A stretch of DNA of 64,000 nt. Source: Sulfurospirillum diekertiae (GTDB taxonomy: Bacteria; Campylobacterota; Campylobacteria; Campylobacterales; Sulfurospirillaceae). The position numbers and the translations under genes were made by a program. The stretch covers positions 1-64,000 of the forward strand of contig NZ_CP023275.1 in assembly GCF_002309535.1 (NCBI RefSeq), given 5' to 3'. Positions 1 through 64,000 of this stretch are shown piece by piece. Position 1 is the first letter of the stretch; each line of letters starts with the position of its first letter. The notes beneath the pieces are model-generated. The model did not search any database. It had not been told where the DNA came from and was given only the letters and a program-made list of their open reading frames with translations.

Positions 1-159
1 TTTTTTGTCCTTTATTCACAGCTTTGTTCACAGGGTGAATAACTTTTTTCACATTATACCCATACCCGCTTTAACATATAACTAATAATAGTTTAGATAA
101 AATAAATCAAACTTATTCACATGATATTCACAGGGTGAAGACTTTTTTAAGGAGCGTTT
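1..159. other. Probable oriC part upstream of dnaA, with DnaA boxes
   Basis: Several DnaA-box-like 9-mers crowd this AT-rich stretch: TTATTCACA at 12-20 and 113-121, TTGTTCACA at 24-32, a TATTCACA core at 125-132, and an inverted box (GGTGAATAA) at 34-42. This is the usual signature of a replication origin next to dnaA. The window starts inside it, so more boxes may lie to the left. The ribosome binding site AAGGAG at 149-154 serves dnaA. An AT-rich unwinding element could be at 66-112, but that is inference. Confidence 0.75.
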
Positions 160-1485
160 TTGTTAGCAGATACCGTCATAGAACTTTTAAAAGGAGAAAT
201 CGCTTCTTTAGAATATGATCGCTATATTAAACAACTAAAATTCCATGAAAAGGCCTCTAATTCGGATCAAATGGTCTTTCTTGCCCCTAATATTTTGATT
301 GCTAATTGGGTTAGAACCAAATATGCCGATAAAATTGCCCATCTCTTTGAACTCAAAACAGGTAAAAAGTCTGAAATCAAAATTGTTCTTAAAGAACATC
401 TTAAAACAACAAAAGTAAAAACAACCCCTATCGAAATAATCGATGCCATTAAAAATACTAAAAACACCATTTTAAATCCATCCTACACCTTTGATAGCTT
501 TGTGGTAGGAAGTTCAAACCAATATGCCTATACAGCTGCTAAATCCATTGCGGAAAAACCAGGTGTGATGTACAATCCTGTTTTTATTTATGGACCTACA
601 GGACTTGGTAAAACACACCTTATTCATGCTATTGGTAATTATGCTCAAGCAAAAGGTAAAATTGTCATTTACGCTACGATTGAACAGTTCATGAATGACT
701 TTACCTACAATCTTCGAAACCAATCCATGGACAGATTTCGTGAAAAATACCGTAATTGCGATGTTTTACTCATTGATGATACCCAATTTTTATCCAATAA
801 AATTCAAACACAAGAAGAGTTTTTTCACACCTTTAATGAACTTCACTCTGCGGGTAAACAAATTGTTTTAACATCCGATAAACCACCTAAAATGATTAAT
901 GGCTTAGAAGATCGTTTAAAAAGCCGTTTTGAATGGGGTTTGATTGCCGATATTGGTTTGCCAGAATTGGAAACCAAAATTGCCATTATCAAAAAGAAAT
1001 GTGAACTAGATGGTATTAATCTTAACAGTGATATTGTTAATTACATTGCAGCCAACATGGGCGATAATATTCGTGAAATTGAAAGCGCTATTATTAACCT
1101 CAATGCTTATGCATCACTGATGCGTCAAGAAATTACCCTTGATTTTGCAAAAAATGTTATGCGCGAACAGATTAAAGAGCGTCGTGAAAATATTAGCCTT
1201 GAAGATATTATTCAAATTATTGCAAAAGATCTCAATATTAAGCCTAGCGAAATTAAATCAACCAAACGTAGTAAAAACATTGTAGAAGCTAGACGTATTG
1301 GTATCTATTTGGCACGGACACTCACACCAAACTCAATGCCATCTTTAGCAACCTATTTTGGAATGAAAGATCATACAGCGGTTTCACACAATATTAAAAA
1401 GATTAATGAACTGATTGAAACGAATGAGTCCTTCAAACTCAAAGTTGAAGATCTTAAAAATAAGATTTTAACAAAGCAGATATAA
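160..1485 (+). CDS. dnaA: Chromosomal replication initiator DnaA
   Basis: DnaA binds DnaA boxes at the origin, unwinds DNA and loads the replicative helicase. The 441-residue protein is of normal length. It has an N-terminal helicase-contact domain, an AAA+ core with Walker A GPTGLGKTH near residue 145 and Walker B LLIDD near 205, and a C-terminal DNA-binding domain with the DHTAVSH signature near 410. The start is TTG at 160, preceded by AAGGAG; no ATG fits better. DnaA boxes directly upstream suggest autoregulation as well as origin function. dnaN follows on the same strand. Confidence 0.98.
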   Translation: MLADTVIELLKGEIASLEYDRYIKQLKFHEKASNSDQMVFLAPNILIANWVRTKYADKIAHLFELKTGKKSEIKIVLKEHLKTTKVKTTPIEIIDAIKNTKNTILNPSYTFDSFVVGSSNQYAYTAAKSIAEKPGVMYNPVFIYGPTGLGKTHLIHAIGNYAQAKGKIVIYATIEQFMNDFTYNLRNQSMDRFREKYRNCDVLLIDDTQFLSNKIQTQEEFFHTFNELHSAGKQIVLTSDKPPKMINGLEDRLKSRFEWGLIADIGLPELETKIAIIKKKCELDGINLNSDIVNYIAANMGDNIREIESAIINLNAYASLMRQEITLDFAKNVMREQIKERRENISLEDIIQIIAKDLNIKPSEIKSTKRSKNIVEARRIGIYLARTLTPNSMPSLATYFGMKDHTAVSHNIKKINELIETNESFKLKVEDLKNKILTKQI

Positions 1486-1640
1486 AAAGTTTTGATGGTA
1501 AACGTGACGAGATGTGAAAAACTCACACCAAATCTTTCACGCAAATAGTCCCTAGTTTGAGATATAATGTGGATGTTTTCACAAATTCATCCCAATCTAC
1601 TACTTCAGCTATTTTAAATTAAATAATAAAAGGAGAGTCT
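1486..1640 (+). promoter_or_regulatory. dnaA-dnaN intergenic region with dnaN promoter
   Basis: A good -10 box, TATAAT, lies at 1563-1568, about 75 bases before dnaN. Loose TTCACA-type motifs occur (for example around 1530-1540 and 1578-1583), but no close match to the boxes seen upstream of dnaA. In some Campylobacterota the origin has a second part downstream of dnaA; whether that holds here cannot be told from the sequence alone. Confidence 0.5.
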
Positions 1641-2708
1641 ATGAAAGTTTCGATCAAAAAAAGTATTTTAGAAAACATGCTACTTAACATACAACCCTAT
1701 TTAGAAAAAAAAGATTTAAGTCAAATAACATCACATGTTTTACTTATGGCTGAAGAAACTCAATTTACACTAAAAGCAACTGATTATGAAATCGGTCTTA
1801 GTTACCATACTCCTGAAATAAAAATTAGTGTTGCAGGTAATGCAACCGCTAATGGTAAAAAACTTTTGGATATCATCAAAGGTTTAAAAGATGACGAAGT
1901 TATTTTAGAAACAATCAATGATTACCTCTACATCAAACAGAATAGCTCCAAATTTAAACTTCCAATGCTAAGCCCTAGTGATTTTCCTCCTTTCCCTGAA
2001 ATTGATTCTAAACCTAAATTTGACATCAATAGCAATACGCTTGTTCGCTCTATCAAAAAGATAGCTCCTGCTATTGATAGTAACAATCCTAAATTTGAAC
2101 TCAACGGATCATTAATTGATATTAAAGACAATAGCATCAGTTTAGTTGCAACCGATACGAAACGTCTTGCTATTATGAAAATCGAACAACCAACAGAACA
2201 TGATTTTTCATTGATTATTCCTAAAAAAGCTATCAGTGAAATTCAAAAACTTTTTTTTGATAATATTGAAATTTTTTATGATGAAAATACACTCATTGCA
2301 AGTTCAGCCCATTTTACATTTTTTACAAAACTCATCAACGGAAAATTTCCTGATTATCAACGCATTATTCCAAAAAATAAAAACTATCGAATTTTACTTA
2401 ACCGTGAATCTATGGTGGAATCTATTAAACAAATTTCTATTATTTCCCCTGAAATTAAAATCACTTTTAAACCTGATAAAATCGTCTTTGAAAGTTTAAA
2501 TGATGATAACATTGAAGCAAAAACAGAAATTGATTTTAAAACAGGACTTGAGAGTGATATTTACCTTGCAGTTAACAGTCGTTATATTTTAGATTTTTTA
2601 TCTAATATCGAAAATAGTAACTTTACCCTAGGTTTCAATGACAGTGGTCTTCCATTCACTTTAGAAAGTGATAATTTTACGACCATTGTTATGCCAATTA
2701 TGATTTAA
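1641..2708 (+). CDS. dnaN: DNA polymerase III sliding clamp (beta subunit)
   Basis: The beta clamp is a ring-shaped dimer that tethers polymerase III to DNA. The 355-residue length fits the family, and the sequence shows the three-fold clamp architecture with the C-terminal end VMPIMI typical of the last strand of beta clamps (usually ending in a PMR/L-like tail). It begins with ATG after the strong site AAAGGAGAG at 1629-1637. It follows dnaA in the canonical dnaA-dnaN-gyrB order of this phylum. Confidence 0.96.
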   Translation: MKVSIKKSILENMLLNIQPYLEKKDLSQITSHVLLMAEETQFTLKATDYEIGLSYHTPEIKISVAGNATANGKKLLDIIKGLKDDEVILETINDYLYIKQNSSKFKLPMLSPSDFPPFPEIDSKPKFDINSNTLVRSIKKIAPAIDSNNPKFELNGSLIDIKDNSISLVATDTKRLAIMKIEQPTEHDFSLIIPKKAISEIQKLFFDNIEIFYDENTLIASSAHFTFFTKLINGKFPDYQRIIPKNKNYRILLNRESMVESIKQISIISPEIKITFKPDKIVFESLNDDNIEAKTEIDFKTGLESDIYLAVNSRYILDFLSNIENSNFTLGFNDSGLPFTLESDNFTTIVMPIMI

Positions 2709-2710
2709 AA

Positions 2711-5135
<2,425 letters not shown>

Positions 5136-5136
<1 letters not shown>

Positions 5137-6551
5137 TGCTCTATTCTGAGATTAAGGAGAGAGAAAATCGATTTATTACAGCTCTTAAAATCGCTTTTCC
5201 TTTTCTTCTTCTCATCGGCATTTTTTTTCACGCATTTCAACTTTTTCCTTATACTTCAGTCAATTTTATTCTTCTTATTTTGTTAATTCCCATTTATGTT
5301 TATTATACGGTCTATTTGATTTATCATGGATTTCAAACAACGTTGATTGATCCTACGACTAAAACATTTACCAGAATGGAAATAATGACTAAAATCGAAA
5401 ACATAAAAGATCGAGAAAACACGACAATTATCTTTTTACATGTAAATAATTTTAGTGATATTAATGAGCGTTATGGTATCCATAATGGAGATATTCTGCT
5501 CTTTCATTTTATACAAAAATTAGAGTTTTTTTTACGAGAACATCATTTTAAAAATGTTTCCATTGGGCGCTATAGCAATGATAGTTTTTTGTTTTACATT
5601 AAAAATCCAAGTAAAGAACTTCGTCATCTTTTAACTATTTTTACGAAGAGTGTTCAAAATGTAGGAATTTCGAATATCGAAATAAAAGTTGATTTTTCAC
5701 TTTTAAGTGCTGCCTATGACAGTGATACAAAAAATATCATAGAACATCTTTTAATGCTCATAGAAGAACAAAAAAAGAGTGAAGAAATAATGCCAAATAT
5801 CAAGCTCAATCAATTTCAAATGATTATAGATGAAGCAATTAAATACCATCAACTTTTTTTTAAATATCAACCCTCTTTAAGCCTTGAAACGGAAAAAATC
5901 GAAATAGTAGAAGTCTTAACCCGTATGGAATCTCAAACCTATGGACTGCTTTCCAAACAACAGATTCAGCGTATTGTTAACCACACAGGGTATGAAAAAA
6001 TATTTGATGAAAAAGTTTTTGAACTTCTAGTGGAGGAAATTTTACCTTTACTGGAAAAAGAAGTTCTTTTGAGTATTGAAATTTCACCTGTAACACTACG
6101 AAATCTCAGTTTTAAGCACTATCTTATAACACTTTTTGAAAAAAAGAATATTGCACCAAATCGCTTTATTCTTGAATTTACAGAAAAAAAGAGTTATGAA
6201 AATATGCACCGGTTTAGAGAAATTATAGAGAGTTATCAAGAAGTCGGGTTTAAAATAGCCCTAGGTAATTTTGGGGGTAATAACTGTAGTTTTGAGTATC
6301 TTAAACATTTACCCATTGATTTAGTGAAGTTTGACATTGAATTTACTAAAAAAATAGATGATTCCAAATACCAACAACTTCTTTTACATTATGTAGAACT
6401 CATCCAAACACTTCATATACAAAGTATGGTAAAATTTGTCGATAAAGAGGCATATTTTCAAAAGATGAAAGAGATGAAACCTGATTATATACAAGGGTTT
6501 TGTATTTCAAAGCCTAAAAATTTAGAACAAATAGTAGGAGATATTTTATGA
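5136..6551 (+). CDS. Membrane protein with degenerate GGDEF and EAL domains
   Basis: Two hydrophobic segments (about residues 15-33 and 38-62) precede a GGDEF-like domain and an EAL-like domain. The catalytic motifs are lost: RYSNDSF stands where GG(D/E)EF should be, EVLTRM replaces the EAL signature, and LGNFGGNNCSFEYL replaces the DDFGTGYSSL-type motif, although PIDLVKFD and YIQGFCISKP keep the fold recognisable. It is therefore probably not a working cyclic-di-GMP synthase or phosphodiesterase but a receptor or scaffold (inference). ATG overlaps the gyrB stop (TAATG), and its own end overlaps queF, so translation is coupled on both sides. Confidence 0.85.
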
Positions 6552-6943
6552 AATACGGTGAACAAATTATTAAAGAATTTGATGTTGAAAAAGACTTAGA
6601 AATTTGGCCTAATCAACATAAAAAAAATTATGTGATTAAGCTTACATTGCCAGAGTTTTGTTGTTTGTGCCCACGCAGTGGTTATCCCGATTTTGCAACC
6701 ATTTACATTGACTATACTCCTGATGAACTTGTTGTTGAGCTCAAAGCAATCAAGCTTTACATTAACAGTTTTATGAACCGAAACATTAGCCATGAAAATA
6801 GTGCTAATGAAATTTATGATTTACTAGATCGTAAACTCAAGCCAAAATGGCTCAAAGTTGTTGCTGATTTTAATCCAAGAGGTAACGTTCATACGGTCAT
6901 TGAAATCGATTCAAAACAAGTACGAAATGAGAGTTCATGTTAA
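6548..6943 (+). CDS. queF: NADPH-dependent 7-cyano-7-deazaguanine reductase QueF
   Basis: QueF reduces preQ0 to preQ1 in queuosine tRNA modification. The 131-residue protein is the short single-domain type. The motif CCLCPRSGYPDFA near residue 38 carries the nucleophilic cysteine, and the substrate-side stretch ELVVELKAIKLY near 60 follows. The start ATG overlaps the preceding stop (ATGA), and the end overlaps the next gene by 7 bases, so it sits within a coupled run behind gyrB. Confidence 0.95.
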   Translation: MKYGEQIIKEFDVEKDLEIWPNQHKKNYVIKLTLPEFCCLCPRSGYPDFATIYIDYTPDELVVELKAIKLYINSFMNRNISHENSANEIYDLLDRKLKPKWLKVVADFNPRGNVHTVIEIDSKQVRNESSC

Positions 6944-8148
6944 GTCCAAAACTCATTGAGCAGTTTTTTGGGGCTGCATCGATTCAGCGTTGGAATGATT
7001 ATCCACGCATGGTTGAACTCGTGGAACTTGATAAACAAGCGCATAAATTTATCATAGCTTATTTGATCGCAAAAATGGAACCCAAAGAGAGCATTAATAT
7101 GCGCTCTTTAATTGAAGCGGGCATTTTTGAATTTTTGCGTCGCGTGGTTGTCACCGATATTCGCCCCGATGTTTTTCGCAAAGCACTTCAAAAAAAAGAG
7201 AAAGAGATCAATACTTGGGTTTTAGAACAGCTCTATGATTCACTCAGCGATATTGAAGAGGGTGCTTTTTACGAGCGTTTTAAAACCTATCTAAATGATA
7301 GTTCCATGTATAAAAAAGAGCGTTTTATCCTTAAAGCCGCTTCGTATATGGCAACGCGTTGGGAATTTTCCATTGTCTATCAAACCAGTCAATTTTTAAA
7401 CAATATTGATCGCGTGAAAGAGGCGGTTGAAGAAGAAATTGAGGATTATTACGAACTCATAAGTGTTCGCAAAATGGCAATGAATAAAAAAATCTCTAAA
7501 ATTGTTGATTTAAGCGGACGACTTCGTTTTCAAAAGCGTTGGGCACAAACGCCTCGTATTCCTGAAACTTCTGTATTGGGTCATATGCTGATTGTCGCCA
7601 TTTTGGGCTATTTTTACTCTCTTTCAGCCAAAGCGTGTGACGGGCGTCTGGTCAATAACTTCTTTTGTGCTCTTTTTCATGATTTTCCTGAAGCCCTCAC
7701 CCGTGACATCATCTCTCCCGTTAAATATTCTGTCAGTGGATTGGATGATATTATCAGTGAGTTTGAAATTAAGATGATTGAAGAAGAGATATTGCCCTAC
7801 CTTCCAGAGGGGCTCACTAAAGAGTTTAAATACCTTCTTGGACTTTACGGGGACAATCAAAAAGATGAATTTATGAACCGAATCAATGAGCATGAAATCA
7901 AAATGGTTGAAGATGTTTCAGCCTACAATGAGGAAAAATACAATGCCATTGATGGAAAAGCACTTAAAAATTGCGATAATTTAGCTGCATTTATTGAAGC
8001 GACACTTTCTATTTCGCATGGTGTTAGATCCAAAGAACTAATACAAGGCAAAGAGCATATTCGCGGTAAATTGAAAGAAAAAGGAAAAATAGGAAATGTT
8101 GATTTTTATGAATTAGCATTGGAAATTGAAACGTATTTGGGAGTTTAG
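6937..8148 (+). CDS. HD-domain phosphohydrolase-like protein
   Basis: The 403-residue protein has an HD-type metal centre in its second half: a histidine in GHMLIVAI near residue 213, then HDFPEALTRDI with the His-Asp pair at about 248-249, and a later Asp near VEDVSAYNEEKYN. HD proteins of this YfbR-like kind are often nucleotidases or phosphodiesterases, but the substrate is not visible here. The N-terminal 180 residues are mainly helical and unassigned. It starts with ATG inside the end of queF, indicating coupled translation. Confidence 0.85.
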   Translation: MLSPKLIEQFFGAASIQRWNDYPRMVELVELDKQAHKFIIAYLIAKMEPKESINMRSLIEAGIFEFLRRVVVTDIRPDVFRKALQKKEKEINTWVLEQLYDSLSDIEEGAFYERFKTYLNDSSMYKKERFILKAASYMATRWEFSIVYQTSQFLNNIDRVKEAVEEEIEDYYELISVRKMAMNKKISKIVDLSGRLRFQKRWAQTPRIPETSVLGHMLIVAILGYFYSLSAKACDGRLVNNFFCALFHDFPEALTRDIISPVKYSVSGLDDIISEFEIKMIEEEILPYLPEGLTKEFKYLLGLYGDNQKDEFMNRINEHEIKMVEDVSAYNEEKYNAIDGKALKNCDNLAAFIEATLSISHGVRSKELIQGKEHIRGKLKEKGKIGNVDFYELALEIETYLGV

Positions 8149-8165
8149 AAAAAAGGTATAAAAAA

Positions 8166-8271
8166 ACCCTCTCCCAGATGACTGCGGCACACACCTAAAA
8201 AAAGCGCTCTGCTGTGTTCCCACCCTGAAGCGTTACTCTTAAAAGACATTGCACAGGTCTAGAAGAAGGCG
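8166..8271 (-). ncRNA. ffs: Bacterial signal recognition particle RNA (4.5S type)
   Basis: Read on the minus strand, the RNA has the SRP apical signature TCAGGGTGGGAACACAGCAG: a GUG/CAC stem closed by a GGAA tetraloop, followed by AGCAG. Downstream is the conserved GTGTGCCG block. The terminal stem pairs CCUUCUUCUAGA (from 8258-8269) with UCUGGGAGAGGG (from 8167-8178) over 12 positions, using G-U pairs. A U-run follows the 3' end (A-run 8160-8166 on the plus strand). A -10-like TAAAAT lies just upstream on the minus strand near 8277-8282. About 105 nt fits the short bacterial form, which binds Ffh for membrane protein targeting. Confidence 0.9.
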
Positions 8272-8316
8272 AAGCGTATTTTACCCAAAAATTCTTAAAA
8301 TATACAGAGGATAGTC

Positions 8317-8991
8317 ATGGTAGACCCAAAAATTGAAGAGAGTTGGAAAAATGTTTTACGTGAAGAGTTTCAAAAGCCCTATTTTGAAGCTTTAAAAAGC
8401 TTTTTAGTGGAAGAAAAAACACACTATACTGTTTATCCTAGTGGTGCAAACATCTTTGCGGCATTTGATAACACACCCTTTGAGAGCGTTGAAGTGGTCA
8501 TTTTAGGGCAAGATCCTTATCATGGAGCGAGCCAGGCACATGGGCTCTCTTTCTCTGTACAAGACGGCATCCAGCATCCGCCATCCCTTCAAAATATTTT
8601 TAAAGAGCTTAAAGATGATTTGGGTTGTACCATTCCTAAAAATGGTAATTTAACTGCGTGGGCAAAGCAAGGTGTCTTTTTACTCAACACCGTTTTAACC
8701 GTGCGTGCTAGCGAAGCTAATTCACACCGCGGACAAGGTTGGGAAAACTTTACAGATGCTGTGATTAAGACGTTAAGCACTGAAAAAGAGCATTTGGTAT
8801 TTATTCTTTGGGGCAGTCCAGCAGGTGCAAAAGCGAGCCTCATTGATGGTAAAAAACACCTGATTTTACGTGCTCCTCACCCTTCTCCTCTTTCCTCATA
8901 CCGTGGATTTTTTGGCTCGAAGCCCTTTTCAAAAAGCAATGAATATCTTACATGTAACGGCAAAAAACCGATTAATTGGTGCTTAGCTTGA
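8317..8991 (+). CDS. ung: Uracil-DNA glycosylase
   Basis: Ung removes uracil from DNA as the first step of base excision repair. The catalytic water-activating motif GQDPYHG is near residue 65 and the DNA-intercalation motif HPSPLSSYRGFFG near 188, both intact. The 224-residue length is normal. Start ATG follows AGAGGA at 8305-8310. Its end overlaps the start of mutY, so two base-excision glycosylases are made from one transcript. Confidence 0.97.
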   Translation: MVDPKIEESWKNVLREEFQKPYFEALKSFLVEEKTHYTVYPSGANIFAAFDNTPFESVEVVILGQDPYHGASQAHGLSFSVQDGIQHPPSLQNIFKELKDDLGCTIPKNGNLTAWAKQGVFLLNTVLTVRASEANSHRGQGWENFTDAVIKTLSTEKEHLVFILWGSPAGAKASLIDGKKHLILRAPHPSPLSSYRGFFGSKPFSKSNEYLTCNGKKPINWCLA

Positions 8992-9956
8992 ATGTAAAAG
9001 AGGCGATTTACGCGTGGTATCAAAAAAATGGTCGTCATGATCTTCCCTGGCGCCAAACTACTGATGCCTACAAAATTTATCTCAGTGAAATTATGCTGCA
9101 ACAAACCCAAGTCAAAACGGTTCTTGAGCGGTTTTACTTTCCCTTTTTAGAGCGCTTTCCAACGTTAAAAAGCGTGGCAGAGGCTCCGCTTGATGATGTT
9201 TTAAAAATGTGGGAAGGGCTTGGCTACTACACGCGTGCTCGTAATCTTCATCACACGGCCATTACATGTAAAGGGGTTTTACCCAAAAGACCCGAAGAAT
9301 TAGGCGGGCTTAAAGGCATTGGAAAAAGTACGGCACATGCCATTTGCTCGTTTGCGTATCATCAAGCACTCCCAATCTTGGATGCCAATGTGAAGCGCGT
9401 TTTGTGTCGTTATTTTGCACTCAGCGTCAAAGATGAAAAAGTGCTTTGGAAAAAGGCGTGGGAACTGTTACATGTAAAGCAGCCCTATGAACATAACCAA
9501 GCAATGATGGACATTGGAGCACTCGTGTGTACGCCCAAAAATCCAAACTGTTTAGAGTGTCCACTAAACTTTACATGTAAAGGTAAAGATACGCCTGAAA
9601 ACTATCCACAATCCCTTAAAAAAGCGAAAGTTCCTATCAAGCGACGTTTTGCCTTGGTTGCACTCAAAGAGGGCAAATTGGGGCTCATTCAACGTAAAGA
9701 AAGACTTCTTCATGGCCTTTGGGGATTTATTCAAGTGGATGAGTGCCCAGAAAATGCAGAAATTTTAGGAAAAGTAACGCACACCTACAGCCATTTTAAG
9801 CTGGAGTTAGAAGTCGTGAAATGCGATTTACATGTAAAAGTTGATGATTATTTTACGCCAGAGCAGATTGCAACACTGGCTCTATCAACGGTTGATAAAA
9901 AGATTTTATATCTACCCGCCATGATGGGGAATGTAACCCCTGCTACCCCAAAGTAA
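8988..9956 (+). CDS. mutY: A/G-specific adenine DNA glycosylase MutY
   Basis: MutY removes adenine mispaired with 8-oxoguanine. It shows the ENDO3-type fold: LSEIMLQQTQVKTV near the N-terminus, the helix-hairpin-helix LGGLKGIGKSTAHAI, the catalytic Asp in LDANVKR, and four iron-sulphur cysteines spaced C-x6-C-x2-C-x5-C in CTPKNPNCLECPLNFTC. A shorter NUDIX-like C-terminal domain follows. I chose TTG at 8988, overlapping the ung stop (TTGA); an in-frame TTG at 8976 is also possible. The coding sequence holds two exact copies and two near copies of the TTTACATGTAAA palindrome. Confidence 0.95.
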   Translation: MNVKEAIYAWYQKNGRHDLPWRQTTDAYKIYLSEIMLQQTQVKTVLERFYFPFLERFPTLKSVAEAPLDDVLKMWEGLGYYTRARNLHHTAITCKGVLPKRPEELGGLKGIGKSTAHAICSFAYHQALPILDANVKRVLCRYFALSVKDEKVLWKKAWELLHVKQPYEHNQAMMDIGALVCTPKNPNCLECPLNFTCKGKDTPENYPQSLKKAKVPIKRRFALVALKEGKLGLIQRKERLLHGLWGFIQVDECPENAEILGKVTHTYSHFKLELEVVKCDLHVKVDDYFTPEQIATLALSTVDKKILYLPAMMGNVTPATPK

Positions 9957-11090
9957 AAGTGTCGCACCACACAAACTGACCACCATCATAACGCCCATGA
10001 TAGGCAAGAGTGTATCATCGTGTAAAGAGCTTGCAATAAAGCCCATGAGTGCTCCCACGCTGTACTGTAAAACACCAATAATGGCATTGGCTGATGCACT
10101 AATACTTGGGAAAAATTCCAATGTCAATGAGACAGAATTTCCGAAAACAAACCCTAAAATACCAACATAGAGTCCTACTAAGGGAAAAATAACAAAGAGG
10201 CCTGCGTCACGTAATACAAATAACATAATACCGACAATGGCTTGTACGATAACTCCAAAACGTAAGAGTTGTAAAGGGTCTTTTCGCTTCACAACCCAAA
10301 CATTAAGCCTTCCAAAGATCATCATCATTAAAACATTAACACCGAAAAAAAGTGAAAATCGGCTTGCGCTGACATGAAAATGCTCCATGTAAACGAATGA
10401 GGAAGAGGTAATAAAGGTATACATACCAGAGGTACAAAGAATTTGTGAAACAATGAAAACCATTGCAAGTTTGTGGCTTAAAACGGTTTTATAGTTTTGA
10501 ATGGGGGTAATTTTAGTGCGTATTTGCTTTATGGCAGGAAAGCGAAATAGATAAAAAATTAGGGCAAAAAGGGTGTAAAATCCAAGGATTAAAAAGATGG
10601 CTTCCCACTCAAAAAATTTAAGAACCAATGCGCCAAGCGTTGGTGCTAACAGTGGTGCCATGAGCATGACCATCGCAATTAATGAAAAAATACGTGCACT
10701 CTCTTTCCCATTAAACATGTCGCGTACGGTGGCAGAGACATTGACAGTGGCAACACCTCCTCCAAAAGATTGAAGAGCTCGAAGAATCCAAAAAATTTCG
10801 ATTTGATTGGTAATGGAGAGCAATAAACTGCTCATTCCAAAAACAATCAATCCTATCATAACCATAGGGCGTCTGCCGTAAGCATCGGAAATGGGCCCAC
10901 CCAAAAGCTGTCCCATTGCCATACCAAAAAAGTAAAGGCTAAGGCTAAATTCAACATTGGGGATACTTGTGTGAAGGTCTGTTGCAATGGCTGGGAATGA
11001 AGGTAAATACATATCAATCGCCAAAGGAGTAATTGCCGATAAAGACGCAAGGACTAAGACGATTTGGCGCTCTGTAAGGGCTTTAGACAT
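9912..11090 (-). CDS. Bcr/CflA-type multidrug MFS transporter
   Basis: A 392-residue major facilitator with about 12 membrane segments. The opening LSAITPLAIDMYLPSFPAIA is characteristic of the Bcr/CflA drug-efflux family, and the loop 2-3 motif GQLLGGPISDAYGRRPMVMIG is intact. It likely exports small toxic compounds with proton exchange; the substrate is unknown. It is convergent with mutY and overlaps its last 45 bases, so the two 3' ends share sequence. Confidence 0.92.
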   Translation of the reverse strand: MSKALTERQIVLVLASLSAITPLAIDMYLPSFPAIATDLHTSIPNVEFSLSLYFFGMAMGQLLGGPISDAYGRRPMVMIGLIVFGMSSLLLSITNQIEIFWILRALQSFGGGVATVNVSATVRDMFNGKESARIFSLIAMVMLMAPLLAPTLGALVLKFFEWEAIFLILGFYTLFALIFYLFRFPAIKQIRTKITPIQNYKTVLSHKLAMVFIVSQILCTSGMYTFITSSSFVYMEHFHVSASRFSLFFGVNVLMMMIFGRLNVWVVKRKDPLQLLRFGVIVQAIVGIMLFVLRDAGLFVIFPLVGLYVGILGFVFGNSVSLTLEFFPSISASANAIIGVLQYSVGALMGFIASSLHDDTLLPIMGVMMVVSLCGATLLLWGSRGYIPHHGG

Positions 11091-11419
11091 GCGTTTTTTT
11101 CTTTCGTGTAGATAGTTTTATAGAAATTATAGGGTAAAAATTTAAATTTTATGTTAATAGTTAAGAGAATATTTTGAAACGGTTAATATTATAATCCTTT
11201 TGATCACCATACATTAATAGTTTTTTAAGCGGACTCTATCTACAATCTTGTAATAAATGATATGTGATAAAGTATTACATATGTTGGAACAAACTTTTTT
11301 TGCTAACGGTAAGTGCCAGACATTGAACGATTAAGGTTACTCACAATGATTTATTTCCTATTTTTTAGATAATAAAGTCTTTGATGAATGTTAAAAATTT
11401 ATCATATGGAGGTTTTGCA
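11091..11419. promoter_or_regulatory. Divergent intergenic region before DASS transporter
   Basis: This 329-base AT-rich stretch separates the Bcr-type exporter from the dicarboxylate module. A TATAAT box is at 11190-11195. A 7-bp inverted repeat, TGTAATA at 11249-11255 and TATTACA at 11273-11279, could be an operator, possibly for the FadR-type regulator encoded at 14401-15051; that link is a guess. The ribosome binding site GGAGG is at 11408-11412. Confidence 0.45.
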
Positions 11420-12829
11420 ATGTCGAAACGGATCATTTCGATACTAGTTCCTGTCTTGGTTTTACTGATCGTTTGGTTTTCTCCTATTCCCTCAGGGCTT
11501 ACTATTCAAGCGTGGCATTATATGGCAATCTTTTTAGCTGTGATTGTTGGACTTGTTATTGAGCCTGTTCCTGCCGCATTGGTAGGACTAATAGGTGTTT
11601 CACTAATGGCTTTAATAGGACTTGCGGGCAAAACACCCGCAGCCAATGTCAAATGGGCACTTTCGGGGTTTTCCAATTCCACGATTTGGCTTATTTTTGC
11701 AGCATTTATGTTTGCAATGGGTTACCAAAAAACGGGTTTAGGAAAAAGAATATCGCTTATCATGATTCGCTACATGGGTAAAAGTTCACTCGGTCTTGGC
11801 TATGCGGTGGCGTTTGCCGACCTTGTATTAGCACCCTTTATGCCTTCGAATACGGCGCGAGGAGGAGGAACCATTTTCCCTATTGCGATTAACATCCCCA
11901 TTATTTTCAATTCAACACCTGAGCATGAACCTCGTAAAATGGGTGCATACATCACATGGATAGCGATGAGCGCAACCTGTGTGACAAGCTCCATGTTTCT
12001 AACGGCACTTGCCCCCAATCTTCTTGCCATTGATCTCATCGCAAAAGGTGCAAATATTTTCATAACATGGGGTGCGTGGGCAAAAATCATGGTACCTCTT
12101 ATGTTGCCACTTTTCCTTGTAACGCCACTTTTGGTTTATTGGATTTATCCACCTACTCAAAAACAGTCTCCTGAAGCGCCTGCATGGGCAAAAGATGAGT
12201 TAAAAAAGATGGGCACTATCGCGTTAAAAGAAATTTTGATGGGATCATTCGCATTTTTAGCGCTCATCCTTTGGATCTTTGGTAAAGAGCTCAATGTTGA
12301 TGCAACAATAGCCGCGATTTCTATCACCGTACTGATGGTCTTAACCAATGTTGTCTCTTGGGATGATGTCATTGGTAATAAGCCTGCATGGAATATTTTA
12401 GTCTGGTTTGCAACACTCGTGGCATTAGCCTCAGGGCTTAAAGATGTCGGTATTTTGGCATGGATGGGCAAAGGGACTGAAGTTTATCTCTCAGGACTAA
12501 GCCCCACAATGTTGATGATCTTGATGATAGTGCTCTTCTTTCTTTTGCACTACTTTTTTGCCAGTTTAACGGCGCACACGACAGCATTATTGCCTATTTT
12601 TATTGTGATTGCGTCAAAACTGATTGCTCCTGATCAGTTGATGACTTTTATGATTTTACTCACCAGTACGATTGGTTTGATGGGAATTATCACTCCTTAT
12701 GGTACAGGACCTTCGCCTATTTGGTATGGCGCTGGTTATATTTCACAAGGAAAATGGTGGGCATTAGGCGCTATTTTTGCAACTATTTTCATGGCGGTAC
12801 TTTTAGTCGGTGCTTTGATTTTTCTCTAA
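11420..12829 (+). CDS. DASS-family (SLC13-like) di/tricarboxylate transporter
   Basis: About 12 membrane segments and 470 residues fit the divalent anion:sodium symporter family that takes up succinate, malate, tartrate or citrate. Family-type sequences include PFMPSNTARGGGTIFPIA, close to the conserved substrate and sodium site, and a second-repeat motif near ASLTAHTTALLPIF. I start at ATG 11420 because GGAGG stands eight bases before it; an upstream ATG lacks a site. The two dehydratase subunits follow 28 bases later, so the likely role is import of their substrate. Confidence 0.92.
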   Translation: MSKRIISILVPVLVLLIVWFSPIPSGLTIQAWHYMAIFLAVIVGLVIEPVPAALVGLIGVSLMALIGLAGKTPAANVKWALSGFSNSTIWLIFAAFMFAMGYQKTGLGKRISLIMIRYMGKSSLGLGYAVAFADLVLAPFMPSNTARGGGTIFPIAINIPIIFNSTPEHEPRKMGAYITWIAMSATCVTSSMFLTALAPNLLAIDLIAKGANIFITWGAWAKIMVPLMLPLFLVTPLLVYWIYPPTQKQSPEAPAWAKDELKKMGTIALKEILMGSFAFLALILWIFGKELNVDATIAAISITVLMVLTNVVSWDDVIGNKPAWNILVWFATLVALASGLKDVGILAWMGKGTEVYLSGLSPTMLMILMIVLFFLLHYFFASLTAHTTALLPIFIVIASKLIAPDQLMTFMILLTSTIGLMGIITPYGTGPSPIWYGAGYISQGKWWALGAIFATIFMAVLLVGALIFL

Positions 12830-12835
12830 ATATGA

Positions 12836-12847
12836 TTTACATGTAAA
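12836..12847. repeat. TTTACATGTAAA palindrome between transporter and hydratase
   Basis: An exact copy of the 12-bp palindrome that recurs across the backbone. It lies in the 28-base gap just before the ribosome binding site of the alpha subunit gene. Four more exact copies occur around the LeuCD-like genes (15163, 15254, 16527, 17085), the densest group in the window. Confidence 0.85.
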
Positions 12848-12857
12848 GGATATAACG

Positions 12858-13757
12858 ATGTTTGTACTCGATCAAAAAGAGATGATGACTCAAACGTTAG
12901 GAAAGTTTGTGGATTTAGTTTCCAAAGAGCTCCCTGATGATGTGATGGCAAAGCTTAAGGAACTCAGAGTTCAGGAAGAACAACCTTTGGCTAAAGCCAT
13001 TTATGATGTGATGTTTGAAAATATGGATAAAGCGAAAAAGCTCAGTCGCCCCACCTGTCAAGATACGGGAGTCATTCAATATTTTGTCAGAACAGGTGCT
13101 AAATTTCCCTATTTGGGACAATTACGTGAGATCTTAAAAGAGGCTACGATTCTTGCTACCAAAAGTGCTCCACTGCGCTTGAATGCTGTTGAAGTCTTTG
13201 ATGAAGTCAATACAGGAACCAATGTTGGTACGGATGTTCCTTATATTACGTGGGAAATCGTTGATGATAGTACCAACGTAGAGATAGAAGTTTATCAAGC
13301 GGGCGGCGGTTGTTCGCTTCCTGGACGAAGTATCGTTTTACCACCACTTGCAGGTTATGAGGGAGCGATGCAATTTGTTTTCGATACGGTTGTTAACTGG
13401 GGCATCAATGCGTGTCCTCCCTTGATTGTTGGTATCGGTATCGGAACTTGTTCTAATTCATCGGCACTACTTTCTAAAAAAGCGATGCTCCGCCCTGTCG
13501 GTACACATAATCCTCATCCTAAAGCGGCAGAAATGGAAAGGACGGTTGAAAAAGGGCTCAATGACATAGGACTAGGACCTCAAGGTATTTCGGGAAAAAA
13601 CAGCGTCATGGCTGTTCATATTGAAGGTATGGCACATCATCCTTCCGTTCTTGGTGTTGGTGTAACCATAGGCTGTTGGGCAAATCGCCATGGCGTGATT
13701 CGTTTTGATGAACACATGAACTATGAAATTGTTTCGCACAAAGGAGCTACATTATGA
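12858..13757 (+). CDS. Class I fumarase / tartrate dehydratase alpha subunit
   Basis: This 299-residue protein matches the alpha subunit of two-part, oxygen-sensitive 4Fe-4S hydro-lyases (TtdA or N-terminal FumA type). Likely cluster cysteines are in RPTCQDTGV, NACPPLIVG and GTCSNSSAL; GGCSLPGRS is also conserved. Such enzymes hydrate or dehydrate fumarate, L-tartrate or mesaconate, and sequence by eye does not settle which. Start ATG follows AAAGGA. It overlaps the beta subunit by four bases (ATGA), consistent with equal production of both subunits. Confidence 0.92.
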   Translation: MFVLDQKEMMTQTLGKFVDLVSKELPDDVMAKLKELRVQEEQPLAKAIYDVMFENMDKAKKLSRPTCQDTGVIQYFVRTGAKFPYLGQLREILKEATILATKSAPLRLNAVEVFDEVNTGTNVGTDVPYITWEIVDDSTNVEIEVYQAGGGCSLPGRSIVLPPLAGYEGAMQFVFDTVVNWGINACPPLIVGIGIGTCSNSSALLSKKAMLRPVGTHNPHPKAAEMERTVEKGLNDIGLGPQGISGKNSVMAVHIEGMAHHPSVLGVGVTIGCWANRHGVIRFDEHMNYEIVSHKGATL

Positions 13758-14368
13758 AAAAAATTTTAACAACCCCCATTTCAGATGAAGCCATCAAATC
13801 ACTCAAAGTCGGTGACATTGTTTATTTAAGTGGAACGCTTGTTACGTGTAGAGATGAAGGGCATAGACGCATTATTGCTGAGGGGATCATGCCCAAACTT
13901 CCGATGGATCGCATTGCTATTTTTCATGCAGGGCCTATTGTCAAAGATGTTGAAGGTGGCTGGGAGATGGTTTCCATTGGACCAACCACCAGTATGCGCA
14001 TGGAGCGCTACGAAAAGGAGTTTTTAGCCAAAACGGGTGTGAAACTTGTCATTGGAAAAGGCGGAATGGGAGCAAAAACGGCGGAAGGGTGTAAAGAGAG
14101 CACGGCGGTTCATGCGGTTTTCCCAGGAGGGTGTGGTGTGGTCGCTGCCGAACAAGTGGAAAAAATAGAAGGCAAAGAGTGGCCAGAATTTGGAATGCCT
14201 GAGGCGTTTTGGATCCTCAAAGTTAAAGAGTTTGGACCGTTGATTATTTCAATTGATGCGGAGGGAAATAACCTTTTTGAAGCCAATAAAGTAACATTTC
14301 ATGAGCGAAAAGACGAAGCACTTGCGAAGACTTCAAAGCATATTGTTTCGATGATTGCAAAGAGTTAG
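13754..14368 (+). CDS. Class I fumarase / tartrate dehydratase beta subunit
   Basis: The 204-residue partner of the preceding alpha subunit. Family features include YLSGTLVTCRDEGHRR, the FHAGPIV block, IGPTTSMRM and VIGKGGMG, which form the mobile domain that binds the carboxylate substrate. The length is close to TtdB (about 200 residues). Its stop is followed within ten bases by an intrinsic terminator, marking the operon end. Confidence 0.92.
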   Translation: MKKILTTPISDEAIKSLKVGDIVYLSGTLVTCRDEGHRRIIAEGIMPKLPMDRIAIFHAGPIVKDVEGGWEMVSIGPTTSMRMERYEKEFLAKTGVKLVIGKGGMGAKTAEGCKESTAVHAVFPGGCGVVAAEQVEKIEGKEWPEFGMPEAFWILKVKEFGPLIISIDAEGNNLFEANKVTFHERKDEALAKTSKHIVSMIAKS

Positions 14369-14375
14369 AAAAAGT

Positions 14376-14399
14376 AAGGCGCATATAGAGCGCCTTTTT
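14376..14399 (+). terminator. Intrinsic terminator after beta subunit gene
   Basis: A stem AAGGCGC (14376-14382) and GCGCCTT (14390-14396) with a 7-base loop runs into a T-tract (14395-14399). The gap to the convergent regulator gene is tiny, so the hairpin may terminate transcripts from both sides. Confidence 0.85.
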
Positions 14400-14400
14400 G

Positions 14401-15051
14401 TTATTTAAAATTAGAAAGAGTGCTGTTCATGCTGTAGATGATATGTTGACGCATCGTTTCGCAAGCTCCAGCATAATCTTTTGCCGTTAGTTGCTCAACA
14501 ATTTTGTTATGGTCTGCGAGTGAAATACCCGCATACTCTTGCGCCGTTACCAAGCGGTTCATGGAGAGACCATTCCAGAGTAGAGAGAGAAACGATTTGA
14601 GTTTTTCACTGTCAGCGGCTTCCCAGATGGTCATATGAAATGCCTGATTTGCGAGGTTATAGGCTTCTGTATCGCCCGCTTGTTCGGCACGTTGACCTTG
14701 TTTGTTGACATTTTGGATCGCTTTGAGTGTTTCGTCATTCATGTGTTCACATGCTCTACGAAGTGCTTCTGTTTCAAGCAAGATGCGCATCTCGTAGTGG
14801 TCTTTAATAGCTTCTTCGGAGATGCCTTTTACGATGGCGCAACGGTTCTGACGAAGCTCTAAGAGTCCTTCATTCGCAAGGATTTGAAACGCTTCGCGCA
14901 CGGGTGTACGAGACATTCCGACTTGTTCACCAACGCTATCCAGCGTGATAGACTGACCTTTGCTAATACCACCAGAAAGGATTGAAGAGCGTAGTATGGA
15001 GGCTACCTGTTCACGCGCGGGTAACATTTGTATTTTTTTAAGATTGATCAT
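14401..15051 (-). CDS. GntR-family (FadR/FCD) transcriptional regulator
   Basis: A winged-helix GntR domain (about residues 10-75, with DSVGEQVGMSRTPVREAFQIL) is followed by an all-helical FCD ligand domain. The FCD part carries spaced His/Asp residues (DHYEMR, NQAFHMTIWEA, DHNKIVEQL) of the kind that bind a metal and a carboxylate ligand. It lies between the fumarase-type operon and the LeuCD-like operon, convergent with the first and divergent from the second, so control of both by a dicarboxylate is plausible. The 216-residue length is normal. Confidence 0.9.
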   Translation of the reverse strand: MINLKKIQMLPAREQVASILRSSILSGGISKGQSITLDSVGEQVGMSRTPVREAFQILANEGLLELRQNRCAIVKGISEEAIKDHYEMRILLETEALRRACEHMNDETLKAIQNVNKQGQRAEQAGDTEAYNLANQAFHMTIWEAADSEKLKSFLSLLWNGLSMNRLVTAQEYAGISLADHNKIVEQLTAKDYAGACETMRQHIIYSMNSTLSNFK

Positions 15052-15162
15052 AGGATGCTCTTTAATAGACTGTTTTATTTAGTATAGCATGACAAGGCTA
15101 TCTTTTCAAGAAAGTGGTTAATTTTACTGGTATCAAAGTGTTTGAAGATGTTACAAGTTTTC

Positions 15163-15265
15163 TTTACATGTAAAGGTTTGAAGAGTGATTAAAGTAAAGC
15201 ATTGCTTTTGTTTGGATGCAACAGTAAAATTGGAGAAAAAAGACGCGCTCACCTTTACATGTAAA
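15163..15265. repeat. Pair of TTTACATGTAAA palindromes upstream of LeuC-like gene
   Basis: Exact 12-bp palindromes sit at 15163-15174 and 15254-15265, 91 bases apart, in the divergent gntR/leuC-like region. The second ends about ten bases before the ribosome binding site AAAGGA. Because the same motif also lies inside unrelated genes, it is more likely a genome-wide repeat than a dedicated operator here. Confidence 0.8.
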
Positions 15266-15286
15266 GAAAAAAAGAAAGGATAAAGA

Positions 15287-16537
15287 ATGCATGCGATTGA
15301 AAAGTTATTAGCCAAAAAAGCAGGCAAAGCGAGTGTTAAAACAGGTGAGATTATCAACTGTGAAGTCGATATGGCAGGCATCAATGATCTCTACTTGCAA
15401 ACGCTTCGCTCTTTTTTTGAGATGGGTGGTACAAAGGTGTATGATCCCAGTCGGGTGATTATGTTTTTAGACCATTATGCCCCTGCTTCCACGATTACTC
15501 AGGCTGCAAATCAGAAGCAGTTTCGGGAGTTTTGTTGGGATCAAGGCATAGATCTTCTCATGGACATTGACCAAGGGGTATGTCACCAAGTTTTGGCAGA
15601 CAAAGGTTTGGCGTATCCGGGAGAAATTGTGGTTATCACGGACTCTCACACGACAACACATGGTGCGTTTGGAGCGTTTGGAACGGGTGTGGGAGCGACC
15701 GATTTGGCGATCATTTTAGCGACAGGAAAATTGTGGTTTAGGGTACCTGAAATTATTAAGATCAATTTTGAGGGGAAATTACCCAAAGGTGTCTATGCCA
15801 AAGATGCTATCTTGCACGCGATTGGCGCACTTGGAGCGGATTATGCCGTGTATAAAGCGGTTGAATTTGGTGGCTCTATGTTGGAGCATCTGAGCATCTC
15901 AGAACGTATGGCACTGTGCAATATGAGCACGGAGATGGGCGCCAAAGCCAGCTACATACAGCCTGACGCGATTACAATGGCGTTTTTGAAAGAGAGAGTG
16001 ACACGCCCGTATGAGATTTACCATACCGACGCTGATTTTAAATATGCCGATGAAGTAAGCTTTGATGTGCGTGAGCTTAAACCTCAACTTGCCGCACCTT
16101 CGAGTGTCGATAATGTCTATGATCTGAGCCAATTTATCGGTCGCCACATCGATCAAGCCTATTTGGGCTCATGTACGGGTGGCAGGGCGGATGACATCGG
16201 TATTGCGGCGCATATTCTCAAAGGCAAAAAAGTGGCTTCTCGCACACGATTTGTCATTGTTCCTGCCTCCAAAGGCGTTTTGCTTGAGGCGATGGAAAAG
16301 GGGTATGTGAAAACATTGATCGAAGCGGGAGCGACCTTTGTCACGCCCGGATGTGCCGCCTGTTTGGGAACGCATGAGGGAATGATCGCCTCAGGTGAGA
16401 CCTGCATCACAACCACCAATCGCAATTTTCCAGGACGCATGGGCGACACCAAAGCGGAGATTTTTCTAGGTTCACCCGCAGCCGTTGCTGCAGCGGCTTT
16501 GATGGGCGAAATCGTCGATCCTACGCTTTACATGTAA
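15287..16537 (+). CDS. LeuC-like (homoaconitase-type) hydro-lyase large subunit
   Basis: A 416-residue aconitase-superfamily large subunit of the short isopropylmalate isomerase/homoaconitase type. The three 4Fe-4S cysteines are visible in GSCTGGRADD near residue 295 and in PGCAACLGTHEG near 355-358; ITDSHTTTHGAFGAF near the N-terminus carries conserved substrate and cluster residues. The adjacent small subunit completes the enzyme. It may be 3-isopropylmalate dehydratase, but its place beside a dicarboxylate transporter and fumarase-type hydratase also allows citraconate, dimethylmalate or maleate hydratase roles. Its stop codon lies in a TTTACATGTAAA palindrome. Confidence 0.88.
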   Translation: MHAIEKLLAKKAGKASVKTGEIINCEVDMAGINDLYLQTLRSFFEMGGTKVYDPSRVIMFLDHYAPASTITQAANQKQFREFCWDQGIDLLMDIDQGVCHQVLADKGLAYPGEIVVITDSHTTTHGAFGAFGTGVGATDLAIILATGKLWFRVPEIIKINFEGKLPKGVYAKDAILHAIGALGADYAVYKAVEFGGSMLEHLSISERMALCNMSTEMGAKASYIQPDAITMAFLKERVTRPYEIYHTDADFKYADEVSFDVRELKPQLAAPSSVDNVYDLSQFIGRHIDQAYLGSCTGGRADDIGIAAHILKGKKVASRTRFVIVPASKGVLLEAMEKGYVKTLIEAGATFVTPGCAACLGTHEGMIASGETCITTTNRNFPGRMGDTKAEIFLGSPAAVAAAALMGEIVDPTLYM

Positions 16538-16547
16538 AGGAGAAAAG

Positions 16548-17057
16548 ATGCAAAAATTATTGAGTGGCAATGCCTTCGTTTTTGGCAAAAATGTTGATAC
16601 CGACCAGATTTATCCGGGGCGTTTTGTGGAGTTCACCGATGTGGAAGATGTCGCTAAATACGCGATGTTTGGGGCTGACCCTGACTTTACCAAAAAAGTG
16701 AAAAAAGGCGATTTTATCGTTGCGGGTACCAATTTTGGCTGTGGCAGTAGTCGTGAACATGCCGCCATTACCCTTAAAGCGGTGGGTGTGGGTGCGATCA
16801 TCGCAGAGTCTTTTGCGCGCATTTTTTACCGCAATGCGATTAATCTTGGTGTTCCTCTTTTGGTTTGTCCGAATATCTCAAAACTGATCCACATGAATGA
16901 TGCTTTGAGTATTAATCTACAAAGTGGCACGATTCGCTCTGAAAAAGGCTTGATTGCAACCGCAGAACCTCTATCTGAATATGTGTTACACATCTTGGAA
17001 AGCGGTGGGATTAAGCCATTGATTAAAAACCAATTAGAGGCGCAAAAGCACGCTTGA
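16548..17057 (+). CDS. LeuD-like hydro-lyase small subunit
   Basis: The 169-residue swivelling-domain partner of the LeuC-like subunit. It shows NVDTDQIYPGRF, then FGCGSSREHAA with the substrate-binding Ser-Arg, and AESFARIFYRNAINLGVP, all typical of LeuD and related homoaconitase small subunits. It starts ten bases after the large subunit, with AAAGGAG in the gap. A hairpin follows its stop. The pathway is as uncertain as for the large subunit. Confidence 0.9.
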   Translation: MQKLLSGNAFVFGKNVDTDQIYPGRFVEFTDVEDVAKYAMFGADPDFTKKVKKGDFIVAGTNFGCGSSREHAAITLKAVGVGAIIAESFARIFYRNAINLGVPLLVCPNISKLIHMNDALSINLQSGTIRSEKGLIATAEPLSEYVLHILESGGIKPLIKNQLEAQKHA

Positions 17058-17063
17058 AACGAA

Positions 17064-17087
17064 GGAGCAGGTTCTTCTGCTCCCTTT
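17064..17087 (+). terminator. Hairpin after LeuD-like gene
   Basis: GGAGCAG (17064-17070) and CTGCTCC (17077-17083) form a perfect 7-bp stem with a six-base loop. The following CTTT is a weak T-tract, and it merges with a TTTACATGTAAA palindrome at 17085-17096. A terminator is likely but the short U-run lowers certainty. Confidence 0.65.
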
Positions 17088-17184
17088 ACATGTAAAGATT
17101 TGAATATCTAACTTTTTTGGTTTTTAATGCTTTAAGTTAAGCCGTTATACAATGAAGAAAAGACGAGCTTAAAGGAGTCAGTTG

Positions 17185-17859
17185 ATGCTAAAAGATATCA
17201 TGACATGTTTAATCGTTTTATGCTTCCTTAGCGGATGCGGTGACACAAAAAAGAACGATAACAATCAAGTGATAGGTGAAAATAGCGTTGAAAAAATCTA
17301 TCAAGATGCAATCAAAGAAACTATTTTAAAAACGACCAAAGATCCGAAGGCTTATCAAGCACTTTCATGGAAACTGTTGAAAAGCAGCGAGGCTGTGACG
17401 AAGCGCCTTGGTAAAAGAGCAGTTTTTATTGACCATGCGTATAAAGAGAAAAATATTTACGGTGGCGAGATTAAACGTGATAATATCTATTTTATCGGTG
17501 ATTCTAAACCAAGCCTTATTATTGATTTTGATATGAAACTGGTGTTTGAGGAGTTTCTTGCCAGTCAAAGCATGCGCGATATTTTCTCCCAAACTATTTG
17601 GAATTTAGAAACCCTACAATCAGAGTACCAAAAACGCTCAAACGACCTTGTTGCTAAAGAGCATATCAAAGACTTTATGTATTCTATTCACCATTACAGC
17701 AAAGCCGATCAAGAATCCCTCATTCAAGCTATTACGAATGCCAATAACCCAATGTTTATTGCGAAAAATATGGCCATTTTTTTAACAATGCGATCGTTCC
17801 CTGAGCTGATGGAAGAGTTACTGTTTGATGAAATCACCTATAAAGGAAAATACAAATAA
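17185..17859 (+). CDS. Predicted lipoprotein of unknown function
   Basis: The N-terminus MLKDIMTCLIVLCFLSGCG is a signal peptide with lipobox LSGC, so the mature protein should be lipid-anchored at Cys. The remaining 200 residues are hydrophilic, mixed helical, and match no family I recognise. ATG 17185 is preferred over TTG 17182 because AAGGAG lies at 17171-17176. A Sel1-repeat protein follows nine bases later, so the two may be co-expressed in the envelope. Confidence 0.8.
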   Translation: MLKDIMTCLIVLCFLSGCGDTKKNDNNQVIGENSVEKIYQDAIKETILKTTKDPKAYQALSWKLLKSSEAVTKRLGKRAVFIDHAYKEKNIYGGEIKRDNIYFIGDSKPSLIIDFDMKLVFEEFLASQSMRDIFSQTIWNLETLQSEYQKRSNDLVAKEHIKDFMYSIHHYSKADQESLIQAITNANNPMFIAKNMAIFLTMRSFPELMEELLFDEITYKGKYK

Positions 17860-17868
17860 GGAGTTACC

Positions 17869-18504
17869 ATGAAAAAATTTTTATACCTTTTATCTTTTTT
17901 AACACTTTGTACATCTCTTTCGTATGCAGATGATCTCATGAATGGATTAAACGCATACGAGAAAAGTGACTACGATAGTGCAGTTACATTTTTTCAAAGT
18001 GGTTGCGATGCAGATAATGCCGAAGCGTGTTATAACCTTGGCAATATGTACGACTCAGGGCTTGGCGTTTACAAAGATAAAGATGATGCAAAAGCTGTTT
18101 CACTCTTTACAAAGTCATGTGATGGCGGTTTTTCAGATGGTTGTTACAATCTTGGCATCATGTATGACACAGGAGAAGGTGTCGCCAAAGATGCCATCAA
18201 AGCGTTTACCCTTTTTTATAAATCGTGCGAAAGTGGTCATACGAGAGGCTGTTACAGCGTTGCGCTGATGTACTACAAAGGGCAAGGTGTCCAAAAAGAT
18301 TACAGTAAAGCTCTTTCATTGTTCCAAAAAACCTGTGATGAAGGCTATGAAAAGAGCTGTTATAATTTGGGTGTGATGTACCGCAATGGTGAAGGAGTAG
18401 CCAAAAATTTGGATAAAGCACTCGAACTTTACAAACGTGCCTGTGAACAAAATCTCTCAATCGCATGTGATAAATATGGAAAACTTAGAAATGAGATGCA
18501 GTAA
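17869..18504 (+). CDS. Secreted Sel1/TPR-repeat protein (Hcp-like)
   Basis: A signal peptide (MKKFLYLLSFLTLCTSLSYA) precedes about five Sel1-like repeats of 36 residues. Each carries a Cys pair in the pattern ACYNLGNMYDSG...GV...A...F.KSC, so helical hairpins are probably locked by disulphides, as in Helicobacter cysteine-rich proteins. These proteins act as periplasmic or secreted binding scaffolds; a beta-lactamase annotation is common but weakly supported. The site AAGGAG precedes the start. It directly follows the lipoprotein gene. Confidence 0.9.
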   Translation: MKKFLYLLSFLTLCTSLSYADDLMNGLNAYEKSDYDSAVTFFQSGCDADNAEACYNLGNMYDSGLGVYKDKDDAKAVSLFTKSCDGGFSDGCYNLGIMYDTGEGVAKDAIKAFTLFYKSCESGHTRGCYSVALMYYKGQGVQKDYSKALSLFQKTCDEGYEKSCYNLGVMYRNGEGVAKNLDKALELYKRACEQNLSIACDKYGKLRNEMQ

Positions 18505-18515
18505 AAAGTAGGTAA

Positions 18516-18603
18516 TGGCAGAGAGGAAGGGATTCGAACCCTCGGTGAGTTGCCCCACACACGCGTTCCAGGCGTGCTCCTTCAACCGCTCGGACACCTC
18601 TCT
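18516..18603 (-). tRNA. tRNA-Ser (anticodon GGA)
   Basis: On the minus strand the 88-nt gene folds with acceptor stem AGAGAGG/CCTCTCT, discriminator G and encoded CCA. It has a long variable arm (class II) and the anticodon loop CTGGAAC. The T-arm GGTTCGAATCC is intact. A TATACT -10 box lies upstream on the minus strand at about 18621-18627. Confidence 0.97.
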
Positions 18604-18646
18604 ATGATCGGAAGAGTGGAAGTATAACGATTTTGTGCTTATTTGA

Positions 18647-18683
18647 GGATTAATGACATCAAGTGAGTTGATGCCATTAATCC
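18647..18683. terminator. Long inverted repeat between chemoreceptor gene and tRNA-Ser
   Basis: GGATTAATGACATCAA (18647-18662) and TTGATGCCATTAATCC (18668-18683) form a 16-bp stem with one mismatch and a 5-base loop. Neither side has a clear U-run. It lies 24 bases after the chemoreceptor stop, so transcription termination or mRNA protection is likely, without proof. Confidence 0.6.
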
Positions 18684-18706
18684 TTCTTCTAGGCACATAT
18701 TACGTT

Positions 18707-19786
18707 TTACTCTTTACGAATGCTTTTAAAAGCTTCAATCAATTTTTCAAAACCAATTTTACTTGATTTTTCGACAGAGCGAAATAGCTCAATTCCTTCT
18801 CGTGAGTCTGAATGTGTCGCAAATGCGTCAATCGCTTTTTTCAAGCCATCATGAACACCAATGTGGTGGTTACTAACCTCTTGTACAATGGCGTTATTAA
18901 GTTTAGCGCTAATATTGCCAAACCACTTACCAAAGCGACATGATGTATGTCCCAAGATATCAATTTTTTTCTGTGAGAGGGCTGCATTGTAGCCTTGGAG
19001 TTTGAGGAGAATATGATCAATTTTACCATTGCTGACAGAAATTTCATTGGTTACATTGTCACATTTATTGGTAATACTTTGTGAATTTGAAAGCATTGTT
19101 GTAATCTCGCCACTAAACGCTTCTAATATTTTCATAGAGGCGCGTGATTCCGTTTGGAATGTTTCACTAGTATCGGCCATAGAGTTAGTGTTCTGTTTGA
19201 GAATGCTAATGTTTGATTCGACTTCGAGGGTTGCTTTTTGGGTGCGTTCAGCAAGTTTACGCACCTCATCGGCGACAACAGCAAAACCACGCCCATGTTC
19301 TCCTGCACGTGCAGCTTCAATAGCGGCATTGAGTGCTAAAAGATTGGTTTGGTCTGAAATATCTTTAATAAGGTTGATAATGTCACTGATGGCAGAAACA
19401 CTGCTTGAGAGGTTTTCAACATCATGTGTAAATTTTTGCGTGAGTTCTTGCACTTTTTCAAGAGATTGGGCAATATCTTTGGTTTGTATTCCGATACTTT
19501 CTCCCCCTTTAAGTGAAGCATTATTGAGTGTGTTAATCTCATTGAGCATCGTTAAGCTTTCTTCAATGGTATTTTGAAGGAAGTTCATACCATCTTCATA
19601 GCTTCCAAGTAGAATTGTTAAAAGCTCATCTTTAGTTTGATTGATAGGTGTTGCATTCTGAGTTTCTTCTAAAGATTTTTGTTGAGATTGTTCATGTCGT
19701 ATGACTTCGCTCTTGAGTGTTTCAAGTTCGTTTTTAAGTGTCTGATTTTCAGTTTCTAATTCTGCTATACGTCGTCCGCCAAACAT
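18707..19786 (-). CDS. Soluble methyl-accepting chemotaxis protein with CZB domain (TlpD-like)
   Basis: The 359-residue protein has no membrane segment. An N-terminal coiled coil ([16 protein letters not shown]) leads into the conserved chemoreceptor signalling hairpin ([36 protein letters not shown]). The C-terminus is a chemoreceptor zinc-binding domain: [10 protein letters not shown] with later HHIGVH. The order and length match Helicobacter TlpD, a cytoplasmic sensor linked to oxidative or energy stress. The ligand is inferred only by family. It is transcribed alone, toward tRNA-Ser. Confidence 0.93.
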
Positions 19787-19866
19787 TATTTTCTCCTTTG
19801 GTTTAAGTACAAAGCATTATAACGAAGAAGCGTGACTTTTGTGTTGTAATCCAATAACGTTTTAGG

Positions 19867-20343
19867 TTAATAATACCCCACGCAGATCCCACTCGAAAGC
19901 GTGATTTTTTTTTCAAAAGGAGAAGGACCAAAATACTTACATTTTTCAATGTAGATATGGTAGTTGTAGTCTAATTTCAAATCATCGTAAAATTTTTGGA
20001 GATTGACCAATTTGATATCACATACATCAATAATCTCTAATGCTTTGTAGATGCAAGAGTTGTTGTGTTCTATGAGATGGGAAGGCGCAAGTCCTGTATA
20101 TTTGCAAAAGGCTTGAGATTGTACCATTCCTGTAAGATTTGTGCACTGTTTAACAATCTCTTTGTATTTAGGAATGATGCTCTCTTTTCGCAGGAATACT
20201 ACCCTTGCATCATCAAATTTCGCGGCTTCAACATCTTTCCAGTAACGATAGGCATTGGATGAAATTCCTGCAAGGAGGCTAAATTCTTTGTTTAAAACAT
20301 AATTATTGAGCCAATGATTGTGCGTCAGGATGTCCATCTGCAT
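19867..20343 (-). CDS. Hypothetical protein linked to AspT-type transporter
   Basis: A 158-residue cytoplasmic protein with no family I recognise. The first third (LLAGISSNAYRYWKDVEAAKF) looks like a helix-turn-helix of the MerR/excisionase type, and the middle (YKEIVKQCTNLTGMVQSQAFCKYTGLAPSHLIEHN) resembles a second DNA-binding-like helical pair, so a regulator is possible. Its start lies one base after the stop of the transporter gene, hence the same transcript. Confidence 0.7.
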   Translation of the reverse strand: MQMDILTHNHWLNNYVLNKEFSLLAGISSNAYRYWKDVEAAKFDDARVVFLRKESIIPKYKEIVKQCTNLTGMVQSQAFCKYTGLAPSHLIEHNNSCIYKALEIIDVCDIKLVNLQKFYDDLKLDYNYHIYIEKCKYFGPSPFEKKITLSSGICVGYY

Positions 20344-20344
20344 G

Positions 20345-21928
20345 TTACATAATCTTCATACCCAGTTGCGCAAGGACAATAACCAGTACCAAACCAAGAG
20401 GATAAACCGCTGCATAAGCGATGGAAGGGTAGTCTGTTTTGGTCATGTTGTTTGCCATCGTTAATGAAGGGGTAGAGGTCATAGCGCCTGAGAGTAGACC
20501 TAAAATATCTAAGAAATTCATCTTGAAAATTTTTCGACATATAAACGTTATAAGACCCAAAGAGAGAATAAGCGCACCAAGGGCGAGTATGATGGGTAAA
20601 ATGCCATTGTTTTCTAGTGACTCAACGAGGTATTTGCCTGCATTCGTGCCCAGTGTTGCGATAAAAATGAGTTGACCAAGCGTTTTTAAAAGTGTCGTTG
20701 AATGGGGTGAAAGATTCCATACGATTGGTCCAACACGTCCAAGACGCCCAAGGATTAAGGCGGTAATTAAGATACCACCAACAAAGCTGAGTTTGATGTC
20801 GCCTACACCTGGGATATAAAGAGGAATGCTTCCTAATAAAATACCAAACACAACTCCCAAAGAAATAGGTAAAAAATCTGCAGCGGGATATTTTAAAAGA
20901 TCATTACCAATGAGTTTTGTCACTTTTTCACCATACGCATTAGGTGCAACAACGTAGAGTTTATCACCAAGACGCAAGGTAAGGCTTGGGTATGCAGGAA
21001 TATCAATACCTGCACGTCTTACTTTTGTAATCACCGCACGAAGAGATTTCAGCTCTTTGATCATACCGATTTTTTTACCCACGATCTCTTTTGAAGTGGT
21101 GAGGAGTCTAAGAACGATCATATTGTCTTGGAATTCATGCTCTTCTCCAATCTCTTGACCCAAAACGATGCTGAGATTTGCCAGTTGTTCTTCCGTTCCT
21201 GCAACTCTAATAACATCTCCAAAACTCAAAGAAACGTCTTCCGTGGTATGGTCAATCGCGCCATCTGAGGTCATACGTTCAATGACCGTAGAGGTCATGC
21301 TCTCTATTTTGGATTTTTTGATTTCGATATTTCTGAAGTTTTCATTGGTAATGCGAAAGTTACGAGTCAAAATGTCAGGAAAGCGTACTTTTTGACTTGA
21401 CTCGTACTCTTCAACCTCTTTTTGTAAATCAACACGAAAAAGCACTGGAAGTAGACGAATAAAAAGTACTGTTGCCACAATTCCAAAAGGATAAACTAGG
21501 CCGAAAATAACAGAAGTCGTTGGTGTATGCTTAATCTCAAGAGCTGCCGCAAGTGCTGGAACGCTGGTAAGGGCTCCTGTAAAAATACCATCGATGATGG
21601 TTTTAGGCATCTCAAAAAAGTAACCAAAACCAAAAATAATGACAAAGAGCAAGACTAAAAGTGCCGTAGCAATTAAATTGAGCTTGAGTCCTTCATGCTT
21701 GATGGTATCGAAGAAACCAGGACCAGATTGAAGCCCTACTGCATAGATAAAAATCGCCAATCCAAAGTATTGAAATGCATCAGAGATTACCATACCAAAA
21801 TGCCCTGCGATGAGTGCTACGATAAGCATGGCGGTCACATCCAGAGAAAAGCCTCTGACTTTGATATTACCTAAGATATAACCGACAGAAATGATGGAAA
21901 AAAGATAGAAAATTTCATTATTAATCAT
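20345..21928 (-). CDS. AspT/YidE-family transporter with two RCK_C domains
   Basis: The 527-residue protein has two membrane halves separated by two TrkA-C (RCK_C) domains at about residues 190-360 (for example GDVIRVAGTEEQL and LRLGDKLYVVAP). The membrane repeats carry YAVGLQSGPGFF and GALTSVPALAAA, mirrored by GTNAGKYLVESL and GAMTSTPSLTMA, hallmarks of the aspartate:alanine exchanger family. The true substrate is unknown. The downstream hypothetical gene is in the same operon. Confidence 0.9.
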   Translation of the reverse strand: MINNEIFYLFSIISVGYILGNIKVRGFSLDVTAMLIVALIAGHFGMVISDAFQYFGLAIFIYAVGLQSGPGFFDTIKHEGLKLNLIATALLVLLFVIIFGFGYFFEMPKTIIDGIFTGALTSVPALAAALEIKHTPTTSVIFGLVYPFGIVATVLFIRLLPVLFRVDLQKEVEEYESSQKVRFPDILTRNFRITNENFRNIEIKKSKIESMTSTVIERMTSDGAIDHTTEDVSLSFGDVIRVAGTEEQLANLSIVLGQEIGEEHEFQDNMIVLRLLTTSKEIVGKKIGMIKELKSLRAVITKVRRAGIDIPAYPSLTLRLGDKLYVVAPNAYGEKVTKLIGNDLLKYPAADFLPISLGVVFGILLGSIPLYIPGVGDIKLSFVGGILITALILGRLGRVGPIVWNLSPHSTTLLKTLGQLIFIATLGTNAGKYLVESLENNGILPIILALGALILSLGLITFICRKIFKMNFLDILGLLSGAMTSTPSLTMANNMTKTDYPSIAYAAVYPLGLVLVIVLAQLGMKIM

Positions 21929-21998
21929 AAAAAAGTGTGCCTTAAAAGAATTAGACGAATTATACCTTAATTAGCCGTTACTTTTAAGGCAAATGTGA

Positions 21999-22535
21999 CT
22001 AAAAATCTTTCTCGATTTTAAACGCATCAAAGATGATGTCAACAGCAGTCATACGTGCACCATGATTGGTTGCGTCGAGTATTTCACCATCGGTATAACC
22101 AAGATCACGAAGTATTTGAACATCTTTGGCTTCAACGTCGTGTGGTGTTCGCACCGCTTTGAGAACAAAGAGAAGCATTGCTTTTTCTTTCTCCTCAAGT
22201 TTTGCACTTTTTGGGTCAGCACGCATTGCTTCCACTTCTTTAGGGGTCCAGCCCAGCATGTTGATGAGGATAGAAGCATTCATATCGACACAATAGCTAC
22301 AGCTGTTTTTATCGGAAATAAGCATACGAATAGAGGCAAGCAAAGGCATCGAAAGGCTTTTTTGTTTAACCATGTAATATTCGATGAAACTCATTTGCTG
22401 TTTGATCAGCTCTGGACTTGCACTAAAGATTTGCGCTGAGTTACTCACTCGTCCGCGCATTGCAGTGATTTTTCCATAAAGCTCTGCGAGCTCACCTGTG
22501 GCATTTTCGGGTTTGACGGTATTGATTAATGGCAT
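21999..22535 (-). CDS. AhpD-like carboxymuconolactone decarboxylase family protein
   Basis: A helical protein of 178 residues with the peroxidase-type motif CSYCVDMN: two cysteines spaced CxxC followed by an acidic residue, as in AhpD-like enzymes. It could reduce peroxides with thioredoxin-like partners; a true decarboxylase role is unlikely. Its start overlaps the end of the cysteine-hydrolase gene by ten bases, so both are one unit under the TetR-type regulator. Confidence 0.85.
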   Translation of the reverse strand: MPLINTVKPENATGELAELYGKITAMRGRVSNSAQIFSASPELIKQQMSFIEYYMVKQKSLSMPLLASIRMLISDKNSCSYCVDMNASILINMLGWTPKEVEAMRADPKSAKLEEKEKAMLLFVLKAVRTPHDVEAKDVQILRDLGYTDGEILDATNHGARMTAVDIIFDAFKIEKDF

Positions 22536-23095
22536 GATGTTTCCTTTTTAAGTAATGGTATCCATTCGTTAAGCGTTAAAACGCGACTAAATCCAAATGC
22601 TTGCGCGACTAAAAAAGCTTGGTGCAACTCTTGTGCACTCACCTCCCCTGCTTCATTGGAAAATGCCAGCGTGCCATTGGCATCGCTTAAAAACTCGACG
22701 TTAAAACCAAGTTGTGAGGCATCACGCGCCGTGGCGTCGCAACAGTTTTGCGTCATATAGCCTATGATGGCAACAGTGTCGACACCAAGAGTTCGCAATC
22801 TGTAGTTTAAGTCTGTTCCTGCAAAAGAGCTCGCATGGTTTTTCTCAATATAAAGGCCAGGCTTTAGTTTCTTGAGCTCATCGTGAAATTCCCATAGGTA
22901 GCTTCCTCGTACAAAGGCTCCTGCATCTTTTTGAAGGCTGGTATGTTGCACAAAAACGATCAAAATTTCCGCTTTTTGCGCTTCGGAAATGGCTGTTTTG
23001 ATCCGCTCAAAACTATGGGGTGGATAGCTAATCGGTAAAGCACCGCCATCAAAATACTCATTTTGAACATCCACAACAATAAGAGCACGTTTCAT
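22526..23095 (-). CDS. Isochorismatase-family cysteine hydrolase
   Basis: The 189-residue protein has the family triad: Asp in IVVDVQNEYF near residue 9, a Lys in the ENHASSF segment context, and the nucleophilic Cys in GYMTQNCCDATARDA. Such enzymes hydrolyse amides or vinyl ethers (nicotinamidase or isochorismatase like); the substrate here is open. It is divergent from a TetR regulator with paired operators between them. Confidence 0.88.
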   Translation of the reverse strand: MKRALIVVDVQNEYFDGGALPISYPPHSFERIKTAISEAQKAEILIVFVQHTSLQKDAGAFVRGSYLWEFHDELKKLKPGLYIEKNHASSFAGTDLNYRLRTLGVDTVAIIGYMTQNCCDATARDASQLGFNVEFLSDANGTLAFSNEAGEVSAQELHQAFLVAQAFGFSRVLTLNEWIPLLKKETSCH

Positions 23096-23103
23096 AAAAC
23101 CTC

Positions 23104-23153
23104 CTTGACTGTTTGGTCAAGTGAAGTTTAACAAAAATTGACCATTTAGTCAA
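23104..23153. promoter_or_regulatory. Twin TetR-type operators in divergent promoter
   Basis: Two inverted repeats with the same arms occur: CTTGAC-n6-GTCAAG at 23104-23121 and TTGAC-n6-GTCAA at 23138-23153, centred about 33 bases apart, or roughly three helical turns. They fill the gap between the cysteine-hydrolase operon and the tetR gene. A TATAAT box for tetR lies at about 23171-23176. Confidence 0.8.
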
Positions 23154-23202
23154 GTAATGTAAAAATATGCTATAATCAACTCAATTACACAAGGAAAAAG
23201 AG

Positions 23203-23769
23203 ATGGAAACGACACGAGATAAGCTTATTAATGCCACCTTTGACGAAGTTTTTTCGCACGGCTATCAAGGTGCATCACTCTGCGATATCTTAGCTAAAGC
23301 AGGCGTTCACAAAGGTTCTATGTACCACTTCTTCGCCAATAAAAAAGAGATGGCACTTGCTGCGATCGAAGAAGTGATACTCAAAAAAAATCTAGAAAAA
23401 TACAGCTATGTCGAAACCTACACCAGCGGCTTTTTGGAAGAGTTTTACACACGCCTGCGCGACACATCAGTGCGTGACTTTCAACGTGGCTGCCCCATTG
23501 CCAATGTCGTGCAAGAGATGTCTAACATCGATGAAGATTTTAACACCTTGATGAAGTCCATCTACGGTGCATTTCGCACCAACGTCAAAGCCATTTTCGA
23601 CAAAGCGGTGACCGTAGGAGAGATGAAACCCTGCGATACAACCAAACTGGCTCTTTTTACCACTTCAACCATTGAGGGCGCTATACTTTCGGCAAAAGCG
23701 ACACAGAACGTTCAGGATTACGTCGATGTGATAGAGGAGTTGATTGAGCATATTGAGGGGAAGCGATGA
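23203..23769 (+). CDS. TetR-family transcriptional regulator
   Basis: The N-terminal helix-turn-helix (LINATFDEVFSHGYQGASLCDILAKAGVHK, then GSMYHFFANKKEM) is typical of TetR repressors. The helical C-terminal ligand domain resembles the AcuR/YxaF type. The 188-residue length is normal. Twin palindromes between it and the divergent hydrolase gene are its probable operators. A GNAT acetyltransferase gene overlaps its stop by four bases. Confidence 0.92.
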   Translation: METTRDKLINATFDEVFSHGYQGASLCDILAKAGVHKGSMYHFFANKKEMALAAIEEVILKKNLEKYSYVETYTSGFLEEFYTRLRDTSVRDFQRGCPIANVVQEMSNIDEDFNTLMKSIYGAFRTNVKAIFDKAVTVGEMKPCDTTKLALFTTSTIEGAILSAKATQNVQDYVDVIEELIEHIEGKR

Positions 23770-24200
23770 AAATAGTGAGAATTACAAAAAATGATTTACC
23801 AAAACTATCAACGCTTTTTACGGAGTTTATAGGAACCAAAAGCAATCTTGGCAAAATGTCTTCCAGTTTGGACTCTATAATGGCAAATCCAAATTATAGT
23901 GTATTGGGCGCAAAAATAGAGGATGATTTAATCGGCTCAGCTATGGGAATTATTTGCTTTGACTTAGTGGGAGAATGCCAATCTTTCATGGTGATAGAAA
24001 ATGTTGTCGTCGCAACACATGCGAGGAGTAAAGGTGTTGGAAGGGCACTTATGAGTGCTTTGGAAGCTGAAGCATTAAAAGCTAATTGCCGTTACATAAT
24101 GCTCGTATCTTCAATAAGTAGAGTAGATGCTCATGAGTTTTATAAATCACTTGGATATGAAACTGATGGATTTAAGGGATTTAAAAAGTATATGGTGTAA
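23766..24200 (+). CDS. GNAT-family N-acetyltransferase
   Basis: A 144-residue acetyl-CoA-dependent acetyltransferase. The acetyl-CoA loop is ARSKGVGRALMSALEAEA near residue 80, preceded by the beta-4 strand MVIENVVVA, and the late DAHEFYKSLGYE motif closes the fold. The acceptor substrate is unknown. The ATGA overlap with tetR suggests translation from the same message. Confidence 0.9.
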   Translation: MKIVRITKNDLPKLSTLFTEFIGTKSNLGKMSSSLDSIMANPNYSVLGAKIEDDLIGSAMGIICFDLVGECQSFMVIENVVVATHARSKGVGRALMSALEAEALKANCRYIMLVSSISRVDAHEFYKSLGYETDGFKGFKKYMV

Positions 24201-24267
24201 AATTTAGCGATATTGGAGTAGTTTTGAATACGCAATTATTCTATATTTTTATCTATTAAGGAAAAAA

Positions 24268-24690
24268 ATGAACATTATCACGATAGTTGCTATTGTCTCT
24301 TTGATAGGCATTGGAGTATTACATTTTTATTGGGCATTGGGTGGCAAGGTTTGGCTTAATAAGTCAATACCGACCATCAATGGAAAACCTTTGTTGCACC
24401 CTGGAAAAATTGCGACCATTGTTGTAGGTATAGTTTTAATTGGATTTGCTTGGATTGCATCTGCGCTTTCTTTTGGCGATTTATATTCAACTTTATACGG
24501 TAAGTATATAGTATATTTTGGATGGATTGTATCAGGGATATTTATTGTGCGTGCTATTGGGGATTTTAATACTGTTGGTTTTTTCAAAAAAATAAAAACT
24601 TCGGATTTTGCATTGTATGATACAAAATTTTATTCGCCCTATGCCCTATTTATCGGGATTGTATTTGCACTTTTATCTTATCAAGTGTAA
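24268..24690 (+). CDS. DUF3995-type small membrane protein
   Basis: Four hydrophobic segments in 140 residues, with the family-like pattern GIGVLHFYWALGGKVW, then a PGKIATIVVG block and RAIGDFNTVGFFKK in the third-to-fourth helix region. The function of this family is unknown. A 25-base sequence after the preceding gene (24203-24225) recurs after this gene (24720-24742) with few changes, hinting that this small region was duplicated or inserted. Confidence 0.82.
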   Translation: MNIITIVAIVSLIGIGVLHFYWALGGKVWLNKSIPTINGKPLLHPGKIATIVVGIVLIGFAWIASALSFGDLYSTLYGKYIVYFGWIVSGIFIVRAIGDFNTVGFFKKIKTSDFALYDTKFYSPYALFIGIVFALLSYQV

Positions 24691-24791
24691 AGAGCTATAC
24701 GTTATACAGTCTTGAAAACTTAGCAATATCGGAGTAGTTTTATTTTTCCGCTTTTTCTACAATACTCCAAACGCAAAGCAAAAGAGGTGCG

Positions 24792-25637
24792 ATGAAAGCA
24801 AGTACCAGGGAAGATTATGTTCGCTTGGTGTATAAGGTCGTTTTTTACATCGAGCAAAACGCAGACAAAGAGCTAAGCCTTGAAGAATTAGCCAAAGTGG
24901 CGGGCTTTTCAAAGTACCATTTTCATCGCATTTTCAAAGCCGTGACGGGAGAAAATATCGGCGATTTTATCGCTCGGGTGAGGTTGGTGTATTCGGCGTG
25001 GAAGCTAAAAACCGAACCTAAGATCACCGATGTAGCGCTCTCCTGCGGGTTTGAAACTAACGCCTCGTTTAGCAAAGCGTTCAAAAACCGCTTCGGCGTG
25101 AGTCCGCGTACCTACGCAACTCAGCTGAAAGCAAAAAAAGGAGTTGTGATGCTAAAACCTACTATGGTCGAGTTTAAACCTTTGAGTGTTTTTTACGTGC
25201 GAAAAACGGGTGCTTACGAAACCTCTTCGTGTGAAGCGTGGAATGTCTTGATGGCGTTTGCTTACGAGCAGAGAATGAAGTTTCATAAAAATATTATGGG
25301 TAAAGCGACGATGCACTTTGGCATCGGACACGATAATCCCAGTTTGGTCGAGCAAAATTTACTGCGTTACGATGCGTGCATTACCTGCGAGGATGAAAGC
25401 ATTGAGGTCAAAGGTGAAGTCTTTAAAAAGGTGCTTGATGGTGGAAAATGTGCAGTGTTTTTGCACAAAGGGCCGTATGAAAACCTCACAGCGACTTACG
25501 CGCAGATTATGGATTGGGTGGTGAGTGAAGGCGTTGGGCTTCGTGATGCACCTGTGTTTGAGAAGTACCTCAACCGAGACCCAAGACGCACGAAACCTGA
25601 GAACTTGCGAACGGAGATTTACGTGCCGATTGTTTAG
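24792..25637 (+). CDS. AraC-family regulator with GyrI-like ligand domain
   Basis: Two AraC helix-turn-helix motifs lie in the first 110 residues (LSLEELAKVAGFSKYHFHRIFK and ITDVALSCGFETNASFSKAF). The rest is a GyrI/SOUL-like small-molecule-binding domain, starting near VEFKPLSVFYVRKTGAY. This Rob-like layout belongs to regulators that sense lipophilic compounds. The target genes are not obvious; the regulator seems to be transcribed alone. Confidence 0.9.
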   Translation: MKASTREDYVRLVYKVVFYIEQNADKELSLEELAKVAGFSKYHFHRIFKAVTGENIGDFIARVRLVYSAWKLKTEPKITDVALSCGFETNASFSKAFKNRFGVSPRTYATQLKAKKGVVMLKPTMVEFKPLSVFYVRKTGAYETSSCEAWNVLMAFAYEQRMKFHKNIMGKATMHFGIGHDNPSLVEQNLLRYDACITCEDESIEVKGEVFKKVLDGGKCAVFLHKGPYENLTATYAQIMDWVVSEGVGLRDAPVFEKYLNRDPRRTKPENLRTEIYVPIV

Positions 25638-25675
25638 AAAAACATTTTACATGTAAAGATTTTCCTAGGAAAATC

Positions 25676-26290
25676 CTAGTGTTTGCGCCCTGTCAATAAA
25701 AAGATGGGGTAATCGCCATACGGCTTTTTCGCCACACTAACAATTTCAATGTTCACATCGTCAAAGCCTGCTTTTTGCGCCCACGTGGCAAACTCTTCTT
25801 GGTCAAATCCAAAGTGAAACACGCCCATGTCTTCGGTGTGAAATGTACCATCTTCTTTGTCCAAATCCGCTAAAGCGATGGTTCCGCCATGATTGAGCAA
25901 ACGGTAAAATGTGTGAAAAAGCGCTTGCACATCTTCGACGTGATGAATGGTCATGGAAGAGATGATACCATCAAAGGTTGCATCAACCTCCGTACTGACC
26001 AAGTCGATTTCAAGCATCTCAAGTTCACACGGCAGTTGCTCTTTTTTGGCACGGAGCGCCTCGTTCATCGAGGGCGAGATGTCGATGGTCGTCATTTTGC
26101 GCACAAACGGTGCGATCTGTTCTGTCAAAAGCCCTGTACCTGAGCCAAAGTCCATCATATGGGTTGTTGCTTTATCGTAAGTAAGCCTCTCTAAAATAGC
26201 TTCACCGATGTTTTTGACGTTGTTGGTTCGTGTAACTTCTTTTTCATATGTTTTTGATTTTTCATGAAAATAATCTTTGGAGGGTTGCAT
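25676..26290 (-). CDS. Class I SAM-dependent methyltransferase
   Basis: The 204-residue protein has the SAM-binding motif MDFGSGTGLLTEQIA near residue 45, the acidic end of beta-2 (TTIDISPSMNEAL) and a motif IISSMTIHHVEDV in the position of beta-4. These define a UbiE/BioC-like class I methyltransferase. The substrate is unknown. It is convergent with the AraC gene, with a TTTACATGTAAA copy at 25646-25657 in the gap. Confidence 0.88.
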   Translation of the reverse strand: MQPSKDYFHEKSKTYEKEVTRTNNVKNIGEAILERLTYDKATTHMMDFGSGTGLLTEQIAPFVRKMTTIDISPSMNEALRAKKEQLPCELEMLEIDLVSTEVDATFDGIISSMTIHHVEDVQALFHTFYRLLNHGGTIALADLDKEDGTFHTEDMGVFHFGFDQEEFATWAQKAGFDDVNIEIVSVAKKPYGDYPIFLLTGRKH

Positions 26291-26371
26291 AGGTAGCCTT
26301 TTGAATAGATGAGAAAGTATAGCACACCCCTAACAGCAAAAAAATTAACCTAAGCAATTAGCATCTACTTT

Positions 26372-27166
26372 TTAACCAATTACAAATGACGTGTATCCCA
26401 CCACACGACTTGCGTCTTTACTGTGCGCATAACTGGTTCGGTAGTCTAAAAAATGGGCTTGAAAGTTGTGTGAAAGTGCGCTTTGAACCATCGCTTTAAC
26501 ACCGGTTATACCGCACGCTTCACAGCCATGAGAGAGCGCATGAAGGTCAAGATGCGAAATCGCTTCTATGCATGTATGATCGAGCTTATTGGCTTCCTCT
26601 TCCGTGTAAAAATGGCTGAGATCGGTGCTGATAACCACCAGTGTTTTTTCATCGCTTAGCACTTCGTCGATGAGTGTTGAGAGCTCACTGTGAGAGATGT
26701 CTCCATAGACGATTTCAACGACTTTGGCGTGTTTGAAATACTGTCGAATAAAAGGCATTTGCACTTCGGTGGAGTGTTCCTCATGCGCCATAGGGTGAAA
26801 GTCTAAAAAGGCAAATTTTCGCTTAAGGGCATAACTGAATGCTAAGTCGATTTCTATTTCGCCACACGGTGTATGGTATGCCTCTAAAAGGGCAATGGAA
26901 GCCCCTGCTACGTAGATGCGGTGACTAGGACCAATGACAACCACACGTTCAACATCGGAGCATTTGGATGCGGTATAGTGGTAAGCAAGATTGGCGGTAT
27001 AGCCACTGTAGATGTAGCCCGCATGAGGGACAATGAGCGCACGGGGTATAACATCGAGTGCTATGTTGGGCATCGCTTTATCAAAATGATCGAACATGTG
27101 TTTTATTTCACTGCAGACGTCAGGGTAAAACATCCCAGCTACAGCAGCTTTGCGGTGTTTATTCAT
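26372..27166 (-). CDS. AmmeMemoRadiSam system protein B (MEMO1 homologue)
   Basis: The 264-residue protein matches the MEMO family, related to extradiol dioxygenases: RKAAVAGMFYPD at the start, PHAGYIYSG, GPSHRIYVAG, AHEEHSTEVQMPF and STDLSHF carry conserved metal-site-type histidines. I start at ATG 27166, which overlaps the stop of the radical SAM gene and follows AGGAG. An upstream ATG gives a longer form with no support. It is the third gene of a coupled trio; the modified target is unknown. Confidence 0.9.
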   Translation of the reverse strand: MNKHRKAAVAGMFYPDVCSEIKHMFDHFDKAMPNIALDVIPRALIVPHAGYIYSGYTANLAYHYTASKCSDVERVVVIGPSHRIYVAGASIALLEAYHTPCGEIEIDLAFSYALKRKFAFLDFHPMAHEEHSTEVQMPFIRQYFKHAKVVEIVYGDISHSELSTLIDEVLSDEKTLVVISTDLSHFYTEEEANKLDHTCIEAISHLDLHALSHGCEACGITGVKAMVQSALSHNFQAHFLDYRTSYAHSKDASRVVGYTSFVIG

Positions 27167-28148
27167 CAAAAACTCCTGTGAGTTTGGTATTGCATTTTGG
27201 ACAGCATCCATCCACGAGATAGTTTTCCATCACTTCAAAGCGTTTTCGTGTGATCAAAACAGCATTACATGTAACGCATCTTGTAGGGTTTTCAAGTCCG
27301 ACATTGCCAATGTAAATGTGTTTAAGTCCAGCTTTTCGGCCGATGGCTTCAGCACGTTTAAGTGTTTCAACAGAGGTCGAAGGGAGCCCTTGCTCATGGT
27401 AGTCAGGATGAAAAGCACTGATATGCCATGGTGTCTCAACACCAAGCTCTTTGGCAATGAAGGAAGCAATAGAATTCAATTCTTCATCGGAGTCATTTTT
27501 GGTGGGGACGATAAGTGTGGTAACCTCGATCCAGATGCCATTACGCTTGAAATGCTTGAGATTTTCCAAGATGGTTTCAAGCCCTCCTCCGAGCTCTTTT
27601 TTGTAGTAGTCATGGTTGAAGGATTTGAGATCAATATTTGCCGCATCAATGATGCCTACCATATCATCAATCACTTCGCTGGATTCAAAACCATTGGTAA
27701 CGAAGATATTTTTCATTCCTTTTTCATGAGCCAAAATCGCGATATCTTTAGCATAGGGATAGAAGATGGTGGGTTCGTTATACGTGTAGGCGATGGAGGC
27801 ACATTCGTATTTGAGTGCCATTTCGATAATCTGTTGAGGGGCAAAATACTCTTTTACATGTAAAGATTTTTCTTGCGAAATACTCCAGTTTTGACAAAAA
27901 GGACATTTGAAATTACAACCAATCGTTCCGATCGAAAAGGCTCTGGTGTCGGGCAAAAAGTGGTAGAGCGGTTTTTTCTCCACAGGGTCAATGTGCATGG
28001 CTACGGGATGTCCATACACCAGATTTTTGATAGTTCCATCGACATGTTGATTGACACCGCAGATGCCTATTTGTCCCTCTTTAAGATGACAGTAGTGCGC
28101 ACAGAGTAAGCAAACCAGACGTGAACCTTCAGTCTTAAAATAGTGCAT
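27159..28148 (-). CDS. AmmeMemoRadiSam system radical SAM enzyme
   Basis: A 329-residue radical SAM protein with the cluster motif CNFKCPFCQN (CxxxCxxC) near residue 78. An N-terminal cysteine cluster (CLLCAHYCHLKEGQIGICGV) and a C-terminal pair (CCPKCNTKL, with CVTCNA before it) may bind further metal. It is close to pyruvate-formate-lyase-activase-like AmrS proteins. Its start overlaps the stop of the AMMECR1 gene by one base and its end overlaps MEMO. Confidence 0.93.
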   Translation of the reverse strand: MHYFKTEGSRLVCLLCAHYCHLKEGQIGICGVNQHVDGTIKNLVYGHPVAMHIDPVEKKPLYHFLPDTRAFSIGTIGCNFKCPFCQNWSISQEKSLHVKEYFAPQQIIEMALKYECASIAYTYNEPTIFYPYAKDIAILAHEKGMKNIFVTNGFESSEVIDDMVGIIDAANIDLKSFNHDYYKKELGGGLETILENLKHFKRNGIWIEVTTLIVPTKNDSDEELNSIASFIAKELGVETPWHISAFHPDYHEQGLPSTSVETLKRAEAIGRKAGLKHIYIGNVGLENPTRCVTCNAVLITRKRFEVMENYLVDGCCPKCNTKLTGVFDE

Positions 28149-28690
28149 TATTTCACCTTCTCAACCCTGTAATACCAAATCTCAGGATGGCTTTCCAAGC
28201 AATCAGGTGCTAACCCCGCTTTTTGGCATAGATGTGAAAAAAAGAGTTCAAAGGTTGGCAGTTGTTCCCAAACTTGGGGTAAAAAGGTTGCTTTTCGAGA
28301 CCCTTTTTGAAGAATAATACCATCCATTCCCACCGTAACTTTGCTTTTGAGGTCATTGGTATTTTCATATAGGATGGGTTGGGGTTCACTCAAAAGAGAG
28401 ATTTCAATCTTTACATGTAAAAACTCTTCGGGGCTGAGCGGATAGAAACGTGGATCATCAAAAGCAGCTGCTTTGGCGTTATGTATGAGGTCATCTAGAA
28501 GAGGTCTATGGGCTATGAGTGAGCCGATACAGCCACGCAGTTGACCATCAAGGGTGAGTGTGACAAACGTAGCTTTAGGAGTTGAAAATTCAGGATGTGC
28601 TTGTACTAAAGCTTTTGGATTCAAAGTGGATGTATGGTTAAAGCTGTCACTGATCGCCTGTTTGGCAATTTCTAAGAGTACGTTTTGCAC
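28148..28690 (-). CDS. AmmeMemoRadiSam system protein A (AMMECR1 homologue)
   Basis: The 180-residue protein carries the AMMECR1 signature LRGCIGSL near the middle, preceded by FVTLTLDGQ, and GSRKATFLPQVWEQLP later on. I choose GTG at 28690, four bases after AAAGGAGG; the longer frame to 28822 would run into the divergent gene's leader. The family is widespread and conserved in humans, but its chemistry is unsolved. It heads the three-gene cluster. Confidence 0.88.
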   Translation of the reverse strand: MQNVLLEIAKQAISDSFNHTSTLNPKALVQAHPEFSTPKATFVTLTLDGQLRGCIGSLIAHRPLLDDLIHNAKAAAFDDPRFYPLSPEEFLHVKIEISLLSEPQPILYENTNDLKSKVTVGMDGIILQKGSRKATFLPQVWEQLPTFELFFSHLCQKAGLAPDCLESHPEIWYYRVEKVK

Positions 28691-28757
28691 GGCGCCTCCT
28701 TTACGAAAGTGTATTATATGATAAAATGGCTGATAGGTTATACAAAAAGGAATCGTC

Positions 28758-29258
28758 ATGGTACTGGCAATTTTAGCGCATACTCCCGTATGGGTTTTTC
28801 TGCTCTTTGGTGTGTTACTCATATTAGGCTGGATGCAAAGTCGTGATCGTAAGGTTTCTTATGTGCGTGCGTTTATATTGCCTTGCATGATGATAATTTT
28901 CTCCATATACGGCGTTGCCTCCGCATTTGGCATGAGTCTTGGGATTGTGGCGTGGAGTGTAGGAATGATGGTGATGATGGCACTGGGAATTCGTATAAGA
29001 GCTTTTTACAATGTGGTTTTTATGGCAGAATATAACGCTTTTGCGATCAAAGGAAGTTGGCTTTGGTTGACTCTGATGATGGTCATTTTTTGGCTTAAAT
29101 TTGCAGTAGGTGTAGCACTTGCCAGAGAATTAGCCATTGTCACTGAGCCATGGTTTATTTTGAGTGTTAGTTTGTGCTTTGGGCTACTCAGCGGTATTTT
29201 CTTAGTGCGCATGGTTATTTTGTGGAAGATTAAAAGCTTACATGTAAAAACGATCTAA
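28758..29258 (+). CDS. Hypothetical integral membrane protein
   Basis: Five or so hydrophobic segments cover this 166-residue protein, with polar charged turns at QSRDRKVSYVRA, RIRAFYN and WKIKS. It resembles the small DUF6622-like membrane proteins, but this is by eye only. The site AAAAGGA lies before ATG 28758. It is divergent from the AMMECR1 operon. Confidence 0.7.
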   Translation: MVLAILAHTPVWVFLLFGVLLILGWMQSRDRKVSYVRAFILPCMMIIFSIYGVASAFGMSLGIVAWSVGMMVMMALGIRIRAFYNVVFMAEYNAFAIKGSWLWLTLMMVIFWLKFAVGVALARELAIVTEPWFILSVSLCFGLLSGIFLVRMVILWKIKSLHVKTI

Positions 29259-29302
29259 TCTTTTTTTATGGTAAACTTTGTCTAATTTTTAAGGAGTGAA
29301 CG

Positions 29303-29704
29303 ATGAAACAATGGGTAGCAATGTTAATATGTTTAGGCTTTTTTTCAGGATGTTCTACCATCGGTTTGAACTTCAATTTTTGGAGTCAAAAAGCACCTGA
29401 AACGCCTGCTCCTGTCACGTCAGAGGTTAAAATCACGCTACCTACACAAGTGCTTCTCTATGATCTTGACATTACCGATCGACCCTATGCCGGACTTGGT
29501 GAAGTGAGTGTAACGCTGAGCAAACTCAATCCATGGGGTGAAGAGCCAACCCAAGAGCAAGTCGAGGCAAAACTGAAAGAAGAAGCTGCCAAAAAAGGAG
29601 CTGACGCACTGATCTACGTACGTTACACGAAACTGGGTGCTTCATGGAATCGCGTGAGCGGCATCGAAGGCAAAGCGCAAGCGGTCAAATTTACACGCTA
29701 CTAA
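29303..29704 (+). CDS. Small lipoprotein, first of two paralogues
   Basis: A signal peptide with lipobox FSGC (MKQWVAMLICLGFFSGCS) precedes a 110-residue domain. The core LYDLDITDRPYAGLGEVSVTLSK and EAKLKEEAAKKGADALIYVRY recur in the next gene, so the pair arose by tandem duplication. The ADALIYVRY strand recalls YbjQ/heavy-metal-binding-like domains of outer membrane lipoproteins; this is tentative. AAGGAG precedes the start. Confidence 0.82.
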   Translation: MKQWVAMLICLGFFSGCSTIGLNFNFWSQKAPETPAPVTSEVKITLPTQVLLYDLDITDRPYAGLGEVSVTLSKLNPWGEEPTQEQVEAKLKEEAAKKGADALIYVRYTKLGASWNRVSGIEGKAQAVKFTRY

Positions 29705-29739
29705 TCTTCTACCATCAAACTTTACTAAAAGGAGTAAGA

Positions 29740-30126
29740 ATGTCTTTCAGATTTGTAGTGGGCAGTATGGTTGTGAGTTTTTTATTATCGGGATGTGCTA
29801 CGTGGTCTCAAACCCAAGTGACCAATCCCAATACAGCGATTAAAGAAATCAAACAGGTTTCTCCTGATCAGGTTCAATTAACAGAAGGAGATATGACAAA
29901 TCGTCCGTATGTTTCACTGGGTGATCTTGCGGTCACTGTCAACAAAACAACTATTTTTCATCCAGAACCCACCAAAGAGATGATTGATGCGAAGCTCAAA
30001 GAGGAAGCAGCAAAACTCGGTGCAGATGCTGTCATTTATGTCCGTTACGGAACGGTTGGTATTTCAGCACTTAGTTGGGGAAGTTTGGATGGCAAAGGTC
30101 GAGCAATTCAATTTACAAGTAATTAG
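29740..30126 (+). CDS. Small lipoprotein, second paralogue
   Basis: Lipobox LSGC follows MSFRFVVGSMVVSFLL. The mature part aligns with the previous protein: DMTNRPYVSLGDLAVTVNK, DAKLKEEAAKLGADAVIYVRY and a closing GRAIQFTS. ATG 29740 follows AAAGGAG at 29727-29733; the longer upstream frame lacks a signal peptide. The third lipoprotein gene overlaps its end by 38 bases in another frame. Confidence 0.85.
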   Translation: MSFRFVVGSMVVSFLLSGCATWSQTQVTNPNTAIKEIKQVSPDQVQLTEGDMTNRPYVSLGDLAVTVNKTTIFHPEPTKEMIDAKLKEEAAKLGADAVIYVRYGTVGISALSWGSLDGKGRAIQFTSN

Positions 30127-30505
30127 TCTTGTTTGTATAGGGTTGTTGTGTGTTGGGTGTGCACATTCTGCGAGGGATTTACCGCCTGATATGAGTCATT
30201 TGCCACCGTCCATGAGGTTGTTACCAAGCGATATGGAATCTGCGGAGTATCAACTAGATTGCAAAGATCTGACACTAGCGTTGACGCATACACGTGAACA
30301 TCTTAAAGAGCTTGAAAAAGATGTGATGAGCATGCAAGCTGATAATCAATCCAAAGGATTGACGGGCATTACTGTTTTCTCACCGGCAATGTTTTTGATT
30401 AGCGATAATCCAGCTTCGAGCAAAGATTATCAAGAAAGTGATCAGGCAAGAGAGCGTTTACTTCGCATAGCGCAAGCGCGCCAATGTGAGTTGCCTTCAT
30501 ACTAA
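30089..30505 (+). CDS. Small lipoprotein overlapping the previous gene
   Basis: Starting at ATG 30089 gives MAKVEQFNLQVISLVCIG followed by lipobox CVGC, a clean lipoprotein signal, so this start is preferred over ATGs further upstream. The mature 115 residues include a helical segment (LALTHTREHLKELEKDVMSM) and no recognised domain. The 38-base out-of-frame overlap with the previous lipoprotein suggests translational coupling within one operon of three envelope proteins. Confidence 0.78.
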   Translation: MAKVEQFNLQVISLVCIGLLCVGCAHSARDLPPDMSHLPPSMRLLPSDMESAEYQLDCKDLTLALTHTREHLKELEKDVMSMQADNQSKGLTGITVFSPAMFLISDNPASSKDYQESDQARERLLRIAQARQCELPSY

Positions 30506-30514
30506 AAAAATATG

Positions 30515-30549
30515 CGCAATTTTGTTCTATTATGACGTGCAAAATTGCG
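30515..30549. promoter_or_regulatory. Perfect inverted repeat before AraC gene
   Basis: CGCAATTTTG (30515-30524) and CAAAATTGCG (30540-30549) are perfect 10-bp arms with a 15-base gap. A TATACT box follows at 30551-30556, only six bases before ATG 30563. The arms could be an operator for the AraC regulator, or a stem ending the lipoprotein operon. Confidence 0.55.
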
Positions 30550-30562
30550 TTATACTTTTGCC

Positions 30563-31363
30563 ATGAAACCTTCTTTATTGAATGATACTGCGTTTGAAAA
30601 TATCGCTCATTCGACCAATACCTTTTCATCTCATTTTCACGACACCTACGCGATTGGAATCACGCATGAGGGCATGTTTAAGTCGCATCATGAGCGTCAA
30701 ATAATTTCCGCATATGAACGCACTACTCGGATTATCAATCCGGGTGAAATTCATGGCGGCGATTCGTATGCATGGAAATACACCAATTTCTATCCCAGTG
30801 TGGAGCTTTTAAGTACGCTTTATGAGCAGATGTACGGCGAGAAGAAGATACCGATTTTTGAGCAACATATCATTGAAGATGCTGAACTCTATACGAAGTT
30901 AGCCGCTTTTTTTCACACTATTTATGCCAATGAAGAGCCGATGCATTCGGAGTCTAAGCTCATTGATGCCCTCTCTTATCTTATAGCGCATTACGCGCAA
31001 AAAGCCACGTCGTATCTGTTTACATGTAAAGATCCTAAAGCGATGTCTGTGGTTATAGATTACATTCATGACAACCTTGGATCAGACATCACTTTAGACG
31101 CCCTCGCCTCAACGGCGCATGTGAGTAAATATCATTTTTTAAGGCTTTTTAAAAACCATACAGGATTGACACCGCATCAATACATCATCGCTGGGCGCGT
31201 ATGCAAAGCTAAAACACTTGTGATTAAAGGTGAGTCACTTTCTCAAGTTGCATTGCAGGCAGGTTTTAGCGATCAGTCGCATTTTATCCGCTCCTTTCGT
31301 AAAATTTACGGTTACTCTCCCAAGACACTGCTTCAAAAAAGCAATTTTATTCTATATAAATAA
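30563..31363 (+). CDS. AraC-family regulator with cupin sensor domain
   Basis: An N-terminal AraC-type cupin (FSSHFHDTYAIGITHEG, then INPGEIHGG) is followed by two C-terminal helix-turn-helix motifs (ITLDALASTAHVSKYHFLRLFK and LSQVALQAGFSDQSHFIRSF). I start at ATG 30563; the TTG at 30545 lies inside an inverted repeat and adds no recognisable residues. There is no ribosome site and a -10 box sits six bases away, so the mRNA may be leaderless. The EamA exporter gene 36 bases downstream is a likely target. Confidence 0.88.
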   Translation: MKPSLLNDTAFENIAHSTNTFSSHFHDTYAIGITHEGMFKSHHERQIISAYERTTRIINPGEIHGGDSYAWKYTNFYPSVELLSTLYEQMYGEKKIPIFEQHIIEDAELYTKLAAFFHTIYANEEPMHSESKLIDALSYLIAHYAQKATSYLFTCKDPKAMSVVIDYIHDNLGSDITLDALASTAHVSKYHFLRLFKNHTGLTPHQYIIAGRVCKAKTLVIKGESLSQVALQAGFSDQSHFIRSFRKIYGYSPKTLLQKSNFILYK

Positions 31364-31399
31364 TCTGAAATTGTGTAAACTTCGCGACAAGGAGTTTTT

Positions 31400-32296
31400 A
31401 TGGGAAACAAAAATATTTTCTTTTTTTTACTTTTTCTTGCAATGGTCGCATGGGGTGGTTCGTGGGTCAATGTCAAAGTTTTAGGACACTATGTGAGCGC
31501 TTTTGAGATGATCTTTTTGCGCTTTGGCATCACGGCGATTACGATGGTTCCCATCATTGTGTGGCTGAAACACTCGTTCAAAATCGACCTTAAGAGCTTT
31601 GGTTTGGTCGTATTGGCGGCGTTAGCGTTGATTTTTTACAACAAATACTACTATCTTGGCACTAAGTTTGGTACCGCTTCTTTGGGTGGGGCGATGGTAA
31701 CGACGATGATTCCTATTTTAACGTTTATTTTTTTAGCGTTATTGGGCACCAAAAAAGTGAGTTCTAAAGACCTGTTTGCATTGGGTTTGGGTGCGGTGGG
31801 TGTTTTAACGATGCTGCATATTTGGACGTTTGATTTAGCGCATATTTTAGTGATTCACAATCTATACTTTTTATTAGCCGCCATTTTATGGGCAGTTTTG
31901 ACGATTGTCAGCTCGAAGTCAACAAAGATCTCACCGATTGTTTTTACCTTTTACATGTATATTGTCACGGTTGTTCTGGATTGGGTTTTGTTTGTGGATG
32001 TGAGCACGATACCGTTTGGCTCATTTGATGGTATTTTTTGGCTGAATACGCTGTTGATCTCCCTCGCAGCCTCCACTTTTGCCAATACGATCTTTTTCTT
32101 AGGTATTGAAAAATTAGGCGCTGCCGAGGTGAGCTCGTTCGTCTTTTTGGTACCGTTTTCGGCGATCATTTTAAGTGCCGTTTTCTTAGGTGAAAAAGTC
32201 GATCTCTTCATTATTATTGGAACAGTTTTAACACTTTATGCGGTCAAGTTACTCAACAATATTACAATTTTAAAGCGACGCCGAAAAAGCGTTTAA
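31400..32296 (+). CDS. DMT-superfamily (EamA) exporter
   Basis: A 298-residue protein with ten membrane segments in two EamA repeats. WGGSWVNVKVLGHYVSAFEMIFLRF-type N-terminal sequence and the second-repeat GIEKLGAAEVSSFVFLVPFSA are typical of drug/metabolite transporters. It probably exports an amino acid or similar metabolite. It follows an AraC regulator and overlaps the convergent esterase gene by 35 bases. The start has GGAG at 31391-31394. Confidence 0.9.
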   Translation: MGNKNIFFFLLFLAMVAWGGSWVNVKVLGHYVSAFEMIFLRFGITAITMVPIIVWLKHSFKIDLKSFGLVVLAALALIFYNKYYYLGTKFGTASLGGAMVTTMIPILTFIFLALLGTKKVSSKDLFALGLGAVGVLTMLHIWTFDLAHILVIHNLYFLLAAILWAVLTIVSSKSTKISPIVFTFYMYIVTVVLDWVLFVDVSTIPFGSFDGIFWLNTLLISLAASTFANTIFFLGIEKLGAAEVSSFVFLVPFSAIILSAVFLGEKVDLFIIIGTVLTLYAVKLLNNITILKRRRKSV

Positions 32297-32828
32297 TGCT
32301 CTCCAAGTGGCGATCCAGTCCTTCAAAACTGTGATTGCCACCCTCTTCTACGACCATCTTCGCGCCCTCTAAAAAGTCACATGCTTCTTCATAGTCCAAC
32401 ACCTCATCGCTTTTTTGAAGCAATACAAGCAGGTTTTCAAGATTAGGTTCTTCGATCTCATAGCTTTCCAACATTTCAAGGTGCGACTCGTTCCATTCAT
32501 ACGTTGAGTTGTCATAATAATTCACCCCCTGTCCAATGGCGCGCTCTAATGTTTCGGGAGCATTAACCGCAGGATTGATGAGCACGGCTTTAAGGTTGTA
32601 CTTGTCGCTGAGATAAAGCGCATAATAGCCGCCCAAAGATGAACCCATTAGATACACAGGCTCTTGATACGACTCGATCAATTCGCTGAGTGTTTTAATC
32701 GCAAGATCGGGAATGGTAGGCAGGGATGGTGCAATAAAACGGATACCTTCTTTTTGGCAATACGCACGAAGCAGTTTCGCTTTACTGGCTTCTCCGCTAG
32801 AGCCAAATCCGTGAATGTAAATAATCAT
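32262..32828 (-). CDS. YqiA-like alpha/beta-hydrolase
   Basis: The 188-residue protein opens with IYIHGFGSSGEASKA and has the nucleophile elbow GSSLGGYYA, a late Asp in LLQKSDEVLD and the catalytic His in GGNHSFEG. These features fit YqiA/YcfP-like small esterases. The physiological substrate is unknown. It is convergent with the EamA gene, overlapping its last 35 bases. Confidence 0.92.
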   Translation of the reverse strand: MIIYIHGFGSSGEASKAKLLRAYCQKEGIRFIAPSLPTIPDLAIKTLSELIESYQEPVYLMGSSLGGYYALYLSDKYNLKAVLINPAVNAPETLERAIGQGVNYYDNSTYEWNESHLEMLESYEIEEPNLENLLVLLQKSDEVLDYEEACDFLEGAKMVVEEGGNHSFEGLDRHLESIKRFFGVALKL

Positions 32829-32850
32829 GGTGAACCTTTATGTAACAAAT

Positions 32851-32933
32851 AAATTGAGCACAAAAAGTGCGAGGGCTTTGTGCCGAACAAAACCAAGTGT
32901 TAACGTAGTTTTCGAAGCTTTGCTTTGAAAACG
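32851..32933. repeat. Dispersed structured intergenic repeat, copy B
   Basis: It is related to 2711-2791. The stem GTTTTCGAAGC (32908-32918) and GCTTTGAAAAC (32922-32932) is closed by TTT, as in copy A. Compared with copy A, pair 2 is T-A instead of C-G and pair 6 is C-G instead of T-A, so base changes on one side are balanced on the other. The 5' part AATTGAGCACA...AGTGCG also matches. Confidence 0.6.
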
Positions 32934-32938
32934 TGTGT

Positions 32939-32958
32939 AGAGTTCTACGAAGAACTCT
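32939..32958. terminator. Perfect short hairpin after structured repeat
   Basis: AGAGTTCT and AGAACTCT are perfect 8-bp arms around the loop ACGA. No T-run follows on the plus strand. It may be an extension of the structured repeat just upstream or a separate signal. The TATAAT promoter box for the next gene is at 32992-32997. Confidence 0.5.
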
Positions 32959-33023
32959 CCTAAATGGAGTATAGCAAAAGTTTCGTTAGGCTATAATACG
33001 CGCAATTATTAAAAGAGGGTATG

Positions 33024-33308
33024 ATGAAATTACAAGAATTAGAGGCTCGAAAAATCATTGTGATGGTCATGGGCGAGACGCGTACACTTACGAAAAGTGA
33101 TGAAGAACTCGCCCTTCTGCTTAAGAAACGATTGACCAAAAAAGAGTGTGAAGTCTTAAATGCAGAAGTCCTAGGCAAAGACAAAGAAACGTTGATGAGC
33201 GAGCAAAAAATAGACACGGTACGTTACGATGCGCTCAAAGCAAGTGCCATTAAAAAAATCAAAAATGAATCCGTTCACGGAGACTTTTTCTATACTAAAG
33301 GTGAATAA
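33024..33308 (+). CDS. Small protein with HTH-like C-terminus before formate dehydrogenase
   Basis: The 94-residue protein is charged and helical. Its second half (KKECEVLNAEVLGKDKETLMSEQKIDTVRYDALKASAIKKI) looks like a sigma-factor region 4 helix-turn-helix, so DNA binding is possible, though not shown. ATG 33024 follows an in-frame ATG at 33021; GAGGG lies before both. The molybdoenzyme gene begins three bases after its stop, so a role in expression or maturation of that enzyme is reasonable. Confidence 0.72.
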   Translation: MKLQELEARKIIVMVMGETRTLTKSDEELALLLKKRLTKKECEVLNAEVLGKDKETLMSEQKIDTVRYDALKASAIKKIKNESVHGDFFYTKGE

Positions 33309-33311
33309 AAC

Positions 33312-35375
33312 ATGGAGCAGATGGAAGTCATAGACAGCGTTTGTACCTATTGTGGAGTGGGATGTGATATCGCCGCCAATGTTAAAGACAATACGATTCA
33401 AAGCATTTTTGCTCATCCCGATGGTGTGGTGTCTGAGGGAAAATTGTGCATCAAAGGCAAATACGGTTTTGAGTTTGTGAATGCTCCCGATCGTCTTCGA
33501 ATTCCACGTATTCGTAAAAGTTTTCTAGCGAAAAATCCTGCCATTTACGAAGCAATCGCTTTACATGTAAAAGAGTTGGATGAAGAATGGGTTGAAACCA
33601 CACTGGACGCAGCAACGACTGCAGCAGCAATGAAACTTCACGAGATTCAAAAAAAATACGGTCAAAAAAGTGTCTGTTCCATCGGAGGGGCGCGAACCTC
33701 GTGTGAAAGCTCTTACCTGCTTCAAAAATTTACTCGCCATACACTGAACTCTCCCCATGTCGATAACTGTGCGCGTATTTGCCACTCTCCAAGCCTCAAA
33801 GGGATGCGCACGACCATCGGTGAAGGTGCGGCGACCAATCCGTACAACGATATTTATCAAACAGAATTTATGATTGTGATTGGCTCCAATACCACTGAAG
33901 CGCATCCCATTATCTCCAACCGCATCGTCGATATGGCGACCAAGCACGATAATTTGGCAGTATTTGATGTTCGCGAAATTACCCTGCACCGCTTTGCAAA
34001 GTACAAAGGCATTATTCCTCATGAAGCAAATTTACTCGTTTTAAACATGATGGCCTATGTGATTATTTCTGAAGAGCTTTATGATGAGGATTTTTTGAAA
34101 GATCGTACGCTTGGATTTGACGCTTTTAAAGAGAAAATATTGAGTGACCCTTTTGCCAATCCAAAGTATTTTGAAAATATTGAGGGTTATGAACACTTAA
34201 GTAAATTGATTCCAAAAGTCGCACGTGAATATGCTCTGAAAAAGTCGATGATTTTCTGGGGACTTGGCATTACCGAGCACATTGATGGCTCGTATGCGGT
34301 CACGGCAATCACACACCTTGCATTAATGACAGGCAACATCGGAAAAGTGGGTGCAGGCTTGATGCCGCTTCGCGGACAAAACAATGTCCAAGGGGCGTGC
34401 GATATGGGAATGTTACCTTACTACGACCCTGATTATCAAGAGCCTAAAGAGATCGGATTGATGACACCACAACTCGTGGAAGCAATGTTTGAAGGACGCA
34501 TTAAAGCGGTGATCAACATGGGTGAAGACCTAACGCATGTACATCCTAATAGCAATAAAATTAATGCCGCACTCGATACTCTGGATTTTATTTTCGTCCA
34601 AGAGCTGTTTATGACAGAAATTGCAAAGCGTGCAGACATTGTCGTGGGAGTAAAATCAGCGTATGAAAAAACAGGTGTTTATGTCAATGCGATGCGACGG
34701 CTACATCTTTCGCAACCTCTCGTGAAATCGGACTTGCCCGATGATTGGGAAGTGATTCAGATGATCGACAATAAGCTAGGTGGAAGTTACAGGTACGAAG
34801 ATTCTAAGCAGATTTGGGATGAAGTGCGTGAAGTAGCGTATAGACGTTTTTCAGGGGCAAGCTACAACCGACTTGAACGTCACCGTGTTCGTGGACTCCA
34901 ATGGCCTGTGCATACCGAGGATACCCCCGTATTGCATCAACTGGACTTTCGAACAGAAGATGGGTATGGCAGATTTCATTACCACCAATACGAACTCAGA
35001 GGAATGGTTCAAGAACTGAGTGAAAAGCGACTTTTAGGATACCACCTGACTACAGGAAGAACACTTGCCCAATACAATAATGCTTCTCAAACCAGTCGTT
35101 GTGAAAAACTCAACAAACGTTACGATGAAACCATTTTATGGGTCAATGAAAACGATGCGGCTGATTTTAGCAGTGAAAAAGTGATTTTAAAAACGCCATA
35201 CGGGCAAAGCGCGCCACTGACAGTCAAATTGACAGACAAAGTTCAACCCAAAACGCTTTTCTGCACGTTTCATCATGCAAGTTCACGTATCAATAACCTC
35301 TTTGGCGACAGATGTGATGAACTGATTTTAACGGCAGCATTTAAATCCATCAAAGTGGAAGTAGTAAACGTTTAG
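33312..35375 (+). CDS. Formate dehydrogenase-like molybdopterin oxidoreductase
   Basis: A 687-residue FdhF-type catalytic subunit. The N-terminal 4Fe-4S site has CTYCGVGC near residue 12 and GKLCIKGK near 47. The metal ligand is Cys157 in NCARICHSPS, the position of selenocysteine in E. coli FdhF, with the following His intact. The C-terminal domain holds HLTTGRTLAQYNN and the pterin-binding tail. There is no twin-arginine signal, so it is cytoplasmic, and no iron-sulphur or cytochrome subunit lies nearby. Formate is the likely but unproven substrate. The start is ATG 33312 or 33321. Confidence 0.88.
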   Translation: MEQMEVIDSVCTYCGVGCDIAANVKDNTIQSIFAHPDGVVSEGKLCIKGKYGFEFVNAPDRLRIPRIRKSFLAKNPAIYEAIALHVKELDEEWVETTLDAATTAAAMKLHEIQKKYGQKSVCSIGGARTSCESSYLLQKFTRHTLNSPHVDNCARICHSPSLKGMRTTIGEGAATNPYNDIYQTEFMIVIGSNTTEAHPIISNRIVDMATKHDNLAVFDVREITLHRFAKYKGIIPHEANLLVLNMMAYVIISEELYDEDFLKDRTLGFDAFKEKILSDPFANPKYFENIEGYEHLSKLIPKVAREYALKKSMIFWGLGITEHIDGSYAVTAITHLALMTGNIGKVGAGLMPLRGQNNVQGACDMGMLPYYDPDYQEPKEIGLMTPQLVEAMFEGRIKAVINMGEDLTHVHPNSNKINAALDTLDFIFVQELFMTEIAKRADIVVGVKSAYEKTGVYVNAMRRLHLSQPLVKSDLPDDWEVIQMIDNKLGGSYRYEDSKQIWDEVREVAYRRFSGASYNRLERHRVRGLQWPVHTEDTPVLHQLDFRTEDGYGRFHYHQYELRGMVQELSEKRLLGYHLTTGRTLAQYNNASQTSRCEKLNKRYDETILWVNENDAADFSSEKVILKTPYGQSAPLTVKLTDKVQPKTLFCTFHHASSRINNLFGDRCDELILTAAFKSIKVEVVNV

Positions 35376-35441
35376 GGAGTCAGGCTTTTGTTTAAACTAA
35401 TGTGTTAAAATAGTGTCATATTAATATAAAGGTATTATTTG

Positions 35442-35882
35442 ATGAAAAAGATACTCTTTGGGGTAGTAGGAATATTGATGGTTATTCAATTTATGAGACC
35501 AAATTTTAACAACCCAAAAGTGGATGAAAAGATTGCACTTCAAGCGGATGAAAAGGTCATGGTCGTTCTCAAAAATGCATGTTTTGATTGTCATTCCAAT
35601 GAGGTTCAGTACCCATGGTACCATAACGTCGCCCCTGTCTCTTGGGTGATGGCCGCACATATTGACAATGGACGAAGAGCGCTCAATTTTTCCACATGGG
35701 CAGATACAAATGCTGATACAAGAATAACAAGAATCAAACGCGCAAAACAGCTGATTTCTAATGGTTTAATGCCAAAGGGAAGCTATGAGCTCATGCACCC
35801 CAAAGCACATTTAGATGCAAAAGATAAAAAAATACTCGAAGAGTTTTTTGATCAGCAACTAGAACAACTCAAAAAATCATAA
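35442..35882 (+). CDS. Haem-binding domain protein with membrane anchor
   Basis: One N-terminal hydrophobic helix (KKILFGVVGILMVIQFM) places the rest in the periplasm. The haem-attachment motif CFDCH (CxxCH) occurs near residue 47, followed by NEVQYPWYHNVAPVSW, a block typical of the Haem_bd family, and a late MPKGSYELMHPKAHL that may supply the distal Met. ATG 35442 is preferred over TTG 35439. It is the last gene before the mobile element. Confidence 0.88.
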   Translation: MKKILFGVVGILMVIQFMRPNFNNPKVDEKIALQADEKVMVVLKNACFDCHSNEVQYPWYHNVAPVSWVMAAHIDNGRRALNFSTWADTNADTRITRIKRAKQLISNGLMPKGSYELMHPKAHLDAKDKKILEEFFDQQLEQLKKS

Positions 35883-36198
35883 TTTACAAAGAATATTTTA
35901 ATAGTATAGATGATAAAAACAGGAAGAAAACAACCTTTCTCTTCGATCCAAATTGAACTGTTGGACATAATTTGGTCACAGTAGAAAAAATTAGGCTTTG
36001 AGAATCTCATAATTTAGGAATTTTTAAAGAAGTGGCCGGGAGAGAGGGATTTAAAAGGCATAAATTTTCTATATTATACATTTTGTAAAATAATCATCAA
36101 AATAGCCTATTTTAGGCTTTAAGATAACTTTCTCAATTTCCAATAATATGTTATTATTCCAATAAAATATAAATTTATGTTGGAAATAGGTTGGAATA
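35883..36198. other. Junction region: backbone end, attL and integrase leader
   Basis: These 316 bases contain no gene. The first 148 are backbone or ancestral tRNA-downstream sequence, then comes the 22-bp attL, then an AT-rich leader with TTGGAA boxes for the integrase. I see no other feature. Confidence 0.7.
36031..36052. other. attL: copy of tRNA-Ser 3' end
   Basis: This 22-bp sequence is identical to 62633-62654, the last T-arm and acceptor bases of tRNA-Ser(TGA). It reads AGTGGCCGGGAGAGA followed by GGGATTT. Identity stops just after (AAAAGG here, GAACCC in the tRNA), so it is not a tRNA gene but a target duplication made by integration. Confidence 0.9.
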
Positions 36199-36200
36199 AT
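36136..36200. promoter_or_regulatory. Four TTGGAA boxes upstream of integrase
   Basis: Two boxes point left (ATTTCCAA 36136-36143, ATTATTCCAA 36153-36162) and two point right (TTGGAAAT 36180-36187, TTGGAATAAT 36191-36200). Each left box is the exact reverse complement of a right one. The last box includes the integrase start codon. They could be integrase or excisionase arm sites that also repress int. Confidence 0.65.
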
Positions 36201-37296
36201 GAGCCGCATTAAAACTAAATATCAAGGTGTTTTTTATCGTGAAGCTGTCACGAATGGTAAGCCTGATAAGACATATTATATCGTTTTTAAAGACACTCAT
36301 AATAAAACCGTTGAGACAAAGATCGGCAAAGAAAGCGAAGGCGTACGTGCAAACTACTGTAATCAAAAGCGTAATGAGATTATTACAAAGCAACGTTTAG
36401 GCGAAGATCTTCCAGCAATAGCCATTAAAAAGAAAAAGCACATCATCACGTTAGATATTGCGGCCGAAAAGTTTTTCAAAGAACGTGAGATGCAAAATAA
36501 AGATAATGCTCATACGCAATCAAAATATAATAATTGGATCGCTCCCGTCCTGGGGAAGATGGAGATTGATTTAATTGGGCTTGAGGAAGTAAGAGGACTG
36601 CAAGAGAGCCTGGTGAAAAAAGAGTATGCAGCAGCCACGATTAATTTCACGATCAACCTTTTACATGCCATTGTCAATTACGCAATCGAAAATAAACTAT
36701 CAACGGCTGTTCATAATCCCACAAAAAAGCTCAAGCAATTAAAAGTCGATAATGCTCGAGATCGATATTTAACAAAAGAAGAGTGCCAGAGGCTCTTAGA
36801 GGCCGTTGAAGATGAACCCTTACTAAGATTATTCGTGCGTTTGAGTTTGAGTACTGGAGGGCGATTAGAGACGATTCTGAGTATATGCAAAAAAGATATC
36901 GACTTCACCAATAAAATAATTGCGCTAAAGGATCATAAAAACGCCTCTTCATATCGTGGATTTATCAATGACGATCTCACAAGTTATGTAAATGAATACT
37001 GTAAGGATCTAAAACCAAACGATAAGTTGATCACAATGCCGGTACGTACACTCAGAAGACAATTATCAAATATTTTTGCAGATCTTTTTAATGCAGATTT
37101 AGACAAAAATGATAGAAAAAATCGAGTCGTTATCCATACCTTGAGACATACGTTTGCAAGCTTACTAGCCATTCAAGGAACACCAATATTTACGATTCAA
37201 AAGCTTATGAATCACCAGGATATAAAGACAACACTTCGTTATGCTAAATTAAGTCCAGAGAGTGGAAAAGAATTTGTCTTAAAATTACTTGCATAA
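36199..37296 (+). CDS. Tyrosine recombinase/integrase
   Basis: The 365-residue protein has an N-terminal arm-binding region (YQGVFYREAVTNGKPDKTYY), a core-binding SAM-like domain and a catalytic domain. Catalytic residues are visible: Arg in STGGRLETIL near 220, HTLRHTFAS near 313, a His in MNHQDIKTTLRYAK and the nucleophilic Tyr near 348. It should catalyse integration into and excision from tRNA-Ser. It lies next to attL, at the end away from the intact tRNA. Its start ATG sits inside a TTGGAA box. Confidence 0.95.
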   Translation: MSRIKTKYQGVFYREAVTNGKPDKTYYIVFKDTHNKTVETKIGKESEGVRANYCNQKRNEIITKQRLGEDLPAIAIKKKKHIITLDIAAEKFFKEREMQNKDNAHTQSKYNNWIAPVLGKMEIDLIGLEEVRGLQESLVKKEYAAATINFTINLLHAIVNYAIENKLSTAVHNPTKKLKQLKVDNARDRYLTKEECQRLLEAVEDEPLLRLFVRLSLSTGGRLETILSICKKDIDFTNKIIALKDHKNASSYRGFINDDLTSYVNEYCKDLKPNDKLITMPVRTLRRQLSNIFADLFNADLDKNDRKNRVVIHTLRHTFASLLAIQGTPIFTIQKLMNHQDIKTTLRYAKLSPESGKEFVLKLLA

Positions 37297-37452
37297 AAAC
37301 ATTTAAGATATTAAATTACCAAGGTATGCAATGAAGATCTATATAGAAAATATTCTCAATAAAATACAATATAGAATTAATTTAATATATTTTATCAATA
37401 TTTGTATTATTTAATCTCTGAATTATTGTAGAATTTCTCTCTATAGGTCTGA

Positions 37453-38980
37453 ATGTCAATTCGAGGGTACTACAATAAGTTATGAAGATGTAACTCCTAA
37501 TCCTGAATTTTTAATAAAATCTATTGCAGAGCAAGGCTATAGTTTAGAGTCAGCACTCGCTGATTTGATTGATAATTCTATATCTGCTGATGCACAGAGA
37601 ATAGAAATATTAATTAAAACTGATCGAGAGCCATTTACCTTATTCCTCGCAGATGATGGAAATGGAATGGATGAAGAAACTTTAAAAGCTTGTATGCACT
37701 TTCCCAGCAATTCACCGGATGAAATTCGCCAGAAATCTGATTTAGGACGTTTTGGCCTAGGTATGAAAACAGCTTCTTTCTCACAAACAAGAAAATTTAC
37801 AGTTATTTCTAGACTGAAAGGCACGGAGAAGTTTTCAGGAAGAACGTGGGATTTGAATGAACTGAAAAACAATAAATGGCGGATTGTAGTTAATTCAGAA
37901 AAAGAGATAGAAAATATTCTTTATGATTATAAAATTCAAAGTAATGAACATTATAATGCCTTTGAAGACTATATTCCAAACGTAATAGTCGTCTGGTATG
38001 GCTTATATAAGTTTGAAGAGTATTTGGAAGAGGAAAATAGACGAAAAGCTCTAAATCGGGAGATAACGGAAGTAGCTACAGATCATTTGTCACTTGTTTT
38101 TCATCGCTTTATGGAAAGAAAAAGCAAAAAACTTCAAATTCGTGTAAATAATGCTCTTCTTAAGCCATTTAATCCATTTCCAATCGATGAAAATGATTTT
38201 AGAGCAGTCGAATTCAAACAAAAGAAATTTGGTTCTGATGCAATTAAATTGGAAGGTTTTGTATTGCCTTCTAGAAGTATTGAAGAAACAAAAGAGAGCA
38301 ATCAATCTCTATGGACTACAAAACATAGAAGCTTGCAAGATATGGAAGGAATCTATATTTATAGGGCTAATAGAATTATTCTATTTGGTGGATGGAATGG
38401 TTTAATAAAGAAAGCTTCGAGACTTCAACTAGCGAGGCTAAGAGTAGAAATTGGAAATAGTGTCGATCATTTACTTCATTTAAATGTTGCGAAATCGCAA
38501 GTCATTGTACCCCATGAGTTGAAAGATGCATTTGAAAATTATATAAATGATTTAACACAAGAAGCCATCAAAGAATTTTATAATCGTACAACAAAAACAT
38601 ATCCAAAACAAACAGAGAAATCAGCAAGTCCATTTATAAGAAGACCATCTAACAAAGGCATACTTCTTGAGATAAATGATGAATTTCCTATATGTCAAAT
38701 GTTAAATGATGAACTCACAATATCTGGCAAAGCACACTTAAAAGCATTTGTCAAAATAATTAATACGCAAATTAATCAGATAAGACAAACTCATGAAGAT
38801 AAAGTTTTCTTAAGTCTAGAAAATGAAAACAACTTTTCAGAAGAAGACCTGTTCGAAACCATAAAAAATTTAAAGGCACATGGTATTAAATCATCAATAA
38901 TTAAAAAAGATATTTTACCAACTTTAGGCTATCAAATTAATTCTTATCCGGATCATATACTAAAGGCATTAGATGACTAA
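37453..38980 (+). CDS. GHKL (MutL/MORC-like) ATPase of defence operon; 5' frame break
   Basis: The conserved N-box ESALADLIDNSISADA, G1 motif DDGNGMD and lid motif GRFGLGMKTASFSQ define a GHKL ATPase. The open frame begins upstream of any start codon: it reads EGTTISYEDVTPNPEFLIK before the N-box, with no ATG, GTG or TTG until TTG 37565, which would cut the N-box. ATG 37453 (MSI) with AGG before it is one frame away, and skipping base 37462 joins the two. So the gene either has a frameshift, an unusual start, or a sequence error. It overlaps the Z1 gene by eight bases. Confidence 0.85.
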
Positions 38981-41900
38981 CAGAACTTATATTGACTTAC
39001 TTAATACATTTATTGATATAGAAGTAGATAAAAAATTAAAAGAAAACAAGGTTTTGACATTTCAATTTTTTAGCTCTGAAGAGCTCAAAGCACAAGTTAG
39101 GCAAAGCACTCCTTTTTTTAATGATGAAAAGTTCGATGATTTATATGCAATAGCAATAAAAGAAGCAAAACATCGTAACAAACAGGGAATGACCCCGAGT
39201 ATTTCGATTAGTACACAAGAAACAAGAAACAAAAAATGGTTAACAGATGAGCGTATCAAAAGTCTTGGGTGGAATAATGATGAAATCATTACTTACAGAG
39301 CTAGGTATTTAAAATATTTGAAAAATTTAGAGAGATCAGAATTATATATTCAAGAAACAGCTAGATCAAGTCAGGAAATAATTAAAAAATTAGGTGATCC
39401 ACATTCAGAAAATCCATATTTTACAAGAGGATTGGTCGTTGGCAGTGTACAATCTGGTAAAACAGCGAATTTTAATGCAGTTATAAATAGTGCTTTAGAT
39501 GTGGGATATGATTTAATAATTGTTTTATCAGGAATTATGGAAGATTTACGGGAACAAACCCAAAAGAGAATTGAAAAAGAAGTAGTTGGAACTAATATAG
39601 GTGGAGAATGGAATGGCGTAGGTAAAGTGTCTTCCTTTGGAACAAGGGGAAGTCATCCAGAGGTAAATCAAGTTTGCATTCCTACATCAGCCAAAACTGA
39701 TTTTAAGAAAAATATGAAAGAAGCAGATTTCGATTTAAATCATAAAAATATTTTAGTATGTAAAAAAAATACTGGAGTACTTAAAAATCTCTTACTCTGG
39801 CTAGATAAATATTTAAATGAGAACAAAGATAAAATCGATATTCCCTTTTTGATTATTGATGATGAAGCAGATAATGCTTCTTTGAATAACCTAGGACATA
39901 AAGGTATTGAGTATGCTTCTATTATCAATGGTCAAATACGAGCATTACTTGCATTATTTAATAAAAAAACGTATTTAGGCTATACAGCTACTCCTTTTGC
40001 AAATGTATTACAAGATAGAAATGAGAAGCCAAAAGAAAAACTGGAAATAAAAGAGAATGGTGAAATTAAATCATTTGAACAAGAAGGAAGCTTATTCCCA
40101 AAAGATTTTATAGAGCTACTTTTTCCTCCAGATAATTACATTGGAGCAAAGCACTTTTTTGAAACACGCTTAAATAAGATTAAAAAAATTGATCCACTAA
40201 TTCCTTCCGCTATTAATGATTATTTGGATTATTTCCCGGATCGCATAACAATTAATGATATGCAGCCCACAAAAAAAATAGGCAAAGGTACTAGAGCAAC
40301 AAAAAGAGATGATGGCTTTCCAAAAAGAGATCAACTTCCAGATTCTTTAAAAGATGCAATAAAATGTTTTGTAATATCTACTGCCATTAGAACTAGCAGA
40401 GAAAAAGAAATGTTTCAATCAAAACTTTTTCAGCCGCATAATACCATGCTGATTCACATATCTAGATTTACACCATGGCAGACTCGTACAAAAGAAAATG
40501 TAGATAAATATGTTAATGAACTTACAAGTGCTTTGGAAAATGATTCTCCTTCTGATAAAAAAGGAATTTATGTAGATTTTGAAAAAATTTGGAATAAATA
40601 TTATGCTTATATTATGGAAAATATTAGAACATATTTACCAGATGATTATGAGGATGATTTTTTAACTCCAAGAACATTTCATGATATTAAACCATTACTT
40701 TATAAAGCGATCAGTGATATTGAAGTAAAAGCTATCAATAGTGAAACAAAAGATAAATTGGATTATCCAGAAGATAAACCAAAAAAGTATATTGCTATAG
40801 GGGGAAATAGACTATCTAGAGGGTTTACACTTGAAGGTTTAACAATAAATTATTTCATACGAAATACAAACTTCGCTGATACATTACTTCAAATGGGAAG
40901 ATGGTTTGGCTATCGTCCTGGCTACATAGATTGTTGTAAAGTGTTTGTAACTCAAGATGGAATAGAAAAATTTGATCAAACAACAGCTACTATTGAAGAT
41001 CTTGAAGATAAATTTATTGAAATGAATCGAGATCCAAATAATACACCTGCAAATTTTGCGTTACGAGTATTAAGTCATCCTGGAGTGATTCAGATTACAA
41101 GAGGCGATATATTAAAAAATGCTAAAGAAATTAAATGGTCATATTCGGATCATCTGAAACAATTCACAAAATTTCATATTGATAACAAGAAAATCAATGA
41201 GGCTTGGGAAGCTTTTGTATCACATATTTCTTCGCCAGACATTCATTTTGAAATTAAATATAATGAAGAAAATAAGCCGGAATTTTTAGAATATCAACCT
41301 GAAACTATCGATAAACTATTCGATTTTTTAAATTTACCCAATAGTTTTTATGAAAGAAATAATGATTTATCTGGAATCAAAGAGTATATAAAACTTTGTT
41401 CAAAAGAGAATAAATTAAATAAATGGTCGATAGTTATTAAAGTCACAGGTCATGGAGGAGTTTTAAAAAGTAATGTATCAGGCTTACCAATTGAGATTCG
41501 TAAAGCAGAAAGAAAAAGTTCAACTTCTAAGAAATGGCACGATATGCTCAAGAATGAACATATATTTGCGGCTGGCGGTGGATCTTCTAACATTTTAGGT
41601 GGTGGTCAAGATATGCAGATACGCCTAAATGATGCTCAGATAAAACAAGCTAACAAAGAATTTAAAGACCAACTTCGGAAAGAGTTAAAGGAAAAATATC
41701 CAAATATTAGTGATATAACATTAGAAGAAAAAGTGAAACAAACGAGTGTTCCTGAAAAAGCATTTAGAAGAATGATGAGTGATGAAGAAGGTATTTTACT
41801 TATTTATCTAATGGATTTAGAATCAATTTTTTCAGATGAACATGGTCCGATTGTTGAATTGGATGAATTAAAAAAATCAATAGATACGAATATCCCTTTA

Positions 41901-42041
41901 ATAGGATATGCTATTGGAATACCTAAAATTGATAGTAATATTGGTGGAACATATTTAGAAAGTTTATTTCATAAAGATATAAATGAAGAATATAATGAAG
42001 ATGAAGAATATAATGAGATAAAAGAGGAACTTGAAGGATGA
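38973..42041 (+). CDS. Z1-domain superfamily II helicase
   Basis: This 1022-residue protein has helicase motifs: Walker A VVGSVQSGKTANFNAV near residue 158, Walker B IIDDEADNASLN near 298 and GYTATPFANVL near 336. The Z1 block follows (RLSRGFTLEGLTINYF, QMGRWFGYRPGYIDCCKVF) near 615-660. Z1 helicases are found with MutL-like ATPases and methyltransferases in restriction-modification-like clusters. It probably moves or remodels DNA to license cleavage (inference). Overlaps of eight and four bases link it to both neighbours. Confidence 0.92.
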   Translation: MTNRTYIDLLNTFIDIEVDKKLKENKVLTFQFFSSEELKAQVRQSTPFFNDEKFDDLYAIAIKEAKHRNKQGMTPSISISTQETRNKKWLTDERIKSLGWNNDEIITYRARYLKYLKNLERSELYIQETARSSQEIIKKLGDPHSENPYFTRGLVVGSVQSGKTANFNAVINSALDVGYDLIIVLSGIMEDLREQTQKRIEKEVVGTNIGGEWNGVGKVSSFGTRGSHPEVNQVCIPTSAKTDFKKNMKEADFDLNHKNILVCKKNTGVLKNLLLWLDKYLNENKDKIDIPFLIIDDEADNASLNNLGHKGIEYASIINGQIRALLALFNKKTYLGYTATPFANVLQDRNEKPKEKLEIKENGEIKSFEQEGSLFPKDFIELLFPPDNYIGAKHFFETRLNKIKKIDPLIPSAINDYLDYFPDRITINDMQPTKKIGKGTRATKRDDGFPKRDQLPDSLKDAIKCFVISTAIRTSREKEMFQSKLFQPHNTMLIHISRFTPWQTRTKENVDKYVNELTSALENDSPSDKKGIYVDFEKIWNKYYAYIMENIRTYLPDDYEDDFLTPRTFHDIKPLLYKAISDIEVKAINSETKDKLDYPEDKPKKYIAIGGNRLSRGFTLEGLTINYFIRNTNFADTLLQMGRWFGYRPGYIDCCKVFVTQDGIEKFDQTTATIEDLEDKFIEMNRDPNNTPANFALRVLSHPGVIQITRGDILKNAKEIKWSYSDHLKQFTKFHIDNKKINEAWEAFVSHISSPDIHFEIKYNEENKPEFLEYQPETIDKLFDFLNLPNSFYERNNDLSGIKEYIKLCSKENKLNKWSIVIKVTGHGGVLKSNVSGLPIEIRKAERKSSTSKKWHDMLKNEHIFAAGGGSSNILGGGQDMQIRLNDAQIKQANKEFKDQLRKELKEKYPNISDITLEEKVKQTSVPEKAFRRMMSDEEGILLIYLMDLESIFSDEHGPIVELDELKKSIDTNIPLIGYAIGIPKIDSNIGGTYLESLFHKDINEEYNEDEEYNEIKEELEG

Positions 42042-43018
42042 TTCAATCTAGTGAATTGCAAAATAGATGGAAAAAGATTCAATACTCTGGGAAAAGTGAA
42101 TTTGAATTTATTCGCATTGACAGTGGTATTTCAATTCCTGAAATGAGTATTGGATTAAACTCTTCGTTAAATAAATGTCTTTTATTGGAGTTACCTAAGA
42201 ACTATAATGTAGATTTTCAAAAATCGATAAAACAAAACTTAACATTGTACTTTTTTAAGGATACAAATTTTATTGTTTTGGAATTAACTGACAAAGCATT
42301 TGAAGATTTATTTGATGACCTGATTATCTCAATTTATCAGCATATATATCAATTATCAGATGTAGACAAATATTCTAAAATTTTTATAGCGATGTTTTAC
42401 AAATGGAGTGAATTTTTTGATGATAAGAAAGTAGAAAAACATTCCTTGGATATAATTAAAGGGCTTTATGGTGAGCTTTTTATTTTGTCTTTATTAATAA
42501 AAGAATGTGATTCTTCTCATTTAAATGATATATTGATGTCATGGAAAGGGCCATATGATTGCGGGCATGATTTTGTATTAGAAAATAAAAATATTGAAGT
42601 AAAAACAAAAGAAACCATAAAAAATTCTATAAAAATTTCGAGTGAATATCAGTTGGAAGATGAATTACAAAAAGGGTTAGAGTTGCACGTAATATCTGTT
42701 GAGACTAATTCTGAAAATGCCATATCTTTGCGCAGATTATTGGAGCTTGTCAAAGATATGGTAATCAACAAAATGGGAGATTTTTCAATTATTTTAACTG
42801 TGCTGTTGCAAAAAAATATTACCAGCCAAAATATACATATTTATGATAATTTTCAGTTTGAGGTAATGGAACTTGCAATATATGATTGCTTAGATGAATC
42901 GTTTCCAAAGCTTACGAAAAGTAATACGCCAAAGGCAATAGGGAGTATTCAATATACTTTATATTTAGACTATTTGAATGATTTTTTAGTTTCAAAAAGG
43001 ACATTTTTGAATGAGTGA
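42038..43018 (+). CDS. PD-(D/E)XK motif protein (putative nuclease)
   Basis: The 326-residue protein matches the PD-(D/E)XK family annotated as DUF4420. The likely active site is GHDFVLENKNIEVKTK near residue 180: Asp, then Glu-x-Lys at a strand end. GLYGELFILSLLIKE upstream supplies the conserved Glu of such nucleases. It is the best candidate for the cutting subunit of the operon. It overlaps Z1 by four bases and the AIPR gene by eight. Confidence 0.88.
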   Translation: MIQSSELQNRWKKIQYSGKSEFEFIRIDSGISIPEMSIGLNSSLNKCLLLELPKNYNVDFQKSIKQNLTLYFFKDTNFIVLELTDKAFEDLFDDLIISIYQHIYQLSDVDKYSKIFIAMFYKWSEFFDDKKVEKHSLDIIKGLYGELFILSLLIKECDSSHLNDILMSWKGPYDCGHDFVLENKNIEVKTKETIKNSIKISSEYQLEDELQKGLELHVISVETNSENAISLRRLLELVKDMVINKMGDFSIILTVLLQKNITSQNIHIYDNFQFEVMELAIYDCLDESFPKLTKSNTPKAIGSIQYTLYLDYLNDFLVSKRTFLNE

Positions 43019-44906
43019 TATTGAAGAACGTTTAAATTTTCGATTAGATTTGCTGGAAGATTCAAAAGACCAAGATGGCTTTATTGTTCAAAGCAATTTA
43101 TTATCTCAAGTCCTACCTTCAATGTTGGATGCAAAATTAATTGATTCTGAAGATTTTAATGACTCTTACTTTCACGATCAATCAAATGGTCAAAAACTAA
43201 ATGCGTATACTATAAGTAATTCTGGAGAGCGCTTACAATTATTTATTATTGATGAAAGTACTATTGATGAAACATCGAATCCGGACAAGTTACTGATTTT
43301 ACAAAAGGCTGATTATGACCATCAATTCAAACGTGTTGAGAAGCTGATCAAAAAAGCTTTTAATAGTCAGTTGTTTAATTCCATTCAAGATTCTGATAGA
43401 GCAAAAGTATTAGCCTCAAAACTTGAGTCTATTGAAGGATTTGACGATTTTGATGTTATTGAAATTTTTCTTATATCTTTAACTGTGGCTGTTTCCAATC
43501 AAGGTAAAACTATACAACCAAGAAGTATTTATTTTCAAGAAGAAAAATGTATCAGAACTTTTAAGAGTAAAGAAGAGACAAAGAAAAAAGAGGTCTTAAT
43601 ACTCAAGAAACTTATAGATCTCAATTTTTTGTTCAATGTTATGGTTTCCAAAGGCTATAGAGAAGTATTGACCATTGATTTTGAAAAGACCTTTAACTAT
43701 GGCCTTGAAGCTATTAAAGCCGCAGAAAACGAAAGTTTTGTTTCATATCTTTGTGTATTAAAAGCAGATATTATCGCAGATTTGTATAGACAGTATAGTA
43801 GTAGGCTTTTAGAAAAAAATGTTAGATCTTTTCTTGATTTTAGAGGTGTTAATAAGGGAATAAAAGAAACTATACGAAGAGAGCCTGAAAAGTTTATAGC
43901 ATACAATAACGGTCTTACCATTACAGCAACAGCTGTCAAAACCTATGAAAAGAAACATAAATTATATATCGAATCATTAACAGATTTTCAAATTGTAAAT
44001 GGTGGACAGACAACCGCAACTATTTATTTTTCAAAGAAAGAGAATTTGGATGTCAGCAAAGTCTATGTAATGGCAAAAATTAATGTTGCAAAACAGACAA
44101 ATGATAAAGATCTTGAAAAACTTATTGATAATATTAGTAAATATTCAAATGCACAATCCAAAGTATCAAATGTTGATTTACGATCGCGTAATTCTCAGCT
44201 AATTAAAATTAAGATGTTTAGTGAAAGTGTATTGACTCCAGCAGGTAGAAAATGGTTTTTTGAAAGATCAAAGGGAGAATTTAATACTCTTTTGAGAAAG
44301 GAACGAAGCAATAAAAATAAGATTTTAAAAGATTTTCCTAGCGAAAGAAGATTTACTAAAGAACAACTTGGAAAATATTATTGTGCATGGGGTGAAGAGC
44401 CTTACTTAGTGAAGAAAGGCGGAGAACGAATTTTTAGAAACTTTATAGAGCACCTTAGTCCTGATGAAGATAATGGGAGAATGCCTCCAACAATAGATAG
44501 AGATTATTATGAAGCTTTAATAGCAAAGGTTATTCTATTTAAGGAAATGGAGCTAATTTATGGAACAAGAAATAACGCCATTGGTCAAATTAGATCAGCA
44601 GTAATTCCATATTCTTTATCTATTCTTTATCTCTATACTGATATCCAAAAAAATTACTTTAATTTTCAAAAAATATGGAAAGATGAAGGCGTGGATGAAA
44701 ATTTATCAGTCTTTTTGTGGAATTTAATGAAATTAATGAATGACTTAATTAAAAAATATTCATTAAGTGACGACTTAGGCGAGTATTCAAAAAGAATAGA
44801 GTTATGGGATAGTATAAAACGTTGTCAAGAGATTGATTTCTTTATGTCAGAAGATAAAAATAAAATACTTATGTCGAAATATATAATACAAGCCAAGGTA
44901 AAATAG
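43011..44906 (+). CDS. AIPR-family protein of defence operon
   Basis: The 631-residue protein carries the AIPR (abortive infection phage resistance) region: NVRSFLDFRGVNKGIKETI near residue 270, then FIAYNNGLTITATAV and FQIVNGGQTTATIYF near 300-340. Its biochemical role is not known. It is a steady partner of Z1 and GHKL proteins in restriction-like clusters. One base of overlap links it to the next gene. Confidence 0.9.
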   Translation: MSDIEERLNFRLDLLEDSKDQDGFIVQSNLLSQVLPSMLDAKLIDSEDFNDSYFHDQSNGQKLNAYTISNSGERLQLFIIDESTIDETSNPDKLLILQKADYDHQFKRVEKLIKKAFNSQLFNSIQDSDRAKVLASKLESIEGFDDFDVIEIFLISLTVAVSNQGKTIQPRSIYFQEEKCIRTFKSKEETKKKEVLILKKLIDLNFLFNVMVSKGYREVLTIDFEKTFNYGLEAIKAAENESFVSYLCVLKADIIADLYRQYSSRLLEKNVRSFLDFRGVNKGIKETIRREPEKFIAYNNGLTITATAVKTYEKKHKLYIESLTDFQIVNGGQTTATIYFSKKENLDVSKVYVMAKINVAKQTNDKDLEKLIDNISKYSNAQSKVSNVDLRSRNSQLIKIKMFSESVLTPAGRKWFFERSKGEFNTLLRKERSNKNKILKDFPSERRFTKEQLGKYYCAWGEEPYLVKKGGERIFRNFIEHLSPDEDNGRMPPTIDRDYYEALIAKVILFKEMELIYGTRNNAIGQIRSAVIPYSLSILYLYTDIQKNYFNFQKIWKDEGVDENLSVFLWNLMKLMNDLIKKYSLSDDLGEYSKRIELWDSIKRCQEIDFFMSEDKNKILMSKYIIQAKVK

Positions 44907-45409
44907 TGGATAATTGTATGAATTTGGAAACACTTACGCATTCGGAAATTATTGAGCTTTATAGCAAGTGTATACAAGAATTGAAAAAGAGAAATATCAT
45001 TCGAACAAAGAATATCACTGGTGAAATAGGTGAATATATTGCCTTAGATTTTTATAATAACAACCCTAAGCTACCAAATCTTCAATTTGCACCACCTAGT
45101 ACGGAAAATATTGATGCAATTAGTAGGAAAGGTGAGCGTTATTCTATTAAAACAGTGACCAATCATGGTTCAACGGGAGTTTTTTATGGATTACCATCTC
45201 AAGGATCTCTTGAAATACCAATGCAGAAATTTGAGCATGTCATTATTGTAAAATTAAACGATAATTTTGAATTAGAATGTATTTTGGAATTAACGTGGAA
45301 TGATTTTTTGGAAAATAAAAAATGGCATAGCCGTATGCAAGCTTGGAATTTAACATACTCCAAAAAATTAAAAGAAAAAGCAAAATGTATTTATGAAAAA
45401 GTTTTATAA
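44906..45409 (+). CDS. DUF6998-like protein, possible second nuclease
   Basis: A 167-residue protein starting at GTG 44906 (overlapping the preceding stop) or ATG 44918. GEIGEYIALDFY, then NIDAISRKGERYSIKTV, has the spacing of a small PD-(D/E)XK nuclease: Glu, Asp and Ile-Lys. Whether it cuts DNA is inference. It ends the five-gene operon and is convergent with the methyltransferase gene 22 bases away. Confidence 0.8.
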   Translation: MDNCMNLETLTHSEIIELYSKCIQELKKRNIIRTKNITGEIGEYIALDFYNNNPKLPNLQFAPPSTENIDAISRKGERYSIKTVTNHGSTGVFYGLPSQGSLEIPMQKFEHVIIVKLNDNFELECILELTWNDFLENKKWHSRMQAWNLTYSKKLKEKAKCIYEKVL

Positions 45410-45430
45410 GTAATTTTGCATAAATACATT

Positions 45431-46696
45431 CTATAAATTATCAATTAACTTTTTTATTGTTTTTGCAATCTGTTCTCCCATCTTGGGAGGTACTGCATTG
45501 CCAATTTGTCTAAAAGCAGCTGTTCTAGGGCCTTCAAAATAGAAATCATCAGGAAAGCTTTGCAACCTAGCTGCTTCTCGTATGGATAATGAACGTAATT
45601 GTTGAATATCTGGATGAATATAATAGTGTCCATCCATGGCCATATGGGCAAGAATGGTATGTGATGCTCTTTCATCAGCTTTAATTACATTGAATCGATT
45701 TCTGAATGATTCCGTATTTTTATGGGTAATAAGCTCAGGTCTTTTACTAGCCAATTCTTTATAACAAAGCCTTTTTTTATAAAGATTCCAATCTAAAATT
45801 GCTTCTTTGTATATTTCCCTATCTCTCTCATTATGAGGTCTGGTTTCGTGTTGTGTTAATATATTGAAATTTTTTTCTCGTATATTGGCTTGTATTAAAT
45901 AAGGATTTGTATTTTGAATATATTTATTTTTACCTTCTATCTTTGTGCCAGGTTCAAGTAAAGGTAAATCTTTGAGAAGATCATTGACTAAATATTTATT
46001 AGTATCTATTTTTTCAAAATCAGGATACTGATACTGCATGTTTTTCTTTTTTTTCCAACCTACAATAATGATTCTTCTGCGATTTTGTAATACCCCAAAG
46101 TCAGATGCAATGAGCTCTTTGGGTTCTTCAATATGATATCCAGCTTTATCAATAGCGGCTTTTAAATCTTTAAAATACTGTCCATTTCCAGCACTTTTTA
46201 AACCAGGAACATTTTCAAAAATAAACATTTTAGGTTTAAAGGTAGTTAGAAATTTGACATAATATTTATATAAAAAATTTCTTGGATCAGCATTAACAGA
46301 TTCCTTCATTCTAGCTCTTCCTATGATAGAATATGCTTGGCATGGAGGACCTCCAATAATAACATCGACATGCTGCAAATTTTTATTTTTGAGATTTGCT
46401 TTAATGCGCGAAGTTATTTCAGGAAAAGTTGATTCTGAAATTTCTTTATTTATTACATCATCGGAATGTAAAACATTCGCTTTCTCCCAAAGCGTCTCTG
46501 TTGATATTTTTTTTAAAAGATAATCGTAATAGATATTGAGTTTTCCTTGCTGTTTTAGATTCCAATATGCAGTTCTAGTTTTCAATGTTTTACATGCATA
46601 AGGGTCCAATTCAACATGTCCTACGAAGGTAGCATTGGCTCGGGAAAAGCCTTCTGATAAGCCTCCAGCACCTGAAAATAAATCTAGAACAACCAC
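45431..46696 (-). CDS. DNA (cytosine-5)-methyltransferase
   Basis: All main m5C motifs are in order: I LDLFSGAGGLSEGF near residue 4, IV GGPPCQAYS with the catalytic Cys, VI FENVPGL, VIII QNRRRIIIVGW, IX RSLSIREAARLQSFPDDF and X IGNAVPPKMG. The variable target-recognition region is moderate in size. It is convergent with the Z1-type operon and probably protects the host DNA from it, with an unknown recognition site. The 421-residue length is normal. Confidence 0.95.
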   Translation of the reverse strand: MVVLDLFSGAGGLSEGFSRANATFVGHVELDPYACKTLKTRTAYWNLKQQGKLNIYYDYLLKKISTETLWEKANVLHSDDVINKEISESTFPEITSRIKANLKNKNLQHVDVIIGGPPCQAYSIIGRARMKESVNADPRNFLYKYYVKFLTTFKPKMFIFENVPGLKSAGNGQYFKDLKAAIDKAGYHIEEPKELIASDFGVLQNRRRIIIVGWKKKKNMQYQYPDFEKIDTNKYLVNDLLKDLPLLEPGTKIEGKNKYIQNTNPYLIQANIREKNFNILTQHETRPHNERDREIYKEAILDWNLYKKRLCYKELASKRPELITHKNTESFRNRFNVIKADERASHTILAHMAMDGHYYIHPDIQQLRSLSIREAARLQSFPDDFYFEGPRTAAFRQIGNAVPPKMGEQIAKTIKKLIDNL

Positions 46697-46792
46697 TTTG
46701 ACCTCTTATATTTAGTTAAGACTGGATTATAACAGGGCTAATCTTAAGTATTGCCATGGTAGCATCATTAAAACTACCTTAAGGGTTAATAA

Positions 46793-47032
46793 ATGCTTGA
46801 TTGTCCAATATGTGCATGGCCGTTAAAAGCCGGTAAAAAAATGGTTTATTGTTATGATGATAGTTGTGGATTTCATATTAATTACGCGCAAAAAGATTTA
46901 TTAAGAGATATCACCAAAAAAGAGGTAGAAGATCTGCTCATGGGTAAAATGATCGAGGGGTTAATTCACCTGGATATTGATGCTCCCAATTTTATTGCCT
47001 CAAAGGTCACCAGTCTTGAATCCTACATGTAA
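46793..47032 (+). CDS. Small zinc-ribbon-like protein, copy 1
   Basis: The 79-residue protein begins MLDCPICAWPLKAGKKMVYC and has a second cysteine near CGFHIN, giving a CxxC...CxxxxxC pattern like a topoisomerase-type zinc ribbon. The helical tail (DITKKEVEDLLMGKMIEGL) follows. A close paralogue lies at 48946-49185. The function is unknown. The Fic gene overlaps its 3' end. Confidence 0.8.
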   Translation: MLDCPICAWPLKAGKKMVYCYDDSCGFHINYAQKDLLRDITKKEVEDLLMGKMIEGLIHLDIDAPNFIASKVTSLESYM

Positions 47033-47861
47033 AGATGATTGTATCAAACTCCTCAATAAATACCAGGACAAATTAACACCAGATCAGTATCGAAATATAG
47101 AAGCCACGATAGGTAATCATGCTCTCGAGGGAATGTTTGCAGATAAATATGATATTGATAGATTGGTACGTATGGCAAAAAATGATTTATCCTATGAAGA
47201 AGCACGTATTGAGGCTATCACAGAGATCAAAAGCATACGTGCACGGATCCAAGATAAGAATATCGATCTGCCACTCTTTGATCAAGAACTATTAGGCTCG
47301 AATAAAGTCGAGGCTATAAACTTAGAAGATTTATTTTTGAAAGAACAAAAACTAACCCTTATCGCAGAATTATCGATAAGACATATGCCGGTTACGGGGA
47401 TCTTCGATTTTAACCACCTCCAGGCTATTCATAAACGCCTTTTTGATGATGTCTATACGTTTGCCGGAAAAGATCGTTTTGAGATGGGATATCCTGGTGT
47501 CTTTGTCAAAGGTGAGACACGCTTCACCCCAGGGATCAAATTACCAGAAGTATCCAAAGCTCTTTTTGATGCGCTGCAAGATGATAAGTTTTTTGTGAAT
47601 TTGGATCATAAAGAATTTGCTCAAGAAATGGCGATCTTCTTTAATGGGTTAAACTTGCTGCATCCATTTCGTGAGGGAAATGGACGAACGCAGCGTTTAT
47701 TCATGGAAGGCGTTGCTCAAAATGCCGGTTATGTTTTATCTCTCCATCAAGTCTCTCAAGAGGCAATGATCAGAGCGTGTCAAAACGCTGCTAAAGGGTT
47801 TATTAATAGCCTCGAGATACTTATAAGACATCATCTTGAGCCGATAGAAAACAAGCGATAG
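47016..47861 (+). CDS. Fic-family protein (AMP-transferase type)
   Basis: The Fic core motif HPFREGNGRTQR is intact near residue 216, so catalysis (usually AMP transfer to a protein hydroxyl) is possible. N-terminal residues resemble a VbhA-like inhibitory helix (IGNHALEGMFADKYDIDRL), but the expected Ser/Thr-x3-Glu is Asn-x3-Glu here, so the autoinhibition idea is uncertain. I pick TTG 47016, nine bases after AAGG; a TTG/ATG start at 46977 or 46980 would overlap the zinc-ribbon gene more. It may act as a toxin. Confidence 0.87.
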   Translation: MNPTCKDDCIKLLNKYQDKLTPDQYRNIEATIGNHALEGMFADKYDIDRLVRMAKNDLSYEEARIEAITEIKSIRARIQDKNIDLPLFDQELLGSNKVEAINLEDLFLKEQKLTLIAELSIRHMPVTGIFDFNHLQAIHKRLFDDVYTFAGKDRFEMGYPGVFVKGETRFTPGIKLPEVSKALFDALQDDKFFVNLDHKEFAQEMAIFFNGLNLLHPFREGNGRTQRLFMEGVAQNAGYVLSLHQVSQEAMIRACQNAAKGFINSLEILIRHHLEPIENKR

Positions 47862-47936
47862 AAGCTCGCTCTCGAGGGAATAAGTGGAAATACCAAGAGC
47901 GTAGCCACAAAGGATCATTGTAATGATCAACCACCG

Positions 47937-48026
47937 CACCTCTTAAACCCACCGATGAAAAAACCGTGCCGGTATTTTTCACAGTGTGTGTAACCCGGTA
48001 CTCTCTCCGGATCAGATCGATGATCA
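47937..48026. repeat. 90-bp direct repeat, copy 1
   Basis: It matches 49531-49620 over 90 bases with seven mismatches and no gap. Both copies end a module that starts with a zinc-ribbon gene, so the pair marks a segmental duplication or a cassette boundary. Neither copy encodes an obvious gene. Confidence 0.85.
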
Positions 48027-48067
48027 CCTTAACCACCTCAAACAAAACCACTTTTAAAATCTTAAAC

Positions 48068-48105
48068 AGCATAGTGTTGCGTATCATGCAACACTATGCT
48101 ATAAT
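48068..48105 (+). promoter_or_regulatory. higBA operator-promoter with 13-bp arms
   Basis: AGCATAGTGTTGC (48068-48080) and GCAACACTATGCT (48088-48100) are perfect inverted arms around a 7-base spacer. The right arm runs into the -10 box TATAAT (48100-48105). Six bases later is the ATG of higB, so binding of the antitoxin would block the promoter and the transcript probably starts at the start codon. Confidence 0.85.
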
Positions 48106-48111
48106 TCTCTC

Positions 48112-48390
48112 ATGATAAAGTCATTCAAGCATAAAGGTCTTCAACTCTTTTTTGAATCAGGCAACCTCAAGGGTATTCAAGCCGATCATGCGAAAAAGCT
48201 TCGTATGCGTTTAGCTGCACTTGATACCGCTATGATCATTGAAGATTTGAAGTTACTTGGATTTGATCTTCATGAGCTTGAAGGCAATAGAAAAGGTATA
48301 TGGTCCATTAAAGTGAATGGTAATTACAGACTCACCTTTACGTTTGAAAATGGTGATGTCTATATTTTAAACTATGAGGACTACCACTAA
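48112..48390 (+). CDS. higB: RelE/HigB-type toxin
   Basis: A 92-residue ParE/RelE-fold protein of the plasmid maintenance killer type: FKHKGLQLFFESGNLKGI, then LRMRLAALDTA and a C-terminal KGIWSIKVNGNYRLTF with the usual basic and aromatic residues for ribosome-dependent mRNA cleavage. The -10 box six bases before ATG and lack of a ribosome site point to a leaderless message. Its end overlaps higA by one base. Confidence 0.92.
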   Translation: MIKSFKHKGLQLFFESGNLKGIQADHAKKLRMRLAALDTAMIIEDLKLLGFDLHELEGNRKGIWSIKVNGNYRLTFTFENGDVYILNYEDYH

Positions 48391-48680
48391 TGAGTATGTA
48401 TAATCCGCCCCATCCTGGGCAATTTATTAAAGAGGTCTATTTAGACGAACTTGGGATCAGTGAGCGAGAAGTAGCGCATAAGCTCAAAGTCGCACCTTCG
48501 ACTTTCCATCGTCTTGTGAGCACACAAACAAGCCTAACACCTGAAATGGCATTACGCCTTTCTAAAACTCTTGGAAGAACGCCTGAGAGTTGGTTGGCCA
48601 TGCAAGATAAATACAGCCTTTGGATGCTTGGACAATCACTTAATCTTGATGCAGTTGAAAAACTAGTAATCTCCGCATAA
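48390..48680 (+). CDS. higA: HigA-type antitoxin
   Basis: The 96-residue protein begins NPPHPGQFIKEVYLDELG, the classic HigA opening, and has an XRE helix-turn-helix (REVAHKLKVAPSTFHRLVS). It binds the toxin and, as dimer, the 13-bp-arm operator upstream. The toxin-first order with overlapping ends is typical of HigBA. Confidence 0.94.
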   Translation: MSMYNPPHPGQFIKEVYLDELGISEREVAHKLKVAPSTFHRLVSTQTSLTPEMALRLSKTLGRTPESWLAMQDKYSLWMLGQSLNLDAVEKLVISA

Positions 48681-48683
48681 GGA

Positions 48684-48935
48684 ATGAGTCAAATGGAAGA
48701 AAACATTATCAAAGGTGAAGTCACAGACATAACTTACTTTGGCCTCAAAGTCTATGATGAGAAGTTTGTCAGAGATGAAGATATTAAGCAGTTACCCTTT
48801 TACGATTTTTGGGCAGAAAGCGCACAAAACTCAACGTGTTTTATGCACGATGATCAACGTTTGATCTACTTGCACGATTGGGAAAGGTTTTGTAAATTGT
48901 TCATTAAAACTGGTAAGCATCGATTTCAATTTTAA
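48684..48935 (+). CDS. Hypothetical protein after higA
   Basis: An 83-residue acidic protein with aromatic-rich segments (YGLKV-like and LPFYDFWAESAQNSTCFMHDDQRLIYLHDWERF). No family is recognised. Starts at 48684 or 48693 are possible; GGAATG precedes the first. Three bases separate it from higA, so it belongs to that transcript. It precedes the second zinc-ribbon copy by ten bases. Confidence 0.65.
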   Translation: MSQMEENIIKGEVTDITYFGLKVYDEKFVRDEDIKQLPFYDFWAESAQNSTCFMHDDQRLIYLHDWERFCKLFIKTGKHRFQF

Positions 48936-48945
48936 AGGCTACAAA

Positions 48946-49185
48946 ATGCTCGATTGTCCTCTATGCTCATGGCCGCTAAAGGCTGGTGAAAAAATGGTTT
49001 ATTGTTACGACGACAGTTGTGGATTTCATATCGATTACACTCAAGAGGATCTATTAAGAGATATTACAAAAAAAGAGGTAGAATATCTGCTCATAGGAAA
49101 AATGATCGATGGCTTAATAAGCCTCGATCTCGATGCACCTAATTTCATTGCTTCAAAGGTCACTAAACTTGAATCCTACATGTAA
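48946..49185 (+). CDS. Small zinc-ribbon-like protein, copy 2
   Basis: It is nearly the same as the 46793 copy (79 residues; MLDCPLCSWPLKAGEKMVYC, CGFHIDYTQEDLL, DAPNFIASKVTKLESYM). All cysteines are kept in both copies, so both are probably functional. The copies are about 2.15 kb apart and each is followed by a 90-bp repeat, indicating a duplicated module. Confidence 0.82.
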   Translation: MLDCPLCSWPLKAGEKMVYCYDDSCGFHIDYTQEDLLRDITKKEVEYLLIGKMIDGLISLDLDAPNFIASKVTKLESYM

Positions 49186-49201
49186 AAACAGTTACTAAAG
49201 C

Positions 49202-49486
49202 TTACCGCAATCTCTTTAACTTTGTTTTGTATTGTTGTAAAAAGCGGATAATTTCATCAATATCATCTTCGCCTAATGGTAATGTCAAATATTCTCCATT
49301 TTCGGGGTAGCCTTTCTCTTGCTCTTCTTTGTCCTGAGTTGGATCAATTGTCCATCTTAAACCGAAGCAAGGGTATGTTTTTTCTTTAAGAGTGTAATTG
49401 CCATAAGCAATCACAAATTCCCCACCGGATATTTTACTTTTGATAGGAGGTGTTATATCAACAACGCTACTAAACGTATCTTCCAT
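49202..49486 (-). CDS. Hypothetical 94-residue protein
   Basis: I start at ATG 49486 because TTTGGAG lies seven bases upstream; two longer in-frame starts lack a site and reach into the 90-bp repeat. The sequence (SGGEFVIAYGNYTLKEKTYPCFGLRW; then LPLGEDDIDEIIRFLQQY) suggests a small beta fold with a C-terminal helix. I do not recognise the family. Confidence 0.65.
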   Translation of the reverse strand: MEDTFSSVVDITPPIKSKISGGEFVIAYGNYTLKEKTYPCFGLRWTIDPTQDKEEQEKGYPENGEYLTLPLGEDDIDEIIRFLQQYKTKLKRLR

Positions 49487-49530
49487 CTCAATTCTCCAAA
49501 TAGTTTGTATGCAATATTTTAACATATACA

Positions 49531-49620
49531 CACCTCTTAAATCCACCGATGAAAAAACCGTGCTGGTATTTTTCACAGAGTGTGTAACCCAGTGCTATCT
49601 CCGGATCAGATTGATGATCA
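49531..49620. repeat. 90-bp direct repeat, copy 2
   Basis: The partner of 47937-48026 (83 of 90 positions the same). It contains TGAAAAAACCGTGC and ends in TCTCCGGATCAGAT-TGATGATCA. It lies upstream of the minus-strand hypothetical gene and may include part of its leader. Confidence 0.85.
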
Positions 49621-49649
49621 TTTAAAAAATCTTTTTTTTGAGAGAAAAA

Positions 49650-49706
49650 GACTTATACAATTTTGTATATTATGCAGATTTGTATAGTAATGAGTTTGTA
49701 TAAGTC
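49650..49706. repeat. TTGTATA repeats bounded by inverted GACTTATACAA
   Basis: GACTTATACAA (49650-49660) and TTGTATAAGTC (49696-49706) are perfect 11-bp inverted arms. Between them TTGTATA occurs at about 49663 and 49679, so three direct TTGTATA copies are spaced about 16-17 bases. This resembles an operator or iteron cluster. Confidence 0.65.
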
Positions 49707-49750
49707 ATGATGAATAGATAGACTTAATATATATTAATACCAAGGAGCAT

Positions 49751-50006
49751 AAACTATTAATAGCCAGATTAATAGTCGTCAAACAATTAATGGCTACATT
49801 AACTGTTTAATAGACTCTTGTTTTAAAAATCAGCTAACAAACAACAATACACTACACACAATATCGAATCTATGGTGCTTTTAGAACAATCAGACCATTA
49901 ATATATATTTACTGTATTATCAAAGTGCTAATGGAGGCATTAATAGTTTGATATAAAATTACAGTAAAAATTTTCAAACCATTAATGTGGCTATTAACTG
50001 TTTGAT
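49751..50006. repeat. Array of ATTAATG palindromic units (iteron-like)
   Basis: Four related units occur: 49751-49779 (AAACTATTAATAG...), 49781-49808 (AAACAATTAATG-GCTA-CATTAACTGTTT, nearly perfect inverted repeat), 49928-49952 (CTAATGGAGGCATTAATAGTTTGAT) and 49976-50006 (AAACCATTAATG...ATTAACTGTTTGAT). Outer AAAC/GTTT and inner ATTAATG halves are shared. The units resemble binding sites for a dimeric replication or regulatory protein. Confidence 0.65.
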
Positions 50007-50061
50007 GCATATTTTGAGAAAATTCAATAGTGTATGAAAACATGAAGCAGAAAAAATTAAT

Positions 50062-50832
50062 TTAAGATTTGCTGCTACTCTCATGATCTTTCATAATCTG
50101 ACTCAACTCATTTTTAAATTTTACGAAATCCTGCTGCATATCTTCTAGTACTTTACCCTTCTCATTCCAAGGTATTTTAGTTTTCAATTTTTCAGATATT
50201 TCTTTATAGCTATATGAGCTTTTGTACTTGTAAAGATTGAACCTAATGCATAACTCTATTGTTAAATGCATATTTTGTGGATAATCATACATACACGCTT
50301 TTACCAATGGAAAAAAATCTGCTTCAATAAAGTACGCAACAATACTAGAATAGCCTTCTTCTTTTGGAAAATAGTGTTCGGATATTTGCATTAACAGCTT
50401 TAAGTCATTAGAAAAAAAGTTTGCTAATTCAGGGGAATGATGCTCTATATAATCATCATAAGCATCTATAAGTGCAAGTGGAAAAACATCTTTTTCATAG
50501 CTAAATTTTCTTTTATAATGCATAGCTTTAGCATTAAGTGTATTAAATGCAAAAGCTAAATAATCAATGTAATGATGAATTGTTTCAGGATCATTATCGT
50601 TTTCTAAAAACGAATTTAATTCAGCTAGTAGCAAAGTAAATTGAGATTGCTTATGTACAAAATTTTGAAAATTAGCAAATTCTAATTTTTCGATTCTTCC
50701 AGTTTGTTCTAATTCTAACAAATCATCTTTTTCAAAAGAATGCAAAAAATTGATAATAGGGTAGTTCTCTTTTTTATATTTATAGTACGTAGATTTACCT
50801 ATATGCAATAGCCGACATATAGTATTGACCAT
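50062..50832 (-). CDS. Helix-turn-helix protein of unknown function
   Basis: The 256-residue protein opens with MVNTICRLLHIGKSTYYKYK, a helix-turn-helix of the kind seen in small regulators and terminase-like proteins. The remaining 220 residues are helical and unassigned (ELNSFLENDNDPETIHHYIDYLAFAF). ATG 50832 follows GGGGAGG. An imperfect inverted repeat, TATACCCTCCC and GGGAGTATA, lies just upstream, possibly its own operator. It sits beside the iteron-like arrays and could bind them. Confidence 0.7.
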   Translation of the reverse strand: MVNTICRLLHIGKSTYYKYKKENYPIINFLHSFEKDDLLELEQTGRIEKLEFANFQNFVHKQSQFTLLLAELNSFLENDNDPETIHHYIDYLAFAFNTLNAKAMHYKRKFSYEKDVFPLALIDAYDDYIEHHSPELANFFSNDLKLLMQISEHYFPKEEGYSSIVAYFIEADFFPLVKACMYDYPQNMHLTIELCIRFNLYKYKSSYSYKEISEKLKTKIPWNEKGKVLEDMQQDFVKFKNELSQIMKDHESSSKS

Positions 50833-51216
50833 TATACCCTCCCCTGATAATTAATGATGGGAGTATACCATAATTTCCATAATAGATAATATATATAATG
50901 AGTTATAAGTAAAATATTACCTTATATAGATTATTAAGTAAATTTTTATATTATGAGTGCCATAATGCCAATTATCTTTAATAGGTAATATTTTTATGGT
51001 TTTAACTATTAAAAAAGTTCTATTATAGAATATTTGGAGGTGTCTAAAAATATAGAATATAGTTAAAAAGAATAAAAAACTCTTCTCTCTTTTGTCCTGA
51101 GAAACTTCGAGAAAGAAGAGTAACACCGTTCTGAGTTGAGGGTGTGGTCTGCAATTCTACCACAAATCCCTCTGATTGTTAAAAATTCAAAATTTGAAAA
51201 ATACATAAGGATATTT
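50833..51216. other. AT-rich non-coding region with hairpins
   Basis: These 384 bases have no gene. The left part is very AT-rich. On the right, ACTCTTCT (51090-51097) pairs with AGAAGAGT (51114-51121), and ACACC...GGGTGT and GTGGT...ACCAC (about 51124-51166) could form further hairpins. This may be a leader, terminator or transfer-origin-like site; I cannot tell which. AAGGA serves the next gene. Confidence 0.5.
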
Positions 51217-52002
51217 ATGTCCAAAAAAATTGAAGAGCAATATTGGTTTAGTCATGATGTGAATGCTAAAGATGACCCAAAATGCTTGATGTTAATTGAT
51301 GAACTGGGGCTTGAGGGTTATGGTATATATTGGGTATTGATTGAAACGTTAAGAGCACAACCCGATTATAGATACCCTTTAAAATTAATCTCTTCTCTCG
51401 CGAGAAAATACGCAACTACGTCACCAAAAATGCAAACTGTAATTACACAGTATGGCTTATTTGAAGTTGAAAATGAAGAATTTTTTCTTTCCAAATCTCT
51501 TCTTAGGCGTATGCAAAAGTATGAATTGAAAGTTGAGCAGTTAAGGCAGAATGCTCTTAAAGGCGTACAAAAGCGTAAAGATGAATTTGAAAAACAAATG
51601 CAAACATTGAGTCTACCATACTCAACTGAGCAAATGCTCAACAATTGCTCGGCAATTGCTGAGCTAGAATACTCTAGTATAGAACACTCTAGTTTATTAA
51701 AAGATAACTCTCTCTTAGGTATTGAAAGAGTTGATTTTAAAACTTTTAAAAAACGACTAATCGAATCTTGTCCTAGTTTCAAATTTGCCTTATGTGGCAA
51801 CTTGGGCTACTCCATTGAACATAAAGGATTTCAGCTCAAAAATGATCTTATTTTTAGTCTTCAAAATCAAAGTTTTCTTGAAAAAGAGGAAGCTTTTAAA
51901 ATTTGGGGATATCTATACAGCATACCCGATAAAGTCTTCGAACTCGCAAATACACAAATCCAAAACCAACACAAGGAAGAAAACTATGCAAACAACAATT
52001 AG
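51217..52002 (+). CDS. Lin1244/Lin1753-type (DUF4373) replication-organiser-like protein
   Basis: The N-terminal domain WFSHDVNAKDDPKCLMLIDELG-EGYGIYWVLIETLRAQ is characteristic of DUF4373/Lin1244 proteins found in phage and plasmid replication genes. The rest has a charged linker and a helical C-terminal part (EEAFKIWGYLYSIPDKVFELAN). ATG 51217 follows AAGGA; a longer upstream frame is not supported. It may help load replication proteins onto the element's iterons (inference). It overlaps the next gene by 17 bases. Confidence 0.75.
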   Translation: MSKKIEEQYWFSHDVNAKDDPKCLMLIDELGLEGYGIYWVLIETLRAQPDYRYPLKLISSLARKYATTSPKMQTVITQYGLFEVENEEFFLSKSLLRRMQKYELKVEQLRQNALKGVQKRKDEFEKQMQTLSLPYSTEQMLNNCSAIAELEYSSIEHSSLLKDNSLLGIERVDFKTFKKRLIESCPSFKFALCGNLGYSIEHKGFQLKNDLIFSLQNQSFLEKEEAFKIWGYLYSIPDKVFELANTQIQNQHKEENYANNN

Positions 52003-52246
52003 TGAAAACGCGGCAAAAATCCTGGAAGAAATCAATAACAATCCAATGTTTAAAAAGTTAATTTGCCTAAATCAAAAGCAAGCGGCTGAGGCCATTGGTG
52101 TTAGTTCGACTACGTTGATCTTGTGGCGCAAAGATGGTTTCGGCCCTCAGTACATCAAGGTAGAGAGAGGTAAGCGAGGACGAGTGCTTTATCCAAAGAC
52201 TGAGATCGCTGAATGGCTTTCTCGCAGCACCATTAAAACCATGTAA
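51986..52246 (+). CDS. AlpA/excisionase-like HTH protein
   Basis: An 86-residue protein with the helix-turn-helix LNQKQAAEAIGVSSTTLILWRKDGFGPQYIKV followed by RVLYPKTEIAEWL, the hallmark of AlpA/MerR-like excisionases and regulators. ATG 51986 follows AAGGA and lies within the 3' end of the previous gene. It is a candidate recombination directionality factor for the integrase, although it lies far from it, or a regulator of transfer genes. Confidence 0.85.
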   Translation: MQTTISENAAKILEEINNNPMFKKLICLNQKQAAEAIGVSSTTLILWRKDGFGPQYIKVERGKRGRVLYPKTEIAEWLSRSTIKTM

Positions 52247-52256
52247 GAGGTGCGTG

Positions 52257-52682
52257 ATGAAACATGAAAATACAGATATTTTAAAACGGCTAAAAACTCT
52301 TGAAAGTAAACTTGAGAGGTTGACGAGAGAGGAAATGTCCTCAGATCTCTTTATCGAGTTTCGTTTTCTTTTTCAGGGAAATCAAATTCTTACGGGCATT
52401 GTTGATTTAACGCCAAATAATGGAATTATCAAGAGGAAATTTAAGCTTCTAAAGGCTCAGTATGCAATTTGCAAAGAGCGTGCTGAGTTTGCCGTGTGTT
52501 TAGTAAGTAAAAATGATCGCATTTCCACAATCAGCGAGTTTTATGTCACAGGCGAAAGCTTTATGAAAATCACCAGTTTTATGCCAAATGTTGAAGAGTT
52601 TTTTGAATTTGATAAATCGTTTAAAGCGCATTGTGCATCGCTTGATCAAAGTGAGAAAAGGAGTTCACAATGCGCTTCTTAG
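52257..52682 (+). CDS. Hypothetical protein, 141 residues
   Basis: ATG 52257 follows AGAGG. A short coiled coil (LKRLKTLESKLERLTREEM) leads to a mixed fold with no recognised family. Its 3' end overlaps the next gene by 13 bases, so it belongs to the transfer operon. No membrane segment is visible. Confidence 0.72.
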   Translation: MKHENTDILKRLKTLESKLERLTREEMSSDLFIEFRFLFQGNQILTGIVDLTPNNGIIKRKFKLLKAQYAICKERAEFAVCLVSKNDRISTISEFYVTGESFMKITSFMPNVEEFFEFDKSFKAHCASLDQSEKRSSQCAS

Positions 52683-54883
52683 TATTGTTTTTATTTCCTT
52701 TATTCCTTTTTGCTGATGTCGCAAGCGAAAAAGATACGTTAGCGGATTCGCTCTTCACTCATGATGATGCTATCGTCGCACCGGGAGCGTGTTCATTTTC
52801 ATGTCGTGCCGTTGCTGATGGTTATATAACACAGATCATCGATATCGATGCGAAGAGCGGTACAACGCATTGTGAAGTGTATAGTCGTAATAATACAAGT
52901 AAAGCTTTAGGTGTAAATGCCAATCAACAAAACCTTACATGTAAAGCGCAAGCGAATAAAAGCCCTGGTGATTATGCCGGGCAATTGAAGTCGAATTCGG
53001 ATACGAATTATCAGTTAAGCGGAGCAAAATACGAAACTGATACGATGACGTTTTCACGCTTTCTCACCGGTATGGCAACGTTGGATCCGTCTATCGTCGA
53101 CGTTAGTGCGACCAATAGTACTGGCATGCTTCAAGTCAAAAACTCAAATATGCTTTACGGTACAAATATCTCAACCACAAGGCAAGAAACATTTCTATCG
53201 TTCTTTGGTGTAGAGGATGCAACGACGAGTTCAGAGATTGTCTCGAGTGTTGATAGTCTCAATAAAGCGAATCTAGGGTATTTTTATAATCTCTTTTCTA
53301 ATATGTCCTCAATTTATAGCTATCTGCAAAATCTTCTTTTTGCCTTTGTATCTGCATTCTTTATTGTGATTCTTGGATCTAAAAAGCTGCAAGCCTACTT
53401 AGCCAAAGAAAATGACACTACGAATTATCTTAGCAAATTGTATATCCCTCTTATTGCGGTCACGTTGTTTTATATCCCCGTGCCATCAGAAAACAATATA
53501 AAAAGTTCGTTAATGCAATCGATGATTCGCACTTTTATGATTACAAGCACGAAGATTGCCGATAAAGCCGCTGTTATCGCGGCTAATACCTATTTGCAAA
53601 AGCTATATGCAAGTGTAGGCGCAAATACAATGCAAGGTGAAGCGACGATCTATTCGTTACGGGATAGCGCGAAAGCGCAAAAAGAGCTTTATGCCAATGT
53701 AATGCAAGAGTGCAAAGTTCGTTTTCCAGATGCAATGACGTTTCAGGTAGACGATGCTGATCTAGCACAAAAAAGTATCTACAATCTAAACCAAACCAAA
53801 GAGGGAGTTACTGCTAAAGCGTGCAGATCCATTGAACGTAAGTGGCTTATTGCTTCAAAGACCTTCGCACAACAAAGCAAATACGCAGATCAAATTGCGC
53901 AGAGTTTTGGTAATAACGCATTGCAAAGCAAGCTCAATAGCATCAATACATTCCTCAATAATCGTCAAAACGAGCTCGGGTGGATTAACAGCGCGTTTAT
54001 CCCATCGGCCGCTATTTTGGTCGAAATGATGCCACTTGTCGAAGTTGCTAAAAATGGCATTACACAAGATCAAGAAAGCAATCAAGAGAAGATCCGCAAC
54101 GCTTATGCAAGCGGAGATGAGGAGAAAAGTTTACTCGAGAAGATTAAAACCGAAGGCGGTAGCCTCTTCGGTGCGGTTATGGCGAAGATGACCTATATGA
54201 TTCTACCTGGTGTGAATACGGTGTTTCAAGTTTTCAATTCCGTGATTTCAGGCGGCGTTGAGATGCTCACATTCATTGCAACGTTTTTTAGTCCACTTGG
54301 TGGCAAAGCATTTTCATTTATCTCTAAAGGTGGCGGTGGTGCAACGATTCAACTAGCGAGTCTTGTTTTGGCGGCTATGTTCGTAGGACTCATCCTCAAG
54401 TACATTCCATTGATAACATCGATGATTGCCGGAATTTTGGCAGTTGTGGGATGGTTATTTGAATTAACGCAATACTTCTTTATCACGCCGTTTGTCGTTG
54501 CTTATGCTGTAACGATGCGCAAGACGGACAAAATTAGTGAGTACCTCGTCACCGGTATTGTGATCTTTTTTAAGCCGGTACTTCTTGTTATCTTTATTTA
54601 CTTAGGGCTCTTTTTGTACTACCTCTGCATGGATGTGTTCCTTCAATTTGCAGAAGAACAATTTTATCTCCTCGACGCGATCAATCAGAGCTTTTTTGTG
54701 GCAATGGTGTTGCAACTTTCGCTAGGACTTATCAAGATAACTTCATCATTTATGGCCGTGTATCTGATGTGGAAGGTAATCCTATCTGCACCAGGTCATG
54801 TGATAAAAATGATCGGATTGCATAATGTAGGTGACTTCCTCGAGCCAATTTCCAATAAGCTCGAGAGACAATCTCTCGTATAA
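52670..54883 (+). CDS. Large multi-spanning membrane protein (TrbL/VirB6-like layout)
   Basis: The 737-residue protein has a signal peptide (MRFLVLFLFPLFLFA), a cysteine-bearing periplasmic part (CSFSCRA, HCEVY, LTCKAQ), two membrane segments near residues 215-265, a long helical region and six or so membrane segments between about 520 and 720. This resembles conjugation channel proteins of the TrbL/VirB6 or TraG-N kind. It is only a likeness of layout; no motif proves it. It is the only transfer-channel-like gene seen. Confidence 0.65.
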   Translation: MRFLVLFLFPLFLFADVASEKDTLADSLFTHDDAIVAPGACSFSCRAVADGYITQIIDIDAKSGTTHCEVYSRNNTSKALGVNANQQNLTCKAQANKSPGDYAGQLKSNSDTNYQLSGAKYETDTMTFSRFLTGMATLDPSIVDVSATNSTGMLQVKNSNMLYGTNISTTRQETFLSFFGVEDATTSSEIVSSVDSLNKANLGYFYNLFSNMSSIYSYLQNLLFAFVSAFFIVILGSKKLQAYLAKENDTTNYLSKLYIPLIAVTLFYIPVPSENNIKSSLMQSMIRTFMITSTKIADKAAVIAANTYLQKLYASVGANTMQGEATIYSLRDSAKAQKELYANVMQECKVRFPDAMTFQVDDADLAQKSIYNLNQTKEGVTAKACRSIERKWLIASKTFAQQSKYADQIAQSFGNNALQSKLNSINTFLNNRQNELGWINSAFIPSAAILVEMMPLVEVAKNGITQDQESNQEKIRNAYASGDEEKSLLEKIKTEGGSLFGAVMAKMTYMILPGVNTVFQVFNSVISGGVEMLTFIATFFSPLGGKAFSFISKGGGGATIQLASLVLAAMFVGLILKYIPLITSMIAGILAVVGWLFELTQYFFITPFVVAYAVTMRKTDKISEYLVTGIVIFFKPVLLVIFIYLGLFLYYLCMDVFLQFAEEQFYLLDAINQSFFVAMVLQLSLGLIKITSSFMAVYLMWKVILSAPGHVIKMIGLHNVGDFLEPISNKLERQSLV

Positions 54884-54900
54884 AAAATAAGGAGTGAGCA

Positions 54901-55245
54901 ATGAAAAAACTACAAGGCAATAAAGTCATTGAAACTTTTTTAAAGTCAGCGACCTGGGTGATTCCCGTCTTTGCTTTTTTGGCCTGGTATCCAAAAAAAC
55001 TCATTGATGTACCTCATTTAATCGTGTCAAATGACGTAGGCGCATTAATTTTGATGTACGGCTATTGGATCATACTTGCGTTTACCGTGATGATCCTAGC
55101 GCATATCTTTGATGCCGGTGTGAAAGATTTTGATGAGATCAAAGGCTATATGGTTACCAAACATTGGTTTTGGTTATTGAGTGGCATCGGCCATATTCTA
55201 GGGTTTTTCGCATGGAAGATCTTTTGGCCTGGTGGCTTGTATTAA
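54901..55245 (+). CDS. Small membrane protein of transfer operon
   Basis: A 114-residue protein with three hydrophobic segments (about 18-33, 48-70 and 90-108). No family is recognised. AAGGAG precedes ATG 54901, 17 bases after the large membrane protein, with which it may form a complex. Confidence 0.72.
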   Translation: MKKLQGNKVIETFLKSATWVIPVFAFLAWYPKKLIDVPHLIVSNDVGALILMYGYWIILAFTVMILAHIFDAGVKDFDEIKGYMVTKHWFWLLSGIGHILGFFAWKIFWPGGLY

Positions 55246-55251
55246 GGAGAA

Positions 55252-55656
55252 ATGATGAAACCAGAAACAGCAGAACAAACATATCAATTTTTCGAGGAGG
55301 CTCAGATCGTTTTAAAAACGTTGGAAGAGCATATTTCGTCGTTTAATCAAGCTTCTAAAGTCTTCGAAAAAACGAATAACGATTTTGAAAAAATCGAAAA
55401 AAGTATCGATGGAATCGGTGTAAAGATCGCAGAAAAAATTCAAGTCAACACTATTCAGGCGTATCTCGTGGATGCCGTAAAGGAGCTTGAGAATGTCACC
55501 AAGGATCTAAAAAAACGCAAGCATGAAGAACGTTCCACGTTGAAGATCGTTTTTGCTTCAACGTGCCTTTCCGCGCTTTTAACAAGCATCGTTTTTATAG
55601 CGTTTGAAGCGGCCAATAAACCGCTTCTCAATCTTATCTATCAATTCGTTCATTAA
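55252..55656 (+). CDS. Coiled-coil protein with C-terminal membrane anchor
   Basis: The 134-residue protein is helical with heptad-like stretches (FEEAQIVLKTLEEHISSF, EKTNNDFEKIEKSIDGIG) and one hydrophobic helix near the end (VFASTCLSALLTSIVFIAF). The layout is like small TraN/relaxosome accessory or mobilization-helper proteins (MobB/TrwA-type membrane helpers) but no family match is visible. AAGGAGA precedes the tandem ATGs at 55252 and 55255. Confidence 0.7.
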   Translation: MMKPETAEQTYQFFEEAQIVLKTLEEHISSFNQASKVFEKTNNDFEKIEKSIDGIGVKIAEKIQVNTIQAYLVDAVKELENVTKDLKKRKHEERSTLKIVFASTCLSALLTSIVFIAFEAANKPLLNLIYQFVH

Positions 55657-55666
55657 GGAGAACACC

Positions 55667-56446
55667 ATGAAAAATATCGCAATTATTAATACTAAAGGCG
55701 GCGTAGGTAAAAGCACCCTCGCCTTTCATGTTTTACCGGCTATTTTAGCGGATAGAAATTTTGAGATCATCGAGATCGATAATAACAATAAAACGACGAC
55801 GACGTTTTTAAATACACAGATTCTCAAAGGGAAAATCACCTCGTTAAATATTGCAGAAGGTACGCAAAAGCTTGAGGAACTCGTCGTTACCAATATGCTT
55901 GATGAAGATAAGATCAGCGTGATTGATGCCGGTGGTGGTGATGATTCGCTCAAAGTGATCCATTCGTTTATCGATCAAGATTTGATCGCAGATACGCTGT
56001 TTATCATCCCCTTTATGCCCGATTTCGTACAGCTTAAAAACTTAGTCGATACGTATAACGTTTTACCAGATACAGCAAAGATTCTCGTTGTGTTAAATAA
56101 TGCGGATCTTAGTGATCCAGATCATCTTATGTTTATCAAGGGTCATGAAGATTATGAGATCCCGGATATGGAATCTACGTTTACGCACTTTGCTGTTTGC
56201 CCTAAAAGCCCACTTTTTTCGTATGCTGCTTCACGCAATAAAGAGACGATCAAAGATCTTGCCCTACTCGCAAGCCAATATAACAAAAACGAAATACTTG
56301 AGTATGCAAAGGTGAAAACCAAAGCAAATAGAGACTCCATGACGAAAATTTACCGCAATTGGAAAATTTCACGTAACGCAAAAGATTATATCGAGAGTGA
56401 AGCGATCACGCAGCTTAAAAGTATCATCCTGGGAGAGCAAGCATGA
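55667..56446 (+). CDS. parA: ParA-family partition ATPase
   Basis: The deviant Walker A KGGVGKST near residue 11 and VIDAGGGDD in the Walker A'/B region define a ParA/MinD ATPase of 259 residues. ParA moves plasmids or DNA along the nucleoid together with a DNA-binding partner. ATG 55667 follows AAGGAG. Its stop overlaps the small HTH-like gene by four bases, forming a two-gene cassette followed by a repeat array, the typical order of a plasmid partition system. Confidence 0.9.
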   Translation: MKNIAIINTKGGVGKSTLAFHVLPAILADRNFEIIEIDNNNKTTTTFLNTQILKGKITSLNIAEGTQKLEELVVTNMLDEDKISVIDAGGGDDSLKVIHSFIDQDLIADTLFIIPFMPDFVQLKNLVDTYNVLPDTAKILVVLNNADLSDPDHLMFIKGHEDYEIPDMESTFTHFAVCPKSPLFSYAASRNKETIKDLALLASQYNKNEILEYAKVKTKANRDSMTKIYRNWKISRNAKDYIESEAITQLKSIILGEQA

Positions 56447-56715
56447 AGTTTCAAAATTGGGTTGAACAGAATACGCCTTTAAAGCGTGTCTCTTCTCTGG
56501 AGCCATACAGAGATGAAATTCAAAAGCTCGTGAGTTTGAATTACACACATAATCAGATCGCTGATTATTTACGAGAAGTGAGAGGCCTTGAGATATCAAG
56601 GCAGCAAGTTCAAAAGTTTCTCTCGAAAAAAACAACCAAAGAAAAAGCGGTGCAAGCTGAAAAAGGCGAAACACCGAAAGTGAGTTTAGAGGATAAGTTC
56701 AAAGGATTCCTCTAG
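56443..56715 (+). CDS. Small HTH-like DNA-binding protein, ParA partner
   Basis: A 90-residue protein with the segment YTHNQIADYLREVRGLEISRQQVQKFL, which reads as a helix-turn-helix resembling resolvase/Mu-type or plasmid DNA-binding proteins. A charged tail follows (KKTTKEKAVQAEKGE). The coupling to parA and the repeats that begin 18 bases after its stop make a centromere-binding role likely, by context only. Confidence 0.78.
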   Translation: MKFQNWVEQNTPLKRVSSLEPYRDEIQKLVSLNYTHNQIADYLREVRGLEISRQQVQKFLSKKTTKEKAVQAEKGETPKVSLEDKFKGFL

Positions 56716-56732
56716 GGCAAAAGATAAGTAAT

Positions 56733-56842
56733 GCAACCTCGTGCCACCGTAATGCTACCGAAAGCAATCGTATGCAACCACTTGCTACTCAATGCTATCG
56801 AAAAGCTACCGTGTGCCACCAAAGAGCCACTCAAAGGCAACC
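56733..56842. repeat. Eleven helically phased GCNACC repeats
   Basis: GCNA(C/T)(C/T) hexamers start at 56733, 56743, 56754, 56764, 56774, 56784, 56794, 56805, 56815, 56826 and 56837. The steps are 10 or 11 bases, mean 10.4, equal to one DNA turn. An extra GCCACG lies at 56864, then GCCA-n6-TGGC (56864-56877). Sitting between the parA cassette and relaxase gene, it may be a centromere or transfer-origin site for a filament-forming or cooperative protein. Confidence 0.8.
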
Positions 56843-56910
56843 GAGAAAACATTCACACCCAACGCCACGTTAATGGCACAAGGTGAAAAAAAGATAAAAA
56901 AGAGGCAAAA

Positions 56911-59766
56911 ATGCTATCAATTGCCAATATGAATAGTGCCCAAGCAGCTCATTATCATGCAAAGGATCAAAACTATTATCAGCAAGATAAAGAGACAAGC
57001 GTTTGGGCTGGCAAAGGTGCTGAACATTTAGGCTTGAGCGGTGCAATTGATATTAAACAGTTTGAACGATTGTGTTACGGTATTCATCCAAGTGAAGAAC
57101 GCACTCTTGTAGATATTAGTGAAAGAGCGGGAACGGATCTAACTTTTTCCGCTCCAAAATCCGCATCGATCTTATGTGAATTAGGTGATGAGCATACCAA
57201 TCAGCTCATACGTGCAGCACATGATCAAGCGGTGCAAACCACACTAGCATTTGTGGAAGATCATTATGCGCAAACAAGAGAACAAAAAGATGGGCATAGA
57301 GAAGCAATCTCAACCGGTAATCTAATCATCGCTAAATTTCAGCACGATACCAGTCGTGAAAATGATCCGTCATTGCATACGCATTGCTTTATCGTCAATG
57401 CAACGCAAAAAGAGAACGGTGAATGGCGTGCATTACTCAATGATCAGCTCTTTACTCACAAGATGTTTCTAGGCCAGACGTATCGCAATGAATTGGCCAA
57501 AAATCTTCGAGAGCAAGGATTTGCTATTGAGATTACTAATGCTAAAGAAGGATTCTTTGAGATTGAAGGTGTATCTAAAGAGTTGATCCGTGAATTTTCA
57601 CAACGCCGTGAGCAAGTGCTTGAGAAATACGAGGAGCTAAGACAGCAATATCCTGGGCTCGAGGAAGAGAAGCTCAAAGAGATGGCTACAACCGGTAGCC
57701 GAAGCGTCAAAGATAAAAATGCTGATCGCAGTGTCATCAAATCTAACAATATCGAAAGAGCCAAAACCATTCTAGCCGGTAAAGATTTAACCTATCTCAA
57801 TCAGCTTAATAGTACGCAGCTTCATCCAGAGCAGCAAAAATTGACAGCTAAAGATGCGGTGGATCTTTCGATTCGTATTCAAAGCGAAAAGACAAGTGTA
57901 TTTAATCGTGAAGATGTGATGAAAAACGCAATGAAGCTTTCGTTAGGTGAGCATTCACTTAGTGCTATGCAGAGTGCTTTTGATGATCATGTCAATGAGC
58001 GATCGATCGTGCAACTGGATAAAAATGCTTATTCGACACCGGAGCTTTTGCAAAAGGAGTTCGAGATTGTTGAAATGGCAAAAAACCGCACAGCTCCTTT
58101 GATCTCTGTGCAACACGTGGAGCAATATTTAAGCCATACGCCTTATAACCTCACAAAAGGACAACAAGAAGCGTATACGCACATTCTCACAAGTGATGAG
58201 GCTATTTCAGTGATCCAGGGCGATGCTGGCACGGGTAAAACGTTTATGCTTAAGGCAGTCAGAGAAACGCTCGAGAGTCAAAAGCAAAGTAGCAATCTAA
58301 GAGGACTTGCTTTTACTGGAAAAGCCAGTGAAGAGCTGGAGCGTGAAAGTGGTATCCCCTCTACAACGTTACATGCGTTTTTTGTCAATCCACCGGCAGA
58401 AAAAAATATGGTTTATATCGTTGATGAGGCTTCAATGGTCAGTTCGTTACAGATGCACCATTTATGTGAAATTGCCCGTGAAAACCATTCAAAAATCGTG
58501 TTTATCGGTGATCAAAAGCAGTTCCAATCTTTAGGTGCTGGCAATATGTTCTCGCAGCTTCAAAAGCAAAGTAATATCCGTATCGTTGAGATGACGGAAA
58601 ATAAACGTGCGCAAACAGAATTAATGCGATCGCTGTATTCATCTATCAAGAGCAAAGATTTGGAAGAGGCGTTTAGTATTTTGGAAAAGCACCAACGACT
58701 TCATGAAACGACAGATCTCGAGAGGATCAAAAACGAATATCTCAAAGATCGTCATGATACGTTACTTCTCGTTGACACGAACGCGAATCGTAGAGCTTTA
58801 AACGAGTTAATCAGAGCGGATATCGTCACTCAAAATGAAGTCACACAGTCCCAACTGTTATCTATTAAAGAGGCAATCAATCTAAACGAGATTGAAAAAC
58901 ACTACTCGAGCAATTATCAAGTAGGTCAAATTGTTGTCGCGCAAAACGCGTTTCAAGGATTTAGTGCTGGGCAAGAAGCGATGATCACCGAGATCGATCA
59001 TCCATCCAATACGATCACTGTTACCAAAGATGATCAAAGGATCAAAATTGATCTAAGTAAAGCTCACGCTCAAGCGATTCAAACCTTTGCTATCAAAGAA
59101 AAAGCGTTTGGTATCGGAGACAAGATCGTTTTTACAAAAAACAATCGAAACCTCAAGTTTAGAAATGGTGAGACCGCCGTGATCCAAGCGATTCATGGGA
59201 ATATCATCAAAGTGCAAAAGGGAAATAAAGAGTTGGCGTTTGATGCTTCCAAATATCCTTATATCGATCATGGATACGTGATTACAGCGCATAAAAGCCA
59301 AGGGCAAACAACCAGTAAGGTTATCGCTTTCACGAATGCACAAATGGCCAATTTAAACCGCTTCTACGTGCAAATTACCAGGGCAAAACGTGATGCCTTG
59401 ATCTATACCAACAGCATAGCAACACTCAAGGAGAATACACAAAAAACGCAAATTAAAACCAGTACCCTAGATTATTTTAGGTCGGCAATGCAGCATGAGG
59501 CACATACAAATCATAACTACGAAAGGACATTCAATGAGCAAAAAGAACGAAGAATATCAAGAGGATCAACTCTTTCAATACTGGGAGACTATTGCACAAA
59601 GCTCAAAATTGCACTCGCAGATCTTAGCCGACATTTTGGCTTATTTAAAAGAGATCGACGAGAGATTGAAAGCACTCGAGGCAAAGATCAAATGAAAAAT
59701 ATCTTACTTAAAAATGAGCGCGAAAAAGCAGCTCAATCCATAACACAATCACGAGAAAGGAAATAG
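56911..59766 (+). CDS. MobF-type relaxase-helicase (TrwC/TraI family)
   Basis: The N-terminal relaxase domain has catalytic-type residues: a Tyr pair in NYYQQDKETSVW near residue 22, and the metal-binding histidines in HDTSRENDPSLHTHCF near 145-157. The C-terminal part is a superfamily I helicase with Walker A QGDAGTGKTFML near 438 and late motif GYVITAHKSQGQT near 790. It nicks and unwinds DNA for conjugal transfer. At 951 residues it is near normal length. A 53-residue gene is nested in its C-terminus. Confidence 0.94.
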   Translation: MLSIANMNSAQAAHYHAKDQNYYQQDKETSVWAGKGAEHLGLSGAIDIKQFERLCYGIHPSEERTLVDISERAGTDLTFSAPKSASILCELGDEHTNQLIRAAHDQAVQTTLAFVEDHYAQTREQKDGHREAISTGNLIIAKFQHDTSRENDPSLHTHCFIVNATQKENGEWRALLNDQLFTHKMFLGQTYRNELAKNLREQGFAIEITNAKEGFFEIEGVSKELIREFSQRREQVLEKYEELRQQYPGLEEEKLKEMATTGSRSVKDKNADRSVIKSNNIERAKTILAGKDLTYLNQLNSTQLHPEQQKLTAKDAVDLSIRIQSEKTSVFNREDVMKNAMKLSLGEHSLSAMQSAFDDHVNERSIVQLDKNAYSTPELLQKEFEIVEMAKNRTAPLISVQHVEQYLSHTPYNLTKGQQEAYTHILTSDEAISVIQGDAGTGKTFMLKAVRETLESQKQSSNLRGLAFTGKASEELERESGIPSTTLHAFFVNPPAEKNMVYIVDEASMVSSLQMHHLCEIARENHSKIVFIGDQKQFQSLGAGNMFSQLQKQSNIRIVEMTENKRAQTELMRSLYSSIKSKDLEEAFSILEKHQRLHETTDLERIKNEYLKDRHDTLLLVDTNANRRALNELIRADIVTQNEVTQSQLLSIKEAINLNEIEKHYSSNYQVGQIVVAQNAFQGFSAGQEAMITEIDHPSNTITVTKDDQRIKIDLSKAHAQAIQTFAIKEKAFGIGDKIVFTKNNRNLKFRNGETAVIQAIHGNIIKVQKGNKELAFDASKYPYIDHGYVITAHKSQGQTTSKVIAFTNAQMANLNRFYVQITRAKRDALIYTNSIATLKENTQKTQIKTSTLDYFRSAMQHEAHTNHNYERTFNEQKERRISRGSTLSILGDYCTKLKIALADLSRHFGLFKRDRREIESTRGKDQMKNILLKNEREKAAQSITQSRERK
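59534..59695 (+). CDS. Nested small coiled-coil gene inside relaxase
   Basis: An out-of-frame ATG at 59534 follows AAAGGA by six bases and opens 53 codons (MSKKNEEYQEDQLFQYW..., ending LKEIDERLKALEAKIK). The product is a helical, heptad-like protein. The relaxase frame here encodes a basic, low-constraint tail, so a real overlapping gene is possible. The good ribosome site argues for translation; the function would be unknown. Confidence 0.55.
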   Translation: MSKKNEEYQEDQLFQYWETIAQSSKLHSQILADILAYLKEIDERLKALEAKIK

Positions 59767-59768
59767 TA

Positions 59769-61337
59769 ATGTCAACGATTTTATTATGTTTATTGTTTAA
59801 TGCCGGTGCTTTATGGGTATTTCAAAAGAACCTTCCAATACCATGTGGTGCAGTCTTTGTGCTACTTTGTATTGTAGAGTATCTCGTATGGGCATTTATT
59901 TTCAAAAGACAAGAATCGATCAATGGTCGTATCTTTGATGATAAGGCGTGGGTAATGGGAAGTTATCCCAATTACTATGAGCAAACAGAAGGCAATCGAT
60001 GGACGGCTTCAAAGCGTGTTAAAGAAATTATGTCAAAAGGTGAATTGTTCCTGGATCAGTTCCGGTTTGATCGTATCGTTTTATATCGTTTGTCGCCAGT
60101 ATATGGATTGGCTAGTAAATTTAATGATTTTGACTGTTATGCGGATCCGGTAGATTTTACGCAATCAGGAATTATATTTGGTGGTATGGGATCAGGTAAA
60201 ACAGAATTTTACCACTCCATTATTGCACAAGATAAGTTCGATCGTGTAGTCGCGTATGATACCAAAGGTGATCTTGTGCAAAAGCATTATAGTGTGTTGA
60301 AAGATATTATCTTAAATCCGTATGATCAACGAAGCCATATTTGGAATCCTTTCGAAGAGGCTAAAACGAGTCCTTTCGTTACGGAGATATTTTTAACCAA
60401 TCTTTTCAATGCGTTAAGTGGCACACAAAAAGACTTTTTTAGCGCAAGCTCCAAACAACGCTATATGAAGCTTTTTAACGATATCCTTTACAACAACAGT
60501 GAGCTTTCATCGAATGAGCAGTTTGATCTTTTTATTCAACAGCTCAAGGAGTATTTCGAAGAAAATAAAAATCATGAAAGACGTAGTGAAGCGGATGTTG
60601 CCAGTACGATGCATTTGACGTTTGAATTTTTTGATTATATGAACTTTTGTATTCAAAATGGCAGCCCTACTTTTACGATTAAAGAGTATCTCTCTCGTAA
60701 GAGCTGCAAGCTCTTCTTACTCTCAAGGGATGATCAGCGCTCAAAGCTTACACCATTCTTTACTGGCTTTTTGGCCGCTTTGACGGCCGTCATGTTAAGC
60801 CAAGAAGATCAAAAAACCTCTCTCACTCTCTTTGCTCTTGATGAATACCTCTCTTTTGCTCAAAACCTCGATAGTGAAACGATCGAGGGGTTACATACCA
60901 GGATCAGAAGTAAAGGCGGTTGTTTGCTTCCTGGTGTGCAATATTTCCCAGAGCAAAGTAACAAGGCAGACAGTGCTCAAGGTATTACGCAAAAGATGTT
61001 AAACTCAGCAGCCTATTGGTTTTTATTTCAAGGTGTGGATGAGTATACACTCAAAAAGATCAATAGTACGATCGGTAAAGTACGCTATAGAAAAGAGCAG
61101 ATCAGAGAGCAACTTGTTGCGGATCCTTTGAATCGTAAAAATTACCAAATCGAAGAATCGGATCTGCTAAATACCAGTTTGTTTCAATCGTTAGGCCAAA
61201 ATTATGAGCATATCACGTTTGTACCGTCGAAACGAATTTTGTATAAAGGGTATACGCCAAGAGCGGAATTGCCAAGTAAAAAAGCGAACTACATACAAAG
61301 TGAGAATATCGAAAGATACTATCAAAGAAAATACTAA
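59769..61337 (+). CDS. Type IV coupling protein (TraD/TrwB-like)
   Basis: Two N-terminal membrane segments (about 3-18 and 22-44) precede a TraG/TraD ATPase: Walker A IIFGGMGSGKTEF near residue 140, then VVAYDTKGDLV, and Walker B LTLFALDEYLS near 357. The enzyme delivers relaxase-bound DNA to the secretion channel. It starts nine bases... close behind the relaxase, with AAAGGAAA before the ATG. The length of 522 residues is normal. Confidence 0.92.
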   Translation: MSTILLCLLFNAGALWVFQKNLPIPCGAVFVLLCIVEYLVWAFIFKRQESINGRIFDDKAWVMGSYPNYYEQTEGNRWTASKRVKEIMSKGELFLDQFRFDRIVLYRLSPVYGLASKFNDFDCYADPVDFTQSGIIFGGMGSGKTEFYHSIIAQDKFDRVVAYDTKGDLVQKHYSVLKDIILNPYDQRSHIWNPFEEAKTSPFVTEIFLTNLFNALSGTQKDFFSASSKQRYMKLFNDILYNNSELSSNEQFDLFIQQLKEYFEENKNHERRSEADVASTMHLTFEFFDYMNFCIQNGSPTFTIKEYLSRKSCKLFLLSRDDQRSKLTPFFTGFLAALTAVMLSQEDQKTSLTLFALDEYLSFAQNLDSETIEGLHTRIRSKGGCLLPGVQYFPEQSNKADSAQGITQKMLNSAAYWFLFQGVDEYTLKKINSTIGKVRYRKEQIREQLVADPLNRKNYQIEESDLLNTSLFQSLGQNYEHITFVPSKRILYKGYTPRAELPSKKANYIQSENIERYYQRKY

Positions 61338-61411
61338 ATGTGCTAGATCGGCAAGAAAAAATAAATTGTCTTGTCGATCTAAAACTTTATAAACAAAGAT
61401 TTGGCAACAAC

Positions 61412-61446
61412 TTGACAAAATGACAACTTAGGAATATAATACGCCC
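61412..61446 (+). promoter_or_regulatory. Strong promoter of second higBA pair
   Basis: TTGACA (61412-61417) and TATAAT (61435-61440) are separated by 17 bases. ATG follows six bases after the -10, so transcription should begin at or near the start codon. ACAACTT occurs twice around the -35 box, 16 bases apart, perhaps a regulator site. Confidence 0.85.
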
Positions 61447-61746
61447 ATGAGAGTGATTTCAAAGAAAACATTAAAAGACTTTTATGATCAAGAGCTATAC
61501 AAAGATAGTAAAAGCTCTTTAGAATCTTGGCATAAAGAAGCTATTAAGGCAGATTGGGAAACCCCAGTTCAAATTAAAGAGCAGTATCGTAATGCAAGTA
61601 TACTCAAGAATAATAGAGTTGTTTTTAATATTCACGGCAATAAATACAGATTAGTTGTGAAAATCAATTATCCGGCCAAAGTTGTGTATGTGCGTTTTGT
61701 AGGTACACATGAGCAGTACGATGCTATAAACGTAGAGGAGATATAA
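61447..61746 (+). CDS. higB: HigB-type mRNA interferase toxin
   Basis: A 99-residue protein of the HigB_toxin family: MRVISKKTLKDFY, KEAIKADWETPVQIKEQYRNAS, then NIHGNKYRLVVKINY and YVRFVGTHEQYDAI. These families cleave mRNA on the ribosome. No ribosome site exists and the promoter lies directly before ATG, so the transcript is probably leaderless. The antitoxin gene follows one base after its stop. Confidence 0.93.
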   Translation: MRVISKKTLKDFYDQELYKDSKSSLESWHKEAIKADWETPVQIKEQYRNASILKNNRVVFNIHGNKYRLVVKINYPAKVVYVRFVGTHEQYDAINVEEI

Positions 61747-61747
61747 A

Positions 61748-62110
61748 ATGGAAATTACACCAATAAGAACAGAAAAAGATTATACAGTAGCGTTAAAAAG
61801 AATTGATGCACTTATGGATGCAGAGCCTAATACTAAAGAATTTGATGAACTAGATATTTTAGTTACGCTCGTAGAAGTCTATGAAGAGAAACATTATAAA
61901 ATTGATGCACCGGATCCAATCGCTGCTATTAAGTTTAGAATGGAACAAGAAGGACTCAAACAAAAAGATTTAGTCAGCGCATTGGGTGACGAAACACGTG
62001 TATCAAAGGTACTTAAAGGCGAGCGAAGTTTAACAGTTGATATGATACGAAAGCTTCATGATCAATTTAAAATTCCATTCGAAAGTCTATTTGGTAGAGT
62101 TGCAAGTTAA
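61748..62110 (+). CDS. higA: HigA-type antitoxin with XRE domain
   Basis: The 120-residue protein has a toxin-binding N-terminus (MEITPIRTEKDYTVALKRI, then DELDILVTLVEVYEEKHY) and a C-terminal helix-turn-helix (LKQKDLVSALGDETRVSKVLKG). This is the PF01381-containing antitoxin that commonly pairs with HigB_toxin proteins. GAGGAG precedes ATG. Confidence 0.93.
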   Translation: MEITPIRTEKDYTVALKRIDALMDAEPNTKEFDELDILVTLVEVYEEKHYKIDAPDPIAAIKFRMEQEGLKQKDLVSALGDETRVSKVLKGERSLTVDMIRKLHDQFKIPFESLFGRVAS

Positions 62111-62138
62111 GAGAATACACACATGTGCGTAAATTTCG

Positions 62139-62414
62139 TTATTTGATTTGTAGAGTAAATCCCATTGCATTCATGACCCTAACAATAGTGCTGAATTCCG
62201 GATCAGAACCCTTCTGAAAAGTTTTATCAAGGCTCTCTATATCAAGACCGGTTTCTTTTGAAATTTGTGTCATGCCTTTTACTTTTAAAAGATATCCTAA
62301 TGCTCGTAAAAATTCATCTTGATCTCCGCTCTCAAGGACTTGAGATAAATATTCCATTATTGCTTCTTGGCTATCAAGATATTCTGACATATTAAAATCT
62401 GTTAATTTTTGCAT
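62139..62414 (-). CDS. Lone antitoxin of HI1420 addiction-module family
   Basis: A 91-residue protein typical of the HI1420 (dnstrm_HI1420) family: FNMSEYLDSQEAIMEYLSQVL, then ALGYLLKVKGMTQISKETGLD and a closing MGFTLQIK. Its usual partner, an HI1419-like RelE toxin, should lie upstream (right side, minus strand), but there I see only 220 bases before the tRNA. It may be a relic or counter a toxin encoded elsewhere. It is the last gene of the element. Confidence 0.85.
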   Translation of the reverse strand: MQKLTDFNMSEYLDSQEAIMEYLSQVLESGDQDEFLRALGYLLKVKGMTQISKETGLDIESLDKTFQKGSDPEFSTIVRVMNAMGFTLQIK

Positions 62415-62539
62415 TTGAGTGCCTTGTCTTTAATTAAAAAATGTATCCTAAAAGGCATATTTTAGCAAAGAAAATTATAAATTATGGGATGAAAAACACA
62501 ACTGAATTGACCGCTAAAAGCTAAGTATGTTTTTGTGGT

Positions 62540-62558
62540 TGTTGGAAATAGGTTGGAA
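62540..62558. repeat. Right-end copy of 19-bp TTGGAA repeat
   Basis: This 19-bp sequence (TGTTGGAAATAGGTTGGAA) is the same as 36178-36196 and in the same direction. It is 75 bases inside attR, while the other copy is 126 bases inside attL. Presence near both ends suggests arm-type binding sites for recombination proteins. Confidence 0.75.
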
Positions 62559-62632
62559 AGAAGCTTTTTTGATTTTTCTTAAATTGCTTTAGAGTATCGA
62601 TAAAATAGGAGTTTTAAAAGAGTTTAAGGATT

Positions 62633-62654
62633 AGTGGCCGGGAGAGAGGGATTT
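62633..62654. other. attR: 3' end of tRNA-Ser(TGA)
   Basis: The same 22 bases as 36031-36052. Here they are part of an intact tRNA gene, so integration restores the tRNA on this side. Confidence 0.9.
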
Positions 62655-62722
62655 GAACCCCCGGAGGTATTACCCTCAACGGTTTTCAAGACCGCCGCAT
62701 TAAGCCGCTCTGCCATCTCCCG
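62635..62722 (-). tRNA. tRNA-Ser (anticodon TGA)
   Basis: An 88-nt class II tRNA on the minus strand: acceptor CGGGAGA/TCTCCCG, discriminator G, encoded CCA, long variable arm, anticodon loop CTTGAAA and T-loop GGTTCAAATCC. Its 3' end is the integration target of the element. It is the last gene of a four-tRNA cluster read from the right. Confidence 0.97.
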
Positions 62723-62756
62723 ACAGAAAGTTTGTAGATGATATATGATATCAAGG

Positions 62757-62830
62757 TGGAGGCGACACCCGGATTTGAACCGGGGATCAAGGCTTTGCAG
62801 GCCCATGCCTTACCGCTTGGCTATATCGCC
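62757..62830 (-). tRNA. tRNA-Cys (anticodon GCA)
   Basis: A 74-nt minus-strand tRNA with acceptor GGCGATA/TGTCGCC, encoded CCA and anticodon loop CCTGCAAAG. The D-arm AGCCAAGCGGTAAGGC and T-arm are normal. Confidence 0.97.
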
Positions 62831-62852
62831 ACCGTATTTCTCTATATAGAGG

Positions 62853-62939
62853 TGGTGCCCGGAGCCGGATTTGAACCGGCACACCCAAACGGGCGAGGGA
62901 TTTTAAGTCCCTTGCGTCTACCAGTTTCGCCATCCGGGC
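62853..62939 (-). tRNA. tRNA-Leu (anticodon TAA)
   Basis: An 87-nt class II tRNA with acceptor GCCCGGA/TCCGGGC, discriminator A, encoded CCA, a long variable arm and anticodon loop ACTTAAAAT. Confidence 0.97.
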
Positions 62940-62968
62940 AACGCGTTTCTTTTTAAGATTAAACTAAA

Positions 62969-63043
<75 letters not shown>

Positions 63044-63061
63044 ATCTAAAAAAGAGTTGAG

Positions 63062-63067
63062 AGTATA
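63062..63067 (-). promoter_or_regulatory. -10 box of tRNA cluster promoter
   Basis: TATACT with preceding TGC on the minus strand lies 19 bases before tRNA-Gly, a spacing suited to a short 5' leader. A TTTACATGTAA near-palindrome is further upstream at 63110-63120. Confidence 0.7.
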
Positions 63068-63140
63068 GCAGTTTTTTTTCGTAATGTAAAGTCATTTGCG
63101 TAAAATTATTTACATGTAAGCTTTTTTAGAGCGGTTTTGC

Positions 63141-63146
63141 TATAAT
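63141..63146 (+). promoter_or_regulatory. -10 box of ilvD promoter
   Basis: TATAAT with a preceding TTGC lies 25 bases before the ilvD start codon. No clear -35 box is seen, as is common in this phylum. Confidence 0.7.
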
Positions 63147-63171
63147 TTAAAAAATTTTTTAAGGAATATTG

Positions 63172-64000
63172 ATGCGAAGTGATCAAGTCAAAAAAGGGTA
63201 TAACAGAGCGCCACATCGAAGTTTATTTCGAGCGACAGGTTTAAAGGACGAAGATTTTAATAAACCATTTATTGGAGTAGCAAACTCTTATATTGATATT
63301 ATTCCAGGTCACTTCTTTTTGCATGAGTATGGTGTTATCATTAAAGATGAGATTCGTAAGAATGGTTGTGTACCGTTTGAATTTAATACGATTGGCGTGG
63401 ATGACGGTATAGCAATGGGACATGATGGTATGCTCTACTCACTTCCAAGCCGTGAGCTGATCGCCAATTCGATTGAGACAATGATGAATGCGCACATGTT
63501 AGATGCGATGATTTGTATTCCTAACTGTGACAAAATCGTTCCGGGAATGATTATGGGCGCACTTCGTGTTAATGTTCCAACGGTGTTTGTGAGTGGTGGA
63601 CCGATGAAAAAAGGTTATACGAAAGAGGGAGCACCTCTTGATTTGAACTCTGCCTTTGAAGCTGTTGGTAAGTTTGAAAAAGGGGATATTACCGAATCGG
63701 AACTGACGGATATTGAGTGCAATGCTTGTCCAAGTGGTGGTAGTTGTTCTGGTATGTTTACAGCCAACAGTATGAATACACTCATGGAAGCAATGGGTAT
63801 TGCTCTTCCTGGGAATGGAACAATCCCTGCTTTGACACCTGAACGTGAAGTTCTTTTACGTGCAGCAGCAAAACGAATTTGTGAAATTGCCGTTGATGAT
63901 CGTTTTAAACTTAGAAATATCTTGAATGAAAAAGCTGTGCGTAATGCGTTTGCGATCGATATGGCAATGGGTGGAAGTTCCAATACAGTTTTGCACATGT
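63172..64000 (+). CDS. ilvD: Dihydroxy-acid dehydratase, 5' part
   Basis: The frame opens at ATG 63172 after AAGGAA and runs off the window with 276 codons. [23 protein letters not shown] is the family start; [13 protein letters not shown] and [20 protein letters not shown] carry iron-sulphur cysteines. IlvD dehydrates dihydroxy acids to 2-keto acids in isoleucine and valine synthesis. The 3' half lies beyond the window. Confidence 0.96.

Follow-up and report, generated by a model that had tools for sequence, protein, structure and literature searches.

A helically phased repeat array beside a predicted transfer origin in an integrated Campylobacterota element: a probable site of a StbA/TraK-like protein

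An integrated element with a ParA-like ATPase, a small HTH protein and a MobF relaxase

The window, by which we mean the whole 64,000-nucleotide stretch of Sulfurospirillum diekertiae DNA that was analysed, contains a 26.6 kb element integrated at tRNA-Ser and bounded by a 22-bp direct repeat, with the left copy (AGTGGCCGGGAGAGAGGGATTT) at 36031–36052 and the right copy at 62633–62654, where it forms the 3' end of tRNA-Ser(tga). The site is empty in another genome of the same species (G015), in which window positions 34523–36052 join 62623–64000 directly with a 30-bp overlap. The cargo comprises a tyrosine integrase (36199–37296, plus strand), a Mza-like defence cluster, a Fic protein, a HigBA pair, a MobF relaxase and a TraD/TrwB coupling protein. 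The defence region (37565–46696) holds MzaB-, MzaC-, MzaD- and MzaE-like genes together with a methyl-directed restriction enzyme-like gene and a DrmMII-like cytosine methyltransferase; at 46977–48680 it is followed by the Fic/DOC protein and then by a HigB-like toxin paired with an HTH antitoxin. The relaxase is a relaxase-helicase of the TrwC/TraI type (56911–59766, plus strand; Pfam TrwC, E 8e-86), and the coupling protein gene lies just downstream (59769–61337, plus strand). A search of the genome with one Pfam family, CagE_TrbE_VirB, found no VirB4-type domain anywhere, so the element looks mobilizable rather than self-transmissible and is treated as such here.

Upstream of parA, a 737-aa membrane protein (52670–54883) without a Pfam or NCBIfam match is kept in sister elements and recognisable in three distant loci (L073, L094 and L105); its position suggests that it is transfer-related (VirB6/TraG-N-like). 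Directly upstream of parA lies a gene for a 134-aa protein with a coiled coil and one transmembrane segment (55252–55656, plus strand), which is also kept in sister elements and has no detectable similarity to StbC of plasmid R388. The ParA-like ATPase itself (55667–56446, plus strand; Pfam AAA_31/CbiA) has the Walker A motif KGGVGKST and occupies the position of StbB/TraL, beside the HTH gene. Because its match to NCBIfam StbB (E 4e-8, 33 bits) falls below the curated cut-off of 200, we regard it as a relative, and not a member, of that subfamily. The KGG form of the Walker motif has been assigned to the TraL/MobD group of MOBP plasmids and not to R388 (PMC3098194); at this locus a KGG-type ParA is combined with a MOBF relaxase. 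The ATPase gene is followed by that of a 90-aa HTH protein (56443–56715, plus strand). All three neighbours named in the original prediction (a ParA-like ATPase, a 90-aa HTH protein and a MobF/TrwC relaxase) were thus confirmed.

Eleven hexamers in phase with the helical turn

The repeat array lies between the HTH gene and the relaxase gene (56733–56842, plus strand). It holds exactly eleven GCNA(C/T)(C/T) hexamers, starting at 56733, 56743, 56754, 56764, 56774, 56784, 56794, 56805, 56815, 56826 and 56837; the steps between them are 10, 11, 10, 10, 10, 10, 11, 10, 11 and 11 bp, with a mean of 10.4, and in copy number, spacing and coordinates the original prediction was exact. Its claim that the copies face one side of the helix is likewise borne out by a phase coherence of R = 0.955 at a 10.4-bp period. 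The background rate of GCNAYY in the window is 0.42 per 110 bp, and the longest run of hexamers at 10/11-bp steps, 11 in the array, was at most 2 in 200 dinucleotide shuffles of 14 kb. A pattern search of the complete genome (2,814,086 bp) found three phased hexamers in a row nine times within the array and once outside it. We also applied a chain test that assumes no motif and scores the best chain of eight 7-mers at 10/11-bp steps; here the array ranked first in the 64-kb window with a score of 65, against 57 for the runner-up and maxima of at most 54 in 14-kb shuffles.

A coding repeat, which had already been ruled out on the basis of the spacing, can be rejected, as none of the window's long open reading frames spans the array and the steps are not triplet. 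A CRISPR or tandem satellite is rejected too, as the spacers between hexamers vary and the units are 6 bp long. No plasmid DNA resembling the array region was found, and a search of IMG/VR gave no viral relatives.

A hairpin and a predicted nic site beside the array

Between the array and the start of the relaxase gene, the minus strand reads TGCCA-TTAACG-TGGCG-TTGGGTGT^GAATG, that is, a hairpin, 8 nt and an F-type nic core. The hairpin (56863–56878, minus strand) has a 5-bp stem, TGCCA/TGGCG, with one G-T pair and a 6-nt loop. The predicted nic, GTTGGGTGT^GAATG, would fall between 56855 and 56854 on the minus strand, where it matches the F nic core GTGGGGTGT^GG. The arrangement is that of F-like MOBF nic regions, in which a hairpin, 8–9 nt and GGTGT^G stand on the strand opposite the relaxase gene. 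Since about 4% of shuffles of the window's hairpin region reach an equal stem, we place the weight of the nic prediction on its conservation in relatives: the hairpin layout is kept in four of them (G032, G030, G013 and G165), where the stem letters differ yet still pair. The last hexamer lies 12 bp from the predicted nic. Nicking at this position would lead the array, the 90-aa gene and parA into the recipient first and the relaxase gene last, which is the layout of R388, and would place the array on the leading side of an oriT beside the relaxase gene.

The 90-aa protein is most likely a distant relative of StbA and TraK

An AlphaFold2 model of the 90-aa protein consists of helices at residues 3–9, 20–31, 36–47 and 53–67, followed by a disordered tail. 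When an alignment of its family (23 members) was compared with StbA of R388, StbA of R46, TraD of NAH7 and TraK of R751 by profile-profile alignment (hhalign), the two were collinear over 61 columns, with a probability of 94 and an E-value of 1.5e-7; five unrelated DNA-binding or plasmid proteins used as decoys gave probabilities of at most 2.2% over at most 17 columns. Against single sequences, the same family profile gave 58% for NAH7 TraD, 15% for R388 StbA and 3% for R751 TraK. R751 TraK belongs to Pfam DUF5338, a family touched by two members of the 90-aa family (best E 4e-4). An hmmsearch with the family profile missed the solved StbA domain (7PC1), and a Foldseek search with the model returned generic HTH matches only (a phage small terminase, 4xvn, with Z 6.6; Pax-6; transposases), with 7PC1 not among the matches listed. 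The 90-aa protein is thus most likely a distant relative of StbA (R388) and TraK (RP4), the link being visible at the level of profiles.

We also considered a Type Ib partition centromere of the ParG/ParR/omega type, which is rejected by the model, an all-helical HTH over residues 1–67 with no strand; no RHH family match was found for the protein.

Phased arrays of unrelated letters beside homologues

The original prediction had named a lack of phasing in homologous elements as a refutation; the check found phasing in nearly all those tested and so did not refute it. Known systems served as positive controls: the same chain test detected phased arrays between stbA or traD and oriT in R388 (score 61, Z 8.8), R46 (78, Z 12.7) and NAH7 (59, Z 6.3), the last at 19760–19843, directly upstream of traD. 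The exceptions were R751, an IncP relative with TraK, and one MOBP relative (L077, in genome G345), neither of which has a significant array by this test. A search for related loci with the 90-aa protein alone gave two close loci. Homologues in other genera, spread across Campylobacterota, carry arrays of unrelated motifs beside the gene, namely GYAACC, TGTGAAC, TTAATA, TCAAGAA, TTGTCAA, TTGAGAA and AAAGCTC, and Salmonella and Citrobacter plasmids with a MOBP relaxase and a TraL-like ATPase have a CGCACAG array beside the homologous gene. Helical spacing is therefore conserved while the letters of the repeat are free to change, and the linkage of such arrays to a StbA-like/ParA gene pair extends over both MOBF and MOBP elements.

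Twenty further loci were fetched only once the chain test had been fixed, with 57 stretches of the same loci as controls. Six of these held-out loci have a ParA neighbour; their median Z was 5.8, with five of the six at Z of at least 4.7, as compared with a median of 0.7 in the control stretches, of which none exceeded 5 (p 6e-5). Weak profile matches lacking a ParA neighbour (for example L069, L074 and L083), which are probably other HTH proteins, were mostly without arrays. In L094, from the element of L012, a weaker array lies between parA and the relaxase gene (score 56, reached in 0 of 200 shuffles). The gene order is HTH-then-ParA in this relative and in L099, L101 and L105.

Array and HTH segment change together in sister elements

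Two sister elements (in genomes G016 and G022) closely resemble the window in ParA (93% and 88% at the amino-acid level), relaxase (95% and 94%) and the nic segment (94% and 90% of DNA), whereas only 18 of 31 residues are identical in the HTH segment (residues 36–66), the array matches at 71%, and the motif has changed from GCNACC to GYAACC. The arrays of these two genomes are identical at 138 of 139 positions. In three others (G028, G018 and G033), 29–30 of the 31 HTH residues are identical to those of the window and the array at 96–99%, and ParA, relaxase and nic segment are about as similar to the window in the first group as in the second. HTH segment and array are thus either unchanged or changed jointly amid constant ParA, nic and relaxase, and therefore change as a unit. 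Because this reflects one evolutionary event, seen in two genomes, we take it as suggestive and not as proof; it is nevertheless the strongest evidence for the 90-aa protein as reader of the array, and it argues against ParA, the relaxase or a host factor in that role.

In G022, the homologue of the 90-aa protein (L009:1501–1755) is apparently frameshifted near its 3' end, giving an 84-aa product with a downstream segment that matches in another frame; the HTH and the array are intact.

Comparison with known systems

The kind of site described here is already known from StbA/stbDR and TraK/oriT. In R388, the stbDRs are 9-bp repeats 2 bp apart, which gives a period of 11 bp, and they lie next to oriT and to a gene for a ParA-like protein; StbA binds them, and its effects on stability and transfer act through them (PMC3098194). 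Like the window, the stbABC region of R388 (IncW, MOBF11) combines a small HTH protein, a ParA-like ATPase and direct repeats at one per helical turn on the leading side of a MOBF oriT. R388 differs in having two sets of five 9-bp repeats at a fixed 11-bp period around the stbA promoter, whereas the window has one set of eleven hexamers at mixed 10/11-bp steps; its genes run stbA-stbB-stbC, whereas in the window parA precedes the HTH gene and the array lies downstream of the latter, before the relaxase gene; its ATPase has a deviant SGxxGK motif in place of KGGVGKST; and it is a plasmid, whereas the window's locus belongs to an integrated element in Campylobacterota. Assignment to a narrowly defined R388 stbABC operon is rejected on the order of parA and HTH gene, the downstream array and the dissimilarity of the 134-aa protein to StbC.

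NAH7 (MOBF) likewise pairs a StbA homologue, TraD, with a phased array next to oriT, made up of TGCACC repeats at an 11-bp period and located at the traD promoter; it differs from the window in motif, gene order and regularity of spacing. The traDEF promoter region, which TraD shields from DNase I in footprints (PMC12421886), lies immediately upstream of traD, as does the array. RP4 and R751 (IncP-1, MOBP11) have an HTH protein (TraK, DUF5338) and a KGG-type ParA-like ATPase (TraL) beside oriT; unlike the window, R751 has a MOBP relaxase and no significant phased array by the chain test. TraK of RP4 is cited in PMC3098194 as binding DNA between nic and traK. The VirC1/VirC2–overdrive system, compared here by description, also resembles the window in having a ParA-like ATPase at a site beside an oriT-like border. 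VirC2 has a different DNA-binding fold, and overdrive is a different site. In Agrobacterium, this ATPase recruits the relaxosome (PMC4949242).

The original prediction had offered the array as either a new type of centromere or an accessory site of a transfer origin. Both are properties of StbA/stbDR-type sites, a class that homology, position, conservation and co-variation support; what is not supported is the "new type", for which the R388 stbDRs are a published precedent (PMC3098194).

Proposed role and alternatives

We consider it likely, judging from sequence comparisons, that the StbA/TraK-like 90-aa protein has its DNA site in the array beside oriT and that the array, together with the ParA-like ATPase, positions the excised element and its relaxosome and tunes nicking and relaxase expression, balancing transfer against retention. 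By analogy with StbA/StbB and TraD, each hexamer would be one HTH contact of the 90-aa protein, and the 10–11-bp spacing would align its protomers on one helix face, so that they form an unbroken nucleoprotein patch, about 110 bp long, directly on the predicted oriT's leading side. After excision, the ParA-like ATPase, in the role of StbB/TraL, may be recruited to and act on this patch, placing the circular DNA and the relaxosome at the nucleoid or the membrane, while the patch would tune access of the relaxase, nicking and relaxase expression; the outcome would be a balance of transfer and retention like that struck by StbA/StbB in R388. As the element is integrated, a role in segregation would be relevant only after excision; the main role probably lies in the control of transfer, and keeping the excised circle comes second. 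Besides the profile-level homology and the relatives lacking a significant array (R751 and L077), two features of layout run against the StbA reading: the array follows the HTH gene and precedes the relaxase gene rather than lying in a stbA promoter, and the gene order is parA-then-HTH.

The array might instead be a classical centromere only, a parS to which the 90-aa protein binds and through which ParA segregates an excised, replicating element, with the proximity of oriT incidental. A ParA with the classical KGGVGKST motif, a small DNA-binding protein and iterated repeats do make up the usual small-ParB layout, but in the MOBF elements covered here the array borders the oriT on the relaxase side, and it is kept near the relaxase in the MOBP elements that carry the pair (L003, L004 and L075). 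Moreover, the homologous stb module acts on both stability and transfer, and R388 does not require StbB for its stability (PMC3098194). We therefore regard this explanation as unlikely.

Eleven phased copies in 110 bp exceed an ordinary operator, and we saw no convincing sigma-70 promoter in the region; it is accordingly quite improbable that the 90-aa protein binds the array purely as a repressor of relaxase expression, with no part in positioning DNA. In favour of this reading, the array stands 5' of the relaxase gene, the R388 stbDRs overlap the stb promoter and have copies in other promoters (PMC3098194), and the DNA protected by NAH7 TraD includes a promoter (PMC12421886).

Very improbable, despite an array that ends 12 bp short of the predicted nic on its leading side and a one-turn phasing that may give curvature, is an accessory site for the relaxase or an IHF-like host factor, or curved DNA aiding the melting of oriT, with the 90-aa protein unrelated: array and HTH change jointly while relaxase and nic stay constant, the motifs of relatives are unrelated in a way that a conserved host factor would not allow, the same pairing is found with MOBP relaxases, and a single A-run of four in the array does not make a phased A-tract bend.

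The StbA/TraK-like reading extends a little-understood module, so far detailed in R388, to integrated Campylobacterota elements and MOBP plasmids. What differs from the known cases is the position of the array, which separates the HTH gene from the relaxase gene downstream, the mixed 10/11-bp steps, the pairing of a KGG-type ParA with a MOBF relaxase, the group of hosts, and the conservation of phase while the sequence is free. The sister elements in which array and HTH have changed jointly offer a specificity-swap system for StbA-type recognition and would allow a direct study of the way in which conjugation is tied to the positioning of DNA by StbA-like proteins and ParA-like ATPases. The combination of a phased array with the hairpin/nic signature may also aid in finding unannotated oriT regions. 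As a tentative generalization, about which we are more doubtful than confident, such arrays could be widespread oriT-flanking "phase codes": the StbA/TraK superfamily would read a conserved helical phase while the letters drift with the HTH, giving each element a private address, and a one-sided helical assembly of StbA-like proteins would link the positioning driven by ParA with control of the relaxosome, in elements of both the MOBF and the MOBP type from Campylobacterota and Enterobacterales.

Two further observations concern individual arrays. In the Salmonella and Citrobacter MPF_I plasmids (rep_cluster_505), the CGCACAG array has 10/11-bp steps and lies between mobC/relaxase and a StbA/TraK-like gene of 138–142 aa (L003:5738–5815 and L004:5717–5794), and is possibly an undescribed TraK-type site of those plasmids. 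In two Campylobacterota loci (L066:3855–3938 and L073:3882–3964), TTGAGAA/TTGTCAA arrays are followed on the opposite strand by GCGTGGGGTGTGT, which is almost letter-for-letter the nic core of the F plasmid.
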